Assembly: GCA_001910725.1 (NCBI GenBank) | Contig: MJGA01000019.1 | Coordinates: 372,001-436,000 of the forward strand | Length of the DNA: 64,000 bases | Reading direction: 5' to 3' | Origin: Phanerodontia chrysosporium | Lineage: Eukaryota; Basidiomycota; Agaricomycetes; Polyporales; Phanerochaetaceae | In this document: positions 1 to 64,000 of the stretch, one piece after another | Layout of the letters: each line of letters opens with the position of its first letter | Position numbering within the stretch: position 1 is the stretch's first letter | Made by a program: the position numbers and the translations under genes | The notes under the pieces: generated by a model | The model's input: the letters and a program-made list of their open reading frames with translations, nothing else | Databases searched by the model: none | What the model was told of the DNA's origin: nothing

Positions 1-240
1 CCGCGAGGATATTCCAATGCGCGCAGGGCGTCAATGAACGACACAAGCTCTGTTACATCTTCCGCACTCCGAACAGTCACGTCTGGAAGAGCGTTGGAGT
101 AATCAGTCTCGCCCAGTACCGGCATACCAAGCTGCACGATGCGAGTCCTCGTTTATTTCCGCGGTGTAGAGCACGAGTCATGTATAGGCAACCTCGTTGA
201 CTAGCTCAGCTGGAAGCTTCGTCGCATTCGCTTCTTGCAT
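1..240 (-). pseudogene. 5' fragment of an F-box-type protein gene, frameshifted, cut by window edge
   Basis: Reading leftward from an ATG at 240, three blocks appear in three phases: LPAELVNEV, then GLASCSLVCRYWARLITPTL, then VRSAEDVTELVSFIDALR. They match, in order, the start of the F-box-type gene at 12.16 kb (LPSELIHHIV, GLAACSLACRDWALSITPVL, LRSAEDVAQLKALMDAP). A stop after the first block and a phase change after the second break the frame, with no convincing intron at either point. In this family the N-terminal F-box binds Skp1 and the rest presents substrates to an SCF ubiquitin ligase; no substrate can be inferred. The 3' part lies outside the window, so the gene may continue. Sequence error cannot be excluded for either break. 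Confidence 0.5.
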
Positions 241-537
241 GGCAAATGCAGAGTAGTTGTTGTCGATATGGATGCGCCAGCGAGATCGAGGCGGTTATCG
301 TTGGAACAGTGTCGTGGCGACACGTGCGCGGCGATGTGATAGATCTGGCGCTGCGCACGTTTATGTGATAAGTTAGCCTAGAAGATTAGAGTTTCCGGAT
401 ACTTTTGGTCGGTGATATCCTCGGATGCGACCGAATAGCATACAACGTCCGGAGAGGACATACGGTAGATCTGAGTTATCCTAAATCTCATTACATTGTT
501 GACTTCCAAGCCCCAAGTAGTTTGACCGGCGATACAT

Positions 538-1980
<1,443 letters not shown>

Positions 1981-2840
1981 TTTCTCTTGCGAAGGTCTCT
2001 CCAGTGTGGTAGGCAACCTTGACTAGCTGCATCACGCCCGTGCGTGGCCGACATATATAGTAGCAGGAATGTCTTCGCGGGCCGTGCTTGTACGCTTTCG
2101 AGTGTAAGACGATATGGCTTCCTATGACGCCAGCCCCCGGCAGAGCACTACTGGCAATGTCATGCCAGGACAGTCAGCAAGGTAACAACGGACTCAGAAT
2201 GTTCTGCAGGGCAGAAAGCGCCACCGTGCGCGCGCTTACCATCGAGAGCCTCGCTGCCGAGGGCATACGCGTCGCTCCGAGTCATCTCGAGCTGCAGCCT
2301 GGGTGCAATGTATGTCAGAAGCTGCGTAACCGCTGCTGACAGCAGTTGGGTCAGAGCATGCAGTTGCATCACCGAATGGAGCCGCTTACTGCTGAGGCAT
2401 ACGCGATCCAAAGCTTGATGAGATCACTCAGAGCAGCAGAAAACCACCTACAACACTGACGACGATTTGCACTTAACGTCGAAACAAAGGTAACTTTGAC
2501 GTCCAAAGTAGACTATACAAGGTGTTTTCCCACCATTACCATGCAGAACCTGAGCATGGACGTATACTATCGTCAGTACTCAAGTAGCCCGGACATGAGA
2601 AGTAGTAACTCACTGTAACGCAAGGAGTCACCTAGAAACTATCGAGTTTATTAGCAAGAGAATATCCCTTGATCAGTCTACGCAGAAAACATAGCTGGAA
2701 GGCGAGAGCGACAAAAGCACAACGCCGTGCGCGTTATGATCATCAAAGTACGCTACAATACAGTCGAGGTGCTAAGCCGCATCCATGACGACCTGAAGGT
2801 ATGCCCAAGAATCAACCACGTCGAATTGGCTTCCCGACGT
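1981..2840. other. Intergenic, no gene recognised
   Basis: Holds the promoter of the minus-strand AKR copy (TATA-like element at about 2052-2059) and the 3' flank of the RBR ligase gene. No coding block with family resemblance was found on either strand. Confidence 0.5.
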
Positions 2841-5800
2841 CTATCGATGGCGTGCGACTTTGACCGGCCGGCTGTGTGCCCTATCCGCACGGTGCGGTCT
2901 GCGCAGACCTTCGTTCAGCCCCTCCGGGCCTAGCATTCCCGCATTCCCCATGATCTGCACTATCCCCTGCGCCATAGGGACTCCTCGTGGAGGATTCCGG
3001 CGCACATCCCGTAGAGGTGCGGCAACCGCTGGCGGAATGGCCGGCGCAACCGGCAGGTGGTGATGGTGGGGGTGCGGGACGTAGGGCAAAGCAGCAGGCA
3101 GAGGATGGACAGGATGAATAGGATGGACGGGGTGCGCAGGGTGCATGGGCATAGGTGGCGCAATGGGGAAGGGCAAGAACGGTTGCCCTTGAGCGTAAGC
3201 AACAGCAGCCTGTGCGTCATAACCGAACTGAGGTGGCGGTGCCATCCTCTGAGCTTCCATAGCGCGAAACAGCGGGTCTTGAGCACGCATCACCGGTCCT
3301 GCGACTGGTCGCGCAGCAGGATGTGGAACTGGAACATAATGTCGATGATGGAGGTCATGGCGATGATTCGGGTTGTTGCAGACCCCACGCTTTGGTGGCG
3401 GTACTTTCGGCAGGTCGACCTTGATGTCTGCCTCGTTGACCTCCGGGTGCGCTCGTTTGTACTCTTCTTGTGCCTTCTGCGCCGCCGCCGCAACCTGAAT
3501 AAACAACGGTTAGCGATATACTAGAACACTATACGGTATTTCGACTGAACCTCTTCAGCATGCCGCCGCTCGATGTCCGAATCCCAGAGTGGGCATTTCG
3601 AACCATCCTTAGGCATGTTGTAGGGTGGAGCCTAAGCCATGCTCAGTGTGATGCCCTGGACCTTAGTGAAAAGGCGTACTTGATTGAAATGCTCGTAACC
3701 ATGGATAATCTTCCGACAAATGTAGCACGACATTGTCCGACAATTGGGGCAGACCATCTTGTTACACTAAGCTTGGGGTGAGTATGTATCGGAATAGCAA
3801 TATGCAGTCCACATACCCCAGCCTCCTTAATGAACGCTGGCAGAACTCCAATTAGTACTGCGCCTATCGCGCACACAGTCGCCGGGTAGACGTACCTTTC
3901 TTGCAACTTGGACAGTTCCGCATAAGAGCAGCAGCTAACGTGCAGAATTTAGGGCGCAGACTGGAGATAATGAGACAGATAACATACTCATAGCCTCCTC
4001 GATAGCATGGCGAGCATCAAGCTTCTTGTCTTCCGCAGCCTCTGTAACAACTCATCAGACATCGGACCGGGTCGGGCACAGGACGCCTACCTTCACAGCT
4101 CTTGGGCAGGTGATCCTAGATGGAAAAGTGGTCGTTAAAAATTGCAGACGTGTCCAGCACGGCTTCTGCTCACCAGCTTCTTACACTTCCGACAAGAGAC
4201 GGCGCCACACTCCTCGCGCTCGCACCTGAACAACTTCTCCTGGTCGTTCTCGATCACAACCTGATACTCACAGAACGGGCACTCCTCTAGATTCTCGAGG
4301 CCCGCCGCCTCAAGCTCTTTCCGCTGAGTGACACGCTCATACAGCTCAAGCAGCTTCGGCGTAAGGATTCGGCGGAGCTCCGACGGCGGGAAGAGCAACT
4401 TGCATCCGGACTGATCCATGCACCCGATAGCAGGGTTGTGTTCGCCGAGGAGCGTCGATGCATAGTTCGTGACACAGTCGACGCAGAACAGATGCGCGTC
4501 TGGGCACTGCGTCATTTTGCTCTAGCGGCACGAGATGTCAGTAAATGGTCGGACATGTGGATGACAGGACGTACGATGGGGTATGAAGAGAAGCAGCAGC
4601 CGCATTCGAGCCCTTCGCCCTCGTCTTCTTCGGCGCCGTGCAGTGTCGCTTCCTCCTGGAGCTTGCGCAGTAGCCACGCGCGCTCCTTGTCGAATTCGGG
4701 ATCATGTCGCGCTCTGCCTTTCCCTTTCCGTTTCCTACCCGACGACCGAGGTTTGCTGTCAGATCCAACCACGGCTTCCTTCCGTTCTGCGCGAAGCGAC
4801 AGGTACGTGGGTGCATACAAACGATTGTGCTCTGCAAAACGCTGGTGCAGCTGATCGTAGGGGACACCGGGAAAGTCTTGTGAGAGTTGATTCTGGATGC
4901 ACAGTGAGAGTCTGCTCGATGGTAGACGAAAGACGGCTCACCAGAGAAATTTCATCATAGTACTTGCCTCCCGTCCGTGTCCTGTCTTTACTAGCATAGT
5001 CGGGTCCCTCAACCTTCCTCGTCTTCGCAGGTCCAGCTTCCTCTGCTCCCTCGTCTGAAGAGCGCTTGCGCTTTCTCGCCGCTTTTGGATAGTCAGGCTT
5101 CTCGAACAAGCTATGCAACGTTCGTTGTAGAGCAACCTCGTACGAATCGAATGCGGCAGCACCTGATTCAGCTGGTTCGACATGGTGGGCGGTGAGTTGT
5201 CTCTGAACGAGGTCGCGAAGATACGCAGGTTCAACGTCAGGTATTATTTCAAGCACCTGCGCCACTGTCCGGGATACCGGATCCTGGATAGGCTCAGAAG
5301 GAGGGGGCGCTGAAGGTCCACTACCTACTGCAGTTGCTGTGGACACCGAGTGTGGACCGTCAACCACAGCATCCTCTCCGCTATGCAGCGCGTCACCCAT
5401 CCGAGAGCCAGTAGTGGTAGAATCGTTGCCTTCCGAAGCTCGAATAGCGGATTCCAGAGGGCCTTTGACGAGCCACCTGCGAGAGACGATGAGCTCTGCG
5501 CATGAGATGATGGCCTCTCGCGACGCTTTGGATACTCTGCATTTTCGAAGAGGTTGTGCAGCACAGCGTCGATGACCTGCGCACATAGATCATCGTCGTC
5601 TCCCCAGTCACTTCCTGATGAGACGGAACGGGAGTCGATTTGGAGTGCTATGAGCTTCTCAAGGTAACTCTTGTCCACGTCTGGGACGAGTTCAAGGACC
5701 TGCGCGATAAGCCGAGGAATGCGATTGGCGGTCAGGACATCCTCATGAGAGGCAGGAGGGGTATTTGCAGCAGAAAGAGGAATTGGAAGACGAAGCGGGC

Positions 5801-6288
5801 TGTCGTAACGCTCTGGAGGTCGCATGTCGGCCCGTCTTTTGCCTTTGTCTTGTGGCGACAAGGATACACGCGGTGATGCACTTGAGAGGTCATCTTCGGC
5901 GGTGAGAATCGCGAGTATATCATCATCTGAGTCTGCCATGCAGCTTCAGTCAGCTAAGAGGGCGGCAGCCACGCAGAGTGCTGGGACGTACCATTGTCGT
6001 CGTCGGGCAAGAATAATGGTGCTCTGGGGTGACGATCAGGGGTCCCACCGGTCTGCGCTCCCCCTCCCAACGTCCTTCGTCTATTTGGAGTCGCTGCCAC
6101 ACTTCTCGCATGCGGCTGTTCGTCGTCAGAGTCCGATATTTCGATGATGTCTTCAGGTGGGATTGGCTGAGCTTTCCGCCGAGGCGCGGCGGCCTTACGG
6201 GGCTGTCGTCGGGAAGGCGTCACGCGGACTTGGATGGGCCAGCAACCGCACTGTCGACCACTGAGATATGGTCGCTGTATGAGGACAT
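2841..6288 (-). CDS. RBR (RING-IBR-RING) E3 ubiquitin ligase, RNF216/TRIAD3-like
   Basis: Transfers ubiquitin from E2 to substrates through a catalytic Cys in the second RING. I place the start at ATG 6288 followed by a 59-nt intron (gtggtc...gacag); later exons read in order. N-terminal half: acidic and disordered, with two related helical modules (AQVLELVPDVDKSYLEKLI...VLHNLF and AQVLEIIPDVEPAYLRDLV...TLHSLF). RING1: ECGCCFSSYPI joined to MTQCPDAHLFCVDCVTNY. IBR: CPFCEYQVV...CEREECGAVSCRKCKKL. RING2: MRNCPSCKK, CNKMVCPNCRTMSCYICRK (catalytic Cys expected here), then GYEHF and CPLWDSD, the signature end of the RNF216 family. C-terminus: 160-residue Pro/His-rich tail (HPAHPVHPIHPVHPL, PHPHHHH). 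About ten exons with canonical GT-AG borders. The splice in the 5.4 kb region between the two N-terminal modules is unresolved. Confidence 0.88.
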
Positions 6289-6604
6289 TCGGACAACGTG
6301 GTGAACGGTGAAGAGCAGGAGGCACGCGACGCGACGAACAAGGGTGTATCAAGGGTCCACGCGCCGGTGTCGCTTATGTTCGGGGTCCGTATGAGGGAAA
6401 ACGCTCGTACACAGTTGTCAACTCCACTCCTGCTCAGTGGCTCGGTGTGGGGTTATATACTGGCAGGATCAACCCCTTGAGCGACTCGCTTACCGCTTCA
6501 TGCGTGGAGCGGTCTCTGGAGGTTCACAGCATGGTTGACATTCTCAAGTGAATACGTCGAAAGCGCCAACACAATATAGCTTATCGACATTTATAGTCGG
6601 TTAG
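6289..6604. other. Promoter region of the RBR ligase gene
   Basis: A minus-strand TATA-like element (TATATAAC) lies at about 6452-6459, roughly 165 bp upstream of the ligase ATG. The rest is AT-rich spacer before the tRNA gene; nothing else is recognised. Confidence 0.4.
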
Positions 6605-6697
6605 GCCCGCCTAGCTCAATCGGATAGAGCGTGAGACTTTTAAGTCTGTGGGCTTCTAGGAATCTCAAGGCTGCGGGTTCGACCCCCGCGGTGGGCT
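6605..6697 (+). tRNA. tRNA-Lys(UUU) with a 19-nt intron
   Basis: The acceptor stem GCCCGCC pairs with GGTGGGC at 6690-6696. The D-arm has the A-box TAGCTCAATCGG, and the B-box reads GGTTCGACCCC. The anticodon stem TGAGA (6632-6636) pairs with TCTCA (6663-6667), with the loop C-T-TTT-A interrupted one base 3' of the anticodon, as in nuclear tRNA introns. Removing 6643-6661 restores a seven-base loop with anticodon TTT. CCA is not encoded. Confidence 0.93.
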
Positions 6698-7265
6698 AGT
6701 TGATTTTGGTGATTATTGGCACGGCAAATGCCATTTGTCTCCTCTGATTCTTTTCTTTTTTTGTTATCGCCTTTCAAGCCTCTGCTACATCCTTTCACTC
6801 CTTCCACGAAGTTCGCATACTCGTAGCCAACACTGTGAGCCCCGTGATCCAGAATTCTTCTCCAGGAGGTGCATTCCGCTGTACGCAGTGTGCGCTGTAT
6901 AGCGCAAGCGCTTGGGTGAGAACTATTCGGTCTTCGAAGGTCTTTGAGGTCCAGTGCTGCAAAGTAACACCTCACCACGACACAAGCTCCGTTAACGTTT
7001 TGCACGAGAGCCAAGGCTATCCATACATGCGACCCTCTCAGCGTTCCAGATAACATGCAGTATCAGTCTAAAGTATGACGTGCTGCTGGATGCCGACGGC
7101 GCACTTTGATCATGAGACGGAAGAACGACCGGAACGACGCCCTCTTTCTCACGTTTCGACGCATTTCGTCACTAGCCAGGCTTATAAATAACATCCACAG
7201 TCGATATCTTGCTCTGCTCTGAGCCCCCATAGCCTGTGCTCACAGACGACAACGTCCAAGCCGCC
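6698..7265. other. Intergenic; promoter of AKR copy 2
   Basis: A TATA box TATAAATA lies at 7183-7190, about 75 bp upstream of the AKR ATG at 7266. A T-rich run just after the tRNA (about 6748-6763) can serve as Pol III terminator. No other feature recognised. Confidence 0.5.
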
Positions 7266-9446
<2,181 letters not shown>

Positions 9447-9749
9447 GTTGGTAATACGTGTGCTACTACAGAAGACAAATGCAATGTATATAGTATCGAC
9501 GATCCAATCATGAACCCCAATCCATCCTGCCCGACCGAAGCGGGACTCGAGGCCTAACGCTTACGTTATCAGGATTTCCCACGTACCTCCCTCCTAGCGG
9601 AAATCGCTCTCACCGCTCGATAGCTGCGCGAGCTGGCACCGAATAAGCCTCGAGATGCTGGCTGCCGAGTTTGCAGGTCGCCTGCGTCATAGCTCGGAAG
9701 TGAGCCCACCCTATGTCAACAGAACCTCTGACACTGACATGGTCATTAG
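9447..9749. other. Spacer between AKR copies 2 and 3
   Basis: Just before 9750 a degraded exon end (RLRHSSE, compare RISHSPE in copy 2) followed by an intron-like gtgagc...cattag can be read at about 9660-9749. The 5' exons of copy 3 are not found. Confidence 0.4.
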
Positions 9750-10648
9750 GACTTACGCAGGTTCCTGGACGGGTCGCTGAAGGCACTCAACACCGAGTAA
9801 GTTGGTAAGGCTCACAGCCGGTTAACGGATGGCTTACTGCATCACCCTAGCTGCGTCGACATCTGGTACCTGCACAGCCCCGACCACACGACGCCATATG
9901 AGGTTACTATGCAGACAGTAAACGAGCTTTACAAGGAAGGCAAGTTGAAGCGCTTCGGGTTGAGCAACTACATGTCCTGGGAGGTCGCGGAGATAGTAGC
10001 GATCTGCAGGGCAAACGGCTATGTCCAGCCGACCGTGTATCAAGGACTCTATGACGCCATGAACCACAACGTTGAGCTGGAGCTCTTCGCATGCCTTCGG
10101 CGTTACAATATCGCATTCTACGCCTTTAACCCCCTTGGCGGCGGGTTCTTCACCGGCCGCTACCGCTCGCTACAGGACCCGGTCGAGCCAGGCTCGCGTT
10201 TTGATACAAGTCACTTCACTGGGAAGGTAATCGAATGCGCCATCTCTTTTGTTACCCTCTCTAAAGTATATGCCCCGTAGGTAACGCGCCGTCGATACTG
10301 GAATGAGGCGTATTTCAGCGCTCTCGAAAAGGTGGAAGATATAGCGAGGAAGTACGACCTAACACTCGCGGAGGTCGCGTTGCGTTGACTGTCGCATCAC
10401 AGTCTGCTCAAGCATGAGCTTGGCAACGCGATAATCATTGGCGCGTCGAGGGTAAAGCATGTTGAACAGGTGAGCCATCCGAGATTTATAAGCCGCATAT
10501 ATGTTTAGGGGCACAATGATCAGAACCTTGCCGACCTCGAGAAAGGACCCCTAGGTAAGAACCTTACAGACACGTGCTGCTTATGTTCTGACTTAATAAC
10601 ACAGCCCAGGAGGTGGTCGAGGCGGGCAACTACTTTCACCGGTTATGA
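9750..10648 (+). pseudogene. AKR7-type aldo/keto reductase, copy 3, 5'-truncated
   Basis: Family blocks run from DLRRFLDGSLKALNTE through [77 protein letters not shown] and IIIGASRVKHVEQ to a short C-terminus. Introns sit where they do in copy 2. Three defects mark it as dead: the exons carrying the catalytic Asp/Tyr/Lys are missing, the conserved Trp in ALRWLSHHS is a TGA stop (near 10386), and the last exon lacks the stretch between QEVVEAG and NYFH. Several residues differ from copy 2, so the duplication is not very recent. Confidence 0.8.
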
Positions 10649-10983
10649 GCATACCGGGCTGTTGCTTTTGATGTTGTACGGATATTACCTACAGGCTTTC
10701 ACTTATCTATGCAGCACATGGTTCATATATGCGATGTGCTGAGCAGCTTTTTGAACCTCGGATGCGACGCTTGGGCGGCATTTGTTTTGCTTTGTTTGGG
10801 CCCCTGCCGTATGTTCCTGACAGTTGTCGGAGCGCGGAAACGGAATCTTGCGCTCAAATATTGTATGTCTCTGCTGTATCGAAGTGCCTCTCTCAAACAA
10901 ATGCAGTCGAGTCACATTAATGGAGCTGAGTTACTCAAAGCGTTTGTGTATTCGCGTTGGTTGTGCGCGCGGTGCAGATCTTA
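10649..10983. other. Spacer downstream of AKR copy 3
   Basis: About 330 bp without a recognisable gene. A 91-codon open frame (10709-10984) has no family resemblance and runs into the MITE border. Confidence 0.35.
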
Positions 10984-11665
10984 AGATGCGGCTCGTGTAA
11001 AACCCAGCACTCCACGTGGCGGTGACAGTATGGTGACTTGGTGTGACATGGGCGTTACCCCGTGGAGGGTGCCGCCAAGAGTCTGCGTCGATGCACTCAC
11101 TCGACGTATTCGACATGTAGATTATATCCAAAAAGTGATTCTATGTACAGGATGATTACTAGGTGGTAATAATATAGGTATTAAGGAGAGAGCCCGACGA
11201 AGACTGCACGGGTTACCGCAATTTCTGGGCCATTTCCCGCTCCATTGCAGCCGCAATGCCTTTGGGATAGCGGCGGTGAGAGGAGTAGAGCCTTGAGGCA
11301 TATGCAGAATGAAGCACGTCTTGGTGAGTGTAGGGTGTCCTCGTTGTTGCGGACGGTCGCGAAGGGTGCACGGCGCACTACGCTTGCGCGCATGTCATCA
11401 CCGTTATGTCATCAGAGCTCCTGCTGCGAGTTCGTTTATTACATTTACTCCAGCTAAAAATCAAGTAAATCTACACCATAGAGTGGTGCATGATATCATT
11501 AGCTACCATTCTATGGTTGGTAAATATTTATTATGATTTTAATGCGAGCACGAAAAGCGATTGACTAGCGGGTGTCACGCCAGCCCCCGCCAAAGCGAGT
11601 GAAGCGCCGAACACCGTGACATTATTTTACCACGTGGAGTGCTGGGTTTTACACGAGCCGCATCT
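10984..11665. mobile_element. 682-bp MITE with about 36-bp terminal inverted repeats
   Basis: The left end AGATGCGGCTCGTGTAAAAC matches the complement of the right end for about 36 bp, up to CACGTGG, without a mismatch by eye. It is flanked by TA on both sides (10982-10983 and 11666-11667), as for Tc1/mariner targets; a TTA reading (Harbinger) is possible if the first A is excluded. No transposase is encoded. The right border abuts an AKR exon scrap. Confidence 0.75.
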
Positions 11666-11667
11666 TA

Positions 11668-11745
11668 GATGATGCGCTGTGGATACTGGAACGACCCTTG
11701 TGTCAGCGCTCTCGAAAAATGCGGAAGCTATGGAGTAGGAGTAGA
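11668..11745 (+). pseudogene. AKR exon scrap (fourth cluster copy)
   Basis: This stretch resembles the copy-3 exon starting near 10288: a TACTGGAA block followed by CAGCGCTCTCGAAAA and GGAAG lines up base for base with a few changes. No flanking AKR exons remain. The adjoining MITE inserted directly at its edge. Confidence 0.6.
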
Positions 11746-11844
11746 CATCTGACCAGCATACAGTTTGTATGCAGAACTTCAGAAGTGTACAGTATACTGC
11801 GCAATACAATGTCAGGAGTGGGTAATATAGAAAGCAAAAACACT

Positions 11845-11949
11845 AGCCCACCGCGAGGGTCGAACTCGCAGCCTTCAGATAACACTCGATTGCGTGTTTT
11901 CACCCGCGCTCTAAGAGTCTGACGCTCTATCCGATTGAGCTAGGCGGGC
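11845..11949 (-). tRNA. tRNA-Lys(CUU) with a 31-nt intron, copy 1
   Basis: On the minus strand GCCCGCC pairs with GGTGGGC, the A-box TAGCTCAATCGG and B-box GTTCGACCC are present, and the anticodon stem TCAGA pairs with TCTGA. The loop is C-T-CTT-A followed by an intron one base after the anticodon. The 105-bp gene, intron included, looks identical to the plus-strand copy at 30204, while the flanks differ. Confidence 0.93.
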
Positions 11950-12156
11950 GATGTAATTGTCTATTTTTGAGCATATATAATCATATCGTTACTGTCTCAT
12001 AATGGTCCAGCACATTCTACTCTTCGATATCCGGTCCCAGCTACTCCTACAGTGATCCATCAAGCAAATCTATTAGACTGCACACGCTTCAATGTTATTA
12101 GTGAGCACCTGTCTTCCTTTCATCTCGAATACTGAGACTCAAGGAGCCCCATATCA
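11950..12156. other. Spacer between tRNA-Lys and F-box-type gene
   Basis: AT-rich, no feature recognised except a possible 5' intron border pair of the F-box-type gene (gtgagc at 12101, cag ending at 12157). Confidence 0.3.
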
Positions 12157-13723
12157 GTGCCCGCACCTGCCAGTAGCACAACTAGCCAGCTTGCCACTGG
12201 GGACGCTCTGCCATCGGAGCTCATCCATCACATAGTGGCAGGCCTTGTTCATGACTGCGAACGGGTTCCCAAGCGTGGCCTCGCAGCGTGCAGTCTCGCC
12301 TGCCGAGATTGGGCTCTGTCCATCACCCCAGTCCTCTTTCACCGTCTTACGCTGCGCAGCGCCGAGGATGTCGCCCAGTTGAAGGCCTTGATGGACGCAC
12401 CGCGTTGTCTGGGTATCTCCCTCACCGATTGTATGAAGGACCTGATCATCGAGTGTTCCGGTCCGTGCCCGTGGCTGCACCACCTGGCGGACTTGTGGAA
12501 GCGTTTGTCTAAAAGCCCGCGCCACATTACGCGCGTCGGAAACGCATCGGTGGGCCCGCGGCACCTCGCACTGTCAGGACTGATCTGCGGATCGCTTTCA
12601 CTGCCTCGCTCGCTGCCTGCCTGCTACTACTCACCCATTCGAACACTCACTCTTTCCAACCTAGTCTTTCCCTCGAAACATAAGCTGTTCGGCTTCATTG
12701 ACTGTCTGCCAAAACTCCTCCATTGCCACTGTAGCCATATCACCATTCGCCAGCCCGACATTGAAGGCTATCGGCGGCCTCTGCCGCGCCGCTCACAGGC
12801 CTTCCGGTGGATACAAGCCACGGCATGTGCAGACGGCAGTTTGGAGAGCCAGTTGTCTTTTGGCGACGCCATGCTCGAGCCTCAGCACCGAGTCCGCTTG
12901 GCGGAAGACAATTGGAAAAATGCGCAGAAGGCTGCTATGTTGCTCGCTCCGAGCAGCTATCGCACCGCATGCCTCAGCTGCGTGGGCTCTGGTATGCTTC
13001 TCTCACGAAGCTGTGTGGTCTGTTCGCTCACGCCCCGCGACAGAGTCGCAACGAACTCTCCGCATTGCCTTTGCGGAAGTACCCAGCGGCGACGACGAAC
13101 CTGTCACAGTCTATGACGGACGCAGCCTTGTTCGTGTCGACTTTGAGGTGGCTACACTACCCTCAGTCGATCCTGGCGGAATCCGCGATGCCATCCGCTC
13201 GGTGCGGGTCACAGTCCAGGAAGACTCTGGCGGACATGCTACGCCCAAAGAGGCGAGTTACGCCGCCTTCGAGGATGCGCTGTACGAGCTGGGCGACGCC
13301 CCGCCCCTCAGCATCAACTTCGCGTCGGACTCCGCCGCGCCGTTCCGACAGCTCCTGGGCGCGGTGACCGAGAGGAACGTCCTCGGCCGGCTCTACGCGG
13401 CCGGAAAGCTCGACATCCGCCACATCCGCACGGGGTCATCTCTGGAGCATCTCCAGCGACTGCCCTCAGAGTACACCATCGACGGCGATTCGGTCGTGCT
13501 CGGGCTCGCGGACCGCTACGACTACTTCCAGCTGTTCACTGAGGACCAGAAGGAGCGGCTGCTCCGCGCTGCGCTCGCCAGGACCCGCGCCGGCGGCGAC
13601 TCGGGTCGCTCGCGCAGCGCAGACCCGCTCGTCCACCATCCGCTATTCATCGTTCCCGTGCGGGTGCGGTCAGGCCAGATCGTAGTCTCCGCACCGATTA
13701 CAATGCGGATGTACCCATCATGA
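12157..13723 (+). CDS. F-box-type protein (basidiomycete family), start and exon structure uncertain
   Basis: Likely substrate adaptor of an SCF ubiquitin ligase. The N-terminal block LPSELIHHIV...GLAACSLACRDWALSITP has the helix pattern of an F-box, followed by LRSAEDVAQLKALMDAP and, further on, IRTLTLSNLVFPS...FIDCLPKLLHCHC, as in the many mushroom F-box genes. The first frame has no upstream ATG: the open frame begins at a GTG. The C-terminal half (from about 13080: EVPSGDDEPVTVYDGRSLVRVDF to GQIVVSAPITMRMYPS, stop 13723) reads in another frame, so one or more introns or frameshifts lie in between. A frameshifted relative is at positions 1-240. Could be a gene with poorly resolved introns or an early pseudogene. 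Confidence 0.5.
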
Positions 13724-14304
13724 TCTTTACCGACTTCGCTGATTGTTTCTGGACATTGGGTCGTGGTAGACTGTCAAAATCTGGTTTGGTTGTACTGATT
13801 ATATCACGTAGATCTTGAAGTCTTTGTTCCGGTGCTGTTGCCTCTTTGCGGACTGTCTTTTGTCCAAGAACTAGCCGCCAAACCGTGTAACATTAATTAT
13901 GAATCACGGCGCGGATCAGAGGGAGCGAGGGCGTGTGTGCGTGCAAAGGGCATAGTATTCCGAATGCAATCAGAACTGCTGTAGCGTACAACGGTCATCG
14001 TAGGCCTGCTAACACAGCACAGAGTAGTGAGCTGTAATACCCTCTCAGTGGAGGTGCAAATACGACTGTATGAAAACTCAGCATAACGACAAACTCCCTC
14101 CAATGTACGCTTGCCTGCTACATGTCTTGCATACACTATGACAATGAAAAAGCGGTCCTTCCTGGAGGCTTCTAGCAAATATTTCTCTCGTCCAACTGCG
14201 CATGAGTGCGGAACAAGTCACGCTTCGACGTAAAGGTTAGCACGAGCTCTAACAGATCCATGTTATTTTGCACGCGTGGTCCGGTCTAATACAAGCTAGC
14301 GGGC
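13724..14304. other. Intergenic, no gene recognised
   Basis: Lies between the ends of the F-box-type gene and ATP14 (convergent). T-rich just after 13723; a minus-strand open frame at 13897-14178 has no recognisable domain. Confidence 0.4.
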
Positions 14305-14856
14305 TCAGTGGTGCGCGTGGTGGTCCTGGTTGGGCTCGCGCTCGCAGAGCTCGAGGAAGGCGTCGGCCTCGTTCTTGCTCTCCACGACGGGCTCGGCGGC
14401 AGCCTTGGTCTCCGCCTTCGTGGGCTCCGCAGCGTCGTACGCGGCGAGCTCAGACGCGAGGTCGGTCGGGAGCGCGGGGGGCTGGGGCTTCGGCGGGAGC
14501 GAGTACGCCTTGACGGCGCCGACGTGGGCGTCCTTCGCCTGCACAAGGTGGGTCAGCGGGAGCGCTCTGCAGCATGCGACGGGCTACGCACGGCGGGCGA
14601 GGGCTTGTAGGCCTTGAGCTCCTTGATGTAGAGGTCCTGGATGAGGTCTGGTGCGCGGTTCGGAACGGTCAGGACGGGCGTGCGTGCGGCAGCGTGCGGG
14701 TGAGCGTACCCTTGCGAGCGACGGACGAGGTCGAGAAGGCGCAAGAGCGCGAGACGGCGCGTGCCTGTGAGGGTTTCGGGCGTGAGCTCGCTGTGCAGGG
14801 GCAGGAAACGGCGGACGCACAGCGCTGGAGGCCTGCCTGAGGAGCGACGAGGACAT
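14305..14856 (-). CDS. ATP14: Mitochondrial F1Fo ATP synthase subunit h
   Basis: Small peripheral-stalk subunit of mitochondrial ATP synthase. Four exons read MSSSLLRQASSA, then ARAVSRSCAFSTSSVARK (an Arg/Ser-rich, acid-free presequence typical of matrix import), then DLIQDLYIKELKAYKPSPA, then AKDAHVGAVKAYSLPPKPQP and an acidic Ala/Glu-rich end closing in HAHH. The DLIQDLYIKELKAYKP block and the acidic C-terminus are characteristic of fungal subunit h. Introns are 52-62 nt with GT-AG borders. The gene is transcribed away from the F1-ATPase inhibitor gene, with 189 bp between the two start codons, so both probably share regulatory sites. Confidence 0.85.
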
Positions 14857-15045
14857 GGTCGGAAGGGATGAGCGTGTGACGTGTGACCGTGACGGGCATT
14901 TTGGCCTCGGTTGGCCTCGGTTTGGCTCGCGGCAAGCGCCGTCCGCGCGAGCCGACGCCATTCGCGGGCTCGCAGGCCTGGCACTTTCCCCTCGACCGTC
15001 TATATAACCCCCGCGCTCTTCTTCCTCAATCATCCACCTCGAACC
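14857..15045. promoter_or_regulatory. Shared divergent promoter of ATP14 and INH1
   Basis: 189 bp separate the two ATGs. A TATA box TATATAA at 15001-15007 faces INH1, about 40 bp upstream of its ATG. No clear TATA faces ATP14. A direct GGCCTCGGTT/GGCCTCGGTTT pair occurs at about 14912-14932. Confidence 0.6.
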
Positions 15046-15507
15046 ATGCTCGCTCGCATCACCGCCGCCTCTGCCCGCCGCATTCCTCGCGCTTCGCTTG
15101 TTGCGACGCGCGGCTACGCGGAGAACCAGTTCAAGTATGCCCCTACCTTTCCGATGAGTCGTCCTCCATGCTGAACTGGAGCTCCCCTTGCAGCAAGAAG
15201 GAGAAGGCCCACGAAGGTCTCTCTACTCTGATGTGATGCAGTATCATCCTGCTGACCGTCCCACAGACCAGTACGCTCGCCAGCACGAGCAGGAGCAGCT
15301 GAAGAAGCTCAGGGAGCAGGTGCGTAATCCAGCCGTCTGCATATACCCAGCTGTTTATTACCGAATTCCTCATGCAGATCGAGAAGAAGCGTGCTGAGCT
15401 GGTGAGCCGTCTCAGGATTAGTCTTCGACGATCTACTGACCGCGCTCTATCACGTTTAGGCTGAACTCGAGAAGCAGCACGCCGAGGAGTCTGCCAAGCA
15501 GAAGTAG
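15046..15507 (+). CDS. INH1: Mitochondrial F1-ATPase inhibitor (IF1/INH1)
   Basis: Inhibits ATP hydrolysis by mitochondrial F1 when the proton gradient collapses. Spliced product of about 79 residues. Presequence MLARITAASARRIPRASL with no acidic residue; mature part GYAENQFNKKEKAHEDQYAR then QHEQEQLKKLREQIEKKRAE to ESAKQK, the helical coiled coil of the IF1 family. Five small exons, introns of 50-65 nt, all GT-AG. Start chosen because the ATG begins the presequence and lies 40 bp after a TATA box. The head-to-head neighbour encodes subunit h of the same enzyme, which supports the assignment. Confidence 0.87.
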
Positions 15508-15950
15508 ACTAACGCACTTACGAAACACTCTGCGTTTTGACTGTGAGCGTATCCGACGCTACAGTGCCTGTACGACTCTGATCCCGATAACAGCGACGCG
15601 CACACTTGCTTTACCTGCATGTACTGCTAACAATGCCATTGCGTTGAATTCATGTTTTCCGTGTATCTCACGCCCCTGCCGCGACGCCTCTATCTGCCCG
15701 GAAGGCTGCCGTCGTACAATGCTCACACCGACGTCATACCGACGCCCGCGCGCATACATCGACTGCCCACGTGGGGCGAGTTCAACCGTATGGCTGATAG
15801 ATACCCCTGAGGATATGCATGCATCCTCGGTCGTAAGAACGGACAATGGTGCAAAAGCCTTTTCTAGCTGAGCCTTTCCATACCATAGGTCTCTCCTTAT
15901 ATCTATTGTCCATTGCGGACGCTATATCGCGCATATATTCGTGAGACACT
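15508..15950. other. Intergenic between convergent INH1 and AKR copy 5
   Basis: 440 bp of 3' flank for both neighbours. Nothing recognisable on either strand. Confidence 0.4.
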
Positions 15951-17548
15951 TCACCGGAAGTAATTGCTCGCTAGGCCCTTGACGTTCACCCAAGACTCAT
16001 CGAGGACACGAACGACATCCTCCGCTGGTAAAGGTCAGCCACTGTCAATGATGATTCCAAGGACAGGCACTCACGCAAAGGCCCTTTCTCCAAGTCTGCT
16101 AGGTTCTACGTCGGTCGTCAGTTTGCGCACACCCTCCACGATTCGTCCTACACGCACCTGCTCAATATGGTTGAGACTCGACGCGCCGATTATGACGGCA
16201 TCGCCGTGCTCGCGCCTGAGCTGGCTGTGGTGCGACAGCCAGCGGAGCGCGACCTCGCCGAGCGATAGCCCGTGCTTCTTCGCGACCTCCTCGATGTTTC
16301 CGAGCGCCTTGAAGTACGGCTCGTTCCAGTAGCGGTTGCGGTAGTTCTAGGTGAGACACTGGTGAGCATGCGTGACAGAGGGGGTGGATGAGAGCGGACG
16401 CACCCGGCCCTGGTTCTTCTGAGGGTCAAAGCGCGAGCCGGCCTCGGGCTTGTCTTCCATAGAGCGGTATCTGCCTGTAAAGAATCCGCCGCCGACTGTC
16501 CTCTGCACCATCAGAGCAGCGCTCGGGAAGGCACAACGCAAAGACACCTACGCGGGTTGTACGCATAGAAGCTCAGGCCGTACTTCCTCAGGCACGGGAA
16601 GAGCTCCGGCTCGACTTGCCTATGCGCCCTGTGAGCACACGCCACACAGCACACCCGCAGAGAACACGCACCGGTGGACCGCGTTGTAGATGCCCTGGTA
16701 GACGGACGGCGCGACGTAGCCCTTAGTGCGGCAGATGTGCACGATCTCGGCGACCTCCCACGCGTAGTAGTTGCTGAGCCCCCAGCGGCGGAACTTGCCT
16801 TCCTTGTGCAGCGCGTCGATCGCCTGCAGCGTCACCTCGTACGGCGTCGAGCGGTCCGGCGCGTGCAGGTACCACAGGTCGATCGAGCTGCGCGCGTGTT
16901 CAGCAACGGTGTGCGTGCATGCGGGAGGAAGGCGACTCACTCGGTCTGCAGCGCCTTTAGCGAGATGTCAAGCCACTTGCGGAGGTCCTGGACGGCGGCT
17001 TGAGATGGTCACACGCAAAGATGCAGGCTGCGAGCGCACCTCGGGGCCATGCGAGATCTTGGGCGCGCCGGGCTGGGAGTACTGGCTGTTGAGCTGCGTC
17101 GAGCGTCAGGGGGGTCTTCGCGGCGCATAAGGCAGGGACACGCACGACGTTGGGGTAGAGCTTCGTCGCGACGATGAGTCCGCGCTTCTGCCAGCCGAGC
17201 TCGCCGAGCATCTCCTCGCTCGTGCCCTTCGTGTAGATCCGCGCGGTGTCGAGCTGCGCGCGCCGTCAGGGGCCGCCCAGCAGCACCATACGTTATACGC
17301 ACCTCGTAGTGCCCGTGCGCCTGGAACACATCCAGGATCTTCCCAACGTCCTCGACGGTGTGCACGCGGGCCTCTGTGCGGCATCAGCTCGGGATCTGCA
17401 GTGCGCAGCGGGCCACGCACCGTCGATGCCTGCGCGGCCAAAGGTCATGCAGCCCTGTCGCGCCTGTTATCGGCGGGTTGCGCGTGAGCAGGGCACAGAC
17501 ACGCACCATGACCACATTCAGATGCGACTTCTGCTCGGGCTTCGACAT
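15951..17548 (-). CDS. AKR7-type aldo/keto reductase, apparently intact copy
   Basis: NADPH-dependent aldehyde reductase of the aflatoxin-aldehyde reductase type. ATG 17548 gives MSKPEQKSHLNVVM. Exons follow as GCMTFGRAGID, ARVHTVEDVGKILDVFQAHG, LDTARIYTKGTSEEMLG, VATKLYPNV, the tail to [108 protein letters not shown] and SNYFR with stop at 15951. Catalytic Asp, Tyr, Lys and His are all in place and no frame break was found, unlike the other cluster copies. It has an extra intron inside FYAYNP/LGGG and is more GC-rich, so it is the most divergent member and probably the functional one. Confidence 0.85.
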
Positions 17549-17961
17549 GTTCACACTGTATCTTCTCGCGGCAACAGCGATGGCGCGGAGTGGGTGCAGG
17601 TTGGGCTCAAGAGAAAAGGGCGTGTGGGGATGGGCTTGTACGAGCTCCGGCGCGGGCTCCCGTTCTTATGCGCGATGAAGGGAGAGCCCGGCCCCCTGAA
17701 TCCCTGATTCAGGTCATGAAACTGGAGCACGACCGCGCGGCTCTTCCGTCCGCGGGCCGTGCGGCGCTGTCTCCGTGCCTCCATCCTTATTGCTGTCACG
17801 TGGGCGTGCGCATCCGACGCGGCGCGCGCGATCGTTTCAGGAGGCGGAGGGGCGCGTCCGCTTTCACAGGGTACAATATGTTCCTGGCGGGCATTTGGCG
17901 GGCATATAAAGGTGGGACACAATGAGATGTATAACGCAATGTGATATGGCGTAAAGTAGAG
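17549..17961. other. Intergenic between AKR gene and CTP1
   Basis: Upstream region of the minus-strand AKR gene and 3' flank of CTP1. A plus-strand ATATAAAG at about 17902-17909 has no gene behind it. No coding block recognised. Confidence 0.4.
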
Positions 17962-19309
17962 CTAGAGTTGCTCTTCTCTGCCGCCGATAAGGCGGATAAT
18001 ATTTTCGTAAGCCGTAAAGACAATTCCACCACTCAGCTGAAAGGGAATGGTCAATACAAGAAGATAGGTGGTAGCATTCTGAACACACCATCAACCGGAC
18101 CAAACGAGGCGTCGTGCCTGTCCAGAAACGCAGAATGCCTTCCTCTGTGAATATGCGGTATCCGCAGTGGAAGGAATTGCGGTACTGCTGCCTCGCAGAC
18201 AAGGACTGCATGCGGGTTTTGATAACACTGACCGACAGGTGAGGTAGAGTTGGCAAAAGCAGACGGTGGCTGCACGTACTCCAGAGGCATCGTCGTGTAC
18301 ACAGTGACAAGGCCAGCTATGGCACCAATGCCGAACGTGATGCTGCTTGGAAGCGGCTGCCCCGGCGGCGCATTGCTCTGCACGAACTGCTTAAGGGTCG
18401 TGTAGGTCGTGAAACGCACGGCCGAGTTGGCACCTTGCCGCATCATCTACAATGGGTTAAGCGTGGGACCAGGTAATCAAACAATTTCTGCATACAACTG
18501 GGAAAAGACCGCGATACACGCCGCGAATGCCTTCTTCGCGAACAATCGTTACTGTGCCATGGATCAGCCCACGGAAGCGGGGATTTGGGCTTTTAGCGTC
18601 GTCAATCAGCTTCGTCCTGCAACCCAATGCCATTAGTTTCGCCTCGCAAACACGGCCTGAATCTCACTTGATGGTCTCCGACGGAGTGACTGCAAACACG
18701 GCTTCCATCATGCCCGCTCCGAGACCAGCTATTCCGCCCAAATATCAGTCGCCCGTTGCACAGCAAGCGCAAAGTACTCACCGAGGAGACTCCTTCCTGA
18801 GCTGACCTTGCCCTACATAAAGAAAGGTCAGACTCGTGTGAGCAGTAGTAGGCCGGCACCCACCTCGGAGTCGGCGAGCATGTGCTTGAAGTGGTCATAA
18901 GACACGAAACGAACGCCGGCCTTGACCGAGTTACCTGCGTATGCGGTCAGTTTTCGAATCTCGAAGAAAGACAGGCGTACACGTACCAATAACCAGAGCT
19001 GTACATCCTGAGTAGAGACCGATAATGCCCTTCGTCTTCAGGGTGTTCCGGATGATCGTGAGAGGGGGTTCTCTCTGCGGGAGACGACAAGACTTCAGCG
19101 ATACGGAAGCGTCGAATACGTACATTACGCACCTGCCCACCGAACTGCGACCGCGTCTTCACGAACTCGGTCGGGTAGGTCACGAAACTAGCTCCTGCAG
19201 CGCGTCAGAGCTCCGCGGCTCGCACTCAGGCGTGCACTCACGCCTCGACCGCACCGGCGGTGGTGCCCGCAATGAGCGAGTGCAGCGGCTTCTCCTTCTT
19301 CGGCGGCAT
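17962..19309 (-). CDS. CTP1: Mitochondrial citrate (tricarboxylate) carrier
   Basis: Mitochondrial carrier family protein that exchanges citrate for malate across the inner membrane and feeds cytosolic acetyl-CoA. Reads MPPKKEKPLHSLIAGTTAGA then FVTYPTEFVKTRSQFGGQ (first PxxE/D-x-K/R carrier signature), IGLYSGCTALVIG, VRFVSYDHFKHMLAD, GLGAGMMEAVFAVTPSETIK (second signature), GIRGVYRGLFPVMMRQGANS, AIAGLVTVYTTMPLE (third repeat, signature tail RMQSL), FWTGTTPRLVRLM and a C-terminus IIRLIGGREEQL. Three repeats of two membrane helices are visible. The ANSAVRF and SETIK blocks fit the citrate carrier subfamily. About eight exons with GT-AG introns. Only 161 bp separate its ATG from the divergent HEM4 gene. 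Confidence 0.87.
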
Positions 19310-19470
19310 CGCGGTCGTCTTCTTCGTCGTGGTCGCGGACGGAGAGCAAGGTGACTCGCGCGCAGACGTCACGGTGCACACGCCCGCCCACAAACGCCCA
19401 TGCGCTGCCTCTCCGCCGCCATGTTTCGCCCGGCTCGCTCCCAGGCTCACGGCCTTGGATTCCGCCCACG
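19310..19470. promoter_or_regulatory. Short divergent promoter CTP1/HEM4
   Basis: 161 bp between the two start codons. GC-rich, no TATA box seen in either direction. Confidence 0.45.
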
Positions 19471-20453
19471 ATGTCGAACGTGCTGCTACTGCGCGCGCCG
19501 GTGGGCGACGGACCCGACAAGTACGAGGCCGCGTGCACCGCGGCGGGGTATCACCCCCTGTGCGTGCCCGTCCTCGAGACTGTCCTTGTGAACGGTCCTG
19601 AAGTCGACGAGACGATATGGGACGGCCCGCAGAGAGCAGGGCTGAGCGGGGTGATCGTCACAAGTGCGAGGGCGTGCGAGGCATGGAAGGAGGCCGTCCT
19701 TCGGCTTGCAAGTAGGCCCTCAGGGAACGCAGGTGCGCACACCGTTGCTCTGCCCCGGTCACGGAGCCTGACCCCATCGCAGACTGGACAAGCACACCAT
19801 TCTACGTGGTCGGCGAGGCTACTGCCACAGCCCTTCGCGAAATTCAAGGCGTGGCCGATGGCTCCCCCTTCGTCCCCACAGATATCCGGGGCGGGGGAGA
19901 GTCTGGCACGAGCGAGAAGCTCGCGCACTTCATCCTGCAGGATCTGCCGCCCAGTGACAAGCCCAGGCTACTTTTGTACCTCACAGGCGACAAGAATCGC
20001 GATGTCCTACCGAGCATCCTGCGTGACGGCGGCGTGGAGCTACAGGCTCTTCAGGTGTACGCTACGCAGGGCTCTTCGCACTTTGCCTCCGATCTTGAGA
20101 GGGCAATAGACGCGAGCCCTTCCGGTGCGTATCTCTCCTGTCCTTCTTCGCTGCCGTCACTGAAGAACGATGCAGACCGCAAGGATTGGTGGATAGTCTT
20201 CTTCGCACCATCGGCCGCCGACTTCGTCACGCCTATCCTGCGCGAGCACTTCCCCATCCCTACTATGGGCTCAGAGTCCTTCTCGACAAAGATTGCAGCC
20301 ATAGGCCCGACGACGCAGGACTTTCTCAAGAATCGCCTCCAGATTCGCGTCGATGCCGTCCCGCCGAAGCCTTCTCCGGATGCGCTCGTCAGTGCCATGC
20401 AAGCGTTCGACACTGAGGAGCAGCATCCACGCGCGTTAGGAGCCCCAAGCTAG
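19471..20453 (+). CDS. HEM4: Uroporphyrinogen-III synthase
   Basis: Closes hydroxymethylbilane to uroporphyrinogen III in haem synthesis. ATG 19471 gives MSNVLLLRAPVGDGPDKYEA, then LCVPVLETVLVNGPEV and GVIVTSARACEAW (the V-x-T-S-x-x-A block of HemD proteins). After an intron (gtaggc...cgcag) comes FYVVGEATATALREI, LLLYLTGDKNRDVLPSIL (family block tGdkNRDvLp), GVELQALQVYATQG, WWIVFFAPSAADFV, KIAAIGPTTQDFLKN (core I-A-A-I-G-x-x-T) and PDALVSAMQAF. A second intron (gtgcgt...atgcag, about 52 nt, near 20126-20177) is likely because it is well formed, although the frame stays open if it is retained. Single domain of usual fungal length. Confidence 0.85.
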
Positions 20454-21003
20454 TCATGGATGTCCTTGGACAATGTAAGAAACACGTATACCCAATCGAA
20501 GTTCTGGCTTTATGTATGGACTGGCAGAGTGTGTCATCCATCTTCGCGGACGATATGCCCTGTCAGCCCAGAAACAGTGCCCCCGAGCTGTTCTTGCCTA
20601 GTGGCCCCCAAAGTCTACCGCCACGCGATGGCACCTCCGCAGTATTGTGCTGCAGATTCGACCCGCTCAGTTCTCAACACCCACCGCTGACGCCTGGTTT
20701 CATGCTAGCATGCATCGCGATGCGGAACTCGGACACGCGCTAATAACACCTCACAGCCGTCTATACATGGCACTTTCAGTCCTCCCACCCCCTTCGCGCT
20801 GATTATCGGACTTTGGTGCGTCGCCGAGGCCCGTCAGCCTAGGCGAAGAACATGGGCGGGCGCGCGGTAGTGCGAGGACACCGTGTTTCAACGCGTTTCA
20901 ACGCTCATGATGTTCCCCATCAGACGCGAAGACCCCGCAATCAAGCTCGCCTCTCGTTGTGTATATATACGCGGTGGACGCAGGAGCATTGTGCACGTTC
21001 ATC
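20454..21003. other. Intergenic; promoter of the 50-residue gene
   Basis: A TATA box (TATATATA, 20962-20969) lies about 40 bp upstream of the ATG at 21004. A tandem CGTTTCAACG CGTTTCAACG occurs near 20883-20902. No other feature recognised. Confidence 0.5.
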
Positions 21004-21267
21004 ATGTCCAACCCGAACCAGGAGGGTGAAGACCAGGCTGTCGAGGAGACCATGGCCCTTTGTGGCGGACCCTTCTGCTTTCCCTGTGAGTTCGCCATCC
21101 TGCTTGGTCTTTGGTTATGTCCTGACTACTGTCCGTAGGCATCCTCATTTACCGAGCGTGGATGTCCGTTCGCGATGGTGAGCTTCTTCTATAGGGGACC
21201 ACCGACGCGCACATTGTGTTTTACCTTCCTCGTAGCTGTCCAAGGATGCTTCAGCAAGAAAAAATAG
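21004..21267 (+). CDS. 50-residue Cys-containing protein, three exons
   Basis: Not a family I can name. Exon 1 reads MSNPNQEGEDQAVEETMAL followed by CGGPFCFP; a 53-nt intron (gtgagt...gtag) leads to CILIYRAWMSVRD; a second intron (gtgagc...cgtag) leads to AVQGCFSKKK and a stop. Both introns have canonical borders and keep frame, and a TATA box stands 35-40 bp upstream, so this is probably a real gene despite its size. Acidic N-terminus, a CGGPFCFPC Cys cluster and a Cys/Lys tail could suit metal or membrane association (inference only). Easily missed by length cut-offs. Confidence 0.6.
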
Positions 21268-21642
21268 CGATCCCCACTAGCCGAAGAGATCTTGCTCAGG
21301 GCGTTGGAGGTCATGCTGGAAGTATACCCAATTCTGGATATACACCCCTCACCACTGGCACAGCATGGTCTCGCCGGGAGCAGCAACGACCATGTACGAT
21401 TGCGGTATATGTACACGCTCTGTCCAATCAGTCAACCAATCCATATTTCTAGCTCTAGGCGACTATAAGGGGATTATGATACAGCTCTTAGTCGGGAGTA
21501 GGGAGTGCGATGGAGCAATACGTTAGATGATGCATGAGACAATGTCGAAAGCGTGCAAGTGAGGGACCGTACATAAAGCAAGAAGCCGAAAGCAACAAGA
21601 GAGAGAGATAGGAACGTAGGGCACGAAGAACGAACAGTACGT
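21268..21642. other. Intergenic between convergent genes
   Basis: 3' flanks of the 50-residue gene and RPO41. Nothing recognised. Confidence 0.4.
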
Positions 21643-24600
21643 TTACGAGAAGAAGTAAAGCGACTTCTTGATGGTCGTGACGTCGAAGTTGCCCTTCTGC
21701 GGGAGCGGCGGGATCAGGTCCACAAGGTCGACAAACTTGTAGTCTGCGGCCTCATCCGTGGTACCCTCGACGATGTCCTGAATGTGTTTTGGGAGTACAA
21801 GCTTCGACTTGCCGCGCTTCTTCCCCCTCGACTTAGACTTGGGCTTCTGCTCGGCTGCCTCGAGATCGGCATCCTCGTCCTCGGCCTCGAGCTCCTCCAA
21901 CTCTCGCATCTCCTGCTGCTCTTGCTCGGCAATGATCTCCTCGGAACGCGCCTCTCCCAGACTCTCCACCGACACCTCGTTGAGCTGCTTCATGAAGGTG
22001 CCCGAGCGCAGGACAGAGACGGGAACCTTATAACCCTTGTAACGCTCACGGAACTGGAGCCCAAGTCAGAATCCGACTGGTGGCGCGGGAGCCAGGTGAA
22101 CTCACCTCTTCGTTCAGCTTAGACAGAACATCCGAGGAGTGCAAGGCAATGAAAGTCTCGCGAATGACCTCGGACATCTCGTCGACGGACGACGCATGAG
22201 TCCAATAGGAGTCGTGAACCGAAGCGAATGTGATATCGCGGTTCTGAAGAATTCGTCAGTTAAATGAATGTCCAGCATGCCATCGACAAACTTACCCTGC
22301 ACTGGAGGGCCGTAAGCATCATGTGCGTCGCATCCAGACTATGAATGAAGTTCGGTGGGAACGCGGACGCCTGCTTCAGCGTGTTGACAGCAGCGGGAAC
22401 GTTCGGGTCGGCGATGAAGACGGTCTGAAGCTTCGTGGCGATCTGCTTGCGCTTGGTCTGCCTGTAGGGCTGAACAATGGGCAGGCCGAGAGGGGTCGTC
22501 CAGATGACGGACGTCATCTGCTCTTTCCTCAGCCGGTTGGTCTTCTTTTCGCTGGTGCCAGCTCGCGTGACCTCTTCAATGCGTTCCGGCGGGATCGACT
22601 TCGCGATCAGCTTCGCAGTCAGAGTGAGCCAGTTCTGAATATGCTTCGCTCCCGTGAACAGGTCACCAATGCAGGCAAGGGTGACCTTCGCTAGGTATGC
22701 GGCGGCGAGCCAGCAGTCCTCAGCAGGAATATCACCACGGTCGCGCAGCTGGCGTTCGATCTGGTCGCGGGCACCGACGAAAGTGACGCCGTACACAGTT
22801 GTCATGACCTAGGACACGATGAGCTTGTCGTCGTAGAAAAGGTATAGAGTCCTGCTCACCGTCTGCTTTACGACCTTACGAGCGATCTTCCCCGTGAGCA
22901 TTTGCGCGAACCTATCACCCTTCTCCGCATCCTTCGCCAGAACTTTCTCAACCATGGTCGCGACGTGGGTGTAAACATCTGAAGGCCTGTCAGTGATACC
23001 GAGGTTGACCTGCTGTGCACCCTGGGCGTCGCCACCGAGCGCGGCATAGTGTTGCAAGCCATTACAGGTACCATCCTGGTGTATCGGGAGCCCCGACTCG
23101 AACTTGGTGGGGTCGGGCGAGTCAAGCGCCGCCTTCAGCTCCATGCAGGTCGCAAGGCACTGCCAAGGATCGTCGGCCTTCTTCCACCAGCCGCGGCCGT
23201 CGAGCGGGTTCGTAGCACTGTCGAAGATGTCGTCGAGGTGCTCGTGGACGAAGACAACACGCTCGTCGAAGCTAGCCTTGTCATAACCGTACAAGTTGGC
23301 AAGGTGGATCTTCATCCACCGAAGGCCCCGCTCACCCAGAGGCTTGGTCTCAGCAAACTTGAGCAGACCACGGCTCAAGTCATCGCCAAGATGGTTGAGA
23401 TTAGGCGGGATGGGGTAAGCACGTCCACGGAAGTCGACGTTGTGCGGGAGATAGATGGTATCACCGAGGAACTGCGGCAACGTTAGCCAAATGCATGAGT
23501 GACAGAGTCTACAGACACTTACAGCACGGGCAATCTCGATCTTGTAGTTCGTGTTGCAGCGCTCCGAGTGGTTGTTCGCCTTTTGCGACATGTACAACTT
23601 GTGACGAGAGAGGTACGTAACTCTCGCCTTCGGATCGGTATCATAATCCTCAGGCTTCTCCGGCTCGGGCTTGTCGTAGACTGCCGGCGGGATCTTACCC
23701 ATCCGCTCGCCGCTATTCCAGACCTTGAGGACGACGTCGAAGATGTCGCGGTTAATCTTCCAGGGCGTGCTGCCGAGAACGTCAAGACTGGCGTAAACAA
23801 GCTCGAGCGCGCCCTGAGCCGAGGCTTCGCGCACGTAGCTTTGTTGCTCGCGCGAGTCCTTGTACCGCATGACGGACGTCTTGTTGTACAGGTAACCACC
23901 CTGATCGTGTGACAGCCATGGCTTAGGCTTGACGAGCATGGGCAGGTGGCGAGGGTGCAGGGTTTCGCGAACGCGGTCCTTCGCCATGCGATCGACGACC
24001 ACAGGGTTGAGCTTGATGACGCCAAGCCGTTGCCCGCGGAGATACTCGTACGAGTGGGAGAAGGCGGGCTGCTCCTCTGTGTGCAACTCGTTCGTTCGCC
24101 TGTCCACAGCCGTGCGCGTGATAGTCGCGACGTCCATGAGTGCATCCACGAGGAAACTGCCGACGCGGACGCGAACCGTTTGAGTCCACTCCGACGTCCA
24201 CTCCTCGTAGTCTTCCATGTACTTCCGTGCCGCAAGCCGGCGCTCATGCAGCGCACGGTAGCCGAGGTTCGAGAAGAAGCTCTGCTGACGGGAGGTCGCT
24301 GGGCTAGGGACCGCGATGTTGTTCTTCTTGCACATCTCCGCCTTGTACTCGATCTCGACGGCCTTCCGACGGCGATGAGCGCACGAGCGGTTTTCATACC
24401 GTCGTTGACACCACCGGTACCGTGCAGATGCATGATCTCGAGGATGGTTATAAGCGAGAGTTTCTCAGGCTTGATGAGCGTCAGGAAGGGCGAGAGACGT
24501 TGCAGCTGCTGCCTTTCCGCTGAAGAAGAGGTCAGTCATGCCAACCATAAGTGAAGACGACATAACGCACTGAGCTTGGCTTCTGCTTTGACCAGATTCT

Positions 24601-25945
24601 GAATTTCCCCTGCTATACGGTTCTGCAGCTTCTGATGCCACTGCCACATCCAGCTCCGAAGGTCTGCGTTGTCCAAGCCCTTCTTGCCCAAACCCAGCTC
24701 CTCGAACATCTCCGCTTCGTGCTTCCATCGCTCGACAGCGACATCATACACGGACTCTTCAAGCAGCTTCTGTCGCGCAGCAGCATCCTCAGGGAGAACA
24801 CGCCGGTGAAGCGTGACGGCGGCCAAGTGGTTGCGCAAGTTCGTCAGGTTGAAGGGAACCTCCCCACCCGTCTCTTCCGGCGTCTCCAGCACGTTCACGT
24901 CTACAATCTCACCGTCTTGGTTATGCTGAACGGATATAATGGGTTTCTGAAGCGAAGGTAAGTAATCTGCGCATTGAGAGTGATCACTCCACACCGACCT
25001 TCTCCTTTCGGACAGGCATGGCCTCAGGAACATCGGAAAGCGGGTCGGGAATCTGCTTGCCAAGAACCTCTGCAGCGCCTAGCTCCGTGACAACCTTTGC
25101 CAGGCTCAACTCGGCAGCCGCCTTGGACAAGAGCTTAATGATAGCAGCAGCCTCCTCCGAGTCCTGGAAGGCACGGTCTGATACGACGAGAGTGACAGGG
25201 ATTCCTCGCTCGATGATGCGCTGCAATATCTGCGACGGGGTAAAAATCTCGATAGTCCGCGAGACAGGGTTGTCAGAGTCAGGGTGGAAGCGGTGCCATA
25301 TGAGCAGCATCATGGCATAGGTGTTAGCGTTAGGCGCGATGTGATCGTTCCCAGCCTCCATGGTCTCGTAAAGAGCGCAGGCGTCCTCGACCCAGTGGTT
25401 CCTCCTCATGTGATCCTTCGTAGTAGCCATCTGAACGTATGCTTGTAGAACAGAGTTGTAGAGGCGGGTATTGAGGATCGGATCGTTGGGTTTGGTGCTT
25501 CTGAGGCGATCGAAGATTGCCTTTGCGCGCGGAACGTCGTACAAGTTGTGCAGACAAGCGTCAATGACAGCAACCGAGTCCTGTGTGGATGTGTCCATGA
25601 AGTAGAAGTCGTTCAGATCCGACGACTTGTCGTCAGGGAGAGGTGTTGGGAGGATGGTAAACGGTGTCCGCCTACGCAGGAAGCCCTGCATCTCGGCATA
25701 CTTTGCGTTGAGCTGACCCGGCAGTTCGACACCGGAGCCGGCGGTGTTCTGGGCTGCTGCACGTTCATGAAGGCAGGGAAGTCTGAGCCAGGGGCGGACG
25801 TCGTGCCCAGGTCGGGCCCAGGAGCATTGCTCCTTTTTGTAGGGGTGGTGTACAGACGGAAAGGTCGCGGCAGGCTCTGTCTCGAGTACGACACTAAAGT
25901 CGTCTCGACCCTGCGGGAGGACGTGCGTCTTGCGAGAGGTATCAT
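21643..25945 (-). CDS. RPO41: Mitochondrial DNA-directed RNA polymerase
   Basis: Single-subunit T7-type polymerase that transcribes mitochondrial DNA. ATG 25945 opens [18 protein letters not shown] then RPFRLYTT, an Arg-rich matrix presequence with a probable cleavage site. N-terminal domain: PPR-like helices ([32 protein letters not shown]). Catalytic part: [73 protein letters not shown] (first catalytic Asp), [18 protein letters not shown] (motif B), SLDATHMM and [11 protein letters not shown] (second catalytic Asp). Ends KKSLYFFS after an acidic/basic insert rich in Glu, Lys and Arg. Nine or so exons. Two frame problems: near 24366 the block [11 protein letters not shown] lacks one base, and the frame changes between presequence and PPR part around 25740-25790. 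Since the gene is essential and otherwise perfect, sequence error or a missed small intron is likelier than decay. Confidence 0.92.
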
Positions 25946-26605
25946 TGCGGGCACAAAAAGCGAGCTTTAAGACTGAAGAGTGAGTACGAAAAAAGGAGTT
26001 CAACACGCAAAAGACTCACCGACACTGTCCGGTAGAAAGTGAACGTCCCAGAAAAAACCCTGAAGGCTGCGCAACTAGCTGTTAGACCAGCTAATCAAGC
26101 CTTTTCACTTCTCCGTCGAGAGCTATTTTGGGCTGTCTTCAGGCGAAGACGGCAGTCGGAGTGAGGAGAAGGAGGAAGAGTGGGATTGGGGCGGTCGAAC
26201 AAACTGACCGTTCGGGACGACCTGAGAAGGAGCCGGCCTCGAAATTATCAAAAGTCTGTTTGCGCTGAGTAAATACGCCGGATTGACCGTGGGAACAATA
26301 ATTCTTCAGCCAGATATCTTTTTTTGAGATCGGAGCTCAAGACCTGCTCAAGTAAGGCCTTTCGGAGTCTGAACGCAGTTGAATAGCTAATAAGTGCGGG
26401 GTCTGAATTAGGATCAACCTTGGCTAATTAAACTGCCATAAATGAAGAGCAAATATTAGTGCTCTTCATCGTCACCCCGCCTTCGACCCCAGAGTCATTT
26501 TCATTCCTTCATCGTCGACGACGACGACCAGATACCCTAGTACAGCTGCCCGCTGTCCCTCTTTCTCGCGGAACCTGACGACTATACCTCACTCTCATCT
26601 CAAAT
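25946..26605. other. Divergent intergenic region RPO41 / SUR7-like
   Basis: 660 bp shared upstream region. AT-rich between about 26250 and 26470; no clear TATA toward either gene. A possible upstream exon of RPO41 was looked for and not found. Confidence 0.4.
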
Positions 26606-27602
26606 ATGCCCCGCGCGTTCCATATCCCGGGCGTGTTCTTCCTCTTCTGCGCTTTCGTTCTGCTCTTCCTCGTCTCGGTATCGCTGCCATACCTGCCTGC
26701 TCTAGACTTTGCGCGTGTGCACTTTGAGGGTAGTCCATCGACGGAGAACGGGAACCAGGGCGCGCTCACCGAGCTTCGGGTGCGTACTACACAGCTTTTG
26801 CATCTTGGTCCATTGACTGACGCTAGTCGCTTGTAGTATGGAATCTGGTAAGCTGCTGCTAACACCTAGTGGAAGTGTTCAAAATGCTCATGACACTCAG
26901 GTCGTACTGCTGGTATGAGACGTCCGGCACGCGAACATGCAGTCCGAAAGGTACTTGGACGCCTCACGTACTGGTGCCATCGAAGTTGAACTGCCGCCTG
27001 CAGGTCATGGCTACGCAACCGTCGTCTACAACTCGGACAGAACCAGCTGGCAAACCGTTGGTCCATCCTGGACTCGCGGACTGGCCGTGCACCCCGTCGG
27101 TGAGTAGCCGTCTCAATCTCCGCACGCATCTCGATCGCGCCAGATCGTCGCGGCCCCGAAGCCCGAAACACGCTCGCTCACTCCCTGTCTCCGCAGCGGC
27201 GGGCATGACGCTCATCGCGCTGCTGCTCTCGCTCTCGACGCACGTCACCGTTGCACTGCTCGCCTCGCTCGCGTCCTTCCTCGCGGCGCTGCTCACGCTC
27301 ATCGCCTTCGCGATCGACATCGCGCTCTATGTGTTCGTCAAGCACCAGATGGCCAAGCTCGTCGGCGTCCACGAGCATACCGACACTGCGCCTGGTGCGT
27401 CGTGCACCCCCTTACTCCTGCGTGGCCTCCACGTGCTGACGCCTGTACAGCATTCTGGATGACCTTCGTGTCGTTCATCCTCCTCTGCCTCGCAGGCTGC
27501 ACCGTCTGCTTCGGCCGCCGCCGTGACCGCATGGCTAGTGCAACAAGCTACCCAATGGCCTCGAAGCCGCGCTCCTGGAGGGACCGCTTCAGGCGCTCAT
27601 AA
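26606..27602 (+). CDS. SUR7/PalI family plasma-membrane protein
   Basis: Fungal four-helix membrane protein of the SUR7/PalI type, linked in the family to eisosome/cortical membrane domains or to alkaline pH signalling. Reads MPRAFHIPGVFFLFCAFVLL then FLVSVSLPYLP (helix 1), ALTELRYGIW joined to SYCWYETSGTRTCSPK and GHGYATV (the extracellular Cys motif of the family), WTRGLAVHPV then AAGMTLIALLLSL, then VALLASLASFLAALLTLIAF (helices 2-3), then FWMTFVSFILLCLAGCTVCF (helix 4) and a basic tail RRRDRMAS...RDRFRRS. Six exons, introns about 50-85 nt. Ends at a TAA, 27600-27602. The domain order and the G-x-W-x-x-C motif fit well; the exact subfamily is not decided. Confidence 0.8.
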
Positions 27603-28324
27603 GCACCATCGGCCGCATGTTCTGCCGCGCGAGGCAGCGTACCGATCCACCGCCGTCGGTACGCTTCATGTCGACCGCTAGGTCGAACCCATTCTACTTC
27701 TCTCTCCGCTATTCACGTACAAACACAAGACCAACTCGAGACGCCACGGAAAACTCAACCTAATTTGCGCCCTGTGGGCGCGCATGTTCTGCTTCGTTTC
27801 CTGCTCGCATGCACACAGCCTGGTTATATCCCGCCACATGCACTCGTCCTATTCCCCGTGTTTGATATAACCCACATTGCCTACCATACCTGCTAGTATC
27901 CCTTTTTGTTTGTTGCCTTCGGGACCGCCTTCATTGTTTAGACCAGTCCCTCCAGTGCTTCGTAATGCTTGTCTGTCTATAGTGTATTGTTTTACCTTGC
28001 TTGTTCGTTCGACATTTGTTGCACAAGACTCGTTACCTTGAAGTCCTTTACTTCTCACTACTCCTGGCATGGATCCTAAGCATCGAACGGCAAACTTGGT
28101 ATTGGAAGGCCAGTTCCAGCAGACAACATATGTGTTCACGTTCTTGCCCAAGATAGTCATAACGATAGCACCAGTAACAATACACAAGGAGATCCGAGCT
28201 GGACAGGGAGCAGCGGGGACGGGCATAGCATACAGTCAGCATACATGCGGAACGAACAGCAAGAAGCGTACGAGATCTGGGGCATATACAGCACATAGAT
28301 TACGCGAGGAATCGCGAACAAAAC
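27603..28324. other. Intergenic between convergent SUR7-like and H2A.Z genes
   Basis: 720 bp of 3' flank. Short open frames on both strands show no domain. Nothing supported. Confidence 0.4.
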
Positions 28325-28989
28325 TTATGAAGGCTGTTCTGTCGCCTTCTTGCCCTTTGGGTTTGTGAGACTCTTGTGAATGAATGGGAGGACACCTGCC
28401 GACAGACGCGTGAGCGAGCCTGGGTTAACGCAGACGATATACATTGCGCACCTCCACCCGCGATAGTTGCCCGAACAAGTGTGTCGAGTTCCTCGTCGCC
28501 GCGAATAGCCAGCTGTAGGTGGCGTGGTGTTATGCGCTTGACTCGCAAGTCCTTTGACGCATTACCTAGTGAAATATACAATCTTGTTCACGAATCATTA
28601 AAAGAACAGAATGCGAGCGGCGCACCAGCGAGCTCGAGCACTTCAGCGGTGAGGTACTCCAGGATGGCAGAGGTGTAGACTGCAGCCTTCGCGCCTATGC
28701 GCACGTTGTGCTGTGTCTTCTGCTTCAGGTAACGGTGGATACGGCCGACGGGGAACTGCACAGAGGCTCGTCAGCGCCGGAATGGTTCGCTCGGCTTGAA
28801 GAGCGTAACATCGGTGCACGCCACGCTTGCGATGTACCGAGAGATGAAGCATAGTCTCACCTGCAAGCCTGCGCGCTGACTCCTAGTCTGCAGCGTCCTC
28901 TGCGACATCTTCTTCTCGCTCTCTTCAGCCTGAGCAGCGGCCGCAGCAGCAGCAGCCTTGGCCTTCGAGACTTTGTTCGGGGAAGGCAT
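28325..28989 (-). CDS. HTZ1: Histone variant H2A.Z
   Basis: H2A variant placed in promoter nucleosomes by SWR1-type remodellers. N-tail [19 protein letters not shown] then [20 protein letters not shown]; fold [38 protein letters not shown] then [62 protein letters not shown] and end [23 protein letters not shown] with short tail and no C-terminal SQ motif separates it from canonical H2A. Four exons; introns follow LQ, ELAG and AGGG. The tail is unusual: a run of eight alanines and few glycine-lysine repeats. Confidence 0.92.
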
Positions 28990-29448
28990 TTTCAGAGTAT
29001 TCTACACGTCCGTCGCGTGGCAATCGCCGGGTCTGCTCTCGTCGTGAGCGGAACAAGCTGCAAATCGGTGGAGATGATCCACGCAACGTCGAGGCAGGAG
29101 GAAAACAGCAGTCGATTCGAAGTCGGCGACACTGTCCCGGATGTCGAGAACGAGATGGATGTCGGGGTGAAGGAGCGGAAAGAGTTTAGGGGCGGACCGT
29201 GCGAACGGGGCAATCAACTGCACGTAGCACGTGCAGAAACGCGTCTCGCGTCGTCCTGAGCGTGACCCCGGCCAGCGCTCGTAGAGGCGCCGTGACGTCA
29301 AGCACCATAACCCTCTCCTCGTCCTCCACAGCCGTCGTGGCGTCGCCCGGTATATAAACTTCTCGCAAGTCGCTATGATCGCCCAACAAACCCATACCCA
29401 CCGATCTCGAATACCCCCAGAGCTACCTTGACATACCCGAAGTTCACC
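28990..29448. other. Divergent region H2A.Z / small disordered protein
   Basis: 460 bp. A plus-strand TATA box TATATAAAC at 29351-29359 stands about 95 bp before the ATG at 29449. No TATA toward H2A.Z. Confidence 0.5.
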
Positions 29449-30082
29449 ATGTCCTCTGCTGCGAACAACTTCGACAATGTCTATGTTACCCAGCCGCCTC
29501 CCGAACACCACAAGCACCAGTCTTCGGACGTCCTCCCTGGTGCTCGCGGCGCACAGCAGGCACCGGTCGACTACTCTGCTGATGTGACGAACGACAGTCG
29601 CGTGTGGCAGAGCAACAACGAGCGGCGCTTTGGCGCAGGCACGGACACCGGCGCCATCATGGCGGGCGGCCAGCACGCTGGTGGTCAGACGGAGTCTCCG
29701 TCGACCTATGAGGACCAGCGGTACGAGCGCAGCGCTGGCGCTGGGCAGCAGGACAGGCCGCTGAATGTGCAGCCTACATCGCAAGGTGCGTCGAGATCAC
29801 AGCCGGCCAGCCAGCACACGTGAAGCTCAGTCAATTCGACAGGTGGCGTAGCTATTGACGGCCGGGACGATCTTCCCGAAGGCCATGCCAAGCTAACTGA
29901 TAAGGTGGTCGGCAAGACCCAGAAGGTATGCTGTGTCCATTTGGTAGATGGTATCTGTCCTAACTTTCGTCTAGGTTGCAGGAAAGATGATGCACAAGCC
30001 TGCCCTGCACGAGAAGGGCGAGCTGCGTGAGGCAGGTGGGAAGGATGCCGCCGCTGGTCGTGCCCGTGCTCCGCACGACTAG
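29449..30082 (+). CDS. Small hydrophilic disordered protein
   Basis: Function unknown. Three exons: MSSAANNFDNVYVTQPPPEH...NVQPTSQ, then GGVAIDGRDDLPEGHAKLTD KVVGKTQK, then VAGKMMHKPALHEKGELREA ending RAPHD. No Cys, no hydrophobic segment; Gln/Gly/Ser/Asp-rich front and a Lys/Gly-rich end. The KLTDKVVGKTQKVAGKMM block with HEKGELREAGG resembles the short stress-type proteins common in mushroom genomes, loosely like CsbD/LEA repeats; this is an impression, not a domain call. Introns 53-65 nt with GT-AG borders; TATA box upstream. Confidence 0.7.
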
Positions 30083-30203
30083 AGAACCGGATAGTTGTGG
30101 AATATAACTGGATTAACCCTTCACTTGTGTACAATGATATGTGAGACAGCTAATGAACTGTACGCCTACTGATCATCATACACTATATGACGCAGCATGT
30201 ATC

Positions 30204-30308
30204 GCCCGCCTAGCTCAATCGGATAGAGCGTCAGACTCTTAGAGCGCGGGTGAAAACACGCAATCGAGTGTTATCTGAAGGCTGCGAGTTCGACCCTCGC
30301 GGTGGGCT
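30204..30308 (+). tRNA. tRNA-Lys(CUU) with a 31-nt intron, copy 2
   Basis: Acceptor GCCCGCC pairs with GGTGGGC; anticodon stem TCAGA (30231-30235) with TCTGA (30274-30278); anticodon CTT at 30238-30240; intron 30242-30272 begins one base after the anticodon. B-box GTTCGACCC. A T-run follows within 10 bp as Pol III terminator. It appears identical to the minus-strand copy at 11845. Confidence 0.93.
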
Positions 30309-30595
30309 AGTAATTTTTGTTTTTTCGCACTTGGTGTGCACTCTTCTGCCACTGTGGTCGCCAGGAAGTCACCAAGTTTCGCAGTACCGGGCGCGGCCGG
30401 AGAGGAACCTTATCCCCGTGTGCAGTCCCAAGCATGCAGTTATAACGCAGAGGGGTCAGAGAGTATGCGAGAAGAGAGTACATATGTGAACAGCCGAGTG
30501 CATTCTGCCTGGAGGCGGTTACAGTACAGCAACTATGTCCGGCATGTCCAGCTCTGGGATGGTATGTAGCATTGCGTAGGGCAGCGGGTGCAGCG
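30309..30595. other. Spacer after tRNA-Lys
   Basis: Short spacer before the BTB locus; nothing recognised. Confidence 0.4.
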
Positions 30596-31912
30596 TTAGA
30601 CTTTCGGGGACCTCCAGAAGAAGATGAAGGCGACGTTTTCGCATGCGCCCCAGACTTGCCTGCGCCCCCGAGCCACAAAATCCTTCCATGCCGCAGAGAG
30701 AGCAACTTGAGAGCGGTGGAGATAATGCAGCAGCCGGTAATACCACCCGCTCGGCAGCCTCGAGCCCCCCGCGATATATCTCCAGGAGCCCGCAGAACAC
30801 GAGCTCGCGCGCGGAAGCCTGCGCCAGCGCGCGCATGCGCGGTCGCACGCATTCGTCACCGCGGCGATGCCGTAGTTCCGCGCGGTCCAGTATGCGCTGA
30901 GTGCGATGCGGCTCCCGAGCGCGGCGATGTCCGAGTTGCAGACAGCAATGCCGCCGCGTGCGGGGTAGCACAGGCGCAGGAGGTGCGCGAGCGTGTGCTT
31001 GTCGTCTGTGAGCTTGAGCACGGGAAGGGAGTCCGTGGCGGCCTCTGCGGTAAAGCTGGTAAGAGCGCACTCGAGGGGCGCAAAGTCGTCTTCGAGCTGC
31101 GTTTCCAGCGTACTGCGGTGTACCCGGAAGCCTGTGCCGTCCTCGGAGCGTAAAACGAAGTCGGCCCCGCACCGATAGGACGGTTAGCTGTCGAAGGGTG
31201 CCTCCGCCGCCGGATAGAAGACATCTTTCGCGATGCCGGTTTCTAGAGCCGAGAAGTGCCTGCTCTGGCCGTCCCTGACGACTGCAGCAGGCGGAAAAAG
31301 CTCCCAGCCGTGATCCCGCCGTCCATGAGCGGGATGTCGCTCTTCGAAGCAAGAGTGTCGCGGAAATCGACGGACTGCCAAGGCATGTGCGATGACGTTG
31401 CGTCGGGTTCCCCAGTTGCAGGTAAGGACGGGAAGTTGCTCTTCCGCCACTGCTTGGCTGCATGGGCGGCGGGACCGGACATTCCGTCCACACAGGCGAC
31501 GGCGTAGACTGAGAGGGAGTCCATGGACAGCACACCGTGGAGATTGATGATTATCAGAGATGTGGCCAGAGGACAATCGTACTTCTTCGCCGCAGCTAGC
31601 ACCTTGCCCAACAGCTGAATGCTCGGGGCCTCGTTGTCATGCACCGGGTAGCAGTATCACAGAAGGCAGCCCAGGGTCGCGCTGTCTTCTTCCACTTCGA
31701 ATACAGGAAGTGCTGCCGCAGACGCGGTTTTGGCAGACTCTGTCGTGGCGAACTGGGTCTCGTGGTACTTGCACACGAGCGAGAGGATGTTCTTGTGCGC
31801 GTAGGAAGTCGATTTTGTCCGCGGTACGGAGGATGACATCTGCGGGGGCGTTGTTGAACCGCCAGGACGCTGTCCCGGTTTCTGTCTCGGGTGGTTCTTG
31901 TTTGAGTTCCAT
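30596..31912 (-). pseudogene. BTB/POZ-domain locus, two degenerate units
   Basis: Mushroom-type BTB proteins; their BTB domain dimerises or contacts Cul3. From ATG 31912: MELKQEPPETETG, APADVILRTADKIDF, then one base extra (near 31808) and YAHKNILSLVCKYHET, FEVEEDSATLGCLL, a TGA where Arg is expected, then YCYPVHDNEAPSIQLLGKV and AAAKKYDCPLATSLI. A second unit follows: PFDS, a TAA stop, RCGADFVLRSEDGTGFRVHR, LPVLKLTDDKHTLAHLLRLC, YPARGGIAV, WYYRLLHYLHRSQVALSAAW, VWGACENVAF. The order (BTB, then Y-R-L-L and W-x-x-C blocks) is that of the family. At least one indel and two stops make expression of full proteins unlikely. Confidence 0.6.
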
Positions 31913-33005
31913 GGGCAAGGCGGTGTTGGCTTGTGAGCAACTGGTGAGAAGAGTAGGGTAGTGTGCACTCGAGGTGTATGGTGCAGTACAAGAAGCAGTA
32001 GCCCTGCTAGGTGGTAGTAAACGGGTATATGCAGGAGAACAAAGACCGACACGCTGTGGCTGCACACAGAGAGAAGGCTGTAGATCAGATCCGTGAAAAG
32101 CGGCTTTATGATGAGGTCACAAACAACTCAGCTACCTGCGCTCAATCGCATTGTCAGCATGAGTACTGACTGAACGGGCACTCACCAGCACAATCGAAGT
32201 CCAGTCCGTCAAGGAAAATCTCGTTATTGGTCGTACAAGAGCTCGATCTGAGATCAGATCCTACGCGCAGAATCATCGGTATAAGTGCAGCCACGCTTCA
32301 CAAGGTCAAATACACCTCACCTGTTGGTGTCCTAAGCCCGGTCGAAGCTGCGAATGATGATATACTACAAGGCATGTGTGTGTACGGCCCAACGACCATT
32401 GACAGCGGGCGCGAACCGATCCTGCTCCGCTCCATATCAAGCAGTGGCCATTAGTGTACCACATGCAAAGATAAAGGATGTGATATTGTTGGCACAAGAC
32501 GCTTCAAAGCGTGGAGAATGCGTCGCGGTACGCTTCGCTCTGTCTATTTCATATCGCTGAGACGAAGAACTTGATGAGTAGACATGTGCCATACCGGGGT
32601 CACATACCGCAACTTCTGCATAAAAGACATAGCAAGGCATATAAGCTCACCCAGAGTTCGACATGGAGTGGTTGATGGACGGGCGCCTCGCGGTGCACGG
32701 AGCAGGTGTCAGCACGTCCCTGAGCCAAGAGAAAAATATGTTAAAATGCGGTGATTGAGGGCTGTGTTCTGCTGAGGGTTCAACCTTGAACGAACGTCGA
32801 GGGCTGTGATATGGAGGACAAATGGGATAGGGATACCGTGGCATGACATTCCAAGTCCAGAGGGCCGCAATATACAGCAAAGACATAAAGTAAGCACGAC
32901 GAATCGTCAAAACGCTGCGCATACAGCTGTCAGAACGCGTGTCTTGTGGATGGGAAAGCACGACATACGCACATAGACACCATACAAAGTTTTGCAAGTC
33001 CGCCT
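31913..33005. other. Intergenic, no gene recognised
   Basis: 1.09 kb. Open frames are short and without domain resemblance; no tRNA or repeat noticed. Upstream region of the BTB locus and 3' flank of the membrane protein. Confidence 0.4.
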
Positions 33006-33694
33006 TCAGTTGGTGCTTCCGACGATTACACCACTACTTGGCGTTGGCACAATAACATGAATTCCCTGATCTAGAGGCGTGCTCGTAGTAGGTGCAGGCG
33101 TAGGTCCTGCACCGCCGAATCCGTTCCCGTTGTTGGAGGTAGTCGGGTTCGCGCCTCCTCCGCCTCCTCCGCCGATGACACCTGGGTTGGCGCCACTGGA
33201 AGCATCTGGAGGTGCAGAAGTCGAGGAAACAGAACTTGACGGGGCAGCGGAGGCTACCCCAGGACTGTCAGGCTGTGCATCGGGGGGCGGGTTGCTGGCC
33301 GAGTTGTTCTTGTGGTGGTGCACCGAGCCGCCGACCGCACCGCCGACGATAGCGGCGATCGCGACGACGGCAAAGACGACGGTGCCGATGATGAACTTCT
33401 TCGTGCGCCACCAGGGCGTGCTTGCGGGCTGCGGATACGGCGCGAGGGCCTCCTTCGACGCGAGCGCGGCCTCGGCGTGCCCGTGGTCTGAGGCGAGCGG
33501 CGCGCGGAGCTCGGGCGTCGCGGGCGTCGAGGAGCCGGCCTTGCGCGAGTCCTCGAGCAGGTCGACGTTGTACCCTTCCTGGCGACGGCCGTGAGTCAGG
33601 CGGCGTGATGGGTAGCGCGAGAGCGACGCACCTGCTTCTCCGCGCGGGTCGCGGCGGGCGCGGCCTCGAGGAGACGTTCGTCGTAGTCGGCCAT
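33006..33694 (-). CDS. Single-pass membrane protein with Ser/Pro/Gly-rich tail
   Basis: Function unknown. ATG 33694: MADYDERLLEAAPAATRAEK Q, an intron of about 53 nt (gtgcgt...gccag), then EGYNVDLLEDSRKA, an acidic/Ala-rich stretch, PASTPWWRTKKF followed by one membrane helix IIGTVVFAVVAIAAIVGGAV, then HHHKNNS and about 100 residues rich in Ser, Pro, Thr, Gly and Ala (ANPGVIGGGGGGGANPTTSN), stop at 33006. The positive W-W-R-T-K-K before the helix predicts the N-terminus in the cytosol and the low-complexity tail outside (type II). No catalytic motif. Confidence 0.7.
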
Positions 33695-34186
33695 GATGGT
33701 GGGGGGAGGAAAGGCGTCCGCGCTAGACGGGGCGATGGACGGCGGGCAGGGCTATGCACAGGCACCTGCCAGGGCCTTGCCCAGCCCAGCGAGCGTCCAT
33801 CCAACAGCCGACAATGAGGGTTTGATCCAAGCCCTGCGTTAGCCTTTTTGGGCTCACAAAAGATCCGCGCAGTAGACGCCCACAGGTACGGCTGAGACAA
33901 CTTGCCTCTCGCGCGAACTATATCCCAGAATCTTGAACAGGTATAACAGTACCACTGGAGACCGCAATGCGATTCTGCAAGGACCTCGATCATTTCTGCT
34001 CGGCACGTCTGCCGTGACCGTGGTGCTTTGCGTCCACACGCGGACTCAGCAAACACAAGGTAACAAACTATATTCTAACATACAAGCGGTGTTATGCGGG
34101 TTTTTCTCTACTTTCATCGCTACGCTGACCTTACAGGTATCGTGAGATACTCCAGACAGGTCGACGAGAAGCTCGGGACTCAGTGG
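33695..34186. other. Intergenic, no gene recognised
   Basis: 490 bp upstream of the membrane-protein gene and downstream of the MBOAT pseudogene. Nothing supported. Confidence 0.4.
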
Positions 34187-35093
34187 TCAGCCCCGCCCAG
34201 AAGAACGAAGCAACGAGATGCTGCCAATACACCACACAAACGTCCAGACATAGCCGATAAACCTGACGCATGGTGTCTCGTGGACATCAAGGTACTCCCC
34301 AAGGGGGACGACTCCATTCTTGACTGTAATAGCGACGGCGTGTACGATGAAGAATTGGAATGTGGTGTACGCAAGCGGCGGGTCTACCCTAAGGTCTCTA
34401 AGGACGTTGCACGCGCCTGGCACTGCGAACGTTGCTAAAGGTACAGGTGAGACGAGCTCCACGAGTTTGGTGCGCAACAGAGAGCATGCGCAGCGGCCTT
34501 GCTGATGCTGCTCGCGAACCGTCGGCAGTTCTGGTGCCAGACACGCCTGAGGTACGCGGAATCAGCTCACGCCCATCGATGCGGCAGTTCCGGTGCTCCA
34601 GCTGCCCAAAACCGCAGCACGGTGTACGCATTCCGCCAGCGTCGTGGGTCAATGCTGCGGGGCACTGACCTCGAGCCCGGCGACGATGGCAGCAAGTGCG
34701 TCGTACACGACGTTGAAGTGGCAGTGGAACCGCGCGATGCACACCCAGCAGCTCAGCATGTAGTGCCACGGCTGCGCTCCATGCAGTGCCTCTGCGGCAC
34801 TTGCGTATGTAGATAGGACGAGATCGAGCACCATGTACGTGCAGCCACGCGCGCGAGTTCGAGAGCGGGAGGAGGAGCAGTGCGACGAAAATACTGGTGC
34901 CTAGAGAAGTGCCCGACGGAAAATCGATGAAGACGCTGCCGTCGCCGAGGCGCGTGCCTGCGAGGGCCAGCGCGGTGACAGCAACGAGGGCGGAGAGGCT
35001 GATCATGACGCTCACGCGGGGATGCACCGACAGCACGAGGGCAGTGAGGAGTATGTGCAGGATGTCGTAGGGCGTTGGTGATGGCACCGTCAT
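34187..35093 (-). pseudogene. MBOAT/wax-synthase-like pseudogene
   Basis: Decayed relative of the intact gene at 38.3 kb. From ATG 35093: MTVPSPTPYDILHILLTALV, VFIDFPSGTSLGTSIFVALL, then blocks in shifted frames: YMVLDLVLSTYASAAEAL, QPWHYMLSCWVCIARFHCHF, YDALAAIVAGLEVS, a TGA where Trp is expected, WRNAYTVLRFW, and FFIVHAVAITVKNGVVPL with FIGYVWTFVWC. These line up in order with the intact copy, but the middle third is missing and at least two frame changes and one stop occur. Confidence 0.75.
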
Positions 35094-36078
35094 CCTGCTA
35101 TCTAAATGTGCTGCTCTGGCTTCATAGCGGTCAAGCTTGGCGAGAGTCTGACGCTCCAAGGGGTATTTGTATCCTGTATACTGTGAGTATTAAGTCGCAT
35201 AATAGGGGAACATTCGAGCGTGCATACCTGAGCAGGCTAGACAAACACACTGGTCTCCACATCATCCCACACAAATGATATTGGGCTCAGTATACACTTT
35301 TAACATATTCGGATGCCGGCATGCCTGGTACCATGGTCAGTTAATATCCTTATCCGCGTCTTACGAGCTGATTGGGCAGTCTTGCACATCGGCTTCGAAG
35401 CTGTTGAAGCTCTACGCCATGCACATGACCTCGGCATTTTGGCTATCCCGCTGACGATACACACCGCCGTTCTCAGTTCGCGCTACGGTAGCGTTCATGT
35501 GAAGGTCGAGTTCGAGCAAACGCGCTGCAGAGTTTCCGGAGTCTAGAGCGCCTGTCTATGGTATTCGGGGTCGCTGCCTTCCGTGAGCGCGCTGTTCTTC
35601 ATGCCGATTGAATGTTCCTGTTATAATTATGCGCCTGCTTCAAGTTGTAGCCCTAGAGTCATATTGCAATGGGAAACAACAACTACGTCGACGGCATTGG
35701 AGCCATGAATGGTGTAATAAGCACTCCAGCTGGGCTCGGGAATGCGGGCATGTGGCGGAGCACGTTCGTGCTAGGCGCGACAGCGTCCGTATGACGGTTA
35801 ATGTTCGTTGGTCTTGCCGTCCTCTTGGCAATACCGGTGCCCAAGGTGCTGGTGCATTTCATCTCTACGGCTGCTTGCGTTGCATTTTTGTTACCGGTAT
35901 TGGCATGATCACGCCGAGACTTGCAGGGCTTACCATGGACTGCGACTGAGGCAAGACGGAGAAGGCGTGCGGGTATTCAGAGTCTCCAGTGTGAAGGGCC
36001 TGCTTAGGCGTCGGACCCGGACCTACAGCCTGCTTCCAGAAGCTTTACTAGTAACAACGTCACGAAAATAATACACTG
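35094..36078. other. Intergenic; weak open frames only
   Basis: 985 bp. A 41-codon frame at 35669-35794 (MGNNNYVDGIGAMNGV...) followed in another frame by a hydrophobic run VGLAVLLAIPVPKVLVHF near 35808-35910 could be the remains of a small membrane protein; too weak to annotate as a gene. Confidence 0.3.
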
Positions 36079-37851
36079 TTACGAGTTGTGATTTACAGGC
36101 TGCTCAGCAAGCGTATGAGACGATGCGCCGGGCGCAGACTCGGCGGCCGTGACAGTGTCGTTGGCTCCCGCGAAGCTCTTGCCCTCGAGCCTGCGCTTTG
36201 CGAGCTCGCTCACGAGGCCCTGCATCTGGGACCGGTTCCCGGGCAGCCACTCCCGCCCCAGGTACTTCGCGATGCGTTCGAGGCGGCTCCACTGCTCGCG
36301 CCGCTGCACATCCCGGAAGAGCCGGGACTCCTCGTCAAGCCGCGCGGCCTGACTGCCCGACAGCCCGAACGCGAATTTCTCGCCGCCGTGGTCGCGGCCG
36401 TAGGCACCACCGACGGAGCGCCAGCCCTTGGGCTTCGGGGCGTAGGACGCCACGACGGCTTCGTGCCCGTTCACCTTGAGTTTGCGGAGACGCCGGAGTG
36501 CCGCGGTTGCGTGTTCTATCGTGGCAAACTCAAGGAACGCAACTGTACTCCCTTTTCCGCGGCGGGCGGCGCCCGGTGCTGGAAGTAATCGTCAGCGCTC
36601 GTGAGTGCGGGACACGGAAGAACGACGCACGGTAGTGTATCTGCCATAGGAATGGTTTAAAGAGAGATGCGATGCGCTCTGTAACCCTTTCCCCTCCTGT
36701 ATAACCCTCGATACGCAGTGTGTAGTGAGGCGGATGTTCCTCTGGCGGGCGGTAAAAGTCCATGCGTAGCTCTTCTCCAAGAGCGGCGAGTCTTCCTCCC
36801 TGCCAAGCATCAATCGCTCGACAGGCTTCTTCGACGGTTTCATATTCGATGAAAGCAACATTGCGAGATGTACGGTCGGTGTAATAGTCTGCAGTCCGTG
36901 AGAAATGCAGCAAAACAGGAGAGTAGAGGACGTACTGATGGTAATATCCCTGATCTTTCCGAACTGCTCAAAAGCCCCTCGCAACCTCTCCTCGGTTATT
37001 ATGGTAGCAAATCGTGTGGCAAAAACCTTTCTGTGCGGGGGCTGGAGCTCTTCCGGCTTCTCGAGCGACTTCGCGGACTTGCGGAAACCCATGGTCGGCG
37101 CAGCGAACTGCAAATGCAGTGCTTTGGAATGCTCGGAGAGTCTGAGAGGCTGGGCCTTGTGCGCTTCCATCACACCCAACGCCGACTCGGTCGACCGGAA
37201 GTCCACAAACGCGGTACCCGCATACCGCCCAGGGCGGATGTCTTCGACAGCAGCGTACTTCTCCAATAGCTCCAGGAGCTCGCTGGTGTTAACGCCACAG
37301 GGAAGCCCGGTAATATGGATAGTTGTTGACGGTTCCATGGTATCGAGAGAGCTCTTATGAAAGCTAACTTTGATGGTTGAACCTGCGACGGTGATGCCGT
37401 TGTAAGTGGCAGCCTCGAACGCTGCCATTGCGTCGTCTGCGAGGTGAAACTCGATGTACGCTTGGTCGTCTGCCGCCTTGAATGGCCCACCGATGTCCTT
37501 GTCTGCAGAACTAAGCAGCTGGAGAGGAAAACATGAACTGGCGTACGCACTCAGCATGACGGACTTGATAGCCCCGTACTTCGCAAAAGCGTTGCGGACG
37601 TCGAGAAAACTGATATCGTTGGGCAGCCCACTCAGATGCAGGACCGTTCTCGGTCGTCTGAGCTTGCCGTCGTCTTGGACCTCAGCATCTCTCCCTCGCC
37701 GCGGAAACTGTAGTGGCGGAGTACTAGAGTACGTTCGTGCTTGAAAGCGTGGAGAACGGTGCTGTACAAGTGGCTGCAAGCTCAACTTGTAGTTCTTCGT
37801 GCCAACATGGCCGTAAGCCTGTAAGCTGGCGCGGAGTTGTCGCAGAAACAT
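36079..37851 (-). CDS. Multi-RRM RNA-binding protein, probably mitochondrial
   Basis: ATG 37851 gives MFLRQLRASLQAYGHVGTKN and ARTYSST, an Arg/Ser-rich matrix-type presequence. At least four RRM-like units follow: TVLHLSGLPNDISFLDVRNA...AYIEFHLADDAMAAFEA; TIHITGLPCGVNTSELLELL...GTAFVDFRSTESALGVMEA; KVFATRFATIITEERLRGAF...NVAFIEYETVEEACRAID; YTLRIEGYTGGERVTERIA...TVAFLEFATIEHATAALRR. The RNP2 and RNP1 positions are recognisable in each. C-terminal 120 residues are charged and helical (QAARLDEESRLFRDVQRREQ). Four exons; the last intron is best read as gtgcgt...ttccag (54 nt), giving TGAARRGKGSTVAF. The target RNA is unknown; a role in mitochondrial RNA processing or translation is inferred. Confidence 0.78.
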
Positions 37852-38331
37852 GCAACAGGCATGAAGGTCGGGATAATGTCCAAATGTTGTCCGGGAATTG
37901 AGATAGACGCAGTGACCCCGAATACCTTCAGCAGGCACGTGCAATTTGTGTGGATACCGTGGACCCCTGGCAGTTACCTCTTCACCGACGTTGACGATAT
38001 TCATGCAACCTATAACACTCAGCAGCATATACCAATGCACCTCTTGTCACAATTTATCCACACTACTGGTAATAGTATGTAGACGATGTACCAAATTCAG
38101 CGGCGTATTGTGTTCTCGGCGTCCACCTGAAACGGTGAAGGGCGCAATGCGGACATCGACATGCATTTATAGGACCTGAGACCGCAATGCTAACCCGATG
38201 TACCTCTACTTGACTTCTACTCACACCGAAAGTGGATTAGTAAGAAATAGTGAGTTCATCCCCCTAGTTGTACCCCAACTGGCCAAGAGTGCACCAGTTG
38301 CTGATTTGCAGTGCTGCACCCAACAGATCCG
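37852..38331. other. Divergent intergenic region RRM gene / MBOAT gene
   Basis: 480 bp; no TATA box clearly assigned. Plus-strand ATGs upstream of 38332 lead only to short frames. Confidence 0.4.
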
Positions 38332-39635
38332 ATGGGCCTCGCTACGTATACAACGACAAAGGGTGCGGCACGCCCTGCCTTTCCTCCCCTGTACGACGTT
38401 CTACCGCATGTCATGATTGCGGCGGTTCTTGCAGTCCGCCCACCCGCCAGCGTATTCACGCGGATCTCTGCATGCGTGGCTGTTGCAGCAGTCGTCATCG
38501 CAGGGGCTCACTGTGACACGGGCAATGGCTTCGTGAACTACATTACCGCAATTGCGATGGGGAACGGATGCCTACTTGGCAAGCTCCTGTTGCTTGTGTT
38601 GTATCCGACGACCAGGTACCGTCATGAGTCACAAAGACCGAACGAAGAGGTCGCGGACATGCCGTACTGGAAAAGGTTCTACTGGGCGATGTGCTTGACG
38701 TATTCGAGTCGAGGAGTAGGATGGAATTACCAAGTAGGTGATAGTGTTATATGTACTCCAGAAGTCTCACATGCGACGTAGATCCAACACCTCCCACCTA
38801 TCCCAAAACACCGTACTCGCGCAGGTTTGTTGCCAGCAGGGCCTTGCGTGTTGTATGGAACGCATTCATTATGGACGTATGCTACACATACATGGACTTC
38901 GAGTCCGTGTTTGCGTCTGGCGGTGCCGAGGCTCGCCATCTACAGGTCTCACAACCATGGCGCTTCGTCCTCGATTGCGCAGTTTTTATCATGACCTGCT
39001 ACTGTCGTCTCAATGTAGCCTACGACGGTTTTGCGGCCGCCGTGGTCGCTCTGGGACTCAGTGAAGCGAGGCATTGGCCTGTGACCTTCGGGTCCTGGCG
39101 GGATGCGTACACCGTCCGACGGTTCTGGGGGTAAGTCTTGCGGATTCATAGTGACTCATTGCTCAACTGACACCACGGCAGGCGGGTCTGGCACCAACAT
39201 ATGCGCCGGTACGCCAGCGGTATCAGCAAGTTCGTCGCGCGCACGCTTTACTTGAGCCCTGGTTCCTGGCTGTCCTCACACGTCCAGCTCTTCGTCGCTT
39301 TCTCCCTTACGGGTCTCAGCCACGTCTTGGGAGACTACATGGTCCAGCCGGCCTTGATGGGTATCTCGTTCCCGTTCTTTATCGCCCAGGCTACTGCCAT
39401 CACAGTCGAGGACGCTATCATCTCCCTTGGGACTAGCTCTGGTATACCAGACTCGCCTCTCACTCGGTTTCTCGGGTACACATGGACCATTGCGTGGCTT
39501 CTGTACAGCAATACGTGGTTCTCGGGCTGGCAAATTGTCGCGGGCTTGGGCAGGCACCGCATGTTTGCGTTCTCGCTCGTTCGTCCGGCACTGGCGTATC
39601 TAGCGGTCAAGACCAGGTCCGATGTAGAGACCTAG
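38332..39635 (+). CDS. MBOAT_2 / wax-synthase-type membrane O-acyltransferase
   Basis: Integral membrane acyltransferase of the wax-synthase-like MBOAT group, which moves acyl groups onto alcohols or terpenoids. ATG 38332 opens MGLATYTTTKGAARPAFPPL, then several helices (VLPHVMIAAVLAV, ISACVAVAAVVIAGA, LGKLLLLVLYP). Diagnostic blocks: RGVGWNY, MDVCYTYMDFE, RFVLDCAVFIMTCYCRLNVA, RRFWG/RVWHQHMRRY (the R-x-F-W-x-x-x-W-H motif), VQLFVAFSLTGLSHVLGDYM with the putative catalytic His of the family, and PFFIAQATAITVEDAI, FLGYTWTIAWLLY. Introns: 45 nt (gtgata...cgtag) and 50 nt within RRFWG/RVW. Stop at 39633-39635. An inverted, dead relative lies 3-4 kb upstream. No terpene or polyketide core gene is nearby, so the substrate is unknown. 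Confidence 0.82.
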
Positions 39636-39813
39636 GCCGCAAGTGCGCTTGTACAGATCTCGTTCCTGCAACGATAGACGTAGCGCAAGGAAGGACAGTG
39701 GAAGGACATGCATGAATGATAGGGCGAGGGAGAGCTGGAGGTAGGGACAAACAATTGCGCGTCGCCGCAGTACACGCGGATGCAGGTTCTAGCACGCGAC
39801 TGAGGGGACACTT
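39636..39813. other. 3' flank of the MBOAT gene up to the hAT insertion
   Basis: Unique host sequence up to the target duplication at 39814; joins in the uninserted state to 52627. Confidence 0.6.
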
Positions 39814-39821
39814 GTCAAGCG
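39814..39821. repeat. Left 8-bp target site duplication of hAT element
   Basis: GTCAAGCG directly before the element; the same eight bases follow the right end at 52619-52626. Confidence 0.92.
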
Positions 39822-39962
39822 TAGTGTTGCCGCGAGGTAGAGGGGACCTCGAGGTGACGTGACCTCGAGGTGACAAGAGGTGGGGCGCTTATCACCTCGG
39901 GTGACCTCGAGGTCACGAGAGGTGCCGAAGATGTCGCCTCTGGTCACCTCAACATCTCTGCA
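39822..39962. repeat. Left hAT terminus with subterminal CCTCGAGGT repeats
   Basis: After TAGTGTTGCCG the sequence holds GACCTCGAGGTGACG, GACCTCGAGGTGAC, ATCACCTCGGGTGACC and CTCGAGGTCACG, i.e. repeated GGTGAC/GTCACC half-sites around CTCGAG. Such subterminal arrays are the known binding sites of hAT transposases. Confidence 0.75.
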
Positions 39963-40316
39963 CCGACACACACTCGACGCGTACGCGCACGCGCATTCTA
40001 CTCACCTGAGCGCGAGTCCCTCCCATTAATCTATGTGTGCACCTGTATCTTCCCCGCCTCTGCGCAGTAGCTAGTCACTGAGCAATGGAATGTCCCCGAA
40101 ATATGCCCAAAACCATTTCCCCGGCCGTGCCCCTGGCCCCGCCCGCCTGCCCTGATCCTGTTGCAGCCCACTACTGACGACATCAAGCTGTGAGACTGGC
40201 TGCTAGAGGATGCATAAAGGTTTAGCACAGTGGAGGGAATATTCTCCTATTTTCGACGGATTTTTGCGTATAATGTGCGCCTGCAATGAGTGCTCGGGAC
40301 CGTTGTTCATACTGAC

Positions 40317-41083
40317 ATGTCCGAGCAGCAGGGTTACATGGACTTTTGCCAGACCTGCGGTGAGGTGACGCCTTGCCAATGCCTCACGGACTGCGCAGAA
40401 GATGCACCCGTGCTTCCGTACACTTCTCCATACACTGGGCGAGTGCATATGCACGGCGGTCAGGCCCAAAGGGCCAAGTACTCATTCACCAGTACGTGGT
40501 ACGTTTCAAATACCAGTGCACCTCTCATAAAAGCGTTCTAGGTTACAATACATGGCCGACATACTCTGTAGGGCACGTGCCTGCGGGCAGTCTGCAATCA
40601 TTGCACTCCCGCGGTGCCGATGGCACGGCTGCCTTGCCTGCCTATCCCTATGTTATCCCTTACAGCAATGGCTTTCCCCCTCAAGGTGATCTATTGCCAA
40701 TAGGGTACGTTTCCGCCCGAGCTTGCTGGTGCAATCTTGATGTCTCACAACTCGATGCAGACCGCCGCCTTGGGCAGAAGGACGGCCTGTCACACCGCCA
40801 CCGCAACCTCTAGACGACATCACGGGTGGGACTGTCAATACCCCACGTCGTCACCGCCGTCGTGAGCCAAACGACGACGGTTCAAATACAGCGGGCTCTG
40901 GTGACACCCGTGGTACGAAACGTCGCAGGAATACAAGGCAAGCAGGCCAGGCATCCAAGCGGCGCAATACCGGTCCTACTCATGCACCTCCCATTGCCGC
41001 GGCTCACCCATCTGTCCCTGGCGTTGGCCCTCCGACCGCGGTTCCACCTGCAACAGCGTCTGTCGATGCCGCTGTGTCTCCTG
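40317..41083 (+). pseudogene. hAT transposase, 5' part (before the gypsy insertion)
   Basis: ATG 40317 gives MSEQQGYMDFCQTCGEVTPC, a Cys-rich start, then a Pro/Tyr-rich linker. Introns: gtacgt...ttctag near 40493-40540 and gtacgt...atgcag near 40704-40760. The next exon carries RRHRRREPNDDG, GTKRRRNTRQAGQASKRRN (a likely nuclear signal) and runs to DAAVSP, where the gypsy element and its TCCTG duplication cut the codon frame. The frame resumes at 48763 on the other side. The gene is broken as it stands, because the insert lies in the opposite orientation within an exon. Confidence 0.75.
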
Positions 41084-41762
41084 TGTCGCGGAGCGAAGGC
41101 TCAACGCTTCACAAGGGAGGACAGATGGGGAGGTCGACGTCGAGGCGCGGCGGAGCGAGTCACGCAGCGACGAACACACTTGTTCAGCTGTCCGTATTGA
41201 CCAAGTGTATTAGCACTAGTAGCTACTGTACAAACAACGGGCTTACCTGTCCGTATTGACCAAGAGGTCGAGATGACGGACAGGAGCGAGGGGAGCTACC
41301 CTTATATACTACAGGTCCTTTAGGGCAGGCTATACGATTACATAAGCTGATGGGCAGCGCTCAGCATAGCCAGCGAGGCTGCGACGCGGGCTGCGCGGCG
41401 AGGCTGTGCGGGGGCTATGTCACGAGGCTGTGTCAGCTGGCAGTGTCCGAGGCTGCGTCGGGCCGAGGCTGTGTCATCAGGCTGATCAGCTCGGCGTGTC
41501 TCGGCGAGGGGAGTCATCAGGGATGACAGTGCCTCCTCGGCGATCCGGGGAACCGGTTGCAAGGCAGACCGGTGATCCGGGCAGTGTCTGAGCGCGCAGC
41601 GGGATGCGCTGGCGTCTAGGGGTGATGCGCCATCAGGGCGCTGGCGCTGAGTGTGGGCGGCTAGGACTCCAGGCGGCGCGAGGGCTGCTCGCCCGTTGGA
41701 TTAATCGAGGAAAATGGCCAAAAATCGGCGAAAAATAGGGCAGCACCGTCACATCCGTGACA
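41084..41762 (-). repeat. 3' LTR of gypsy-1
   Basis: Same sequence as 48079-48757. It contains a minus-strand TATA (TATATAAG, about 41301-41308), two copies of CTGTCCGTATTGACCAAG (41188-41205, 41247-41264) and many imperfect GAGGCTGTGTC-like units between about 41369 and 41490. Confidence 0.93.
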
Positions 41763-41780
41763 TTACCCCCCTCCTAAAAC
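41763..41780 (-). other. Polypurine tract of gypsy-1
   Basis: On the minus strand TTTTAGGAGGGGGGTAA immediately precedes the 3' LTR, the expected site of plus-strand priming. Confidence 0.8.
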
Positions 41781-41800
41781 CGAGCGTCCTCGCGAGGTCG

Positions 41801-44800
41801 TCAGAGGTGACGCCCCTCCTCCCAATCGAGATCGGCCTTGGCGCGATCAGAGGCAGAAAGGTGGGAGACGTCGACTTCGGTGACGAACGGGCGAAAAGAG
41901 GCGGCGAGGGCTTCGAAGGCGGTGGCAGCGAGCTTGCGGGGCGCTTCCGGATTTTCGCGATGGAATTTGTTGACCAGAGCTTTGGCGTGTTTGAGGTTGT
42001 CTGCTTTTTCCCACGTGTCGCCGGCTTGACCGTAGCCTTTCCAGCGGACCTTGTACTGCAGTTGTCGGCGGTATATGCGGCTGTCGAGGACTTTCTCGAC
42101 GACGTATTCTTCTTCGCCGGCAACCTTGACAGGTTTGGGTGGCAGGGGCTTCTCAACGCCTTGATCGTGCCACGGGCTGAGGCGGTTGACATGGAAAACC
42201 GGGTGGATTTTCAGCCAGCTCGGGAGCTCGAGCCGATAGTCCAGATCGCCGATCTTTTCCAGAACCTTAAACGGACCCAGCTGGCGGGGGCCGAGCTTGG
42301 GCGAGGGCTGATCGATGCTGAGGTCCTTCGTGCTGAGCCAAACCTGATCGCCGACCTTGAAGGAGTGGGCGCGTTTCTTCGCGGCCTCGTACTCTTCTTT
42401 CATGCGGGCTTTGGTTAGGCGCAGGGCAGCTTCGGCCTCTTTGCGGACGTGAGCCATGCGGTCTAGGCGCTCGTCGAGAGCGGGAACGTTGGTGTGTTTG
42501 CCGGCCGGGATCGTGAAGTCCGGTGTGTAGCCGTAAACAATCTCGAAGGGCGTGCGCTCGGTAGCACTGGACACGTGTGAGTTCAGGGTGAACTCGGCCA
42601 TCGGGAGCCAATCGACCCAGTCATCTTGGCGCTGGGAGACGAAGAGACGCAGGAATTTCTCGACTTCCTGGTTCTTGCGCTCGACCTTGCCGTTGCCTTC
42701 AGGGTGATACGCCGTGGTGAGGCCGGTAGCGATGCCGAGGCGCTTGTACAACGCTCGCATGTACTGGGCTGCAAACTGGGGTCCACAATCGGAGAAGATC
42801 TTGCGTGGGAGGCCGTGGAGGCGGAAGATGTCCGTGTAGTGGACGTTGCCCATGCCGGCAGCGGTGATCGTCGAGTCGACCGGCACAAGGTGGCACTGAT
42901 CCGAATAGTGGTCCACGTAGACCGCGATCGAGTCCTTCTTGGTCTTGGCGTCACGTGGGAGTTGCGTGATGAGATCCACGCCGACGTGTTCCCAAGGCCC
43001 TGAAGGGACGTCGTGGGGCTGTAGGGTGGCTTTCGGATGCGGGGCGGACTTGTACCGTTGGCATTGATCGCAGCCGAGCACGTAGCGGCTAACGTCGGCG
43101 GAGATGCGTGGCCACCAATAGTACCGAGAGACCAACTCGAGAGTGGTGTGCTTCCCAGGGTGTCCGGCGGTCGGCGCGTCGTGGCAAGACTTGATGACGT
43201 CGTTGCGCAGCGCGGCACTGTTCGGGACATAGACTTTCCCATGGTAGTACAGAAGGCCGTTGTCCTCTTCCCATTCGAGAACGCCGTTGCGCAGCTTGCG
43301 GGGCCCCTTGGTCCGGAGAGTCTGTAGGGCGTCTGCGACTTCCTTTTCCTTTTCGGAGCATTCGCGAATGCGCTTCTCGAGGGGGGAGGGGTTTGCGAAA
43401 GCTACCGTGGCGGCTATCTTAAACAGCTCCGGCTTCAACACTATCTGCGAGCGGTTGTCCTCTTCGTCAGAGACATGCAGCGAGGAAGGCCGGGAGAGCG
43501 GGTCGGCGAGGAGATGGGTCTTGCCAGGGCGGTGGATGATGCGGAAGTCGTACTCGGCGAGGTAGGAGGCCCATCGGGCTTGTCGCCGTGTGAGATTCTG
43601 CGCAGTCTTCCAGTACTGGAGATTCTGGTGATCGGTCCAGATCTCAAAAGGCTCCGGGAGACCTTCGAGGAACTGGCGCCAGTCCTTGAGAGCTTCGATG
43701 ATTGCAAGCATCTCGCGGTCCCAGATCTCGTAGTTCCGCTCGGCGGGGCTCATGGTCTGCGAGCGATACGCGATTGGATGCCAGAGACCATCTTCAGGGT
43801 TGCGTTGGGCTATGACTCCTCCGGTGGCGTAGCCAGAAGCATCGGTCTCGACGCGAGTTGGCCGATCAATGCTCCACATGGCGAGCACGGGCTGAGTCGT
43901 GAAAGCGCGCTTGAGCGTCTCGAAGGCTTCTGCCTGTGCGGGACCCCAATTAAACGGAGTGTCCTTCTTCGTCAGATCGTGCAACGGGCGGCAGATCTTT
44001 GAGAAGTCCTTGATGAAACGGCGATAGAAATTGGCGAACCCGACAAAGCCTCGCACGTCTTTGAGGTTCTTCGGGGTCGGCCACTCGGCTACTGCCTTAA
44101 CCTTGCCAGGGTCCATGCCGACTTGTCCTTCGCTGATGAGGAGCCCAAGATACTCGATCTCTGAGCGCTCGAACTCGCACTTCTCGGGCCGAAGGTACAG
44201 ATCGTACTTGGCGAGGCGTGCCAGGACCTCGTGAACAATCTTCCGATGCGAAGCGAGATCGTTCGACCAGATGAGGATGTCGTCGAGGTAGACTGCGACC
44301 TTGCTTTCGGCGATGAGGTCGGCGAAGATGTGATTCATGAGGGCCTGGAACGTGGCAGGGCTGTTGCACAGACCGAAGTACATAACTCTGGGCTCGAAGA
44401 GACCGCGGTTGGTGACGAAGGCAGCTTTCCACTCGTCACCTTCCTTAATCCGGACGTTGTTGTAGCCCCAGCGGACGTCGAACTTAGTGAAGATCTTAGC
44501 GCCCTGGAGCTTCCCGATGATGTCGGAGGCGAGCGGAAGGGGGTACCGATTCTTCACGGTGATGTCGTTGAGCTTGCGATAGTCCTGAATGAACCGGAGC
44601 TTGCCGTCCTTTTTCTTGATGAAGAACACGGGCGAGGCGATCGGAGACTTGCTGGGGACGATGTAGCCCTTGGCGAGTGCGTCGTCGATAAACCGCTGCA
44701 GCTCTTCGTTCTCGATCGGGGACATGGGATAAACCTTCGATTTGATCGAGGCCGGGGCGTCCGGGACGAGATCTATCGCGTGATCCCAGGGCTGATGCTT

Positions 44801-45565
44801 CGGGAGACGGTGCGATTCCTCTTCAGAGAACACCTTCTTGTGTCGGTGGTACTCCTTGGGAACCAGTTCTTCGAACGTCTTGGCATACTTCTCGCGATTG
44901 GCTTCGACAGCGATCGCTTGCGAGTAAGTGTAGCCGGCGAGGATCCAGACTTCGTCCTTGGCGTCCTCAACAATGCCTGCCCGAAGCCATTCACGGCGTT
45001 CGGAGCGGTTGGCGTCAATCTGGTGTATGCCGAAAACTGGGGTGTCCTCAACTCCGCCGCGGAGCTGAAACTGGACATCTCCCGTTTCCCAGTCGATGTT
45101 CGGATTCCATTTCTTGAGCCACGGAAGTCCGAGGATGACGTTCTCGGGACCGATGTTCGTGACAAGAAACTCCTCCTTAAACGTGTACGAGCCCACAGTG
45201 AGCTGGAGTCTGGCACGACGTGTGATAGACCCTGCTTCATTCTTGGTTCCGTCGATGTTGTATAACGTAATTTCCCTTTTGAGTGGTACCGTGAGAATCT
45301 TATGCTGCTTGCAGAAGTCTTCGTGAATGAACAGCGAAGTCGCACCGGAGTCAATCATTGCGGGCGTGCGAATAGTTTTATTGATCCCGGTGAGCTTTAC
45401 TGGTACACGGTAGTGATTCGAAAAAGGGTCTAATACGGATATTGTACACGAGCGGATAGAGTCCGAAATGTCCTGTGGGTCTAACGAAGGCGCCGGAGTT
45501 GAATCCGGGCTTGACGAAACGGGGACCGACGATGCGGCGTCACTCCGGCCCCTTAGGCAAAACCC
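41801..45565 (-). CDS. pol: gypsy-1 Pol (protease, RT, RNase H, integrase, chromodomain)
   Basis: Retrotransposon polyprotein. The frame is open from the slippery site at 45565; the first internal ATG is 45358 and residues are counted from it. Protease DSGA at 4-7. RT: TKFDVRWGYNNVRIKEGD and the active site YLDDI near 356. RNase H: VETDASGYATGG near 501 and LLADPLSR with the last Asp present. Integrase zinc finger H-x3-H...C-x2-C from AGHPGKHTT to GCDQCQRYK near 724-770, then the catalytic triad in GVDLITQL, FSDCGPQFA and YHPEGNGKVERKN. A GPF-type module (LGPRQLGPFKVLEKIGD) precedes a chromodomain EEEYVVEKVLDSR...VRWKGYGQAGDTWEKADNL near 1080. It has no ATG next to the Gag stop and is -1 to Gag, so it is made as Gag-Pol. 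Confidence 0.95.
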   Translation of the reverse strand, partial: GFCLRGRSDAASSVPVSSSPDSTPAPSLDPQDISDSIRSCTISVLDPFSNHYRVPVKLTGINKTIRTPAMIDSGATSLFIHEDFCKQHKILTVPLKREITLYNIDGTKNEAGSITRRARLQLTVGSYTFKEEFLVTNIGPENVILGLPWLKKWNPNIDWETGDVQFQLRGGVEDTPVFGIHQIDANRSERREWLRAGIVEDAKDEVWILAGYTYSQAIAVEANREKYAKTFEELVPKEYHRHKKVFSEEESHRLPKHQPWDHAIDLVPDAPASIKSKVYPMSPIENEELQRFIDDALAKGYIVPSKSPIASPVFFIKKKDGKLRFIQDYRKLNDITVKNRYPLPLASDIIGKLQGAKIFTKFDVRWGYNNVRIKEGDEWKAAFVTNRGLFEPRVMYFGLCNSPATFQALMNHIFADLIAESKVAVYLDDILIWSNDLASHRKIVHEVLARLAKYDLYLRPEKCEFERSEIEYLGLLISEGQVGMDPGKVKAVAEWPTPKNLKDVRGFVGFANFYRRFIKDFSKICRPLHDLTKKDTPFNWGPAQAEAFETLKRAFTTQPVLAMWSIDRPTRVETDASGYATGGVIAQRNPEDGLWHPIAYRSQTMSPAERNYEIWDREMLAIIEALKDWRQFLEGLPEPFEIWTDHQNLQYWKTAQNLTRRQARWASYLAEYDFRIIHRPGKTHLLADPLSRPSSLHVSDEEDNRSQIVLKPELFKIAATVAFANPSPLEKRIRECSEKEKEVADALQTLRTKGPRKLRNGVLEWEEDNGLLYYHGKVYVPNSAALRNDVIKSCHDAPTAGHPGKHTTLELVSRYYWWPRISADVSRYVLGCDQCQRYKSAPHPKATLQPHDVPSGPWEHVGVDLITQLPRDAKTKKDSIAVYVDHYSDQCHLVPVDSTITAAGMGNVHYTDIFRLHGLPRKIFSDCGPQFAAQYMRALYKRLGIATGLTTAYHPEGNGKVERKNQEVEKFLRLFVSQRQDDWVDWLPMAEFTLNSHVSSATERTPFEIVYGYTPDFTIPAGKHTNVPALDERLDRMAHVRKEAEAALRLTKARMKEEYEAAKKRAHSFKVGDQVWLSTKDLSIDQPSPKLGPRQLGPFKVLEKIGDLDYRLELPSWLKIHPVFHVNRLSPWHDQGVEKPLPPKPVKVAGEEEYVVEKVLDSRIYRRQLQYKVRWKGYGQAGDTWEKADNLKHAKALVNKFHRENPEAPRKLAATAFEALAASFRPFVTEVDVSHLSASDRAKADLDWEEGRHL

Positions 45566-46803
45566 CCGAGCTGCTTTTGTATCAGAGCCAGCTGATCACG
45601 GAGGGCGGCGATCGCGGCAGCTTGGTCGTCAGACGAGCTGCCAGAAGACGAGGAGGCCGGAGACGAGGAGTCCTGTGACGAGGTATCCGAAGACGAGGCG
45701 CGGACAGCGGCGGTAGCGGGGGCGGTTCTCGGCTTGCCCTCGAGGTGGGCACGACAGACGCGGGACCAGTGACCCTTCTTGCCGCAGTGGTTGCAAACCG
45801 AGTCACGGTGCACGGGGTCCGTGGACTTGTGGGACTTCGAGCCGCAGACCTTGCAGCGGTCCTTCATGACGGCGTCGAACTGGCGCTTGAGATCCGTGCC
45901 GGTGAGACCCTTAAACAGCTCGTCGATGTTGGCGGCGTCGATGTCCATCGCGTTCGGGTCGCGGAAGGCGCGCGTCGACGAGCTAGCCGGAGTCGAGGAC
46001 GTCTTTCCTTGCTGTGCCAGGAGGTCTTGCGAGAGCTTGTCCTTTGACCGGTCGACGGCGAAACCCGCGTTCTTGAGCTCGTCGTACGTCTCGGGGCCTT
46101 TGCCGGTGGCGGGGTTGACCATGTACGATATCCGTTCGAGGTAGTCCTTGTTGAACTTCGTCCGTAGCCGGGCTGCCAGGTCTTCCGGGGTGAGCTTCGT
46201 GCGGCCGGCGAGGGCTTGGAACTCCGCAAAGAACTCCGCGAACCGACGATTGCCTTGCGTGCACGCCTGTAGCTTGCTGAGGGCCTCGGCTTTCTCGTCG
46301 ACGGGCTCGAACCGGTTCTTGAAGGCCTCCCAGAATTGGGTGCGGGAACCTCCGAACAACTGAGTGCCGTCTGCTGCCTGTTCGATGTACTGACGTGCCC
46401 ATTCCGCCGCTTCATCCTGCATGAAGGAGAGAGCGCCGACGATCCACTTCTGGCCGTCTACCAAGATCTTGCCGGTGTTTGCGTCCCGCTCGAGGTTACC
46501 GTTGACGTCGCGCTTGCCGAATTTCTCTGGTTGTCCATCGGCGTAGATGCGATAGGCGGCGCGGAAGAGTCGGGCCGTGTCTGAACCCTTTCCTTTGAAC
46601 GGCATGGGCTTCTCGACGAAGGGGAGCTCCTTGTTGGCATTGACCGTTGCGTTGACCGTTGTCCGATTGGCGCCAATAGTCTGGGCCAGAGTGTTAACCG
46701 TGTTTGTAAGCTGCGTCATCGCCTGGGCCATTTGCAGGAGGGCAGCAGAAACGGGGTCGGGAGGCGCCGGACCGGGCGGCGCTCCACCGGGAGTGCTCGA
46801 CAT
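45553..46803 (-). CDS. gag: gypsy-1 Gag
   Basis: 416-residue capsid/nucleocapsid protein. ATG 46803 (context AATATGT, A at -3) gives MSSTPGGAPPGPAPPDPVSA. The capsid region contains KPMPFKGKGSDTARLFRAAY, WIVGALSFMQDEAAEWAR and FKNRFEPVDEKAEALSKL, the pattern of gypsy Gag. A zinc knuckle CNHCGKKGHWSRVC (C-x2-C-x4-H-x4-C) follows, with an upstream CKVCGSKSHKS, then a Ser-rich linker. The stop TAA at 45553-45555 lies just after a -1 frameshift heptamer. This ATG is the first on the sense strand after the predicted RNA 5' end, 1466 nt away. Confidence 0.93.
   Translation of the reverse strand: MSSTPGGAPPGPAPPDPVSAALLQMAQAMTQLTNTVNTLAQTIGANRTTVNATVNANKELPFVEKPMPFKGKGSDTARLFRAAYRIYADGQPEKFGKRDVNGNLERDANTGKILVDGQKWIVGALSFMQDEAAEWARQYIEQAADGTQLFGGSRTQFWEAFKNRFEPVDEKAEALSKLQACTQGNRRFAEFFAEFQALAGRTKLTPEDLAARLRTKFNKDYLERISYMVNPATGKGPETYDELKNAGFAVDRSKDKLSQDLLAQQGKTSSTPASSSTRAFRDPNAMDIDAANIDELFKGLTGTDLKRQFDAVMKDRCKVCGSKSHKSTDPVHRDSVCNHCGKKGHWSRVCRAHLEGKPRTAPATAAVRASSSDTSSQDSSSPASSSSGSSSDDQAAAIAALRDQLALIQKQLGGFA
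45559..45565 (-). promoter_or_regulatory. Probable -1 ribosomal frameshift site between Gag and Pol
   Basis: Heptamer G-GGT-TTT in the Gag frame, i.e. XXXYYYZ with X=G, Y=T, Z=T, one codon (GCC) before the Gag TAA. Slipping one base back enters the Pol frame, open from here to the protease. The downstream stretch is GC-rich (GGGGCCGGAGTGACGCCGC) and could form the stimulatory structure; not folded here. Confidence 0.7.
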
Positions 46804-47233
46804 ATTGGGGGGACGGGGAGTGTTGGCTCCTGATTGAGCGCGGGAGAGGTAAAACGGTGAGGGAGCGGGTTCGTGGTCGGAGAGGACGGAGCCGAGCGAT
46901 GTCTCGGGAGACGAGTGGTGGCTGCTGTCCGGGGGACTGTGATCGGGAGTATTCGGAGTGGTAGCAGAGGCGCAGGCGAATTCTAGCCGTTGCGCGAAAT
47001 GAGGGCGTTCGAACTGTGTTTCTCGGTCGCTAGGCGGAACCGGGAGTAGCGGAGGGGCAGTCTCTCGATAAGGGCAGGGCTGCTGACTGCACTCCCTGGC
47101 TTCTCGAGACCCGTTGTTTTCCTCGACGTGGAGATCAGCGGGAAGAGTGACGCCGTTCTCTGTGGTTCGCCCGAAGAAGTGCGGACAATTCGAACAGTCG
47201 AAATCCAGAGCGACAGAAGATGTATTTTATAAA

Positions 47234-47984
47234 CTACTCGAAATACCCGGCCCGATACACGATGTCTAATTCTCCCACGATGCGGCGGAAGTTGCGCCTT
47301 AAACCGATGAACGAAATGTCACCAATTTGAGCTAGTCCAAGCTCGTATTGATGCCACTCCTTAAACGTGGTGGTGGGGGCAAGGCGGCTGAGCTCGGCGC
47401 GGATCTGTTGGAGGCGCTCGATCAGCTGACAGACGCCGCGCGCGTGGTCGCTGTTGATGAGGTGGAAGAGGTCGACTTCTTCGACAGCCTTGAGACGCTT
47501 GATGGTCGCGTCGAGCTTAGGCGTGAAGATGCCGACGAGGTCGGTGGGGGAATACTTGGGGATGTCGATGCCGACAGGCTTGCGGGCGATGGGCTCGTAC
47601 GTCGGGGCGGCGCTGAGGCGCTCTGCCAAACTGAGCTTCGAGGAGGAGGCGGCTACGGCGGCCTGGGCTTCTTGCGCCTCTCGTTGGCGCTGCTCGCGGA
47701 TACGGTTGCCTACGCGTTGTTCGGCCTCACGAGCCTCGCGAACGGCAGTCCAGTTGATGGAGGGGACGGAGGGCGGAGGCTGGGGGAGCGTGGAGACGTA
47801 CTTGATGACCGCCTTAACTTTGCGGTCCGTCCACTTGACAGGGTTACCGGCCTCGCGACGACGTTGGAGGCGGTCGAAGATGCGCTGGGGGATGTGGTCC
47901 TTGAGCCGGACGTCTTTCGGCACTGCGAAGCAAGGACCTCAGCAACGTGCACGGAGTGAGCAGGCTGCTCGACTACGACGTACT
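47234..47984 (-). CDS. gypsy-1 leader ORF0, start codon created by splicing
   Basis: 229 residues, function unknown. The frame is open from 47922 but has no ATG. A canonical intron, donor gtacgt at 47983 and acceptor tcgcag at 47923 (61 nt), joins exon-1 base A (47984) to TG (47922-47921) and makes ATGCCG with G at -3. The product begins MPKDVRLKDHIPQRIFDRLQ, then a charged helical stretch (EAREAEQRVGNRIREQRQRE, AQEAQAAVAA), PIARKPVGIDIPKYSPTDLV, CQLIERLQQIRAEL and ends VYRAGYFE. There is no Met after the first, no Cys knuckle and no membrane helix. Its frame and stop (47234) separate it from Gag. Alternative: a non-coding or accidental frame in the leader; its length and the exact splice argue against that. 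Confidence 0.6.
47923..47983 (-). other. 61-nt intron in the gypsy-1 leader
   Basis: GTACGT donor and CTTCGCAG acceptor, the same border style and size as host introns in this window. A TGCTGAGG-type branch-like site lies about 15-18 nt before the acceptor. Removing it creates the ORF0 start codon. Confidence 0.6.
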
Positions 47985-48066
47985 CGCTTTAAACGGAGGG
48001 AATAAACTTTTTTAAACGGTATTTTGGGGGAGCGGTAGGGAAGGAATTGCCTAGGGCACCCAAGAG

Positions 48067-48076
48067 ATCTCGACCT
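48067..48076 (-). other. Self-priming-type primer-binding site of gypsy-1
   Basis: Two bases inside the 5' LTR the RNA reads AGGTCGAGAT, the exact complement of ATCTCGACCT at 48269-48260. That segment starts 34 nt after the first T of the TATA box, i.e. at the predicted RNA 5' end. Tf1/sushi-type chromoviruses prime in this way, with 5' RNA folding onto the PBS. No match to a tRNA 3' end (starting TGG) is found at this position. Confidence 0.7.
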
Positions 48077-48078
48077 AA

Positions 48079-48757
48079 TGTCGCGGAGCGAAGGCTCAAC
48101 GCTTCACAAGGGAGGACAGATGGGGAGGTCGACGTCGAGGCGCGGCGGAGCGAGTCACGCAGCGACGAACACACTTGTTCAGCTGTCCGTATTGACCAAG
48201 TGTATTAGCACTAGTAGCTACTGTACAAACAACGGGCTTACCTGTCCGTATTGACCAAGAGGTCGAGATGACGGACAGGAGCGAGGGGAGCTACCCTTAT
48301 ATACTACAGGTCCTTTAGGGCAGGCTATACGATTACATAAGCTGATGGGCAGCGCTCAGCATAGCCAGCGAGGCTGCGACGCGGGCTGCGCGGCGAGGCT
48401 GTGCGGGGGCTATGTCACGAGGCTGTGTCAGCTGGCAGTGTCCGAGGCTGCGTCGGGCCGAGGCTGTGTCATCAGGCTGATCAGCTCGGCGTGTCTCGGC
48501 GAGGGGAGTCATCAGGGATGACAGTGCCTCCTCGGCGATCCGGGGAACCGGTTGCAAGGCAGACCGGTGATCCGGGCAGTGTCTGAGCGCGCAGCGGGAT
48601 GCGCTGGCGTCTAGGGGTGATGCGCCATCAGGGCGCTGGCGCTGAGTGTGGGCGGCTAGGACTCCAGGCGGCGCGAGGGCTGCTCGCCCGTTGGATTAAT
48701 CGAGGAAAATGGCCAAAAATCGGCGAAAAATAGGGCAGCACCGTCACATCCGTGACA
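48079..48757 (-). repeat. 5' LTR of gypsy-1
   Basis: 679 bp, TG...CA ends, identical by eye to the 3' LTR. TATA (TATATAAG) at 48296-48303 on the minus strand sets the RNA start near 48270. R/U5 carries the direct repeat CTGTCCGTATTGACCAAG at 48183-48200 and 48242-48259. Confidence 0.93.
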
Positions 48758-51700
48758 TCCTGCCCCTACACAACGTGTCTACGGCTCCCTGCGGCGCCAG
48801 AGTATTGATGTCACTGACTCAGATTGGCGTGCAACACATATATGGCCATTTATGCACGCCTTGAAACCTGAAGATCAGGCCGAAACGACCCCGCAAAACA
48901 TCCCAACCTTCACCATAACCCTGCCGCCACCAGCTGAGGCTATGAAGAAGCCTGACTCGAAGATATACAGCCATATTGTCTGTAAACTCTGCACGACACG
49001 GTATGTGCCTCAAGCAGTCGTCTACTGCATCTGATCTCAGTGTACCTGCAGAATACCACCGCGATGGCACGTCTGGAAGAACAAAGTCTCCGGGCAGCAC
49101 ACAGCAATCAAGGAGCACCTCCAGATCCATCATAAGCACGAGTGGGAGGACGCTGTCTTGCGCCATCACCTCAAAGGTTGGGAAGAGATTGCACGGCAGC
49201 AGCAGGAGAAGGCCCAGCCTGGATCTGGACAGGTTGCGTGTCCCAACGACAACACTTCGGTTGAAGCGCTTCTATTCTATCGTCTTTCGACTGAGAGGTT
49301 CTCGGTGCCAGGTCTGCGTGAGCGGCTGGTCCGCTGGGTTGTCACTGATGACCAGGTATAGTCTTCATTCATTCTGCATTGCTGCAGTCTTACTGACGTC
49401 GTTCTGCAGTCTCTCCGTGTGGTCGACAACATTTTCTTTCGTGACCTCATCATGTTTGCTGTCGGGCTTGACAGGCTGCCACCGACTGAGCTGCAATCTG
49501 TCATCCCACGTCGAACAGCATTCACTGAGCTCGTGATCAAGACGTACGAAGCCCAACTGCAAAAGCTGATTGTCACTCTCAAAGTAAGCAGTATCTCATC
49601 AATTGCGAGGGCGACGCTGACAATATAACAGCGTAGTTTGGGCAGGGTCTCGTTCACGTCGGATCTTTGGACGACGGGAATGTTACGAGGCTTCATGGCA
49701 GTTACGGTGCACTGCATCACCCGAGAGATGGGAAAACTCGTCATGAATTCCGAATTGGGCGCCTTGCGATATGTTCGTGGGGCGCACTCGGGAGAGCACC
49801 TAGCTAAGGTGTTCTTGGACGTTCTCGAGAAGCTGGAAGTGCTTGACCGGGTAAGAAATCAGTCAGTAGCATTGCCCCGTGATATTCTCTGACTAGTCCT
49901 GTATCCCAGATTGGACTGATCACCGTCGATAATGCGAGCAACTGCGACACGATGCTTGAGCATCTTGAATACCTTCTCAATGAGAAAGGTATCCCATTCT
50001 CGCGCTCTGGTAACCGCATACGGTGCGCCATCCATTATGTCTCCGTTGTTTTAGCTCATTCTCCCACATAAATGTAGCTGCTTTCCGCACGTTGTGAACC
50101 TATGCGTCAAAGCTGGCCTTGATGCTCTGTCGGACAGCGACAAAATTGATGCGCTTGAAGCTGAGCTCCGGGAAGCTGGGCAGTTCACAGATGCCGACCA
50201 CCAATATCTCGATACGCTGCGTACCGATCTTATCGCGCGTACCCGCACGTTCATTACTGATGCTCGTGCTTCGGGTCTCCGACGCGAGAGCCTTGAGGAC
50301 AAGATCATAGAAGCGAATGAGCGTGGTGCATTCGGGCCTGGGCGAACACTGCCATCTGGCACTGCACTTCTCCGCGACATGGATGTACGCTGGTCATCAA
50401 CTTACCTCATGGTCGACCGGTTCCTCGAGGTTTCACCGGTATGTGTAATCATCATTGAGTTACCTAGAAAAAGTGCGCTTAGTTGCATTGCTAGGCCCTC
50501 AGGTTATTCGTTTCCGAGCCTCAGAATGCCGCACTAGAGTCCAAACTTCTCAGTGACTACGAGTGCGGCATCTTAGATGACATACGATACTATCTAAACA
50601 GCCCTTTTAGCGTGCAGGAGTCCCTCGCGACAGAGTACGCAGCGACCATATCACTCATGTTCCCAGCGTACGACACGCTTGCGCAGCTGCTCCAAACCCT
50701 GCCAAAGCTGCCGAAATGCCGCCTGCTTCGCCATGCAACAACTGCCTCATATGATAAGCTGCAAGACTATTACGGCAGAATGCGCGAAAACAAGGTTTGC
50801 GCTCTAGCGATCTGTATGTAATACAAACTCATACCATTTATTCCTTGCTAATGTCTGCCCACAGTGCTCAATCCAGCCCTCAAATTACAATGGCTCGAGA
50901 CACATTGGTCCCGGGAAGATGCGTACCAAGCGAAGGAAAGCCTCCTAGAAGCGGTGAGCCTCTATTCAAAGCCTGGTGTATTCAATCTTCCCTGACTTAT
51001 GCACACAGATGCTGGAACACCTAACTGCAGCACGGTTACGTGTGTCAGAATCGACTGCTGAAGGTCGCCGAACAGCGCCACTGAGCCGCTCTGGTAGCCT
51101 CTCCAATAACGAGAAGGCCACGGCTTCACTGTCTCGCAGCTGGCAGACCTTCACGAGTCTGCTAAAAACGCTCTCGCAAGAGCTGGAGAAGACCGGTTCC
51201 CAAGATACCAACACCACGGATGCAGAGCCACGGAATGCTGATTGCGCTGACCGTGACCGTTTGCGTGCACGAGAGCAGCTCGATTTGTACCTTGCGGAAC
51301 CATGTGTGGCTCTCGAGGACCTTGATCTGCTTGGCTACTGGGAAGTAAGTCTGCTCCGTTACCTTCCCTTCATTTCGCCCTGGCTAATTCTGAATATTAG
51401 GAGCACGAAGCCAAGTTTAATTTGGTGTTCCCCGTTGCGATGGACATACTTCCTATCCAGGCCTCGGCAGTTGCGTGTGAACGCATCTTCTCCTCCGCCA
51501 AAGAGACCGATACACTTCGCCGCCGTCGCATGTCCCCGCGCCTCATGGAAGCTCTCCAATTCCTCAAGCACCACTTTGCACGCCAGCTGGGCCGAAAAAT
51601 CGACTACCTCATCCACACAGTCTCCGTTGTGCGCAAAGAACTTTCGGACTTCGTCGTTCACCTGGAAGATGACATAGGTACAGGATTCTCTATGGCACAT

Positions 51701-51829
51701 GGTAACGAGCTGCGCCGCCGCGAGACTCTCGAGCAGCTCTTGTCTGAAGTCGACGACGACTTCACTTTTAGGGACTCCGACGAGGCGGCATTTGGTTTCT
51801 CATCGTGGGGTCAGGATTTGCAGGAATAG
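48758..51829 (+). pseudogene. hAT transposase, 3' part (after the gypsy insertion)
   Basis: Continues the frame of 40317-41083 with PTQRVYGSLRRQSIDVTDSD. A BED-like zinc finger spans KIYSHIVCKLC...HTAIKEHLQIHHKHEWED. The RNase H-like fold follows: SFTSDLWTTGMLRGFMAVTV, IGLITVDNASNCDTMLEHL, CFPHVVNLCVKAGLD, MDVRWSSTYLMVDRFLE, LLNPALKLQWLETHWS. The C-terminal dimerisation domain reads AKFNLVFPVAMDILPIQASA, VACERIFSSAKETDTLRRRR, MSPRLMEALQFLKHHF. Introns (for example gtatgt...ctgcag at about 49001-49051, gtatgt...cccacag at 50816-50865) all keep frame. Stop at 51827-51829. All domains are present; only the gypsy insertion separates them from the N-terminus. Confidence 0.85.
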
Positions 51830-52500
51830 TTTGTATTTGATGTTCTACTACTGTAGTCAACCACTTCTCCTGTCCTTATCCTGGTGAGAGTTGTCCCTAC
51901 AGTTCATATCAGGACGTCCCATAAGGCTTCGGCGTCTCTGACTCTGCGCGTCTTCAATACTTGCGTCCCCGCCTTCTCTGCAAGCGTTCTGTCGTGCAAT
52001 GTCCCCCTAGGCTGATTTTATCTCTCAATGTTGCACCTTATGTCTGTTATTCTATGTCTCCGCAATAGATGAAAGTCCCATACCGCTCACAGCAGACATG
52101 CCCGGACCCGAGGTGACGCCAGAGTCTGAGGTATTGGAAGCGCTCGACAACATCCATTTAAAGATCAAAATTGCCAAGAATTCCTGTATCCGACATGGCA
52201 TAAACGGGCTATTGGACCAATAACCCACCTTAGGAAATACCACATTTGGCTAAGATGTGAGCATAAAAAGACTTCCAAGCCTACAGTGACCCGACACCAG
52301 CGGCGCATTAGCGCCTGCCGTCCACGGTTGCAAAAAGTCACAAACGTGTCAAAACTGTACTACTACACCTTCTTGCAAATTGCAAATACTCATAGCCCGG
52401 GAATCGGTCAGCGCGTGAAGCGAACTGCGTACAAGTTCTCGATGCGTGGACGCAGGCGGGCGCGGGCGCTCAAGCGCTCCAACCTCGCGCGGCTGGGCGC
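51830..52500. other. Non-coding right arm of the hAT element
   Basis: No open frame with a known domain. Probably 3' UTR and internal spacer of the element. Confidence 0.5.
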
Positions 52501-52618
52501 CTCTACCTCGAGACGACTTGAGGTCACCTCGGGGCGACCTTTTGATACCTCGAGATTGGCCGAGGTGACAAACTCCGACACCTCGAGGCACCTCTACCTC
52601 TACCTTCCGGCAACACTA
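52501..52618. repeat. Right hAT terminus with subterminal CCTCGAGGT repeats
   Basis: Contains TACCTCGAGACGACTTGAGG, TCACCTCGGGGCGACC, ATACCTCGAG, CCGAGGTGAC and ACACCTCGAGGCACC, then CCTCTACCTTCCGGCAACACTA as the inverted end. These mirror the left array. Confidence 0.75.
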
Positions 52619-52626
52619 GTCAAGCG
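52619..52626. repeat. Right 8-bp target site duplication of hAT element
   Basis: GTCAAGCG, identical to 39814-39821. Confidence 0.92.
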
Positions 52627-53114
52627 GCAACGCGTATCTTCACGCCTCTGGGGATCTGCGCGATAGCGCAGTTCCGCTTTCAGCGCTGCGTCGATGTAGT
52701 CCTGGCCTTCCTCTCCAGGAGGACGTTGGGGATGACACACAATCTTGAACAAAGTCGCAAAAACAATAGTTTAGCAGTTTATTTATAGGGTCGTTCAAAG
52801 CTGCTCCTTATTTGCTCCTTAAATTTCTCCTTACAGCTAACGCAAAAATGATAGACGTCCGCAGGTTTCCCCAGAGAAAAGCTGAGTTTGAACCGGATCA
52901 CCGGCAAGGCAGGCGCCATGACCGGAGACGCGACGGTCGCGTCGTGGGGCGCGTCCGGGCGCGAAATAGGCTGCTACCGTCGGGAGAGACGAGGAGAACG
53001 CTGCGGAGATTCTCGAATACAGTAGAAACTGCTGTATGTCATAATGCAGTAGCCTTTTATAAGTATGTTCTCGGAGCGTGAGGAGCAGTGCCCTGCCACC
53101 CTTGACCCTCACTG
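52627..53114. promoter_or_regulatory. Upstream region of the split unrecognised gene
   Basis: 490 bp of host DNA. A TATA box TATAAG at about 53058-53063 stands about 55 bp before the ATG at 53115. A run of CTCCTTATTTGCTCCTTAAATTTCTCC-like repeats lies at 52803-52836. Confidence 0.45.
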
Positions 53115-53335
53115 ATGTACGCTCCTAATAATCAAATCGCACCCAATGCGCCTGCTGTCAGGCCTTACGTTCCTGGGCAGCAGGGTCTATACCTGCTTGG
53201 CATGCTTCCGCACCCTCCAGTTCGCCCACACGACGCTGCCGTTGCACAATTCTACCGGCATGCAAATGCACCTATGCTGCAACCTCCCATGGCTGCGCAA
53301 CCCATGCTCGAGCCTCAAGAGAACGCTGCACATGC
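53115..53335 (+). pseudogene. Unrecognised gene, 5' exon part, split by gypsy-2
   Basis: ATG 53115: MYAPNNQIAPNAPAVRPYVP then QGLYLLGMLPHPPVRPH and MLQPPMAAQPMLEPQENAAH, a Pro/Ala/Met-rich start without a known domain. The frame is cut at 53335 by the gypsy-2 LTR; the CATGC duplication marks the junction, and the frame continues at 62679. I do not recognise the family. Confidence 0.6.
53331..53335. repeat. Left 5-bp target duplication of gypsy-2
   Basis: CATGC before the left LTR; the same bases follow the right LTR at 62674-62678. Confidence 0.9.
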
Positions 53336-53760
53336 TGTAAGGGCCTGGCGCTAACCCTTACCCTTTTCGACGACAGGACCTCGTGGCGCTGATGCCATCG
53401 GCGCGCCCGCCCGCCTTGTCGGTCTGGGCCTCGCGCCCTCTTCGCGCCCCTGTGTTTCGTATTTCTTTCTTTTATCCCATTTCACACCCCTCTGACTCCC
53501 TTCGCCTCCTTCTGACTCGGTAGTAACTTCGTTTCGGGCCCTGCTCGGTCCCTCCTCTCTGACTAGGTATCTGGGTAGGATATATATAGTGTAGAAAAGC
53601 CTGGGTGTACGGCAGCTTCTCGAGAATCGAGACCTTCCCCACTCTATCCTCGTCTGAACTTCTCGACCTCCCGAAGTCTCATCCTCGAGGCTCAGCAAGT
53701 AACTGCAAGACTCACCGATAACTCGACTTGTCTAGCGCCTTACATAAGCGGAGCCTTACA
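53336..53760 (+). repeat. 5' LTR of gypsy-2
   Basis: 425 bp, TG...CA ends. TATATATA at 53581-53588 predicts RNA start near 53610-53615. No ATG lies between there and the Gag ATG at 53885, though this is only about 270 nt. Confidence 0.92.
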
Positions 53761-53884
53761 TTTTTTGAGTGTCTTTTTCTCTTCTCGATACACTATCCCC
53801 CTACCCTACCGCTGTTCGGACTGATCACCCGAACATTCCTCTCGTTCGTGGAATTTTATTTGCATTTTTATAGGTACCTACAAC
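53761..53884 (+). other. gypsy-2 leader
   Basis: T-rich leader after the LTR. No convincing primer-binding site: it does not start TGG, and only a 7-nt complement to the RNA start was found, 25-30 nt away. Confidence 0.4.
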
Positions 53885-56800
53885 ATGGTGAAGACCTACA
53901 AGAAGGATCAGACCACGGCCTCGGTCGGTGGTCCCCAGGTCTCACATCTCGCTAGAGACTCGCAGGTCGAGACTCGCGAGCAGGTTGCGCACGGCGCGGA
54001 TGTCTTGTCCGCGAGCGCTCCTATCCTATCTGTCACCCCCGTCGATGATGCTTCTGAAGCTTCCTTGGCTCGGCGGTGGGGTGTTCAGGATTCTGAGTAC
54101 GCCGCCATCACTGGCAGAGCGACTCGACGTGCCCATCGCTATGCGAAAGCTAGCGGCCCGGCGGGGGAGGCCCCGCGTCCGGATGGAGGGCGTACGTTGA
54201 CGGGAGGGCGCCAGAGCAAGCCAGCTCTTAAACAGGCGACCCGTCCTAAATCTCAGGAGCCTGCCTATCCGGCTGCGCCTCCTTCGAGTCCTGTAGATAA
54301 TTCTGCAGTAGTTCATGACGGAAATTCCATGAAAGCGCTTACCTGGTGTAACTTCCAGCCTGGCCGGATCGTAGAGACGTCCTCGGTTGATTCCAAAGGA
54401 TGGCAAACGGTTAGAAAGCCGGCTCGACAGGCGACGGTGCAAGTCTACGCACCTATTCCCGTACAACCTTCTCGCTTCCTGCTGCCTGATTGGTTTGAGT
54501 TGTGCGAGAATCGTACCGCAGAAGATGATTTTGGTCCCATACCGGCGTCCTGGGCAACAGATACTGTTCCCGTCAAGGACGATACCCCCCGGCTGACCTA
54601 TAATCTTGAGGAGTTCGATCCCGCCATAGACTCAGATGACGAAGTCGAACAACTGCTGGAGGCTCAGCAAGAATCCCGGGTATTGTACAGTCAAGCACTT
54701 ACCTGTCATAAACCCGGCCAGTCTTCCGCCCCAGTTATGGCAGTAATTGTAGAGGTCGATGAACCGGAGGATGATTTGGCTTCCAAGGGCAAGGGTGTTG
54801 ATCCTAAAGAACGAGGACCCGATTATCATGAATTTCTGAGGCAGTTCGTCGCCAAAGAACCTCCCTCCAGGGCAGATAACACTCCTCATCAGTCGTCCCC
54901 TAGCCACGGCTCTACACACCTGTCATCACCAGTCACCCCCCGATCTTACCAACGCGACAGTTCCGAATTGCCCGCAGGAGGATGGTTCCGAGCCAGCGTC
55001 GAGGCTGATGATGATGGTGGATCCGATGGCACGCCGCCTCCTAGCTTGTCGTCCGGCGACGATGATGGTTCTTCCAGTTCGAGTGACTCTTCCAGCGACC
55101 AATCGTCCGTTTCTGGCTCCTCAGAGACGTCCTCCTCTGCGCAAGAACAACCAGGCGAGAAGGTACGGAAGACGGAGTCGAGGTCACGCAAACAAGCAGA
55201 AGCTAGGAAGAGACAGCGTGAAATTAGGCGCGCCATGAAGGGCGTGAAGATCAAAACTCCTTTTATCTACGATGGCCAGGCTGACATCGACGTTCTCGAC
55301 CACTGGAGCTACGAAGTTGATACCTGGGCTGAACTAGTAGGGCTCAAAGATAAGGACCATCTGGTACTCAAAGTCATAGTGAATTATATGTCTGGGAAAG
55401 CCAGTAAATTCTTTATGAAACATGTCTCTACACGGCAGCACAAGTGGACGGTCAAGCAATTGTATAAGGGTCTTTTTGACTATTGCTTCCCGCCAGACTA
55501 CAAAGAACGCCTCCGTTTGAAGCTCGAAACCGCTACCCAAGGTCGTCGAACCGTGCGCGACTTCGTTCGTGATCTCGAGACTCTAGCCGTGCGATTCCCT
55601 GACGTTACCTCGCGTCAGCTTACTGGAATCTTTTGGAAGGGGACTCACCAATATATACGTAACTATTTGCGTGAGAAGGGCCTTAGCCAGGAGTTGACCA
55701 GCCTTGAACGGCTGGTCAAGTATGCTGAGCGACGGGAAACGTCCTATGAAGCGCAACAGCGTGAGGAGCGTGAATTCAGTGGGAAAATACCTGGACGAAC
55801 CTGGGGACGATTTACCAGCCGCGACGGCCGCGCGGAGCCATGGCGACCGTCTGATTCTTCTCCGAATGCCCCTAAACCTCGACCTTCAGGTAACGCGACA
55901 CGTTCAGACCTTCCGAAGACCCCTAGTTCGCGACGCGCGACCCCCACAGGCTCCCAGACCACTAACCCGCAGTCTCGCCGTTCTCATACACGCACCTATA
56001 CCAAAGAGGAATTAGACCATATGCGTGCCGAGAACATGTGCTTCAACTGTAAGGAACAGGGACATACCTCCCGTAACTGTCCTAAACGACAGACCGCCCG
56101 TGCCCCTCACGTACACACAGGTACGGTGCGCATTGACGGTCTTGACGACCTCGCGCGAGAGCGTGATCGCGTCGATGGTATTCATGTCAATAGCATCCGA
56201 GTCCCCTTGCGTGAATTAAACAACGAACCTAATCCTGACAACCGTTGGTTCCAGGTTGACCCTCGGTATGCCATTCCCGAAGTTGAGGCTTGGTGTCTGG
56301 CAGCCGTTGACCCTGCGGAAGCAGTTCGGTGTGAGATTGCTGTCCGTGCTCGCTTCGTTGCGTACCACACGAGCTCCGTCTCGTGGGCTATCCTGGACGC
56401 TGTCATGCCCTTGTTATCCTATGAGGTCACCCTCGAGGAACTACAGAATGGCATCAGCTTCCAAATGGTACAACGTCGCGCGATCAGGGCAGCAGAAGAC
56501 TCACGGGTGGTCCGATCGCTCGCCGAGTCTATTTTCTATGTCCTCGAACGCGACGAGCCCTCTGACTTGAACGCAGAAGCGCGTGTCCACCTGGCATTAA
56601 TCCCTGGCGGTTACTGCTTGACCGACTCGGTCAGCGGGCAGTCCTGTTTCATCGACTGGAGCCTCGCGCACCCTTCGTCGCCTGCAGATTATGACAATGA
56701 ACGGTTTGCGCACCTCCCGTTTGCTCTCGCCGAGTCCGCTGAGCTTAACCACCGATTGGTCCGGGCGTTTGGTCGTGCCTTTGCGCAGCGTCTTGATAGT

Positions 56801-57727
56801 GAACCCGTTGTGACGCCGTCTGTCGCGCCTATCCAGGGCGGGTTTCTTGTATCTATACCGATGTTTGAGTTTTCAGTGTTTATTAGCCATAGCACCGCTA
56901 TTCTTGGCTCGTTCAACGCACCTGAAATCATAGATGATCTCCTCTGGGAGCTTGAATGTACCCAGGAGAACAATGCGCGGCTCGAACGACGGCGTCGCCG
57001 GCGACACCGCCTCCTCCTGGGTGCTGTCCGTCCACGTCCGCGTGGTGGCGCAGCCCGCACCCGCACACCTCATGCGGAGGGCGTAGATGCTCTTGAACGA
57101 AACGCTTCGAAGACTGTTGATTTCCGACGCAACCTGCCGAAGTTATTAGTCATTGAGGTGCATGTGAACGGCTCACCTGTGCGTGCGCTGGTGGACACTG
57201 GTTCTATGGCCGATTTCGTCTCCACCACCCTGGTCGACCAGCTCAAGCTTTCGACCTCTGTGCTCGCAAAGCCGCTTCCGCTACAGCTTGCCGTCCATGG
57301 CTCCAGGTCAAAGGTAAATTGTAGTACTACGGTGCAATTTGCGTACCAGGATATCGACGGTCCCCGTCGATTTGACGTCGTCAATCTTGACAACTATGAC
57401 ATGATCCTTGGTACACCCTGGATCTATCAACACCGTGTGATGGTGGGGTTGAATCCTATGCGCATCGCGGTCGGGTCAGCGCAGCCTCTACCGATGCGAG
57501 GTGAGGATGTGACATACATCTCTTCTGCGGTCGCTGAACTCGTGGAAGACTGCCTTGAGCCCTTGCGTGCGCAGCTCCGCCGTGAAGCATCAGACCTTTG
57601 CCCTGATACCGCTCTCACGGCTTTGCCGCCCTTACGAGCTGTCAATCATACGATACCACTGATTGATGATTCGAAGACTTACTCGTGGCGGCCCTCTAAG
57701 TGCGCCGAAGCACTGAAGCCTGCCTAG
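53885..57727 (+). CDS. gag: gypsy-2 Gag-protease
   Basis: 1280 codons to a TAG. ATG 53885: MVKTYKKDQTTASVGGPQVS. A long disordered, Ser/Pro/Asp-rich front (residues about 1-450) precedes the capsid block IKTPFIYDGQADIDVLDHWS...ASKFFMKHVSTRQHKW...LRLKLETATQGRRTVRDFVR. The zinc knuckle CFNCKEQGHTSRNC is at about residue 717. The protease carries ALVDTGSMADFVSTTLVDQL near 1102 and DMILGTPWIYQH. The last residues, TYSWRPSKCAEALKPA, are the beginning of the RT domain, so the TAG falls inside the RT and not at a protein border. Confidence 0.9.
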   Translation: MVKTYKKDQTTASVGGPQVSHLARDSQVETREQVAHGADVLSASAPILSVTPVDDASEASLARRWGVQDSEYAAITGRATRRAHRYAKASGPAGEAPRPDGGRTLTGGRQSKPALKQATRPKSQEPAYPAAPPSSPVDNSAVVHDGNSMKALTWCNFQPGRIVETSSVDSKGWQTVRKPARQATVQVYAPIPVQPSRFLLPDWFELCENRTAEDDFGPIPASWATDTVPVKDDTPRLTYNLEEFDPAIDSDDEVEQLLEAQQESRVLYSQALTCHKPGQSSAPVMAVIVEVDEPEDDLASKGKGVDPKERGPDYHEFLRQFVAKEPPSRADNTPHQSSPSHGSTHLSSPVTPRSYQRDSSELPAGGWFRASVEADDDGGSDGTPPPSLSSGDDDGSSSSSDSSSDQSSVSGSSETSSSAQEQPGEKVRKTESRSRKQAEARKRQREIRRAMKGVKIKTPFIYDGQADIDVLDHWSYEVDTWAELVGLKDKDHLVLKVIVNYMSGKASKFFMKHVSTRQHKWTVKQLYKGLFDYCFPPDYKERLRLKLETATQGRRTVRDFVRDLETLAVRFPDVTSRQLTGIFWKGTHQYIRNYLREKGLSQELTSLERLVKYAERRETSYEAQQREEREFSGKIPGRTWGRFTSRDGRAEPWRPSDSSPNAPKPRPSGNATRSDLPKTPSSRRATPTGSQTTNPQSRRSHTRTYTKEELDHMRAENMCFNCKEQGHTSRNCPKRQTARAPHVHTGTVRIDGLDDLARERDRVDGIHVNSIRVPLRELNNEPNPDNRWFQVDPRYAIPEVEAWCLAAVDPAEAVRCEIAVRARFVAYHTSSVSWAILDAVMPLLSYEVTLEELQNGISFQMVQRRAIRAAEDSRVVRSLAESIFYVLERDEPSDLNAEARVHLALIPGGYCLTDSVSGQSCFIDWSLAHPSSPADYDNERFAHLPFALAESAELNHRLVRAFGRAFAQRLDSEPVVTPSVAPIQGGFLVSIPMFEFSVFISHSTAILGSFNAPEIIDDLLWELECTQENNARLERRRRRRHRLLLGAVRPRPRGGAARTRTPHAEGVDALERNASKTVDFRRNLPKLLVIEVHVNGSPVRALVDTGSMADFVSTTLVDQLKLSTSVLAKPLPLQLAVHGSRSKVNCSTTVQFAYQDIDGPRRFDVVNLDNYDMILGTPWIYQHRVMVGLNPMRIAVGSAQPLPMRGEDVTYISSAVAELVEDCLEPLRAQLRREASDLCPDTALTALPPLRAVNHTIPLIDDSKTYSWRPSKCAEALKPA

Positions 57728-60700
57728 CGTGATAAGAAAGATGCTTACCTGCGTTCTGGCCGTTGGCGGATCGTCTCCGCTACTAATGCACTTCCGTTGC
57801 TCATTATCCCGAAGCCGCCGAAGCAAGCCGGCGACCCGCCGCGCATTCGGTGCTGCGTGGATAAGCGTGAGCAGAATGCCAATACACGGAAGCTCGCCGC
57901 GCCCCTACCTGACATCGACGCCATTCTGCGCAACGTCACGCGCTGTCGGTTCCATTCCCTTATCGATGGTGTTGATGCTTTTGAACAGATTCGCGTCGTC
58001 CCTGAGCATGTGAACCGAACGGCGTTCACCACTCCTGACGGCACAATGGAAAGCCTTGTCATACAACAGGGTGACTGCAATGGGCCTGCGACTTACCAGA
58101 CTCTGATGAACCACATATTCGCACCCTACCTTGGCGTCTTCATGGACGTTTATCTTGATGACATTGTCATCTATTCCGATTCTGCTGAAGAGCATATTCG
58201 CCACATCAGACAAGTCTTTGACGTTCTGAGACGAGAGAAACTTTACCTCAGCCCGGACAAGATGCAGTTCTTCGCGTCGCGCCTCAAGATCCTCGGCCAT
58301 GTCATCGACGAGCACGGTATTGTTATGGACCCTCACAAAGTTGATGCGGTTGTCAACTGGAAGGTTCCGACGAACAAGGGCCTGCTCAGTAGTTTCCTCG
58401 GCGCGGTTGGGTATCTCGCACCTGACTGTCCTGGTATCCGGATCCCCATGGGTGTTCTGGCACCCCTAACCGGCTGTAAGAAAATGTGGAGTTGGACTGC
58501 AACTCACCAGCGTGCTTTCGACGAAGTCAAAGCAGTGGTTCATCGCTGGCGTGACCACCACCGCGTGGCGCTTGATTATACCGCAGGCGCCCCCGCCATC
58601 AACCTCGTCACCGACGCGTCCCTGACAGGCGCCAGTGGGTATGTCTGCCAGGGTGATGACCTCGCCTCTGCCCGCGTAGTCGCATTTTGGTCCGGTAAGT
58701 TTACCTCAGCCCAACAGAACTACGCTGTCCACGAGCAGGAATTACTTGCCGTCATTGAATCCCTCAAACGGTTCCGAAACCTTTTGCATGGTACGCACTT
58801 CCGTATCTGCACAGACCACAAGGCTCTGGAGTTCCTTACCCATCAGAAGCACTTGTCACCACGCCAATGTCGCTGGTTGGACGTTCTGAATGAATTCGAT
58901 TTCACTATTCGCTACATCCCAGGCAATACCAACCACCTCGCGGGCGCTTTGTCCCGCATTTATAGCGATGAACCCGCAGGTGTGGTACGTGCGCCATCCG
59001 AATATGTCTCTTCTGATGCCGATGACGGACAGACTCACCCTGATTCGTTACGCCGCGCGCTCACGGCTGCAAGCCCTGTCTATACGGGCGCGGCCCTGCT
59101 TGCTTCGGCCGAGATCAACACTCGCCCCCGGCGTGTGAGCCACCAGCCTGGCTATTACCGGGAGTTACTCATCAACGGGCGCCCTGACCCTCTGTCAGCA
59201 TCGTCCTCTGCCCCAGAGCTCCCCTCTGCCCGCACTGGTCCTCGTCGTCGTGGACGACGCTCTGAGCCGACTGCTCCACGTTCAACACGCTCTGCCTCTC
59301 CCACTACGGCCTCTGAGCTCCCTCCTTCATCCCGCGATAGCTCCGGCTCAGTAGACGCCTTGCTGGCAGATGGTACCGCCGTTGACGACATCCCTCCAGA
59401 CCTTTTGGACCCACCAGCCGCTTCAATCGCTTCCTCCACGCCCCCTTCTTTGGCGCACTCTGGCGGCGATGATACAGTGCTCTCCATGACATCGTCTCTT
59501 TCCAATGGGACCACTGGCGGTGCTCTCCCGCGCCCACTCCAGCCCGATTTTTCGGGCCTTGATCTTGTCGACCTGGTACGTGGCTGTTATGCTGAAGATC
59601 CCTTCTTTCGTCCTATTCTGACCCACCCTTCTGACTTCAAAGGTTTTTCTGTTGATTCAGGCCTTATCTTCTGTACTCGTACCGATACTTCTCCTGTACT
59701 TTGCATTCCCGACGTCCTAATCAATGGCCGTGCCGCCCGGGAGCTCGTTATCTCCCATGCTCACTCCCTGCTCGCACACCTTGGCTCCCGTAAGACCACT
59801 GAATACCTGCGAACTGAGGTATGGTGGAAAACTCTCGTCGCTGATGTCAAGCTTTTCTGCTCTAGCTGTGGGGTGTGCGCCACCTCCAAATCCCCTACTG
59901 CGCGCCCTATGGGACTTTTACGGCCTCTCGAAGTCCCTCGCCGGCCTTGGGAATGTATTGGTATCGACTTCGTTGGCCCGCTTCCTGCCTCTTCTAACCG
60001 TCTCGGTGAGTTCGATATGATCTGCGTGGTCATTGACCATCTCACCTCGATGGTTCATCTTATTCCTACACGACAGACCTATCGCGCTGCCGACATTGCT
60101 GACGTCGTGTTCGAACAGGTCTACAAACTTCATGATTTGCCTGACCGCATAGTCAGTGACCGTGATACACTCTTTACCAGCACCTTCTGGCGACGTCTCC
60201 ATGAACTTCTCCGCACGGAGCTCCGTCTCTCTTCCGCTTACCATCCTCAAACTGATGGAGCCACCGAACGGGCTAATCGGACGATGACACAAATGCTTCG
60301 CCAATGTGTGTCTGCTGATCAGACTGACTGGGTGTCCCGCCTGCCCGCTATCGAGTTTGCTATGAACTCGGCTCGCTCTGACACCACGGGTTTCTCGCCG
60401 TTCTACCTCAATTATGGCCAGAATCCTCGTGCCCTTCCGTGGCAGGTCAATACCCCTTATCCTGGTGTTCGTGTTTTCGCGGAACGGATGAAAACCGCGA
60501 TCATGACTGCCCATAACGCTATCATTGGCGCACGGGTCCGCCAAGCCGTCCAGGCCAATAAGCATCGCCGCCCGGCCCCTTTCCGGCCTGGCGACCTGGT
60601 TTATCTCTCGACGGCTAATTTGCGCCTCCCGCGCGCACGCGCTCGTAAGTTGGTTCCCAAGTTTCTCGGACCGTTCCGGATATCAGCTGAACTTGAGTCT

Positions 60701-62182
60701 GGATCTTCTTATAGACTTGAGCTCTCTCCTGAGCTCGCCCGCCGCGGCATTCATGATGTCTTCCATGCCTCGTTGCTGCGCCCTCATGTCCCCAACGACG
60801 ACCGCCGCTTTCCCGGTCGCCAATTTCATCAAATCCCTGGTTTCGGCGACACTCCAACGGAATGGGCTGTTGACCGTATACTCTCTCACTCTGGCCGTGG
60901 TACGTCCGCCGATTTCGAAATTCAGTGGACTAATGGTGACATTACATGGCTCCCATACTCCGAGGCTCGCCATCTTGAGGCCCTCAACGCCTATTGTGAG
61001 GCCATGGGCATCCACTCGGCCAAACACTTGCCATTTTCCACTCGCTCCGCCGATCCCCCTGCCGGTGAGGACTCTTTGTCTGTTTCATGCCTCTGCCTGA
61101 CGCCACCTGTCTCCTCCAGGGATCTCCTCCTCGCTCCTGACCCCCTTGCGCTGCTCTCTATAAATCTCGGCCTCTCTGTTGCGGTATCTCCTCGCTGGAC
61201 TCGGTCGCTCGACCCGTCTCAGTCCGCGCTCTTGCCTTGTCCTGCTGGTGTTTCTCGTCCGCCCTCCGACGCGCTCATGTCATCGGCCCCTACCGTGCCC
61301 AACCCTCTCTCTGCCAGCGAGTGGACCGCTTCCCGCAAGGTCAAATGCGCCGAGTGGGCCGCCGCCTTCTTCCGCTGCATCCAGGGGCGTGGCTCTTACC
61401 CTGGTTCACCGCCGCGGGGCTACTATGAGCACTACAAACCGTCGAACCCGGATGCCCCGCTTCCAGAGGACTTTGTCCATGTCCTCATGAAGCAACAGTC
61501 TCCCTCTCCCAGTACGCCTAGTGCTAGCATCCATGTGCGCGGATCTGCTGACATCCACATCACCTCTACAGAGGTGCGCTCTGCTGCGCCGCCTGCTGTC
61601 CCGCCCGTGCCGTCTGCCGTGTCTGCCACTGCTGGCATGTCCATGTCCGGCGACGCGCTGCAGGTTTTCCTCCAACACCAGGCCGACACCCTGCGCGATG
61701 TCACCCTCCATACCACCAAACTGCTTATGGAGCGCGACGGCCGCCGCAGCCGCGGCCGATCGTTCAGTGACCGCTCCCTGTTCTCTCGAGTTGGCCCTAA
61801 GGTGCGCTTCCCCCTTCGGCCCTTCGTTGCGCTTCCGCTCACCGTAATCGTTGTTCGCCAGGACAAACACCGTGCCTTTCACGCCGGTAAGAAGAAGTAC
61901 CGCCGCCACCGCAAGCAACCCGCTGGGGCAGCTGGCACTTCTGACCCTGACGCGGCCTCTGCCTCCTCTAGCCCCTCAGAGCCGTCTCCCGACAGCCTCT
62001 TTATTGAGGACGCCCCTCCCGTGCCCGTGCAAGTTGACGCCGACACTCCCATGCATGACACTTCTCGGCCGCCCTCGCCTGCGCCGTCCTCGTCTCCCTT
62101 GGGCTACCAGCCTTCTGAGACCGACACGCAGCTCGCTGACGCCTTCGATCCCTCGATCGATTCCGATGAAGTCTTTTATTGA
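57728..62182 (+). CDS. pol: gypsy-2 Pol (RT, RNase H, integrase) with C-terminal extension
   Basis: Same frame as Gag after the TAG at 57725-57727; the first ATG is 57797. RT: RDKKDAYLRSGRWRIVSATN, PLLIIPKPPKQAG, DGVDAFEQIRV, active site VYLDDIVIYSD. RNase H: NLVTDASLTGASGYVCQ, HEQELLAVIESL, CTDHKALEFL, but HLAGALSR where the family has an Asp (ADALSR). Integrase: HAHSLLAHLGSRKTTEYL, CSSCGVCATSK, GIDFVGPLP, IVSDRDTLF, YHPQTDGATERANR. GPF module KLVPKFLGPFRISAELE and a divergent chromo-like end TEWAVDRIL...FEIQWTNGDITWLPYSEA. Then about 390 extra residues, Ser/Pro/Ala-rich with KKKYRRHRK, of unknown role. How it is translated past the TAG is open. Confidence 0.88.
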   Translation, partial: RDKKDAYLRSGRWRIVSATNALPLLIIPKPPKQAGDPPRIRCCVDKREQNANTRKLAAPLPDIDAILRNVTRCRFHSLIDGVDAFEQIRVVPEHVNRTAFTTPDGTMESLVIQQGDCNGPATYQTLMNHIFAPYLGVFMDVYLDDIVIYSDSAEEHIRHIRQVFDVLRREKLYLSPDKMQFFASRLKILGHVIDEHGIVMDPHKVDAVVNWKVPTNKGLLSSFLGAVGYLAPDCPGIRIPMGVLAPLTGCKKMWSWTATHQRAFDEVKAVVHRWRDHHRVALDYTAGAPAINLVTDASLTGASGYVCQGDDLASARVVAFWSGKFTSAQQNYAVHEQELLAVIESLKRFRNLLHGTHFRICTDHKALEFLTHQKHLSPRQCRWLDVLNEFDFTIRYIPGNTNHLAGALSRIYSDEPAGVVRAPSEYVSSDADDGQTHPDSLRRALTAASPVYTGAALLASAEINTRPRRVSHQPGYYRELLINGRPDPLSASSSAPELPSARTGPRRRGRRSEPTAPRSTRSASPTTASELPPSSRDSSGSVDALLADGTAVDDIPPDLLDPPAASIASSTPPSLAHSGGDDTVLSMTSSLSNGTTGGALPRPLQPDFSGLDLVDLVRGCYAEDPFFRPILTHPSDFKGFSVDSGLIFCTRTDTSPVLCIPDVLINGRAARELVISHAHSLLAHLGSRKTTEYLRTEVWWKTLVADVKLFCSSCGVCATSKSPTARPMGLLRPLEVPRRPWECIGIDFVGPLPASSNRLGEFDMICVVIDHLTSMVHLIPTRQTYRAADIADVVFEQVYKLHDLPDRIVSDRDTLFTSTFWRRLHELLRTELRLSSAYHPQTDGATERANRTMTQMLRQCVSADQTDWVSRLPAIEFAMNSARSDTTGFSPFYLNYGQNPRALPWQVNTPYPGVRVFAERMKTAIMTAHNAIIGARVRQAVQANKHRRPAPFRPGDLVYLSTANLRLPRARARKLVPKFLGPFRISAELESGSSYRLELSPELARRGIHDVFHASLLRPHVPNDDRRFPGRQFHQIPGFGDTPTEWAVDRILSHSGRGTSADFEIQWTNGDITWLPYSEARHLEALNAYCEAMGIHSAKHLPFSTRSADPPAGEDSLSVSCLCLTPPVSSRDLLLAPDPLALLSINLGLSVAVSPRWTRSLDPSQSALLPCPAGVSRPPSDALMSSAPTVPNPLSASEWTASRKVKCAEWAAAFFRCIQGRGSYPGSPPRGYYEHYKPSNPDAPLPEDFVHVLMKQQSPSPSTPSASIHVRGSADIHITSTEVRSAAPPAVPPVPSAVSATAGMSMSGDALQVFLQHQADTLRDVTLHTTKLLMERDGRRSRGRSFSDRSLFSRVGPKVRFPLRPFVALPLTVIVVRQDKHRAFHAGKKKYRRHRKQPAGAAGTSDPDAASASSSPSEPSPDSLFIEDAPPVPVQVDADTPMHDTSRPPSPAPSSSPLGYQPSETDTQLADAFDPSIDSDEVFY

Positions 62183-62238
62183 ACTCGGTGCGTCCTCCTC
62201 CTGCCGTCTCCGCTCTGAGCCTTGCTGTTTGCAAGTCT

Positions 62239-62248
62239 GGAGGGCGAA
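62239..62248 (+). other. Polypurine tract of gypsy-2
   Basis: GGAGGGCGAA, purine-rich with one C, immediately before the right LTR. Confidence 0.6.
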
Positions 62249-62673
62249 TGTAAGGGCCTGGCGCTAACCCTTACCCTTTTCGACGACAGGACCTCGTGGC
62301 GCTGATGCCATCGGCGCGCCCGCCCGCCTTGTCGGTCTGGGCCTCGCGCCCTCTTCGCGCCCCTGTGTTTCGTATTTCTTTCTTTTATCCCATTTCACAC
62401 CCCTCTGACTCCCTTCGCCTCCTTCTGACTCGGTAGTAACTTCGTTTCGGGCCCTGCTCGGTCCCTCCTCTCTGACTAGGTATCTGGGTAGGATATATAT
62501 AGTGTAGAAAAGCCTGGGTGTACGGCAGCTTCTCGAGAATCGAGACCTTCCCCACTCTATCCTCGTCTGAACTTCTCGACCTCCCGAAGTCTCATCCTCG
62601 AGGCTCAGCAAGTAACCGCAAGACTCACCGATAACTCGACTTGTCTAGCGCCTTACATAAGCGGAGCCTTACA
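62249..62673 (+). repeat. 3' LTR of gypsy-2
   Basis: 425 bp, same as 53336-53760 apart from one base seen (C at 62617). Confidence 0.92.
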
Positions 62674-62678
62674 CATGC
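62674..62678. repeat. Right 5-bp target duplication of gypsy-2
   Basis: CATGC, identical to 53331-53335. Confidence 0.9.
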
Positions 62679-64000
62679 ACAACAAGACCATGCACCTGTT
62701 GAACGCCAGCAAGGCCAAGAACAGATGCCGCACGATGGCCTACCAGCTCCCCGTGATAAGGACGGCGAAGGTGTGTGCCACATGTCATGTTATCATGAGC
62801 GAGGCTACAGCAAGCCCTCACTGACTGCATATATCCAGAGATCAAGTACATGGATTGTGACGTACCACTCAATACTATGTCATCTGACAAGGAGCTCATG
62901 ATGGCCCACCACCGATTCCTGCTCACAATGGAGCCGGTCGACTTTCTGGAGTCCCTGCGCATGGCTATGGGGCTTCCCAACCGCGCAACCCTACCTGAGC
63001 CGAACCTCGCATACAAGTGGTCCAACGAGAAAGAAAACGTCAGACGCCCTCTGAAGACTGTAGAAAATGTAGAGGCGTGCTTCGCAGAGTATATCCGGAG
63101 GAGGCAGGCCCAGCGTCGCAACACCAACCCATTGAAAGTACTTATATTCAACTTCGTAAGTCGTTTCAGCTTCGCGTGGCACGGGGTCTGACGTGTTTTG
63201 GCAGGACGCCGTAGATCGCATGAAAACCAGCAAATGGAACAAACGCAAGCGGGATGAAGGCAAGGAGAAGGATTCCATGGCGGCTTCAGGTCCAAAGCTG
63301 TCGGAAACCAGTAGTGAAGAAATGTTCACACTGTGTCTAGAGAAGCTCAAATGTCCGCACGATGCGAACAATAATGCTTATTGCTGGGTGGACCCTCATG
63401 ACCCCCTCACGCACCATTCCTTGTCCCTGACAGAAGTAGGGCTTTGGGCTCGTTTACTGGTGCGTTGTAGCTCACACCGTTCACAATCACGTCGTGCTAA
63501 CAACAGACTGCACCGAAGACGAACGGAAATGCTGACCCTGAGTTCAAGTTCCCCCCGAAGTCACCTGCATTCGATCGTCTTCGCAAGATGTCGAACGCAC
63601 GAGCTCGCCATGAGCGTTCTGGCCTCAAGAATACGCAGCCTATCAACGTCATTATCAATAACGGACCCGCAGCCTCCGACGACAAAGCCAGATCTTCCTC
63701 CACCCCCTACGACGAGGATGACGAGGACGAAAGTCCACTTTCCATCGGAGACACACTGCGGCGTATTCACCAAACCATGCCTGAGGTGAACTTCCCACGG
63801 TACCAGACCGCCCTCAACGAGCAGGGCATCTACTATGCACGCTATGTACTCGACTGGCGCCATGACATCGACTTCTTTGTCACCAAGGTCGGCATGCCTG
63901 CTGGGTGTGTTCCTGCCTTCATCCGTTAGGTCGCCAAGCAGGTGCGCGAGCACCAGGTCCACAAACGCCAACGGGTGGAGGCTGCCCAGCGTAACGAAGG
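62679..64000 (+). pseudogene. Unrecognised gene, 3' part after gypsy-2, runs off window
   Basis: Continues the 53115 frame: QQDHAPVERQQGQEQMPHDG, then after introns IKYMDCDVPLNTMSSDKELM, HHRFLLTMEPVDFLESLRMA, LPEPNLAYKWSNEKENVRRP, LKTVENVEACFAEYIRRRQA; DAVDRMKTSKWNKRKRDEGK, MFTLCLEKLKCPHDANNNAY, THHSLSLTEVGLWARLL; TAPKTNGNADPEFKFPPKSP, INVIINNGP, DTLRRIHQTMPEVNFPRY, QGIYYARYVLDWRHDIDFFV. Three introns (gtgtgt...tccag, gtaagt...ggcag, gtgcgt...acag) keep frame. A TAG at 63927-63929 stands where the frame otherwise continues (VAKQVREHQVHKRQRV) to the window end. The family is unknown to me; mostly helical and charged, with a basic patch KWNKRKRDEGK. Confidence 0.6.

Follow-up and report, generated by a model that had tools for sequence, protein, structure and literature searches.

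An AUG-free leader with putative introns and a probable non-AUG Gag start in a self-priming fungal Ty3/gypsy element

What keeps 1466 nt of RNA ahead of a retrotransposon Gag free of AUG in every frame? The question arises in a 64,000-nt stretch of the Phanerodontia chrysosporium genome (the window), where a self-priming Ty3/gypsy element with a chromodomain has recently inserted on the minus strand. The 5' LTR (48079..48757) and the 3' LTR (41084..41762, preceded by a polypurine tract) are identical over 679 nt and are flanked by a TCCTG target duplication (41079-41083 and 48758-48762). Gag and Pol follow in the chromovirus order, with Pfam matches to Retrotrans_gag, protease, RVT_1, RNase H, integrase and Chromo (4.8e-14). 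Read from its first AUG, Gag has 416 aa (45553..46803, minus strand), with a Retrotrans_gag domain and a zinc knuckle, and its named relatives come from Phanerochaete. The Pol open frame (41801..45595, minus strand) encodes protease, RT, RNase H, integrase and chromodomain in that order. It opens 43 nt before the Gag frame ends (45553-45595), in a different frame, and this overlap suggests that Gag-Pol may be made by frameshifting.

Leader nt n lies at window position 48270-n, and all features of the element given below are on the minus strand. A TATA box (TATATAA, 48297..48303) precedes leader nt 1 by ~30 nt, and its TATATA is intact in 83 of 84 copies. Leader nt 1-10 (ATCTCGACCT, 48260..48269), the predicted RNA 5' end and self-primer, are complementary to the primer binding site (PBS; AGGTCGAGAT, 48067..48076), which begins 2 nt past the LTR; both 10-mers are exact in 80/84 copies, the arrangement of self-primed elements of the Tf1/sushi type. 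From this 10-nt match, reverse transcription is predicted to be primed by a cleaved 5' fragment of the RNA. The TATA box and the self-primer match are the sole basis for the predicted RNA 5' end.

To compare copies, we used the upstream open reading frame of the leader (ORF1) as a query against the 39.0-Mb genome, which gave at least 151 matches, fragments included (150 of 222 candidates were scored). We analysed 90 loci; 84 have the full leader, and six were dropped as incomplete (L031, L033, L034, L036, L041 and L042). Finer counts use 79 copies, a set chosen by outcome, as L032, L035, L043, L049 and L050 were set aside largely for their many sense ATGs. The copies are related and their ATG counts are not independent events; we therefore counted distinct sites as well.

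In the window copy, the leader (46804-48269) has no sense ATG and 20 antisense ones, which bears out the none and roughly twenty of the preliminary description. The ATG-free run extends over 1535 nt (48338..46803); no other run in the window, whichever the strand, exceeds 675 nt. Zero was reached in none of 5000 dinucleotide-preserving shuffles of the leader (mean 7.8, sd 2.4) and in none of 2000 mononucleotide shuffles (mean 14.4). Taken separately, the parts of the leader give a weaker signal than the whole: with 1000 shuffles of each, zero was reached 87 times for nt 1-286, 10 times for ORF1, 158 times for the supposed spacer ahead of Gag and every time for the putative intron 2. The U3 (7 sense, 6 antisense) and Gag (12 and 8) of the same element show no ATG depletion, and in the leader the near-cognate codons, taken together, show no strong depletion either (CTG 20 sense and 26 antisense; ATC 27 and 6).

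The same asymmetry holds across the 84 copies, which together have 106 sense and 1723 antisense ATGs (medians 1 and 20). Copies with many sense AUGs, which the preliminary description had named as the case that would speak against selection, do exist; they are limited to the decayed L035, L043, L049 and L050, which hold 41 of the 106. Of the 84 copies, 32 have none. L035, L043 and L049 carry 16, 11 and 10 sense ATGs and are apparently rich in C-to-T changes, which seems to resemble methylation or RIP-like decay.

One segment departs from this pattern. Over 84 copies, nt 29-87 contain 50 sense and 39 antisense ATGs, and the rest of the leader contains 56 and 1684. In the 79 copies, the sense/antisense counts are 0/0 for nt 1-28, 45/38 for nt 29-87, 0/219 for nt 88-286, 0/26 for intron 2, 13/1047 for ORF1 and 4/268 for the spacer. 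Outside nt 29-85, these 79 copies have 15 sense ATG sites, none common to three or more copies, and 76 CAT sites, 45 of which are common to at least three; inside, 3 of 5 ATG sites are common to at least three.

The leader is almost certainly under selection against AUG. The proposal that this selection serves scanning to Gag is well supported because the depletion spans coding and non-coding parts, and because no sense ATG site outside the putative R intron described below is common to three or more of the 79 copies; what has to be amended is the destination, as a CUG start is probably served as well as the Gag AUG. Gag might instead be made without leader scanning, from an internal promoter, an IRES or by shunting, with base composition or protein constraints accounting for the missing AUGs. 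The leader is indeed C-rich, and by eye nt 1038-1048 form a TATA-like stretch, in which many copies have indels. Given the shuffles and the strand asymmetry, the spread of the depletion over coding and non-coding parts, and the sense ATGs regained in decayed copies, we find this explanation barely credible.

The window also holds a second gypsy element on the plus strand (53338-62672), with LTRs placed by eye at ~53338-53761 and 62249-62672 and open frames at 53825-57727 and 57728-62182. In this element, 493 nt without ATG precede the Gag ATG at 53885.

Judged by its signals, the exempt segment in R is very probably an intron (intron 1, 59 nt, leader nt 29-87, 48183..48241). ACAG precedes its opening GTAAGC, CTAATR occupies nt 62-67 and ACGGACAG closes it; between the conserved ends, the sequence is hypervariable and contains indels (mean variability 0.33). 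The segment would be exempt from AUG depletion because it is spliced out ahead of scanning; with the intron retained, uORFs of 2 to 89 codons would start at its ATGs. Both this intron and the putative intron 2 have GT, branch and AG signals of the fungal kind that are conserved among copies, measured against a thin yardstick, as one clear host intron passed our filter (53 nt, GTAAGT...CTGAC...CAG).

LTRs that lack exactly this intron occur at 9 places in the genome; by comparison, exon 1 plus the donor is matched with at most 3 mismatches at 377 places, some of which may be intron-less. Two of the 9 are the LTRs of the L021 element, which lie 6942 apart and are without exactly intron 1. Another two, which carry a TTG variant, flank L065 at 14 kb, and we take them to belong to a single element that has a further insertion nested in it. 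The two elements fall in separate clades, next to intron-bearing sisters (L006 and L071), and by eye the decayed copy L042 is another intron-1-less case. Loss of intron 1 can equally come from DNA deletion between two 18-nt repeats, described below, followed by copying. At three LTRs (G000 C58:1459586, C76:168009 and C124:915334), GACAGATA stands where GACAGGTA is found elsewhere, a change of the intron-1 donor G to A.

A transcription start downstream of nt 87 would likewise yield an exempt segment, with nt 29-87 outside the RNA, free to carry ATG, and no intron 1. We consider this very unlikely: the TATA box is placed for a start at nt 1, self-priming needs nt 1-10 in the RNA and these match the PBS exactly in 80/84 copies, and a downstream start explains neither the conserved GTAAGC, CTAATR and CAG around a hypervariable middle nor LTRs from which exactly nt 29-87 are missing.

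If the segment is an intron, reverse transcription of the spliced RNA should erase it, and a repeat in R offers a possible way of keeping it. Exon 1 ends in an 18-mer (CTTGGTCAATACGGACAG, nt 11-28, 48242..48259), of which the final 18 nt of intron 1 (nt 70-87, 48183..48200) are an exact copy; nt 11 is the first base past the 10-nt PBS match. In self-priming, the primer is a 5' piece of the RNA (PMC4600332). Here, the RNA would be cut at nt 10 and strong-stop DNA would end at nt 11; made from spliced RNA, this DNA could pair, starting at nt 70, with a 3' R that has not been spliced, and its extension would copy intron 1 back. The step would require an unspliced 3' R that extends past nt 87, and it would both maintain the intron and keep the two 18-mers alike. 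Restoration through the repeat is the most speculative part of our model, and we hold it tentatively, at a little under even odds. A narrow search of the open-access literature found, in the titles and abstract openings it covered, no description of an LTR element whose start codon arises by splicing, or of an intron in R that a repeat serves to restore.

Downstream of R lies ORF1 (47234..47922, stop 47236-47234), which would encode 229 aa if intron 2 is removed and has no internal Met. The preliminary description had listed a 229-codon ORF here, and it proves to be a conserved gene under purifying selection: dN/dS is 0.109 over 2775 pairs, variability at codon positions 1-3 is 0.029, 0.019 and 0.122, and the frame is intact from a GTG in 75/84 copies (229 codons in 61, 241 in 14). 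It also has 11 metagenomic homologues at 46-77% identity, one of them short (P0011). That ORF1 is coding is as good as certain. Met is absent from 69 of the 75 intact copies, and none of the 11 homologues has an internal Met, compared to 5-16 in each of 14 Gag homologues; ORF1 would be without Met because it is located within the scanned leader. Coding seems to stop short of the region above the GTG, since 47 of 84 copies carry a one-base indel 7 nt ahead of it. About 12 extra residues (RSAATPPPNAP-like) follow ORF1 residue 5 in 14 of the 75 intact copies and in homologues P0001-P0007, and the window's subfamily is without them. A figure legend in PMC2864245, which concerns fungal gypsy elements, mentions an 'additional ORF with unknown function'. 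ORF1 contains an RLQRRR stretch, and a CERV- or Rev-like role for it is a guess by analogy.

How would ORF1 be started? A putative 61-nt intron 2 (nt 287-347, 47923..47983; GCGA/GTACGT ... GCTRAG ... GCAG/TGCCG, with slashes at the splice sites) lies directly upstream. Its removal would join an A at 47984 to the TG at 47921..47922, yielding GCG AUG CCG AAA GAC in frame. The A preceding the donor is present in 84/84 copies, the GTACGT positions in 82-84 of 84, the CT and A of the branch CTRA in 84/84 (R is A in 43 and G in 41), the acceptor CAG in 84/84, and the T and G after it in 84 and 83. The 14 key positions have a mean variability of 0.0017; placed at 135 offsets in nt 88-286, the mask averages 0.075 and never gives so low a value. 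This test is partly confounded by the general conservation of the first half of intron 2, much of which is invariant. At the protein level alone, 9 of the 11 ORF1 homologues begin with MPKD, at the spot where the splice would place the AUG. Unspliced RNA, with intron 2 retained, stays AUG-free ahead of Gag; the zero sense ATGs of intron 2 are consistent with its retention in scanned RNA, given few chances for any (shuffle mean 0.0 in the window copy). Among the copies of the element in the genome, we found no processed copy without intron 2. Two other donors for ORF1 were rejected: GGACAG/GTAAGC, which yields no AUG when joined to the ORF1 acceptor, and TTTGTACA/GTAGCT, which is weakly conserved (nt 47-49 are variable).

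ORF1 could also be translated by leaky scanning only, from the GUG at nt 347-349 of unspliced RNA, with no intron 2 and with splice-like motifs that are coincidental or serve another purpose. In rice tungro bacilliform virus (RTBV), translation of the first ORF begins at AUU, and ORFs I and II are AUG-free (PMC5902531); near-cognate starts are used by fungal cpc-1 (PMC5487733). The GTG is retained in 83/84 copies with a purine at -3 in 84/84, and the missing intron-2-less copy fits this reading too. However, the +4 base is C rather than G, and the donor A/GTACGT, the branch CTRA and the invariant CAG before TG are left unexplained. A GUG start is therefore unlikely in our view, and the AUG of ORF1 is probably made by splicing out intron 2.

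The rest of the leader had been taken for a 430-nt spacer, which it is not: it encodes a 135-residue N-terminal extension of Gag (46804..47208). Triplet periodicity in the Gag frame runs across it, and its dN/dS in that frame is 0.258 (135 codons in 66 open-frame copies, with 18 of 84 excluded because of decay or of frames that were shifted or too short), or 0.197, 0.418, 0.213, 0.063 and 0.115 along the stretch. The other two frames (46 copies) give ratios of 2.6 and 2.1. The coding status of the extension can scarcely be doubted. Its length is a multiple of three in 73/84 copies; given the 11/84 that are out of frame, it may be dispensable.

The extension quite probably starts at a CUG, to judge from conservation and context. 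This CTG (leader nt 1062, 47206..47208) stands in the context GCTCTGGAT; RNNCTGG is present here in 81/84 copies and TTG in 2, and one-base indels occur directly upstream. It is the sole RNNCTGG site in the window copy, and 53/84 copies have a second at nt 1020. An in-frame extension under protein selection, together with a conserved CUG in good context, is what characterises glycoGag-like proteins. At the protein level alone, a distant relative (P0019) has an extension that starts MDC and shares QPCPxR, and the predicted Gag of P0014-P0016 begins MSGQNTP, matching QSGANTP just ahead of the AUG of the window element. An AUG-started Gag seems to be needed too, since the stretch from the CUG to the Gag AUG avoids AUG. 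The last stop of the Gag frame lies at or after the ORF1 stop in 62/84 copies (in 35 it is the same codon) and upstream of it in 22. As the stops fall in many phases with no fixed coupling, fusion of ORF1 to Gag by frameshift or readthrough was rejected as a general route, though it may occur in the 22/84 copies with an upstream stop.

The AUG depletion, the exemption of nt 29-87 and the coding status of ORF1 and the Gag extension are read directly from the sequence. The model that we build on them has a probability of roughly 65% in our estimate. Full-length RNA would be kept AUG-free up to Gag, and scanning ribosomes would reach it. The 59-nt R intron would be cut out of the Gag mRNA and the remaining leader scanned, with part of the ribosomes initiating at the CUG at nt 1062 to make a 551-aa Gag and the others, by leaky scanning, at the AUG at nt 1467 to make the 416-aa Gag. 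Additional removal of the 61-nt intron 2 would create an AUG at the splice junction and allow translation of ORF1 (229 aa); its retention would turn ORF1 off, making intron 2 a switch. The idea that one RNA combines three hidden starts (a splice-assembled switch codon, a CUG for long Gag and an AUG for short Gag) with an R intron rewritten at the first strand transfer, via an 18-nt repeat that starts where the self-primer ends, is attractive and, taken as a whole, rather doubtful. At any rate, the leader is no untranslated spacer, as it holds ORF1, a non-AUG Gag extension and two likely introns, of which the one in R is exempt from the depletion.

The element offers a natural test of scanning: its copies within a single genome are numerous, and the predicted intron is the sole stretch in which they are permitted AUGs. 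Three things would follow from the model: a gene would be switched by a start codon that splicing creates, fungi would have a Gag akin to glycoGag, and a retroelement could retain an intron despite the loss expected when spliced RNA is reverse-transcribed. AUG-dependent gene callers would overlook ORF1 and the Gag N-terminus.

The nearest functional precedents are leaky scanning in RTBV and glycoGag of murine leukemia virus (MLV). In RTBV, ribosomes scan through 900 nt of AUG-free ORFs after the AUU start (PMC5902531). RTBV and the badnaviruses, like our element, have long upstream ORFs without internal AUG; they also have leaky scanning, a start codon other than AUG and one further protein made from spliced RNA (PMC5902531), all of which our model proposes for the fungal element. 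By analogy, ribosomes are predicted to bypass a weak start here to reach the main ORF. Unlike RTBV, the present element belongs to fungal Ty3/gypsy and not to Caulimoviridae, the AUG of its ORF1 is probably splice-made, and a putative R intron lies ahead of ORF1. MLV glycoGag initiates at CUG and is likewise an in-frame N-terminal extension, with its CUG in a good context upstream of the Gag AUG (PMC5778647), although its extension has 88 residues (PMC5120145) compared to 135 here, and our fungal element is without known env. An AUG-free N-terminal extension with near-cognate starts such as CUG is also described for fungal cpc-1, Agaricomycetes homologues included (PMC5487733); cpc-1, however, is a host transcription factor gene and not a mobile element. 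With Tf1/Tj1-type self-primed chromoviruses, the element shares a PBS complementary to its own RNA 5' end (PMC4600332). It differs from them in its putative R intron and in a repeat that starts right after the primer. To our knowledge, neither is a feature of Tf1. Finally, the putative spliced expression of ORF1 resembles that of CERV in Cer1 of C. elegans, where the accessory protein is made only from spliced RNA of the LTR retrotransposon and the genomic RNA keeps its introns (PMC10309623).
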